This document shows, one piece after another, positions 1 to 21,449 of a stretch of DNA of 21,449 nt. The DNA lies in the IMG/VR virus record IMGVR_UViG_3300042453_000971, positions 1-21,449 of that record, one strand, 5' to 3'. The DNA is from a virus. Position 1 is the first letter of the stretch, and each line of letters starts with the position of its first letter. Below the pieces are notes generated by a model. It was given only the letters and a program-made list of their open reading frames with translations. It did no database searches and had not been told where the DNA came from. The translations under genes were made by a program, and so were the position numbers.

Positions 1-376
1 ATCCTTCGACTGGTTGATATAAGTTAAATTGTTCAGCGGCGCCAACTGTATACGCCGATGACGAAGTAAATCCTAAATAGTTGGTAAATCCAGCGGGTGG
101 TGTTACTGAACCGGCATTTTGCTGCCAAGTTCCTTTTGAAGCTGCTGCACCGTAATAACCAAAACGATCGACTGTATATGCATTGGCAGTTCCACTCGCC
201 CCAGCATTGCGCTGGTCGATCCGCATGTCGCCATTGATGATGCGGTTGCGAGCACCACTGAGCGCCCCACCGTTAAGGCTGCTGAGCTGCGCGGTGGCGG
301 TGCCGTCTGATGCCAGCACGATGGCGGGCGAGGCCGCTGAGGGGGCTTGAAGGTTGGTTGTTTTAACTGTGCTCAT
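1..376 (-). CDS. Tail fibre-like protein, N-terminal part (runs off the window)
   Basis: The frame opens at ATG 376 and stays open to the window edge, giving 125 codons without a stop. The protein starts MSTVKTTNLQAPSAASPAIV and then carries NRIINGDMRIDQRNAG followed by YTVDRFGYYG. The 'NG-D-R-x-Q/N-R ... x-DRF' arrangement is common in phage tail-fibre and spike proteins at the start of a beta-rich receptor-binding domain; this is family knowledge from memory, not a search. The gene begins two bases after the stop of the upstream fibre-like gene. Its first 60 or so codons are very GC-rich (a 60-base row at 241-300 counts 42 G+C) and the rest is much poorer (25 of 60 at 61-120). The likely role is host recognition at the virion tip. 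The C-terminus is unseen, so an enzymatic depolymerase part cannot be excluded. Confidence 0.7.
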   Translation of the reverse strand, partial: MSTVKTTNLQAPSAASPAIVLASDGTATAQLSSLNGGALSGARNRIINGDMRIDQRNAGASGTANAYTVDRFGYYGAAASKGTWQQNAGSVTPPAGFTNYLGFTSSSAYTVGAAEQFNLYQPVEG

Positions 377-378
377 GA

Positions 379-1005
379 TCAGCCCTCGTAAAGAATGTTG
401 ATCGAACCGGCGTCAAAGGTGTCGGTGCCGTTGACGGTGGTGATGCGGACGCGATCTAGGGTGCCGGACAAAGCAATTTGCCCAGACGAAATGTTTGTAA
501 CTGCAGCATTTGCAAGAAAAGACGTTGACTCGCCAATCCAAGTGTTTCCAGTTAAATTTGCAATCCTCATTATTCCGGTTCTAGCGTCAACACCCGCACT
601 ATTCTTTGTAAACAAAATACCAGTTGTTGATGTACTCGTAGTAACCCCTCCAGCTAAGTCCGAAGCAGCCGACAAGTAGCCTGATGTTGTAAAAGTACCT
701 GACCCCAGCTGCACTTGAACGAATGATGTTCCATTCGTACTCACCCCGTTAAACATCACCGTAATCCGCTTCACCCAACTCGGGATCCCAGTGAAGTCAA
801 TCGCGGTGCCGCTGGTGCTGTTCTGCGCGGTGGCAAGCACCATCCGCCCGCGATCAGCAAAGCTCAGGGTCCCGCTGCCGTTGGTGACTAGCGCCTGATC
901 TGCTGAGCCATTACCAGTCGGCAGCACCAGCGTGTTCGACCCAGCCACCGCCGGAGCGTCGATCTCGGTGTAACCCGATGTGGAGCCGTTTAGTCTGAGT
1001 GTCAT
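379..1005 (-). CDS. Tail fibre-like / receptor-binding accessory protein (208 aa)
   Basis: The 208-residue protein is rich in Gly, Ser, Thr and Asn with almost no Lys, typical of beta-structured phage fibre modules. Residues 1-55 form an adaptor with 'NTLVLPTGNG' and 'TNGSGTLSFADRG', a linker of the 'LP...L..N..G.L.F' type also seen in the main fibre of this window. The remainder ('SWVKRITVMFNGVS' onwards, ending 'GSINILYEG') looks like one compact beta-sandwich head. Its ATG overlaps the TGA of the upstream 103-aa gene (ATGA), so the two are probably translationally coupled. GC content falls sharply inside the gene, from 40 of 60 bases at 901-960 to 23 of 60 at 601-660, which fits a C-terminal head swapped onto a conserved adaptor. 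No enzymatic motif is visible. The role is inferred from composition and position. Confidence 0.65.
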   Translation of the reverse strand: MTLRLNGSTSGYTEIDAPAVAGSNTLVLPTGNGSADQALVTNGSGTLSFADRGRMVLATAQNSTSGTAIDFTGIPSWVKRITVMFNGVSTNGTSFVQVQLGSGTFTTSGYLSAASDLAGGVTTSTSTTGILFTKNSAGVDARTGIMRIANLTGNTWIGESTSFLANAAVTNISSGQIALSGTLDRVRITTVNGTDTFDAGSINILYEG

Positions 1006-1313
1006 GGGGTCACCTCCGTGGGATAGGGAAAACGAGCACGGATTTCTTCGCGCTTAGCAAGCCATTCGGCCTGGTCAACTTCGCCCGCCTGTGCCTTGAA
1101 GAACAGCGGATCAGACTCGGCGGTGTAGGCGGCAGAACGGTTGCGTTTGGCGGTTGCCAGCGCCTGCTCCTGGGCGACGACGACTGCAGCGGCATCAACG
1201 AGAGCATCGTCAAGAGTGACGGGGTTGCCGTCTGCGTCGAAGGCTCCGGCGCTGTCGTCAATGGTGACGACTTCTGGGTAAGCCTTGTAAATAGCTTCGT
1301 GGTTGAGGGTCAT
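1002..1313 (-). CDS. Small conserved phage protein in the tail-fibre cluster (103 aa)
   Basis: The 103-residue protein is unlike its neighbours: predominantly helical and charged, with no Gly/Ser-rich beta pattern. It has an N-terminal part containing 'KAYPEVVTIDD', a central Ala-rich helix and a C-terminal 'ESDPLFFKAQAGEVDQAEW' ending in 'RARFPYP'. I recognise the C-terminal signature as one that recurs beside tail-fibre genes in cyanophages, but know of no demonstrated function. A fibre-assembly chaperone is a reasonable guess from size, helicity and position between fibre genes, and it remains a guess. Start ATG 1313 overlaps the TGA of the preceding gene and its own TGA overlaps the next ATG. 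The whole gene is GC-rich (40 of 60 bases at 1141-1200), matching the adaptor ends of the flanking genes. Confidence 0.65.
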   Translation of the reverse strand: MTLNHEAIYKAYPEVVTIDDSAGAFDADGNPVTLDDALVDAAAVVVAQEQALATAKRNRSAAYTAESDPLFFKAQAGEVDQAEWLAKREEIRARFPYPTEVTP

Positions 1314-1909
1314 GCTGCTACCTCCATGACGGTGATGGAAGAGCTAGAACCGTGTGAAGCAATAAAAGTAGTTCTGTTAACATTCCAGGAGTAACCGCTA
1401 TTGGTAATTGCGCCTTGAATTTTATAAGTGAGAGAAGAAGTTGAGGACGGAGAATCCAGGAATACAATGCTTATTGGAGAAATGTTGCCCTGAGTATTGG
1501 TGGCGTCATTGGAATATGCGTTATAGACAGCAGTAGCATTGCTTGAACTTCCACCCGTTCCAACCGATAGATTCGTACTTGCGCGAAGCAGATTGAACAT
1601 TAAGAAGCCTCCATGCCAGGTGGCTCCAGAGGCCGAAATGTGGCACATCACCAGAATCTTGCTTGAGGACGATGTAGGCGTAATCGAGACAGAAAGACCA
1701 GTAACGTCAACAAACGAATTAGACGTGGATGAAAATGTGTCGAGCTTTGTGGTGCTTGCCACCTGCAAAATTTTCCCGCCAGCACCTGCCGCCAACTTGG
1801 CTGACGTGACTGCTGCTGCCGCAATGTCATCCGTGGTGATCACGCCATCGGGCAGGCCGCCTGCTGTAATTCCGGTTACGGTTCCGGATCCGTTAATAGT
1901 AATAGGCAT
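1310..1909 (-). CDS. Tail fibre-like protein (199 aa)
   Basis: I choose ATG 1909 (MPITINGSGTVTGITAGG). It lies two bases after the stop of the main fibre gene. An in-frame TTG at 1927 would add six residues (GHCLI...) overlapping that gene and is less likely. Residues 1-50 are a flexible Gly/Ala adaptor containing 'LPDGVITTDDIAAAAVTSAK'. From 'GKILQVAST' on there is a beta-rich domain with 'TGLSVSITPTSSSSKILV', a pattern common in cyanophage and metagenomic fibre proteins. The sequence ends 'SSSITVMEVAA'. The likely role is as a component or decoration of the tail fibre that contacts the cyanobacterial surface. GC drops from 40 of 60 bases in the N-terminal coding part (1801-1860) to 26 of 60 in the C-terminal part (1441-1500). 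The exact ligand cannot be read from the sequence. Confidence 0.7.
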   Translation of the reverse strand: MPITINGSGTVTGITAGGLPDGVITTDDIAAAAVTSAKLAAGAGGKILQVASTTKLDTFSSTSNSFVDVTGLSVSITPTSSSSKILVMCHISASGATWHGGFLMFNLLRASTNLSVGTGGSSSNATAVYNAYSNDATNTQGNISPISIVFLDSPSSTSSLTYKIQGAITNSGYSWNVNRTTFIASHGSSSSITVMEVAA

Positions 1910-1911
1910 AA

Positions 1912-3303
1912 TTAAACAATGACCCAAGATTGACCAGAACCCACAGTGACAGTGACACCACTATTGATAGTGATAGGACCAGCACTCATGGCATTTTTAC
2001 CAGCCGTCAACGTATAGTTAGTAGTGACAGTTTGACCGTTCTCATAGAACACATCATCACCACCAGCACCAGACGCACCACCAGCAGTACCCCAGCTCAG
2101 TTCACCAGCCGCATTGCTCTTAAGGGCATGGCCCGGAATCGTGGCATCAGTACTAGGAAGCGTCCAAGTGACGTTAGAAGCGATGGTGGTTGGAGCCTGG
2201 AAGGCAACCCAGTTACCGCCATGACCCGTGGCTTCACCAAAGCGCAGATCCGACTGGTTATCCAGAGTGACGTTGCCGGTAAGGGTGCCACCAGTCAGGT
2301 TGAGCTTTTCATCGGTCAGCTCTTGAATAGCACCTTGAACGTTGTTAGACGCAATCGTGCTATACGGGGCAAAGCTAATGCTGGCTGCATCACCAGGGAC
2401 ATAAGCAATAACCCAAGCAGAACCCGTGTACAGCTTCATAGCCGACACGGTGGTGTTAAAATACAAGTCGCCAGCAGTCAACGGATCCCCGTCGTTATCA
2501 ACGGTTGGATCGCTTGCCTTAGCACCTAGGTAGCGGTCATCAAAGCTGTCAAAGGCAGCCAAAGCAGACGCAGCAGAACTGGCAGCACTGGTTGCACTGT
2601 TAGAGGCGTTGGTGGCGCTAGTGGCTGCGTTAGAGGCAGAGGTAGCTGCGTTGGATGCCTGGGTCGAAGCTGTAGAAGCACTGCTTGCCGCATTGGATGC
2701 AGACGTAGAAGCAGCACTAGCAGAAGAACTAGCATTGCTTGCGCTGGTTGATGCGTTAGAAGCACTTGTGGAAGCTGCAGAGGCACTAGAAGCAGCATTA
2801 GATGCGCTGGTAGATGCAGCACTAGCAGAGGCTGCAGCAGCAGCTGCATAGCCACCAGCAGTACCAATGGTGCTGTCTACATAAGCTTTTGTTGAGGCGT
2901 CAGCATTGTTGGTTGGGGTTCCAACGTTAGTGATTTTAAAACCACCAGCATCAAGTGCTCCAGTCAGGGTTCCACCAGTACGGTCAAGGAAACGATCTTT
3001 GATTTCCTGAACAGAATAATTACTCTGCAGAAAGTTATCATTAAGATCCTGAGCACGAATAGCCGAACCGGCAAAGAAAGTAGACTGAAGTGCATCTACG
3101 TCAGTATCTCGGTAGATGCGAATTGCTACTCCAGCTGCCGGTGCAGTCGTAAAAGAAACAGTTGTAGCGTTGGCAAAAGTGTATGCAGTTGTTAGAGTAC
3201 CATTAAGTGTTACCTTAATATCGGTCTCTTCAAGGTATTCAAATGTAATTGAATAGTTCGTAGTTGAACCATTCCCGGTGTATGTATTTTGAGTTACAGC
3301 CAT
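1912..3303 (-). CDS. Tail fibre protein, T7 gp17-like N-terminus with Ala/Ser heptad shaft (463 aa)
   Basis: The N-terminal 110 residues (MAVTQNTYTGNGSTTNYSIT, 'FEYLEETDIKVTLNG', 'IRIYRDTDVDALQSTFFAGS', 'AIRAQDLNDNF') match the T7 gp17 tail-attachment domain family, which joins the fibre to the tail. Residues 110-144 hold the usual linker 'GTLTGALDAGGFKITNVG ... STKAYVD'. Residues 153-250 are fourteen consecutive seven-residue units of Ala/Ser/Asn/Thr, expected to form a trimeric coiled-coil-like shaft. They are followed by 'DRYLGAK' and 'GDLYFNTTVSAMKLYTGSAW', a module frequent in phage fibres, then a Gly/Thr-rich C-terminal part ending 'VTVGSGQSWVIV'. It follows the gp16-like gene after a 30-base gap. 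At 463 residues it is shorter than T7 gp17 (553), and the downstream fibre-like genes may supply the distal tip. Confidence 0.85.
   Translation of the reverse strand: MAVTQNTYTGNGSTTNYSITFEYLEETDIKVTLNGTLTTAYTFANATTVSFTTAPAAGVAIRIYRDTDVDALQSTFFAGSAIRAQDLNDNFLQSNYSVQEIKDRFLDRTGGTLTGALDAGGFKITNVGTPTNNADASTKAYVDSTIGTAGGYAAAAAASASAASTSASNAASSASAASTSASNASTSASNASSSASAASTSASNAASSASTASTQASNAATSASNAATSATNASNSATSAASSAASALAAFDSFDDRYLGAKASDPTVDNDGDPLTAGDLYFNTTVSAMKLYTGSAWVIAYVPGDAASISFAPYSTIASNNVQGAIQELTDEKLNLTGGTLTGNVTLDNQSDLRFGEATGHGGNWVAFQAPTTIASNVTWTLPSTDATIPGHALKSNAAGELSWGTAGGASGAGGDDVFYENGQTVTTNYTLTAGKNAMSAGPITINSGVTVTVGSGQSWVIV
2554..2847 (-). repeat. Fourteen tandem 21-base units encoding Ala/Ser heptads
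   Basis: Residues 153-250 of the fibre protein parse without gaps into fourteen seven-residue units, such as ASAASTS, ASNAASS, ASNASTS and ASNAATS. Ala or Ser fills positions 1, 2, 4, 5 and 7 almost everywhere. The DNA units are degenerate at third positions rather than identical, so this is an old, selected protein repeat rather than a recent slippage array. The antisense strand gives an Ala/Glu/Leu-rich open frame that is an artefact of this periodicity. Confidence 0.85.
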
Positions 3304-3333
3304 TTACGCTAGTACGTTGTGGGAATGGGTGGA

Positions 3334-6300
3334 TTACTTGTTTTGCCACTGCAGCAAGGAAACACCACGCTGCTGATAGGCTTTGTCTAGACCTTGTTCG
3401 TATTGACGACGCATCACTTCATCACGGTTACTTAGTTGTACCTCAGCCATACGTTTAGAGCGATCCAAAGCGACATCAATCTGACGATACAGGTTCATCC
3501 ATTGATTAGGATCAATGCGAGAACCGTTACCACGTTCAGTCTTAATGGATTCACGCCACATTTGAGCATCAGTACCTTGCATGATACGGCTCAGTTCACG
3601 CTTAAAGTAACCTTGTTGACCCATCAAAGAGAACAACTCAGAACGTTCTTTAGGAGTATATTCCACACCCTTGGTGCTCTTGTTAAAGCTTGGACGGGAA
3701 TCGTATTCAATATCCAGCAAGAACTGACGCTCAGCCGATTGGCCTTCGTACACCTTCATAGGAGACACAGCATTCCATGCCCGTACGAAGAAGTTCTCAG
3801 GATAACCAACTTTAGTACCGTCAATCCAGTCGTGCTTATCAGGCAGTGCACCTTTGGAATCCACAACATCAAGGAACTTGTTACGGTTACGAAGAAGTTG
3901 AGTGAACTCCATATCCAATTCACGAAGAGAAGGTGCCATAAGACGACCAAGCTCATTACGTGCACCAGACAGCGGAGCAAGAGAAGAAGCAAAGGAAGCA
4001 GCCCAACGGTTCAACGCAGCAGGGTTACCAGCCAGAACATCGTTCATTGGCTCAATACCAGCAAGCATTGATTTGTTGGTCAGGTTACCACTAATGATAA
4101 AGCCAAGTTTGTTAATGTTAGTCTCAAGATCATTCTCGGTGATGGAATCAAAGTTGTCCATCACATCAGCAGTCAAAGCCAGGAAGTCAGAGATAGGACC
4201 AAGCCCATCATAGCTATACCACTTACCGTCCCAACCTTTATACGTACGAGGTTTCCAACCAAGCTCTTGACGAACACGGTTACGCTCTTTATCGTAGTGA
4301 CCATTACCACGCAAACCACCGTTCAGGAACATGCCTGCAGCAGTCATCATGGTGATAGTTCCTACAGCCTTACGGCCACGTACCTCAGCACGAAGGGTGT
4401 TAAAGGTATCCATCATATTCTCATCAACGGGTAGACCACGCTTGGTAAGAATAGACTCTACTTCATCAATGGTAAAGTTGCTAAGAGGTTTATAGGCAAT
4501 CTCGTTGTACTCTTTAGCAAAGATAGAGATAGGGCTGTGCTTATTAGCCATATCCAGAATGTTCACCGAAGTACGGGGGAACATCAGGAACGGCTTCATA
4601 GCAGGATACTGCTCAATCAAGCGAGACAAACCATCAACAGCAGGGCTGTCAAGGTTCATAGCGATCTCACGGCTGGCATAATCAACAGCTTTGTTGGTGA
4701 TCATACCGGTGGAATCAAACATCTCATTGTATTGATCATCCAAAGCTTTTTTAATGCCATCAGCATCAAGCTTCCGACCACCATCAATGAACTTGTCGTA
4801 GATCCTACCACGTGACTCAGCGTTGGCAATCATAGCCCGTGCAAAACCGTCTAGTGCCGTCATAGCGTTAGCACCAAAGCGTAGCCAGGGATTGTTAGCC
4901 ATGTCGTTAAGAGCTTCGGCTTTGTGATACAAGGCCATTGGACCTTCATTACCACGCTGCTGAGAAGCCATGGCATACGAATGGAGAATATCCATCGTTT
5001 GCTCATTCTTCTTAACCAGGTCATCCCGCATGATGTATCCAACAGAAGTCGGATCATTAGCAGCTTTACGGTACACATCGGTCATGTGCTTCAGACCCTT
5101 TTGGAAGGTGTCCACAAATGCCGAGTATTGATACCACCCACGCTTCAGGGTCTTAACATCGCCACCAATAACAGCACCACCAAGAACGGTGATAGGCTTT
5201 TCAAGCAACAAAGCTGCGTTAGCAAAACCAGCCTTCAGCGGAGTAGACACAGAGGTAAGCACAGAGTTGTAGATATTACTCCACATACCTTGCACAATGA
5301 CATTAGGCATCTCAGGATTGCCATCAACAAAGAACTTAGGGAACCAATCCCCCAGGCTTTGATCAACATACCTGTTTAGCTTAGCCATGGTATCAATGTT
5401 ACCATCCGTAAACTCCCATGCCATCTGCAACGGCTTGAGGTATTCAGGACGCTCTTTAGATACCTGACGAAGAGTGTCTACAGTGCGCTTAGCACGATCA
5501 ATGATTTCTTGGTCAGTTGCTTTCTTGGTTTCGTTGAAGCTATCAACCATCTGTTGAACCTTACCAAAATCTTTCTCATTAAGATGAGCATAGATTTGCT
5601 TCAGGCTATTCAGACCTTGACCACGCAACTGCTTGGCTCGGCCTTGAACAATGGTAAGATACTCAACCTTATCCAGGATCTGTTCTTGAGCACGTTCAAT
5701 GGCCGCAGTGCCATCCATCAGACGAGCACCCTCTGCAAGGTCAGAGATTTGACCAGCAAAGGAAGTAGCCAGATACCCTTGAGCACGAACAGTATCCAGG
5801 TTGATGTATTCATCACGAAGCTGACGAAGAGCTTGCAGTGAACCTGCAAAGGCAATGTCACCACGAGTACCGACAGAAAGACGCTCAGTACCATCAACGG
5901 TATCAGAGAACTCGGTAAAGACCTTCTTCATTTCCTCTACATCCATACGAGGATCTAGAAGAACTTTGCTAAGGTTATCACCCTCTGCAACTACATCTTT
6001 ATAAGTAATGGTGGCTTCATCGCCAAGCATCACCTTGTACTTACCAGCAGAATCAAACGCTTGCTTCAGCGATTGATCTACTTCATCAAAGGTAGCAGGA
6101 TCAGCAGTTCTGAGCACATACTTTGCAGCAGGCTCAGACATAAAATTACGAAGTCGTCCATAAACGGTTCCATAATTCTTAGCAATCCGCACCTGGTCAA
6201 TACCAGCGCCAACAACGCCCATTGGATCAACACCACGGACACCAGCTTCTTCAACATCGAATACATCGTGGATACCAAGGTATGCACCTTCTTTGTTGTT

Positions 6301-7197
6301 AGCAAGGCCGTAATCAGCTCGTTCATCTAGGAGTTCTTCCCGACGACCAGCTGATTCAAGGACTTCATCTTCTGCTGTTACTGTTCCAGTTTCGTGTTGC
6401 TTTTTGAAGTTAACTGCCTTCTCATCCATGGGGATGAAGTTAGTAGCTTCCTTTGTCTTTTGTGTAGCACGAAGAAGTTTACCAGCACCAACCAAAAGGT
6501 CAGTGAAGATGCCAAGACCAACACCTTCATTGATGTTCTTAGCACGAATCACATCAGGAGAGTCACCATCAACGGTAGCCCAGTCATCAGAGATCCAGCT
6601 AAAGGTCTTAGGGAACATCTTTTTGAGAGTCCCTTGAAGGTTATCGTCGGTCTCGTTAATCTTGTTGGTAGCATCAACAAATGCACCAGAACCAGCTGCA
6701 ATACCAGCTTCACCCAACCACTTAACCAGTGCATTCTTACCCATCTCCCACTTGACTTTGGCATTGGCAGCCGAAGCTGCCCCACCAAGACCACGAGTAA
6801 GAAGAACAGTAGGAACTACAAAGGAAGAGATTTCACGTGCAGCTTGGAATACTTCGTTCTTGAACTTAGGGATCTTCGGAAGATCAGGAGTAGGAAGGAC
6901 GTTGTACAAGTCAACAGCCCAATCAACTGTACCAGTAGGCACAGCCAATCCTAGCTCTAGAACATCACGGGCATAGTCCCCTGCATCTTTAGGTTCAGCT
7001 TCTTCCTGTTTGGATTGTGCCGGTTGCTGCTTACTGGGCGTACCAGCAGCAGTAGCAGGTTGTGAGGCAGCTTGTTCGGCTGCCTTCATATTCATAACAG
7101 TTTGTTCGGATTGAGCCTTGTCTTGAAGCAGTTGATTTTTAATATCATCGCTTAAAGGCTCATCCTTAGCGTTGAAGTCCTCGTAAGGATTGTACAT
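3334..7197 (-). CDS. Large internal virion (ejection) protein, T7 gp16-like (1287 aa)
   Basis: At 1287 residues it is close to T7 gp16 (1318) and occupies the gp16 position, immediately after the gp15-like gene (TAA, two bases, ATG) and before the fibre. In T7 this protein sits in the internal core and is ejected to form the channel that carries DNA across the cell envelope. The N-terminus (1-90) is charged and disordered, with Gln/Glu/Pro-rich stretches. Several hydrophobic Gly/Ala segments follow ('SSFVVPTVLLTRGLGGAAS', 'VGLGIFTDLLVGAGKLL', 'FANAALLLEKPITVLGGAVI', 'GTITMMTAAGMFLNGGL'), consistent with membrane insertion. The C-terminal 300 residues are charged and helical. Unlike T7 gp16, no lytic transglycosylase motifs (ES, GxxGxxQ, AYNAG) are present at its N-terminus; they occur in the neighbouring gp15-like protein. 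Identity rests mainly on position and size. Confidence 0.75.
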   Translation of the reverse strand: MYNPYEDFNAKDEPLSDDIKNQLLQDKAQSEQTVMNMKAAEQAASQPATAAGTPSKQQPAQSKQEEAEPKDAGDYARDVLELGLAVPTGTVDWAVDLYNVLPTPDLPKIPKFKNEVFQAAREISSFVVPTVLLTRGLGGAASAANAKVKWEMGKNALVKWLGEAGIAAGSGAFVDATNKINETDDNLQGTLKKMFPKTFSWISDDWATVDGDSPDVIRAKNINEGVGLGIFTDLLVGAGKLLRATQKTKEATNFIPMDEKAVNFKKQHETGTVTAEDEVLESAGRREELLDERADYGLANNKEGAYLGIHDVFDVEEAGVRGVDPMGVVGAGIDQVRIAKNYGTVYGRLRNFMSEPAAKYVLRTADPATFDEVDQSLKQAFDSAGKYKVMLGDEATITYKDVVAEGDNLSKVLLDPRMDVEEMKKVFTEFSDTVDGTERLSVGTRGDIAFAGSLQALRQLRDEYINLDTVRAQGYLATSFAGQISDLAEGARLMDGTAAIERAQEQILDKVEYLTIVQGRAKQLRGQGLNSLKQIYAHLNEKDFGKVQQMVDSFNETKKATDQEIIDRAKRTVDTLRQVSKERPEYLKPLQMAWEFTDGNIDTMAKLNRYVDQSLGDWFPKFFVDGNPEMPNVIVQGMWSNIYNSVLTSVSTPLKAGFANAALLLEKPITVLGGAVIGGDVKTLKRGWYQYSAFVDTFQKGLKHMTDVYRKAANDPTSVGYIMRDDLVKKNEQTMDILHSYAMASQQRGNEGPMALYHKAEALNDMANNPWLRFGANAMTALDGFARAMIANAESRGRIYDKFIDGGRKLDADGIKKALDDQYNEMFDSTGMITNKAVDYASREIAMNLDSPAVDGLSRLIEQYPAMKPFLMFPRTSVNILDMANKHSPISIFAKEYNEIAYKPLSNFTIDEVESILTKRGLPVDENMMDTFNTLRAEVRGRKAVGTITMMTAAGMFLNGGLRGNGHYDKERNRVRQELGWKPRTYKGWDGKWYSYDGLGPISDFLALTADVMDNFDSITENDLETNINKLGFIISGNLTNKSMLAGIEPMNDVLAGNPAALNRWAASFASSLAPLSGARNELGRLMAPSLRELDMEFTQLLRNRNKFLDVVDSKGALPDKHDWIDGTKVGYPENFFVRAWNAVSPMKVYEGQSAERQFLLDIEYDSRPSFNKSTKGVEYTPKERSELFSLMGQQGYFKRELSRIMQGTDAQMWRESIKTERGNGSRIDPNQWMNLYRQIDVALDRSKRMAEVQLSNRDEVMRRQYEQGLDKAYQQRGVSLLQWQNK

Positions 7198-7199
7198 TG

Positions 7200-10073
7200 T
7201 TATACTTTTGTACCATGTAAGAATTGAAACCGTCTGCCGTCAGGAAGTTCAATGATAAGATGGTCTGTGCCCTCATGACCTTTGAACGTATCAACGACTT
7301 GTGCTCCATTTTTCAGTCTTACTGGCGTACCAGCAGGGGCTGCATAATCTACTCCGTATGAACCCCGTGCACGATGACGAGCTTCAGTATCAGTCAGAGT
7401 AGTTCCTTTAGAAAGGGGTTTCCACTTACCGTTCACATTGACCTCAACAAAGGAATCAACTTCATTGGGTTTGATTTCAACAGAACCAGTAGTAGCAGTA
7501 GTACCCCGTGCAACACGTTTCACATCAAGATGTGGACCCGTAGATCCATACCCAAGACTGCCAATCTTATAAACAACAGAAGGACGCATTGTTGCGGGAT
7601 CACGCCAAGCTTGACCGTAGCCATACTTAGCAGCCGACTTAAGAACCAAAGGAAGATAATTCCTGTTCTCTTGAGACTTCCCAATACCACCCAGACCTGC
7701 ATTATAAGCTTGAATGGCACGATTAACATCACCGCCGGTAGCTGCAATCAAACCCTTAAGGTGTTTGGCTGCGTAGTTGATGCTTGCAATGGGATCGTCA
7801 TAGTTTACACCAGGATGATACTCTGGCATGATTTGAGCGATGCCTCTGGCGCCAGCTTCAGACTTTGTTCTACCGTAGATAACATCATCACGCCAGCGGG
7901 ACTCTACTTCAAGAATACCAGTAAGGATAGCAGGATCAATGCCATTGGCCCTTGCAGCCTTCTGTATGGTCATTCCAAAGCCTTTGGGTACCATGGTAGG
8001 CTGAAAGCTTCCCATGCTGCTCAAAGCCCGTACAGAGCGGTTATACGTTGGTAGACGGTTAAGCAGTGACTGCATTTGAACAGACATAGCTTTATTTGCT
8101 ACTTCCATCGACTGAGGAGTAATCAAAGGTTGCATACCAGCAGCTTCACGCTGACGGTTGATAACCTCAAGACCACTAATACCAAGTTTAGATCCCCAGT
8201 ATTGAGCCTCCAAAGGCATAGACCAACCAGCTTCACCGTACTTGTCTTCCATTGCAGTCAGTTCTGCAGCATTGAAGATAAGACCAGGTTTCTTGTTAAG
8301 AGAGGATTTACCGCCACCAAGAATACTAGAACGAATCGTGTTCAGTTTATGGTTGATAGCAGCTGAGGTTTTAGCAGTACCAAGGGTAAAATTAGAGAAG
8401 TTACCAGTCTTATCCAAAGCATAACGACCCTTAGGCTGATCAAACTCTGCCATTACCTCAGCAACTGCTTGGTTAGCGGCTGCAGCAGGCTTCATACCAG
8501 CAGCAACATACTCAGAAACCTTACGATTAAACTTAGCTTGAAGCTCGCCAATCACAAGAGTAGCCATGCCACTGGTAGACCCATCAGGTGAAACCTTCAC
8601 ACGAGGATCAGTTTTAACGTGGTTCTCAATAGCTTTGAGTTGGGTTTTAAAGGTAGAAGTTCTACCAGCTTCTTGTTGCTTAGCTGCAGACATCCACTTG
8701 GTTTGAATATCCCAAGGTGCACGAGCTACTTGTTCAGTAGTAAGAAGATTCTGCTCAGCAAGCTTTTCAAAACGATCATTTAGTTCGTCTTTAGCCCGAG
8801 CATCCATGCCGTAGGTAGACTCAAGGTTCTTTAGATAAGAACTTTCTCTACCGTATTTATTGAAGAACTCTTGTTGAGCACCCTTGACATTAGCCTCAGT
8901 AGCCTCATCAGGGTTATCACGGAAGTAGGTCTCTAGCTGCTGCTCACCTTGTTTAGCAAGCATTTCACGGTCAGCTTCATCAGCAGCAAAGTTAGCACGT
9001 GCATTAGCTGCCCGCTCTTTATCAAAAGCGAGGAACTGAGTCTTCCAACGAGTACCAACAGTTTTGTTGGACTCTGGATCAACTTGAGTTTTAATTGAAT
9101 TATACCGGTCCAGAGTCAGCTCACCTGCCTTATCAAGGTTACCAAGGTGTTTCCAAAACTCTGTCCAAGCACCACGCATTCCAAGGTGGTTACCACGTGC
9201 ATCAACAGTGGCAGCCATACGCCTAACCCAAGCCAGGCCATCATTATCAACTAGCAGCTCTGAGTCAGCAAGCTCTCGTGCTTTAAAGGACTCTTCTTGA
9301 GCGTATTGAAAGCGAGCTTCACCAATGACTTCACTGCGGGCTTTCCGCATTGAAGGAAAAGCGTGTTCATTGAGAAGCGTGTTATTAACACCTACAAGAC
9401 CATACTGCTTATAGAACTCAGAGTTCAATGCACGAACAGCTTGAGCAGTTTTAATCGGATCACCTTTTGCTTGAGCCGGAGTGAAGACACTGCCATCACT
9501 CAGACGAATCTGAAGAGTGTTGTTGCTTTGAAGCTGATCTTCTAACCAAGGCTTATAGGCATCACCAGCCTGCTTAGCCATTGCACGGCTAAAGCCAATC
9601 TTCTCATAATGACCAAGTTTCTTATACAGGTTGGCTACTTCAAACGGTTCGCCTTTAGCAAGCGAATCATTAGCAGCAATCTGCATAGCTGCATCACCAA
9701 GCTTAGCTCGGTTTAGGCTTTCAGTGTACTCTTGCCACTCTTCAAAGGTAGCACCAGCATCCAGCGCCTTGTTCATACCACGTTGAATGCCTGCCTCAGC
9801 ATACATTTCAACACCGGCTTGAACAGCTTTGCCCAAGGTTTCAGAGAACTGAACAGCCCTTGCACTTTCTTCTAGATTAAGACGATTGGCAAGATCTTGC
9901 AGTTTTGCGGTTTCATTAATCGCATTCCCTTCTGCTTGGATGTTAGAAAGCTCAACTTGTTTGTTGCGCTCAAGCTGATCAGTTTGGTCAGTCAGTTGAA
10001 GAGGATTGAAGCCTTGGCGTTCTATCGGGCTTTGATACCCTTGTTGTAGTTGAAGTTCTTTAGATAGTGCCAT
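7200..10073 (-). CDS. Internal virion protein, gp15-like, with lytic transglycosylase and M23-like domains (957 aa)
   Basis: The first 690 or so residues are mostly charged helix with many Ala/Gln/Glu and no recognisable domain, as expected for a T7 gp15-type core protein. Residues about 703-815 form an SLT (soluble lytic transglycosylase) domain: 'GILEVESRW' with the probable catalytic Glu724, 'GARGIAQIMP' at 741-750, and 'AYNAG' at 789-793. Such domains cleave the MurNAc-GlcNAc bond, here presumably to let the ejection apparatus through the peptidoglycan. Residues about 870-957 resemble an M23 (LytM-type) fold: 'YGVDYAAPAGTPVRLKNG' and 'DGRRFQFLHG'. Asp909 and His953 fit metal-ligand positions, but the first His of HxxxD is Ser905, so this part is probably not catalytic. 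It starts four bases after the gp14-like stop. It is longer than T7 gp15 (747) by about the size of these two domains. Confidence 0.8.
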   Translation of the reverse strand: MALSKELQLQQGYQSPIERQGFNPLQLTDQTDQLERNKQVELSNIQAEGNAINETAKLQDLANRLNLEESARAVQFSETLGKAVQAGVEMYAEAGIQRGMNKALDAGATFEEWQEYTESLNRAKLGDAAMQIAANDSLAKGEPFEVANLYKKLGHYEKIGFSRAMAKQAGDAYKPWLEDQLQSNNTLQIRLSDGSVFTPAQAKGDPIKTAQAVRALNSEFYKQYGLVGVNNTLLNEHAFPSMRKARSEVIGEARFQYAQEESFKARELADSELLVDNDGLAWVRRMAATVDARGNHLGMRGAWTEFWKHLGNLDKAGELTLDRYNSIKTQVDPESNKTVGTRWKTQFLAFDKERAANARANFAADEADREMLAKQGEQQLETYFRDNPDEATEANVKGAQQEFFNKYGRESSYLKNLESTYGMDARAKDELNDRFEKLAEQNLLTTEQVARAPWDIQTKWMSAAKQQEAGRTSTFKTQLKAIENHVKTDPRVKVSPDGSTSGMATLVIGELQAKFNRKVSEYVAAGMKPAAAANQAVAEVMAEFDQPKGRYALDKTGNFSNFTLGTAKTSAAINHKLNTIRSSILGGGKSSLNKKPGLIFNAAELTAMEDKYGEAGWSMPLEAQYWGSKLGISGLEVINRQREAAGMQPLITPQSMEVANKAMSVQMQSLLNRLPTYNRSVRALSSMGSFQPTMVPKGFGMTIQKAARANGIDPAILTGILEVESRWRDDVIYGRTKSEAGARGIAQIMPEYHPGVNYDDPIASINYAAKHLKGLIAATGGDVNRAIQAYNAGLGGIGKSQENRNYLPLVLKSAAKYGYGQAWRDPATMRPSVVYKIGSLGYGSTGPHLDVKRVARGTTATTGSVEIKPNEVDSFVEVNVNGKWKPLSKGTTLTDTEARHRARGSYGVDYAAPAGTPVRLKNGAQVVDTFKGHEGTDHLIIELPDGRRFQFLHGTKV

Positions 10074-10077
10074 TTAT

Positions 10078-10770
10078 TTAACCCTTTGCCATTGTTCGAC
10101 CAACAGACATAGCAGTAGAAGCACCACTTGTCAAAGCACTCATAATTGTCAAACCTGCATTCGGTTGGAATGGAGCACTTGGCATTTCAGTTGCAATAAA
10201 CTGTTGAAGCTCAGGAAGAACACCAAGATCCCCATAAGCATTAAAGACGGACTGTGTGGCTTGACGGCCAAGTGCTTGACGGGTTCTACCGGCTTGTCCA
10301 ACAACACCGGTAAGGCGTTCGGCTTCCATAGCAGCATTCCGTCCAAACACACCAAGGGTTCCAAGAACATCAGCACGTTCTCGTGAACGACTAACTCCTT
10401 CAAAAGCTGCACGGTTAAAGCCTACAGCCTGTGACAATGCGGTCAACTGGCCTTGCCTGGAGTAAGCTGATTGAGCAAATGCAGCACCCAGTTCACGTTG
10501 CAAGTCTTCACCAGCACGTGCAAAATCTTCTTGAATAAAGCCAAGGTTCTGCGTAAAGCGACCGGTCTGATAACCATAAATGTCGGCAGTACGCTTATTG
10601 GATGCAGCAACAAGTTTAGCGTTCAGTTCATTTTGACGTTGAACCCGTGCTTTCTCTTGTTCGTATTGTTGTTGCCTTTGGGCACTTTCTTGGCTTGCAC
10701 CAAACAAAGACTGTCCAATAGACAGCACGCCCATAATACTGGCGCTTACTGGTTCAAAGTATTTTGGCAT
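10078..10770 (-). CDS. Internal virion protein, gp14-like (230 aa)
   Basis: Position between gp13- and gp15-like genes and size (230, against 196 in T7) suggest the gp14 family, whose T7 member is ejected and inserts into the outer membrane. The N-terminus has a weakly hydrophobic segment ('SASIMGVLSIGQSLFG', residues 8-23). A long Gln/Glu/Arg/Ala-rich helical region from about residue 25 to 120 would form coiled coil. The C-terminus ('GLTIMSALTSGASTAMSVG') is a small-residue hydrophobic segment of the kind that could insert into a membrane. The ATG follows the TAA of the previous gene with no gap. No enzymatic motif is present. The assignment depends on synteny more than on sequence identity. 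Confidence 0.65.
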   Translation of the reverse strand: MPKYFEPVSASIMGVLSIGQSLFGASQESAQRQQQYEQEKARVQRQNELNAKLVAASNKRTADIYGYQTGRFTQNLGFIQEDFARAGEDLQRELGAAFAQSAYSRQGQLTALSQAVGFNRAAFEGVSRSRERADVLGTLGVFGRNAAMEAERLTGVVGQAGRTRQALGRQATQSVFNAYGDLGVLPELQQFIATEMPSAPFQPNAGLTIMSALTSGASTAMSVGRTMAKG

Positions 10771-11214
10771 TTAGTTTACTTTTGCAAATTCCACGTAATA
10801 GATGTTTCGTGTGTCACATGGGACGACGTTAATAACCTTGAAACCAATAAGTCTCAAGAACTTTCTTAGATTATTGTTCTGAATATCTACTCTGTTCCAA
10901 AGAAATGGTCCCAAGGTCTTAACAACCTCTTTGGCTTGTTTGATGAATGTCTTAGGGTGTTTACGGATTTCATTTGTCATGTTCATCCATACACACCCAT
11001 AATCATCAACACCAAACAATGCAGCAGGTTTGCCGTCAGGACTAATTAGAAGAAGGGGATTACTATAAATAGTATCTGCAGCCATACACAGAACTGGATT
11101 CTTACCAGCTCTGAAAAAGTCTGCTTTCCCTTCTTCTAATAGATCCCTTGCTATTGCAGGTACATCTTCTAAAGTAGCAGGTCTTATGCTAAACTTAGGG
11201 GTGGAATTAATCAA
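10771..11214 (-). CDS. GNAT-fold protein, T7 gp13 family (147 aa)
   Basis: The protein reads as a small GNAT acyltransferase: 'FSIRPATLEDVPAIARDLLE' is the usual beta1-alpha1 start, 'KPAALFGVDDYG' fits beta2-beta3, and 'NNNLRKFLRLIGFKV' at 113-127 is the characteristic C-terminal helix and strand. T7 gp13, which lies at the same place after gp12 and is needed for virion maturation, belongs to a GNAT-like family (Phage_T7_Gp13/DUF2833). I infer the same role; real acetyl transfer has not been shown for the family to my knowledge. The only sensible start is TTG 11214, two bases after the tail tube B stop, because the first in-frame ATG is at codon 44 inside the domain. The start must therefore be a non-ATG codon. 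Confidence 0.75.
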   Translation of the reverse strand: MINSTPKFSIRPATLEDVPAIARDLLEEGKADFFRAGKNPVLCMAADTIYSNPLLLISPDGKPAALFGVDDYGCVWMNMTNEIRKHPKTFIKQAKEVVKTLGPFLWNRVDIQNNNLRKFLRLIGFKVINVVPCDTRNIYYVEFAKVN

Positions 11215-11216
11215 AG

Positions 11217-14147
11217 TTAACCTCTGTAGAAACGGTTGCTGTATTTACCTTCCCACGTCAAATCCAATAGGTTTACTGGGAATGGAGTGTCCCCAATAAT
11301 CCTAATAGAAATGTTTCGGTTTCGCTGGTAAATTGGAACAACATGCAGCGAAGTAGCAGAAAGGTTAACGTTGTTGAGTACGTAAGTGTTGGGCAATGTG
11401 GTAGACACTACATTCTCCCAGGTAGGGATACCAGTCAAATCAACTTCATAAGTTACAGGACCGCTAAGACCCGTACCAACTGTGATTCGATGAATGATAA
11501 GATCAGCAGTTTGATCACTGCTAACAAAGCTTCCCTCACTCTTAGTAATATAAAATGTAGGAAGCTCAAGTGACATGTCGTATTGGTATCCAATGATTAG
11601 ATCCCGACCACGATAGTCACCATCAATGTCAGCATAGTAAGCACCGGTTGTACCTGCTACTGTTGGTTCAAGGACAGCACCAACGGATTGACTGGAAGTA
11701 ACATTACTACCTCCGATGTAACCACCAAGGGCTACAACCACAAAAGTTTTACCGGCTACAGTGTCATAAGGTAAAAAGACACGGGTTGTATCAGTGCCAG
11801 AATTGTAAGTTCTGTAAGGGTTGATGGTCCAATTATCCAAAAACACATCAGTCTTTTCACCAGTGGGAAGAGTAAGGAACCCCTCATCACTTGATTGACG
11901 AAGATTAAATGCTTGAACTTCTACTTCACTACCATTAGCCACTACAGTGTAGTAAGTGCTTTGATCAAAGAACTGATCCAACAAAGTACCAGCCAAGGTC
12001 CACTTATACCACGACTGTACTCGTTTCTCACTTAGTTGCAAGAACCGATACTGATAGACAGTGCTACTTCCTACAGTACCCAATGAAATGATTGATGCAG
12101 CTGCAGAAGAAATAAAGCTATCAATAGTACTTGGAATCAGTTCAGGAATGTTATAGGTCAGCTCTTCTGCAAGAGGAGGGCTGTCATTCCTAATATCTAT
12201 CAGGTTAAATAGCTTTGTGTAAAGAGAGGTTTTAGCAATAAAGTTAGTAGAGATACCAGTAGAAACAGCTTCAACATGAGCCTCACACTCATATGACGAC
12301 ATAGTATTAATCTTTGCCGTCTTAGGACTCAGAATGTCAGAGTCAGTGCTAAGCAGAAACTGTTCGGTATTACCAAATAGAATCAGACCAACAGCTGTAG
12401 GCCGTACATAATTAAGAGTAACCGGTTTAGCAGTTGATGCCGAAATATCAATCGGGTCATCATCTGTTGAGGCAAGAGCGGTGGTGTTAAAGAAGTTAAA
12501 CAGGTCACCTGCTCGGCTCATGGTTACCGTTTCATTAGACAAGAAACCAAGCCGGTTCCGATAAAGGAACATGTGCTTGATGGTAGTTCCAATGAAGCTA
12601 GGATTAGGATTAGTTGTAAGATCACCAACCAAACGGTCATCCCAAGTCACAGGTCCATAAGTAAATGAACCATCCGTTTGACGTACCAGTTGATGGGGCA
12701 TCGTCAGTGGATCAAGCTTATACGTAATACCAGGTCCAACAGTCTCTTCCCATGTACCAACACCGTAGGCAGCACCAGAAGAAGTATTGAACTGTAGCCA
12801 CATATCATCAACTTCAATATCAGCAGAGTTGACAACCTTTACAAGGTAACCATCTTTAGCTTGACTGGGAAGAGCTGATACCGTAGCAACAGTATCCTGG
12901 AAAGCATACAAGGCATCCTCTGAAGGACCACCTATAACCTCAATAGTAAAGGAAGCAGTGCAACTAATGTAGATACCAGCACCAACTCGTATGGCGGTGT
13001 AAGTCTTACCTCCAAAAACTTGGTTGTGAATATCACCAACAAGGTCATTAAGGATGGAATTAACATCACCACCTGTACCAGCGTTGTGAGTACCACGCAA
13101 GGTTCCATCAAGTTTGATCTGATAATGACCTGTACCTACAATACTAAGAACAACAAAAGCTTGATGAGGAAGAGCAGCTGTTGTAGTCACTGTATCCATT
13201 GCTACAGTCTTTGCTTTATTTAAAACAAAGGTGTAGTCATTGAGAGTTAGTACTTCAATGTCTTGAGGAGTAGCATCCTTAAGGTAAGCATTGGCTGGGA
13301 CAGTAGTGATAGCACAGTTATTTACCTGTGTATTATAAAGACCCAGCTTAGTAGCTTCATCAGTTACAGCGTTGTTGTAGTTAGTCTGTGCTGTGTTCAT
13401 TGCAGCCAAGGCTGCAGACAGTTGACCAGCAGTATGTGTAGCGGCTACATCATGTATCGCTGTAAAGACCCTGTAGCCGTCTGCAGCAAGCCTTGGGTGC
13501 TCATCAGTACGTTCGGTACCAAGAGCGTATCCAGCGGGCAAGGAAACGCTTGTAGACACCACTGTGTCAGCGTTCTTAACCATGTACACTCCAGCTGCAT
13601 TCTTAGTGATACCTGAATACAGGTACACTTGATAAAAAGAGTTAGGCGAACTAGGAGGAGTGTAGTTGTATTTTACATCAAACAACTCTTCCGTAGTACT
13701 GTTTTGACCAGCAAGGGCTTCAGCATACGTAGACTGAGCATCATTCAGTTCAGTCAGCTTAACCTTTTTAAAAGCTACTGCAGTGTTATAGTTAGCCAGT
13801 GTAGTTTTTACATTAGCTATTACACACGTACCAGGGACACCAGTGTTGGTTCCCATGTTAACAGCTCGGGGAGAACCATCTGTAAGATTCCAGATGCGAA
13901 ATACGTTGTTAGCATACTGAGCAACGTACTTCTCTTCTTCATCCCTAAGAATCGAAAACCAACGACCAGTGGTGGTAGCGTTTGTCAACGACTCAATGTA
14001 TTCACCACCTGGGCGCTTCAACATACCCAACGCAAAGTCAGGCAGGGTATTCACAGCATCACGGACTTGTCCAGGAAACTTCTTACTATCTGGCTGTTGT
14101 GAGATACCAAGAAATAGGTTTGGGATTCTTTGGCTGATTGTGCTCAT
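11217..14147 (-). CDS. Tail tubular protein B, T7 gp12-like (976 aa)
   Basis: The N-terminus ('RIPNLFLGISQQPDSKKFPG', 'NTLPDFALGMLKRPGGEYIE') is the hallmark of the gp12 tail-nozzle family, hexameric in T7. The central part keeps 'HMFLYRNRLGFLSNETVTMS' and 'ADLFNFF', and the C-terminus ends in the beta-rich 'ISIRIIGDTPFPVNLLDLTW'. At 976 residues it is about 180 longer than T7 gp12 (794). The surplus lies at about residues 112-276, where two Ala/Asn-rich helices flank a beta-type insert before the canonical 'IEVLTLNDYTFVLNKAKTV' resumes. ATG 14147 overlaps the TGA of tail tube A (ATGA), so the two nozzle proteins are translationally coupled. The product extends the tail below the connector and supports fibre attachment. 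Confidence 0.9.
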   Translation of the reverse strand: MSTISQRIPNLFLGISQQPDSKKFPGQVRDAVNTLPDFALGMLKRPGGEYIESLTNATTTGRWFSILRDEEEKYVAQYANNVFRIWNLTDGSPRAVNMGTNTGVPGTCVIANVKTTLANYNTAVAFKKVKLTELNDAQSTYAEALAGQNSTTEELFDVKYNYTPPSSPNSFYQVYLYSGITKNAAGVYMVKNADTVVSTSVSLPAGYALGTERTDEHPRLAADGYRVFTAIHDVAATHTAGQLSAALAAMNTAQTNYNNAVTDEATKLGLYNTQVNNCAITTVPANAYLKDATPQDIEVLTLNDYTFVLNKAKTVAMDTVTTTAALPHQAFVVLSIVGTGHYQIKLDGTLRGTHNAGTGGDVNSILNDLVGDIHNQVFGGKTYTAIRVGAGIYISCTASFTIEVIGGPSEDALYAFQDTVATVSALPSQAKDGYLVKVVNSADIEVDDMWLQFNTSSGAAYGVGTWEETVGPGITYKLDPLTMPHQLVRQTDGSFTYGPVTWDDRLVGDLTTNPNPSFIGTTIKHMFLYRNRLGFLSNETVTMSRAGDLFNFFNTTALASTDDDPIDISASTAKPVTLNYVRPTAVGLILFGNTEQFLLSTDSDILSPKTAKINTMSSYECEAHVEAVSTGISTNFIAKTSLYTKLFNLIDIRNDSPPLAEELTYNIPELIPSTIDSFISSAAASIISLGTVGSSTVYQYRFLQLSEKRVQSWYKWTLAGTLLDQFFDQSTYYTVVANGSEVEVQAFNLRQSSDEGFLTLPTGEKTDVFLDNWTINPYRTYNSGTDTTRVFLPYDTVAGKTFVVVALGGYIGGSNVTSSQSVGAVLEPTVAGTTGAYYADIDGDYRGRDLIIGYQYDMSLELPTFYITKSEGSFVSSDQTADLIIHRITVGTGLSGPVTYEVDLTGIPTWENVVSTTLPNTYVLNNVNLSATSLHVVPIYQRNRNISIRIIGDTPFPVNLLDLTWEGKYSNRFYRG

Positions 14148-14761
14148 CGCATCAAAGCTTGATAAGGTTGGTAGCTTGCGTAATAGTTGTGACCATCCCT
14201 AAATCCGAACATGGAGTAATCACCTTGGTTGCATTCATATTCAATGGCTGCAGCACGGGTGTAGACTTCTTGTTCAGCAAGGAGTTTATTGATTTCTTGA
14301 TCACCAATTAGTTTAGTGGCACACATGCGGGCAGCACGTGCAACGATGTACGTTTGAATAGCAGGGGGTACATCAGTGAAATCAAAGTACCAAGTAATAT
14401 CCGCATGAATATCCTCGGTAAACTCAAAGGTGTGGTGAAGGCGGTCGTACAACTTACCACTACGACGTACAAGATCGTAATCGTTTTTATGGTGTTCTAC
14501 ATTAGCATCCATCTGTAGAACGTTGTACGGATAAGTAATTTGATTGGTGTTAGAATCGGGTTGCATTACATAGTCCCGCTCCGTGTTAAAGATCCAACCT
14601 TCAGATTGGACTTGTCGATTAATCTCACGAAGAGTGTTAAGGACAATGGAGACTTCGGGGTTCTGTAGATCCAGCGTGGTGACAGGTGCCTGTCCCACAG
14701 AGCTTAAAATTTGATTAACAGCATCCAGTTCGGTGGACGCAGCATATGTAGGAAAGGGCAT
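14144..14761 (-). CDS. Tail tubular protein A, T7 gp11-like (205 aa)
   Basis: The sequence has the gp11 signature: 'ELDAVNQILSSVGQAPVTTL' at the start, 'REINRQVQSEGWIFNTE' at about 45-61, 'YPYNVLQMD', 'RSGKLYDR', and 'VPPAIQTYIVARAARM' near 131-146. The length (205) is close to T7 gp11 (196). In T7 twelve copies form the adaptor ring between the gp8 connector and the gp12 nozzle. Start ATG 14761 is 17 bases past the T-run of a strong terminator. It has a weak upstream AGG ('GATAGGTACT'), one of few ribosome-binding-like sequences in the window. The terminator means that tail genes receive only read-through transcripts or those from a promoter I cannot identify. Confidence 0.92.
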   Translation of the reverse strand: MPFPTYAASTELDAVNQILSSVGQAPVTTLDLQNPEVSIVLNTLREINRQVQSEGWIFNTERDYVMQPDSNTNQITYPYNVLQMDANVEHHKNDYDLVRRSGKLYDRLHHTFEFTEDIHADITWYFDFTDVPPAIQTYIVARAARMCATKLIGDQEINKLLAEQEVYTRAAAIEYECNQGDYSMFGFRDGHNYYASYQPYQALMR

Positions 14762-14778
14762 AGTACCTATCAGAAGAT

Positions 14779-14804
14779 AAAAAAAAGGGACTCCGAAGAG
14801 TCCC
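14779..14804 (-). terminator. Rho-independent terminator after the capsid gene
   Basis: On the minus strand the sequence is GGGACTC, loop TTCG, GAGTCCC, then eight T. The 7-bp perfect stem closed by the very stable C(UUCG)G tetraloop, with an uninterrupted U-tract, is a textbook intrinsic terminator. It lies between the major capsid and tail tube A genes, the same position as T-phi of T7. It would lower transcription of tail genes relative to capsid. The plus strand shows no T-run after the same stem, so it acts in one direction. Confidence 0.95.
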
Positions 14805-14824
14805 CCAAGATTGATTACAAAGAA

Positions 14825-15946
14825 TCAGAAAGCAGAAGGAGCGGTAGCACCCACATACAGCTCAACAGCGCAGGCGGGGTTCAGGTAGTCCGCGCCCATT
14901 GCGAGCCTTCCGAGGATAACGTCTCCTTGGTAGATCACCGACACGTCGCCGCTGGTCACTTGCACTTGAGGACCAATGGCCTCAACCACACCAGCAGCTT
15001 CCTTTTGGAAGATCAGACCGCAGGACTTAGTACCCACTTCAGCAGCAGTACCGTAGTCGTTGTTCACACCGCTGCCGGTAGCAGCGTTCTCAAGAGCAGG
15101 ACCAACGAAGCTACCCACGTTACCAGGCGAGGTTTCACCAGTGGTGCCGCCGTACTTGGTACCGTAGTTGCCCAGGAACGGAATGTTCATGGACTTGTAG
15201 ATCTTGATGCCGGCAATCTCGATGATGCCGTTACCACGCTGCAGGGAATCACCCTGAGCATCACGGTTCACCAGACCGCTGGTGCCGATGGCTTGGATCA
15301 GAGCGTAGTACTGGCGGGGGTTCAGAACACCCACACGACCGTCGCTGCTCACACCCTTCTCATCCATGGCAGCAGCAGCGTCATAGAACGCAGCCACCAG
15401 GGCGCTGGAATCGAAAGCATCGGAATCGTTGGCAGAAGAGCCAACACGGATTTGAGTACCACCGGGCTCAACGAAGCTGGCCTTGGTGATCGGGCTGGCT
15501 TGACGAGCGCCACGAGCGATAGCACGGAAGATATAACGGTCATACTTCTCAGCGAGAGCATAGCCGATCTTACGGGAAATCTCAGAACGCAGGTCGTAGT
15601 GAGCCAGCACTTCATCCAGCTCATACACGAAAGCCGAGCTAATTAGAAGGTCATCACAGGTGATGGTCTTCTCAGCCACCGGAGGCGCACCATCGGTGTT
15701 ACCAAGGATCGCGTTGCCGGGGGTGTGGAACTCAGCCGTGGTACGGCCAGTGTAGATGAACTGAAGAGACTTGCCGTTCTTCAGAGTGCGCTTCATAACC
15801 AGGTCACGAGCAATCGACTCGTGCTGGAAGCCTTTGAACATCTCGCCGCTAAACAGCTTGAGATAGAGAGCACGGGCGTCGCCCGCACCGTTATCCTGAC
15901 CAGGACGAGTCAGGCTCGTGGTCAGGGTAGAAGTTTGATGTGCCAT
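14825..15946 (-). CDS. Major capsid protein, T7 gp10-like, HK97 fold (373 aa)
   Basis: The N-terminal region ('DARALYLKLFSGEMFKGFQH', 'KRTLKNGKSLQFIYTGRTTA') and the middle ('YELDEVLAHYDLRSEISRKI', 'LAEKYDRYIFRAIARGA') match the gp10A family of T7-like phages. Later 'DGRVGVLNPRQYYALIQ' and the C-terminal 'RLAMGADYLNPACAVELY' complete it. Its length (373) is near T7 gp10A (345). It assembles the icosahedral head on the scaffold encoded upstream. The gene is richer in GC than most of the block (37 of 60 bases at 15301-15360; 35 of 60 at 14941-15000), possibly reflecting codon choice for high expression. ATG 15946 has no Shine-Dalgarno; the 20 bases before it are pyrimidine-rich on the coding strand. 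A 163-base leader precedes it and a terminator follows it, so it can be expressed apart from both neighbours. No frameshift signal for a gp10B-like extension was seen. Confidence 0.93.
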   Translation of the reverse strand: MAHQTSTLTTSLTRPGQDNGAGDARALYLKLFSGEMFKGFQHESIARDLVMKRTLKNGKSLQFIYTGRTTAEFHTPGNAILGNTDGAPPVAEKTITCDDLLISSAFVYELDEVLAHYDLRSEISRKIGYALAEKYDRYIFRAIARGARQASPITKASFVEPGGTQIRVGSSANDSDAFDSSALVAAFYDAAAAMDEKGVSSDGRVGVLNPRQYYALIQAIGTSGLVNRDAQGDSLQRGNGIIEIAGIKIYKSMNIPFLGNYGTKYGGTTGETSPGNVGSFVGPALENAATGSGVNNDYGTAAEVGTKSCGLIFQKEAAGVVEAIGPQVQVTSGDVSVIYQGDVILGRLAMGADYLNPACAVELYVGATAPSAF

Positions 15947-15977
15947 TGAAAGAGAGAAAGAAGTTGTTTACTTGCTC

Positions 15978-15991
15978 TCCAAACGTTTGGA
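15978..15991. promoter_or_regulatory. 14-base perfect palindrome upstream of the capsid gene
   Basis: TCCAAACGTTTGGA reads identically on both strands. It sits 31 bases before the capsid ATG and downstream of the candidate promoter, so it would lie in the transcribed leader. It could be a dimeric-repressor operator or, in RNA, a small 5-bp hairpin. The sequence alone does not decide between these. Confidence 0.4.
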
Positions 15992-16006
15992 AAAATTTGT
16001 TGCGAT

Positions 16007-16034
16007 ATTTTGTTGTCGTCTTTCCGACTGTCAA
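16007..16034 (-). promoter_or_regulatory. Candidate sigma70-type promoter for the capsid gene
   Basis: On the minus strand a perfect TTGACA (16034 to 16029) is followed after 16 bases by CAAAAT (16012 to 16007, four of six matches to TATAAT); alternatively AAATAT follows after 18 bases. The spacer contains a short GTCG/CGAC dyad. Transcription would start near base 16000 and leave a leader of about 50 bases for the capsid gene. Late genes of T7-like phages are normally read by the phage polymerase, so a host-type promoter here is unexpected and may be coincidental. Confidence 0.35.
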
Positions 16035-16045
16035 CGGCTAAGGGT

Positions 16046-16124
16046 GTCGGCGTACCGGCCTCAGCCTAGAGAGTAGAGATCCGACTCTGAGGTGTCCCTA
16101 CTCCAGTAATCACCCAATCACTGG
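16046..16124 (-). other. Nested inverted repeats (possible structured RNA) at the psbA stop
   Basis: On the minus strand, CCAGTGAT pairs with ATTACTGG (16124-16117 with 16110-16103, one G-T pair) across the psbA stop codon. Immediately after, GAGTAGGGA pairs with TCTCTACTC (16103-16095 with 16079-16071, one G-T pair). The 15-base loop of this second stem holds CCTCAG (16092-16087), which can pair with CTGAGG (16064-16059), and GTCGG (16085-16081), which can pair with CCGAC (16050-16046). Either loop pairing would make a pseudoknot. There is no U-tract, so it is not an intrinsic terminator. It could protect the psbA mRNA 3' end, be a processing site, or act in the capsid leader. Confidence 0.5.
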
Positions 16125-17168
16125 TGCTTTGTGAGTAGCCAGATCAAGGGGGAAGTTATGAGCATTACGTTCGTGCATCACCTCAAAGCCAAGACCAGCT
16201 CGGTTGAGGATGTCTGCCCAGGTGTTGATGACGTTACCTTGGTTATCAAGGAGCGACTGGTTAAAGTTAAACCCGTTCAGGTTGAAGGCCATGGTGCTGA
16301 CTCCTAGGGCAGCAAACCAAATGCCCACAACAGGCCAAGCAGCCAAGAAGAAGTGCAGACTACGAGAGTTATTGAACGAAGCGTACTGGAAGATCAAACG
16401 GCCAAAGTAACCATGAGCGGCTACGATATTGTAAGTCTCTTCCTCTTGTCCAAACTTATAGCCTTGGTTCTGAGATACCTCTTCAGTAGTTTCACGCACA
16501 AGCGAGGACGTAACCAGCGAACCATGCATTGCACTGAATAGCGACCCACCAAACACCCCAGCGACACCCAACATATGGAAGGGGTGCATGAGAATGTTAT
16601 GTTCGGCTTGGAACACAAGCATGTAGTTAAAGGTTCCCGAAATGCCCAAAGGCATAGCATCGGAGAACGAACCTTGACCAAACGGATAGACCAAAAATAC
16701 TGCGGAAGCGGCGGCGACTGGGGCAGAATATGCGACAAAGATCCAAGGCCTCATCCCTAATCGATAGCTAAGTTCCCACTCTCGTCCCAGGTAAGCATAG
16801 ATACCAATGAGGAAGTGGAACACTGTGAGCTGATATGGACCCCCGTTGTAGAGCCATTCATCAAGTGAATTAGCTTCCCAAATTGGGTACAGGTGAAGTC
16901 CGATGGCATTGCTGCTCGGAACGACGGCTCCCGATATGATATTGTTTCCATAAAGAAGACTTCCGGATACAGGCTCACGGATGCCATCAATATCGACAGG
17001 AGGAGCCGCAATAAATGCAAGAATAAAACAAGTGGTGGCTGCAAGAAGACACGGAATCATCAGTGTCCCGAACCACCCAACATAAAGACGATTATCAGTG
17101 CTGGTTACCCAGCTACAAAAACGCTCCCAGTTGGACTGAGAGCGGGGAGCTGCGAGTGTAGCAGTCAT
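16110..17168 (-). CDS. psbA: Photosystem II reaction-centre protein D1
   Basis: This is a full-length D1 in perfect register with cyanobacterial numbering: Tyr161 (YZ), His118, His198, His215 and His272, the Mn-cluster ligands Asp170, Glu189, His332, Glu333, Asp342 and Ala344, and the plastoquinone-site Ser264. Residue 130 is Glu, as in high-light-type D1. The five membrane helices and the de-loop '[16 protein letters not shown]' are present. Cyanophages use psbA to replace photodamaged host D1 and keep energy flowing during infection. It is the last gene of the auxiliary cassette; ATG 17168 lies eight bases after the RlpA-like stop, leaving no room for its own promoter. After the processing site at Ala344 only eight residues remain (THKAPVIG), about half the usual cyanobacterial extension, giving 352 residues instead of about 358-360. 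Confidence 0.98.
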
Positions 17169-17176
17169 GAATGAAG

Positions 17177-17527
17177 TTAGTTAAGACGGGTTACCTTTAC
17201 CCTTCCAACTCCAGAGTTAGTGAGACCGATTCGATCAGCCGCACCTTTACTGAGATCGATTGCCCTATTACCATGATAGGGACCACGATCATTGACCCGA
17301 ACAACGGCACACCGTTTGAAACAAACTTTAAGTTTAGTTCCAAAAGGGAGTGTCTTGTGCGCTGCAGTAAGGCCGTTTTGATTGTACCGTTCACCGTTAG
17401 CGGTGAGGTTTCCATGGAAGCCAGGACCGTACCAACTGGTGATCACCGACAGAGTAGTTAGAACAGGAATCATAATTAATAAGCAAAGAACTTGTATATT
17501 GCTTACTTCTTCTGTTTGTCCCGTCAC
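17177..17527 (-). CDS. RlpA-like double-psi beta-barrel protein with N-terminal signal/anchor (116 aa)
   Basis: From residue 31 the sequence is a compact RlpA domain: '[20 protein letters not shown]', '[16 protein letters not shown]', '[20 protein letters not shown]' and the closing '[10 protein letters not shown]'. His57 and Asp80 occupy the positions of the two residues needed for lytic transglycosylase activity in Pseudomonas RlpA, which cleaves glycan strands lacking stem peptides. Residues about 11-30 ('[20 protein letters not shown]') form a hydrophobic signal peptide or anchor, so the product is probably exported. The longest frame starts at GTG 17527, 30 bases after the previous stop; ATG 17473 (codon 19) would shorten the hydrophobic segment, and neither start has a Shine-Dalgarno. 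It sits between the tiny basic genes and psbA. It may help lysis or wall passage. No SPOR domain is present. Confidence 0.85.
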
Positions 17528-17557
17528 AACACGCGCAGTAATGACGGGGCTACCGTA

Positions 17558-17707
17558 TTACTTTTTCTTTGCAGTCTTAGCTGCTTGCTTAAATTGTTTA
17601 GCGGTAGGAGCACCAGCAGTACCAGGCTTCCTCATTTTCTCACCGCTACCTTTGGCAATACGTTCACGCTTAGCATGAATGTTTGCATAGAGTCCAGGCT
17701 TAGCCAT
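17558..17707 (-). CDS. Tiny lysine-rich conserved phage protein (49 aa)
   Basis: The frame MAKPGLYANIHAKRERIAKG to a Lys-rich end 'AAKTAKKK' is 49 codons. The ATG directly abuts the TAA of the 79-aa gene. It is strongly basic, with 'AKRERIAKGSGEKMRKPG' and a C-terminal Lys-rich tail. I recognise near-identical small proteins from cyanophage and aquatic virus sequences, which supports it as a real gene, but know of no function. Such a charge distribution would suit binding nucleic acid or an acidic protein; this is inference only. Tight packing between two conserved small genes supports translation. Confidence 0.8.
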   Translation of the reverse strand: MAKPGLYANIHAKRERIAKGSGEKMRKPGTAGAPTAKQFKQAAKTAKKK

Positions 17708-17947
17708 TTAGCATTTCCATTTACGAAGGGCTAGTGCTTTACGAGTAGGTCTTCCTTTCTCATCTTTCATTGGACCTTTAACACCAGACATGCGGGCACA
17801 GAAGCTACGCTTACGTGGACCACCTTCTGGTTGAGGAGCCTTGAGATTAGAACCAGTCTCTCGATTATATTTAGCACGACCAGCGGCTGTAAGGCCGCCA
17901 GTACGTGATTTGTGTTTACCAATTTTTAGGCTAACACTATTAGCCAT
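17708..17947 (-). CDS. Small basic conserved protein, DUF6321-like (79 aa)
   Basis: The 79-residue protein is strongly basic. Its highly conserved core 'GLTAAGRAKYNRETGSNLKA' is followed by 'RKRSFCARMSGVKGPMKDEK' and 'GRPTRKALALRKWKC', which I recognise as the family I know as DUF6321, frequent in aquatic phages. Two Cys residues are present (in 'SFCARM' and at the C-terminus) but no classic zinc finger. The start ATG shares one base with the stop of the 44-aa gene (TAATG), implying coupled translation. Its constant place near scaffold/portal genes in related phages is recalled, not checked here. A DNA- or head-associated role is possible. Confidence 0.85.
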   Translation of the reverse strand: MANSVSLKIGKHKSRTGGLTAAGRAKYNRETGSNLKAPQPEGGPRKRSFCARMSGVKGPMKDEKGRPTRKALALRKWKC

Positions 17948-18081
17948 TACTTTTTCTTCTTAGATTTACCAGCTTTGTTAAGAGCAATGGCAACAGCTTG
18001 CTTCTGAGGATAGCCTTCACCCTTCATCTGTTTGATGTTAGCTGAAACGGCTTTATCAGACTTACCTTTTTTGAGGGGCAT
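17947..18081 (-). CDS. Tiny lysine-rich conserved phage protein (44 aa)
   Basis: The 44-codon frame [20 protein letters not shown] ... '[21 protein letters not shown]' is one of a widespread set of small phage proteins built on 'SxNIxxM...[11 protein letters not shown]'. The central segment should be a short helix flanked by Lys-rich ends. The ATG overlaps the hli stop and its own stop overlaps the next ATG, both as TAATG. No function is known to me. Confidence 0.8.
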
Positions 18082-18254
18082 TACCAGATACCAGGAATAA
18101 TTTGACCAGTCAGCGCATAAGCACCAAGAGCAGCCATGACGCCAAGCATAGCAAGGCGACCGTTGAGAAGCTCGGCTCGCTCATTATGGGGAACAGTGTA
18201 ATCTTTGTCAGTGTACATGGTGGGTTCAATAGGCCAAAGGTTAGTGTCGTTCAT
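18081..18254 (-). CDS. hli: High-light-inducible protein (57 aa)
   Basis: The 57-residue protein has one membrane helix with the chlorophyll-binding signature ExxNGR at residues 28-33 ('[16 protein letters not shown]') and the C-terminal '[10 protein letters not shown]' typical of phage and picocyanobacterial HLIPs. These one-helix relatives of light-harvesting proteins bind chlorophyll and carotenoid in the thylakoid and protect photosystem II during D1 turnover. This fits its place four genes before psbA in the same cassette. The ATG shares one base with the scaffold stop (TGATG), so it is read as part of the head-gene transcript without a promoter of its own. Confidence 0.95.
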
Positions 18255-19039
18255 CAAAACTCTACATCAGAACGTTCAAGCTTTTCGATCACATCTTGAC
18301 GATAAGCAGGATCGTTATCATAGCGAGGATCAGACATAGCGCGTACCAGCTCAGCTTGGCTACGGAATGCATCTTGTGAGCGAGCGGGTTTACCACTCAG
18401 CAGTTCTCCTTCAACTCCCATAGCGTCGGTATAGCGATAGTACAGTGCTTGCAGTGCAAGCTGGATAGCGTTAGTGTTGCCAGATTCAACAAGAGAATCA
18501 AAAGCTTCGATCTCACTTTCACTGAAGTTTTCTGCTGCCCAACTGGTCAGCTGATTGTAAGCGGCTTGACCACCCACAGAGTTTTGAAGTTGATTGACTT
18601 CTTGGTTGCTAAGCTCTCGGCCTTGAACGGACGGTTGGTTAGTTTGCATCTCAAGGTAGGCTTGCACCAGATCCTGAGATGACATTTGAGAGAATGCTTC
18701 AAGCGTCTCTGCACTCAGTTCCCCTTTCTCTGAATACTCATCACCGGCAAGTGAGAACAATTCAGCCAGGTCACTGTAATCCCGACTCTCTTCTTCAACT
18801 GGTTCTTCTTCGGAAGGTTCCTCTTCAACGGACTCCTCACGATTGTTACCACCCAGTTTCTTCTCAAGCTCCATATAAGCTTTCTCAAGATCCTGGGCAT
18901 TCTTGTACTTACCAGCCAGCATACCCTCGTGTTGAGCCATCAGCTCTTCACCGATAGCAAGGGAATCAGCTTCGTCGGATTCAATAGACGACATTACTTC
19001 TGCATCAGGAGTAGCGTCGTAGCTCAAAATTTCTGCCAT
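18254..19039 (-). CDS. Capsid assembly scaffold, T7 gp9-like (261 aa)
   Basis: The protein is very acidic, with a Glu-rich stretch at about 75-90 ('EESVEEEPSEEEPVEEE') preceded by 'LAGKYKNAQDLEKAYMELEK', a motif repeated in T7-like scaffolds. It has helical segments throughout and a charged C-terminus ('MSDPRYDNDPAYRQDVIEKL') that in this family contacts the coat protein. Its length (261) is close to T7 gp9 (307). It nucleates procapsid assembly and exits before DNA packaging. It lies six bases after the connector stop. The capsid gene it serves is more than 2.3 kb downstream, separated by the hli-psbA cassette. Confidence 0.88.
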   Translation of the reverse strand: MAEILSYDATPDAEVMSSIESDEADSLAIGEELMAQHEGMLAGKYKNAQDLEKAYMELEKKLGGNNREESVEEEPSEEEPVEEESRDYSDLAELFSLAGDEYSEKGELSAETLEAFSQMSSQDLVQAYLEMQTNQPSVQGRELSNQEVNQLQNSVGGQAAYNQLTSWAAENFSESEIEAFDSLVESGNTNAIQLALQALYYRYTDAMGVEGELLSGKPARSQDAFRSQAELVRAMSDPRYDNDPAYRQDVIEKLERSDVEF

Positions 19040-19045
19040 AAAAAG

Positions 19046-20623
19046 TTATTGCATTGGTGGAGCAGATTGACTTGCCATGTAGTTGGCAATGGTTTCTTCT
19101 GCGTTAGGGTTCTTAGACGGGTCAGCAATAGGAGCCTTGAGCATGTCAGGAATCTGTTGCATCTGCAGCATTTGCTGCTGTTGACCCATAGCTTGTTGAC
19201 GCTCAGCTTGACGCTGATCCATCGACTTAACAAGGTTCAGCACATCAATACCCTGTGCAGCTGCCAAGCGTTTGATTGCTTCGTCTGCATTGATGAACTG
19301 CAGCATCTGGTCAGGACCAAGTGCTTGAGAGATTGTAGCAATAAAGGTGGTGAGAGACTCACGATCTTGACCACGGCCAAGGGCATTGATACCAGCAACG
19401 ATGGTGGGATTAACTAGATCCTTAGGAATCTTAGGCAGCTCACCAGAACGTTGCAGTACCAGAAGCTTACGGTTGAGGTAAGGGATTAGGAACTCTACAG
19501 TCAATAGGGAGAATAGGCCACCCAGCTGCTGTTCCAACTCCATCTGAGTAAGGCGTACCTCTTCAGCAGTTGTCCGTTCAGACTGACGAACAGTAAGAAC
19601 AAGGAACGCTTCAGAGATGCGACGCTCAAGGGATGCTGCAAGGTTAGCAGCAGTACTGAAGTCAGCGGTCTTACCAACTTGGATAACACCAATGTCATCA
19701 GGTCGGCCTTGAACGATTGCTCCGTTGCCTGCCTGGGCGATTGTCTGTGGTTTAGTGGTGCTTGAGGGTGATACCACGAAGACCACCTTAGCGGCTGCTG
19801 CAGAGCCTTCTACGAGTGCCTGAGAGAGTGCATCAAGGGACTTGAGATCACCCAGGAACTCTTCGACTCTACCTCGTCCGTAGTTCTCACCGTCAACAGA
19901 GTTGAACCGGAGAACCAACCAAGGGTTAGCATCTTTAGGAGCCTTGCCTTCAGTTCCAGGAACTCGCTTACCAAATGCCTCTTGATGCCACAACCAACGG
20001 TTGTTATCAAGGCGCACATGGGTGTACACTTCTACGTCATCTTCATGAGCGTAGTTGCGTTCATTAACTTGATAATCTTTTTCTTGAAGTTCTTTAGGAA
20101 GAAGCTTCTTGTTGATCAATTCTTTGGTGACGATCTCAATTACGTTACCGTTACCATCTCGATCCACTACGTAGCGGTTCAATGGATAGTGTTTTAGCCC
20201 TTCCTTGCCCATGTAGATAAGTGCATTGCCACCAACAACAAGGTGTTTGATGGCTTGGTGAACAACAACACGATCACTGGAAGCAGCAATCGAGTCCATC
20301 ACCATGCGTTCAATCTTAGCAAAACTCAGGTCAAGCTCAGAGCGGATCTCAGCAGGCAAATCAGTGCCTAGCTTATCATCACGAATTTGAAGCTTGAAGA
20401 AGGTAGTCTGAGGAGGAAGCAATGCAAGCATAAGCTTAGCTGCCAACGTGACTACCGACTTAGCACCTACTGATTGCCAAGGTTGCTTAAGGGACTTGTG
20501 GGAAATCCTATGCTCATCACGTTGGATGAGATAAGGAATCGTAAGCTCAGAGCATTCAACCGCAGTTTGGAGAAAGTTAGTACGGTAACTACTTAGATGA
20601 TCGTACCTTGATTTAGCGTTCAT
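19046..20623 (-). CDS. Head-tail connector (portal), T7 gp8-like (525 aa)
   Basis: The sequence follows the T7 gp8 family from the start: 'RTNFLQTAVECSELTIPYLI', 'SLKQPWQSVGAKSVVTLAAK', 'LALLPPQTTFFKL', 'VVGGNALIYMGKEG', 'YPLNRYVVDRDGNGNVIEIV', and later 'YGRGRVEEFLGDLKSLDALS' and 'RTTAEEVRLTQMELEQQLGG'. Its length (525) is close to T7 gp8 (536). Twelve copies form the vertex ring through which DNA is packaged and ejected and to which tail tube A docks. The C-terminal 70 residues are Gln/Met-rich ('RQQAMGQQQQMLQMQQIPDM'), likely flexible. ATG 20623 is four bases after the upstream stop and has no Shine-Dalgarno. Confidence 0.93.
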   Translation of the reverse strand: MNAKSRYDHLSSYRTNFLQTAVECSELTIPYLIQRDEHRISHKSLKQPWQSVGAKSVVTLAAKLMLALLPPQTTFFKLQIRDDKLGTDLPAEIRSELDLSFAKIERMVMDSIAASSDRVVVHQAIKHLVVGGNALIYMGKEGLKHYPLNRYVVDRDGNGNVIEIVTKELINKKLLPKELQEKDYQVNERNYAHEDDVEVYTHVRLDNNRWLWHQEAFGKRVPGTEGKAPKDANPWLVLRFNSVDGENYGRGRVEEFLGDLKSLDALSQALVEGSAAAAKVVFVVSPSSTTKPQTIAQAGNGAIVQGRPDDIGVIQVGKTADFSTAANLAASLERRISEAFLVLTVRQSERTTAEEVRLTQMELEQQLGGLFSLLTVEFLIPYLNRKLLVLQRSGELPKIPKDLVNPTIVAGINALGRGQDRESLTTFIATISQALGPDQMLQFINADEAIKRLAAAQGIDVLNLVKSMDQRQAERQQAMGQQQQMLQMQQIPDMLKAPIADPSKNPNAEETIANYMASQSAPPMQ

Positions 20624-20627
20624 CTAA

Positions 20628-20981
20628 TTAACCAAGGTTAGTTCCGCTTGTACCCATTTCAACATTAGTGCCAGGGGTACGATTAATACGAAGAGAAGCC
20701 ACACCAACAGCTTCACCAGGCCTTTTTTGCTTAGTACGCATAATTGGAGTTGCAGCGTCAGAGGCCATCCTGACTCGGGTTGCAGCCTTAGAACTATCAG
20801 AAATCGCCTTCAATGCTTCTTGTTGCCTTTGATTGGCTTCATTCTGCATTGCGGTCATTCGATCCAATTCGGCTTGGCGGGCACGTTCAGCTTGTGCATA
20901 CATTCCAGCAATACGTGATTCTTCACGCATACGTTCTTGTGCTGCGTGATGAGCGCGTTTGCCTCCACTGGTGTCACACAT
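20628..20981 (-). CDS. Small helical protein in the T7 7.3 position (117 aa)
   Basis: Residues 10-70 are a long charged helix rich in Ala, Gln, Arg and Glu, a likely coiled coil. The C-terminal third is basic then Gly/Thr/Asn-rich ('GVASLRINRTPGTNVEMG', ending 'TSGTNLG'). In T7 the gene just before the gp8 connector is 7.3, a small tail-assembly and virion protein that also ends in a short Ser-Leu-x-x-x-Arg and Gly/Asn-rich tail. Position, size and that tail pattern suggest an analogue. The rest of the sequence offers no support, so this is a hypothesis. It starts three bases after the stop of the upstream small gene. Confidence 0.6.
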   Translation of the reverse strand: MCDTSGGKRAHHAAQERMREESRIAGMYAQAERARQAELDRMTAMQNEANQRQQEALKAISDSSKAATRVRMASDAATPIMRTKQKRPGEAVGVASLRINRTPGTNVEMGTSGTNLG

Positions 20982-20984
20982 AAT

Positions 20985-21170
20985 TTAATCCTCTTGGGTA
21001 AGACGTGTTCGTATCCATTCCACAACACTTGTTTGACCAGACCGATACATGATCTGGTTAAGCGAAGTGTCAGGAGTAGGGTTGATGGGTGGATAAAGTT
21101 CCTCTAGCTCAGCCAACAACTTTTCAACAGTCAGAAGGTTAAGCGTATTGAGGGAGGTTAGGGTTTGCAT
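20985..21170 (-). CDS. Small conserved hypothetical protein (61 aa)
   Basis: I choose ATG 21170, giving 61 residues with 'VEKLLAELEELYPPINPTPD' and 'MYRSGQTSVVEWIRTRL'. The longer frame from ATG 21233 would overlap the upstream gene by about 95 bases and adds residues (KVKLLSFPIPSEHG) unlike the rest, whereas the chosen start overlaps it by 32. The 'YRSGQxSVVEWI' segment recurs in cyanophage small proteins that I have seen but cannot name. The product should be a small soluble helical protein. Function is unknown. Confidence 0.65.
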   Translation of the reverse strand: MQTLTSLNTLNLLTVEKLLAELEELYPPINPTPDTSLNQIMYRSGQTSVVEWIRTRLTQED

Positions 21171-21449
21171 GTTCAAAGAACGCTGGCATCCGTGCTCGCT
21201 TGGTATCGGAAAGCTCAGGAGCTTTACCTTCATACATCAGGCGATCACTTGCATCCAGCCAAAATTTTTTGTTCAAATACTTATTGGAGTCTACCCCAGA
21301 AAGGGGTTGCATTACCCAATTTATAGTTGCTTTACGCAGTTTATCAAGAGAAGGAGAGACAGTAAGCCCCAGCTCACGACAAACAAGGCTATTGGTAGCA
21401 ACGTGAACTTGTTCATCTCTGCTTATGTCGGCAGATACTGTTCGTAGGC
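21139..21449 (-). CDS. C-terminal fragment of a ferritin-like protein, probably class I ribonucleotide reductase beta subunit
   Basis: A frame open from the window edge (first full codon at 21447) ends at TAA 21139 and gives the last 102 residues of a larger protein. Near its start is 'DISRDEQVHVATNSLVCREL'. The 'RDExxH' within an Ile/Ala-rich helix is the fourth-helix metal-binding motif of the class I ribonucleotide reductase small subunit (E238xxH241 in Escherichia coli NrdB). The C-terminal part ('NKKFWLDASDRLMYEGKA', 'MPAFFEHANPNLPQY') is not diagnostic. T7-like cyanophages are known to carry a reductase just upstream of the head genes, and from memory that of P-SSP7 was reassigned to class I with a small subunit encoded nearby. 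Another ferritin-like enzyme is possible because the first half of the metal site lies outside the window. Confidence 0.6.
   Translation of the reverse strand, partial: LRTVSADISRDEQVHVATNSLVCRELGLTVSPSLDKLRKATINWVMQPLSGVDSNKYLNKKFWLDASDRLMYEGKAPELSDTKRARMPAFFEHANPNLPQYA

Follow-up and report, generated by a model that had tools for sequence, protein, structure and literature searches.

A putative modular tail-fibre cassette with GC-rich arms and exchangeable AT-rich heads in a T7-like cyanopodovirus fragment

In a fragment of a T7-like cyanopodovirus, the tail-fibre region very probably forms a modular cassette, in which GC-rich arms act as a frame and as recombination sites while the AT-rich heads between them are exchanged. 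Abrupt composition steps lie within the genes, heads are saturated between arms that are recently related, a head is replaced at strain level, the same head recurs on different arms, and arms are exchanged across phage types. Taken at the level of sequence comparison, the swapping of heads below the scale of the gene is well supported.

The fibre cassette and its genomic setting

The window, the whole stretch of DNA analysed here, is a 21.4-kb virus record with its structural genes on the minus strand, and is a fragment of a psbA-bearing T7-like cyanopodovirus. It contains a portal (PF12236) in addition to the following genes:

3334-7197, minus strand: T7-type internal virion protein (phrog_6651)
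7200-10073: internal virion protein with an SLT transglycosylase domain
16110-17168: psbA

In the protein encoded at 7200-10073, a C-terminal M23 peptidase match is weak and sub-threshold. Immediately next to psbA lies a small gene (17177-17527) encoding a double-psi beta-barrel (RlpA-like lytic transglycolase) domain. The GC3 of the backbone genes is mostly 0.30-0.44, with 0.50 in psbA. The probable major capsid gene (14825-15946) has a GC3 of 0.61, uniform along the gene and well above that of the other structural genes, possibly through codon selection for high expression. A megablast of window positions 1-12000 against cultured phages gave no match, and the close relatives therefore come from metagenomes.

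The left end of the window is occupied by the main fibre gene (3303 to 1912) and then by four small genes (1909 to 1310, 1313 to 1002, 1005 to 379 and 376 to 2), all on the minus strand and overlapping or nearly abutting. The open reading frame of the last one remains open, cut by the contig end. The cassette consists of the following parts:

1912-3303, minus strand: main tail fibre, with a T7 gp17-type N-terminal anchor, an Ala/Ser-rich linker and a distal part common to unrelated phages (PF03906; GC3 block)
1956-2692, minus strand: distal fibre block, conserved as DNA and imported relative to the anchor (blastn to locus L004, 91.7% over 737 nt)
1310-1909, minus strand: small fibre gene, with a conserved N-arm (residues 1-43) and a C-terminal domain of one of two or more unrelated types
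1002-1313, minus strand: 103-aa protein of the cassette (best matches are PHROG families of unknown function, E=5e-11)
742-1005, minus strand: codons 1-88 of the 208-aa fibre gene, its GC-rich N-arm (GC3 steps down at codon 88)
472-741, minus strand: putatively exchangeable AT-rich head of the same gene, codons 89-178 (GC3 about 0.33)
379-471, minus strand: GC-rich, DNA-conserved C-arm of the same gene, codons 179-208 plus stop (GC3 0.79)
193-376, minus strand: GC-rich N-arm of the next fibre gene (193-358 is 95.8% identical to L004)
2-192, minus strand: start of the AT-rich head of gene 2-376, cut by the contig end (GC3 0.15-0.30)

In the main fibre protein, the N-terminal T7 tail-fibre domain (PF03906) spans residues 5-146 (E=1.9e-22, 80 bits against a cut-off of 25.2). 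No T7 gp17 C-terminal tip is found, there being no Pfam match beyond residue 250; the distal part is instead shared with other phages. The upstream end of the L004 match, at window position 2692, falls within the Ala/Ser-rich linker, a short way beyond the T7-type anchor, and a high-GC3 block at 2094-2667 sits inside the matching stretch. Diverged tandem DNA repeats extend along the linker from 2599 to 2829. In the family of the adjoining gene 1310-1909, two kinds of domain follow the 43-aa N-arm, the window's own and an unrelated one that ends in VAIFR; in relatives with the latter, the N-arm alone is 79-93% identical. The 103-aa protein is possibly a fibre assembly helper, which is a guess.

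The structural model of the 208-aa protein is all-beta (pLDDT 88.7), with conserved strands at 55-90 and 185-207 and a variable region at 96-178. A PDB fold search with this model gave no match at E<=0.001, and the model matches many predicted phage proteins. Judging from the model, the arms may constitute the shaft and base, with the variable strands forming the exposed tip.

Composition and history of arms and heads

Abrupt GC steps in three fibre-like genes, from a GC-rich N-terminal part to an AT-rich C-terminal part, had been proposed in a sequence-only reading of the window. Its GC counts in 60-base rows were right within one, the recomputed values being 42, 25, 40, 23, 39 (earlier 40) and 26. 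The steps were assessed against codon shuffles confined, gene by gene, to sites encoding the same amino acid, which hold protein and codon usage fixed. In gene 379-1005 (p=0.0002), they fall at codons 88 and 178, corresponding to window positions of about 741 and 471, and GC3 is about 0.74 over codons 1-80, 0.25-0.40 over codons 101-180 and 0.79-0.80 over codons 181-208. In gene 2-376 (p=0.0012), the high-GC stretch ends at codon 56 (about position 208), GC3 being about 0.72 over codons 1-60 and 0.15-0.30 thereafter. The step in gene 1310-1909 is not beyond chance (p=0.29), and the proposal holds for the former two genes and not for this one. A step absent from the earlier list is found in the adjoining fibre gene 1912-3303 (p=0.0002), where codons 212-403 (about 2667-2094) form the high-GC3 block. 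Gene 1002-1313, sampled earlier as GC-rich, is indeed so throughout (GC3 0.50-0.75, overall 0.63), with no significant positional pattern. None of the 11 other window genes tested by codon shuffling is significant, the lowest p being 0.11.

The GC-rich N-terminal part is present as described, but gene 379-1005 has arms on both sides of the head, returning to about 65% GC at 406-465; its pattern is arm-head-arm. Because GC rises again at the end of this gene, the high-GC blocks cross gene junctions (about 1313-741 and 471-208). Amino-acid composition is ruled out as the cause of the steps, which outlast correction for it both under synonymous shuffling and in a per-amino-acid comparison among relatives.

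This comparison covers 84 genes, namely the window's 208-aa gene and 83 relatives, mostly from IMG/VR metagenome contigs; the relatives were found with conserved peptides, so that arm identity is inflated by selection. The GC content at four-fold-degenerate sites is 0.59 in the N-arm, 0.34 in the head and 0.66 in the C-arm. The N-arm lies above the head in 92% of the genes and the C-arm in 90%, and the head is lowest in GC for Thr, Gly, Val, Ser and Ala each taken separately. In the family of gene 2-376 (48 genes), the arm reaches 0.64 against 0.41 for the rest and is higher in 98%; the family of gene 1310-1909 (75 genes) displays a weak contrast, 0.47 against 0.41.

GC3 was also compared with the background of the gene's own genome, for 20 genes, each with 7-25 kb of further coding sequence from its phage. 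The mean differences are +0.06 for N-arms, +0.14 for C-arms and -0.20 for heads. In the window, where background GC3 is 0.40, it is the arms (0.74 and 0.79) that stand out, and not the head (0.33). What is foreign to this genome is the GC-rich arms, and their composition fits a GC-rich phage background. Read most simply, the arms reached this podovirus from GC-rich phages, too recently to have drifted to its composition. Of the earlier idea of two sources, the different histories and the apparent swapping of heads stand, but it is the arms, not the heads, that are foreign to this genome; and with relatively AT-rich heads the rule in almost every relative, no single second source for them is established.

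Arms and middles do not share one history, in agreement with the separate origins suggested for GC-rich ends and heads. Among the 32 closest relatives, the same-codon excess over saturation is 0.38 in the N-arm, 0.03 in the head and 0.30 in the C-arm: the arms share recent DNA ancestry, and the heads are saturated. Nucleotide identity is 0.70-0.96 for the N-arm (742-1005) in the closest 30 or so relatives and 0.87-0.96 for the C-arm (379-471) in most of the closest ones, while for the head (472-741) it falls to about 0.33-0.5 between phages whose arms are at least 0.88 alike. In 67 pairs with similar N-arms, head identity is below 0.6 in 63, between 0.6 and 0.8 in none, and above this range in the remaining 4, which are nearly identical. 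Recombination breakpoints had been expected at the GC steps. The maximum-likelihood breakpoints of 36 arm-matched pairs have medians at codons 92.5 (IQR 89-96) and 179.5 (IQR 178-180); the steps of the window gene, at codons 88 and 178, lie close by.

Exchange between phages and rival explanations

A DNA search with the whole window against the first 80 loci matched the arm blocks many times and the rest almost never, and matches around the 208-aa gene are concentrated at 721-1010. These loci extend only 4 kb to either side of the fibre gene, so most of them could not show the backbone, and whole records were therefore searched separately. Arms are located in T7-like podoviruses (records of L020, L022, L186, L188 and L208), in phages with a lambda-type portal (records of L007, L018, L019, L025, L026, L029, L039 and L184) and in a record that encodes a tape measure protein (L009). 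A common T7-like ancestry of the relatives is ruled out for most large records by the portal searches. In an arm-only tree of 39 genes, T7-like and lambda-type-portal phages are intermixed, and the grouping of four podovirus genes as one clade is rejected (p-AU 1.6e-12). The portal match in the record of L026 (G016:C1:3158-4774) reads through three TGA and one TAG codons, with a long open frame overlapping it; the match may run past the end of the gene, or the gene may be broken. A bacterial genome scan for relatives yielded only six more distant matches, all in bacterial MAG contigs, and no cyanobacterial host.

Individual pairs of loci display the exchange at close range. Between L028 and L032, identity is 97.6% along a 2.8-kb stretch that takes in the N-arm; the heads are about 41% alike and the C-arms about 95%, and the interior of the next gene or region is also replaced before identity returns. 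One head, 98-99% identical, occurs in both L017 and L033, where it occupies neighbouring gene slots and follows N-arms 37-67% alike. An identical head is shared by L014 and L033, with arms about 90% alike, and L003/L183 are a further instance of one head that recurs with other arms or in another genome. The window gene and L210, from independent contigs, agree evenly at about 90% along both arms and the head. Complete genomes of cultured Rhizobium phages have heads that diverge more than the shaft, though less cleanly, with a GC drop in only some.

Divergence without exchange, in which the gene evolves in place with its ends under purifying selection and its middle changing fast, and GC follows constraint or expression, is very unlikely. 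It would be in keeping with a head of similar length that retains some scattered residues, and with an arm GC above that of the head in some 90% of relatives or more, whatever the genome GC. Yet divergence in place can produce neither identical heads on arms 37-67% alike nor identical arms around heads about 41% alike, and head identity is bimodal. For the swap pairs this explanation is refuted unless those contigs are misassembled. Near-identical arms in metagenome contigs are places where assemblers can make false joins; the relatives are IMG/VR contigs of this kind, and their arms share long identical stretches. Such chimeras, with reads of different phages joined at the arms, are nevertheless given just as little credence. 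The resemblance of the window gene to L210 throughout means that the window's own join exists twice, the contigs of L028/L032 and of L017/L033 bear different sample numbers, and head divergence against a more conserved shaft is also seen in the complete genomes of cultured Rhizobium phages.

Hypermutation by a diversity-generating retroelement, or inversion of a tail-fibre segment, is extremely improbable. Variation confined to a defined stretch of a fibre-tip protein would suit either, as would the annotation of one relative as 'major tropism determinant', but the heads differ over about 85 codons and not at scattered adenines. Reverse transcriptase (PF00078) was found in none of 31 records (the window and 30 related ones, often fragments) and serine recombinase (PF00239) in none of 26, and the region holds just one weak inverted repeat of 16 nt (88%). 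GC-biased gene conversion concerns the GC contrast and not the swapping: arms that recombine often would gain GC, and heads would not. Arms GC-richer than heads in nearly all relatives are compatible with such a process, which we regard as an unlikely source of the contrast. In GC-rich phages, the N-arms match the background (+0.06) and the heads are depressed (-0.20) in the 20 genes compared; with N-arms at genome background there, a GC-rich source pool is enough.

In the modular cassette, the T7-type fibre anchor would represent the native part. The imported set would start in the Ala/Ser-rich linker of the main fibre gene and continue downstream as small fibre genes, built from a conserved GC-rich arm, a variable AT-rich head and a second conserved GC-rich arm. 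The arms would be drawn from a DNA pool common to GC-rich phages of other tail types, and would supply the structural frame, comprising the shaft, the base and the closing strands of the all-beta domain. Their nearly identical DNA would offer the homology for recombination, through which co-infecting phages, and also adjacent copies of the gene, could trade heads; the presumed mechanism of exchange is thus homologous recombination in the arms. The sequence-only reading had suggested a cassette for swapping host specificity. Its swapping component is borne out; family context and fold class suggest that the heads may bind receptors, and a change of host range would be the benefit of the exchange.

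Known fibre systems and implications

T4-type gp38 adhesins carry hypervariable host-contact segments within a conserved frame. By description, the window resembles them in having variable segments in a conserved frame; the fold predicted for its 208-aa protein is all-beta, with no confident match in the PDB. That phages exchange fibre modules is already established (PMC10579305, PMC3909814), and the variant described here lies in arms on both sides of the head and a change of composition where they join. The Alteromonas schitovirus A5 and myovirus V22 share a host recognition module, for which recombination has been invoked (PMC10579305). As in the window, a fibre module is exchanged among morphologically distinct tailed phages; in A5 and V22 the whole tail fibre and its chaperone are shared, whereas in the window sub-gene heads lie between conserved arms, with the composition step at the joints. 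In metaviromic islands of marine phages, the PF03906 T7-type anchor is conserved and the distal fibre or receptor-binding genes are hypervariable between near-identical phages, an arrangement like that of the window (PMC3909814). Coverage there is lost over the C-terminal part, in passages that describe no conserved C-terminal arm, breakpoints or codon composition.

In the T7-like cyanopodovirus P-SSP7 of Prochlorococcus (GU071093), three places are similar to the 199-aa gene 1310-1909, with 38% identity. They lie just after the fibre gene (L257:3001-4750), beside the tandem small genes PCPG_00036-00038, which are annotated as conserved hypothetical only, without an arm/head analysis. In a literature search of partial coverage, no paper came up that combines fibre with GC content, codon usage and domain swapping, a weak sign of novelty.

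The domain that contacts the host changes too quickly for alignment, which makes the host range of phages difficult to predict. More broadly and only tentatively, the arms might constitute a standing DNA recombination platform across unrelated phages, with one AT-rich head pool circulating in phages, T7-like and long-tailed alike, that infect picocyanobacteria or neighbouring bacteria, and the GC step might be a general sequence-only marker of head-swap joints; we hold this wider proposal to be possible but somewhat doubtful. If composition steps mark the borders of heads, raw sequence would be enough to locate heads, with no need of homologues, and the arms would tell which phages can trade heads, even where no other genes are shared. 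Exchange between T7-like podoviruses and lambda-type-portal phages is already visible in the arm-based tree, among metagenome-derived virus contigs.
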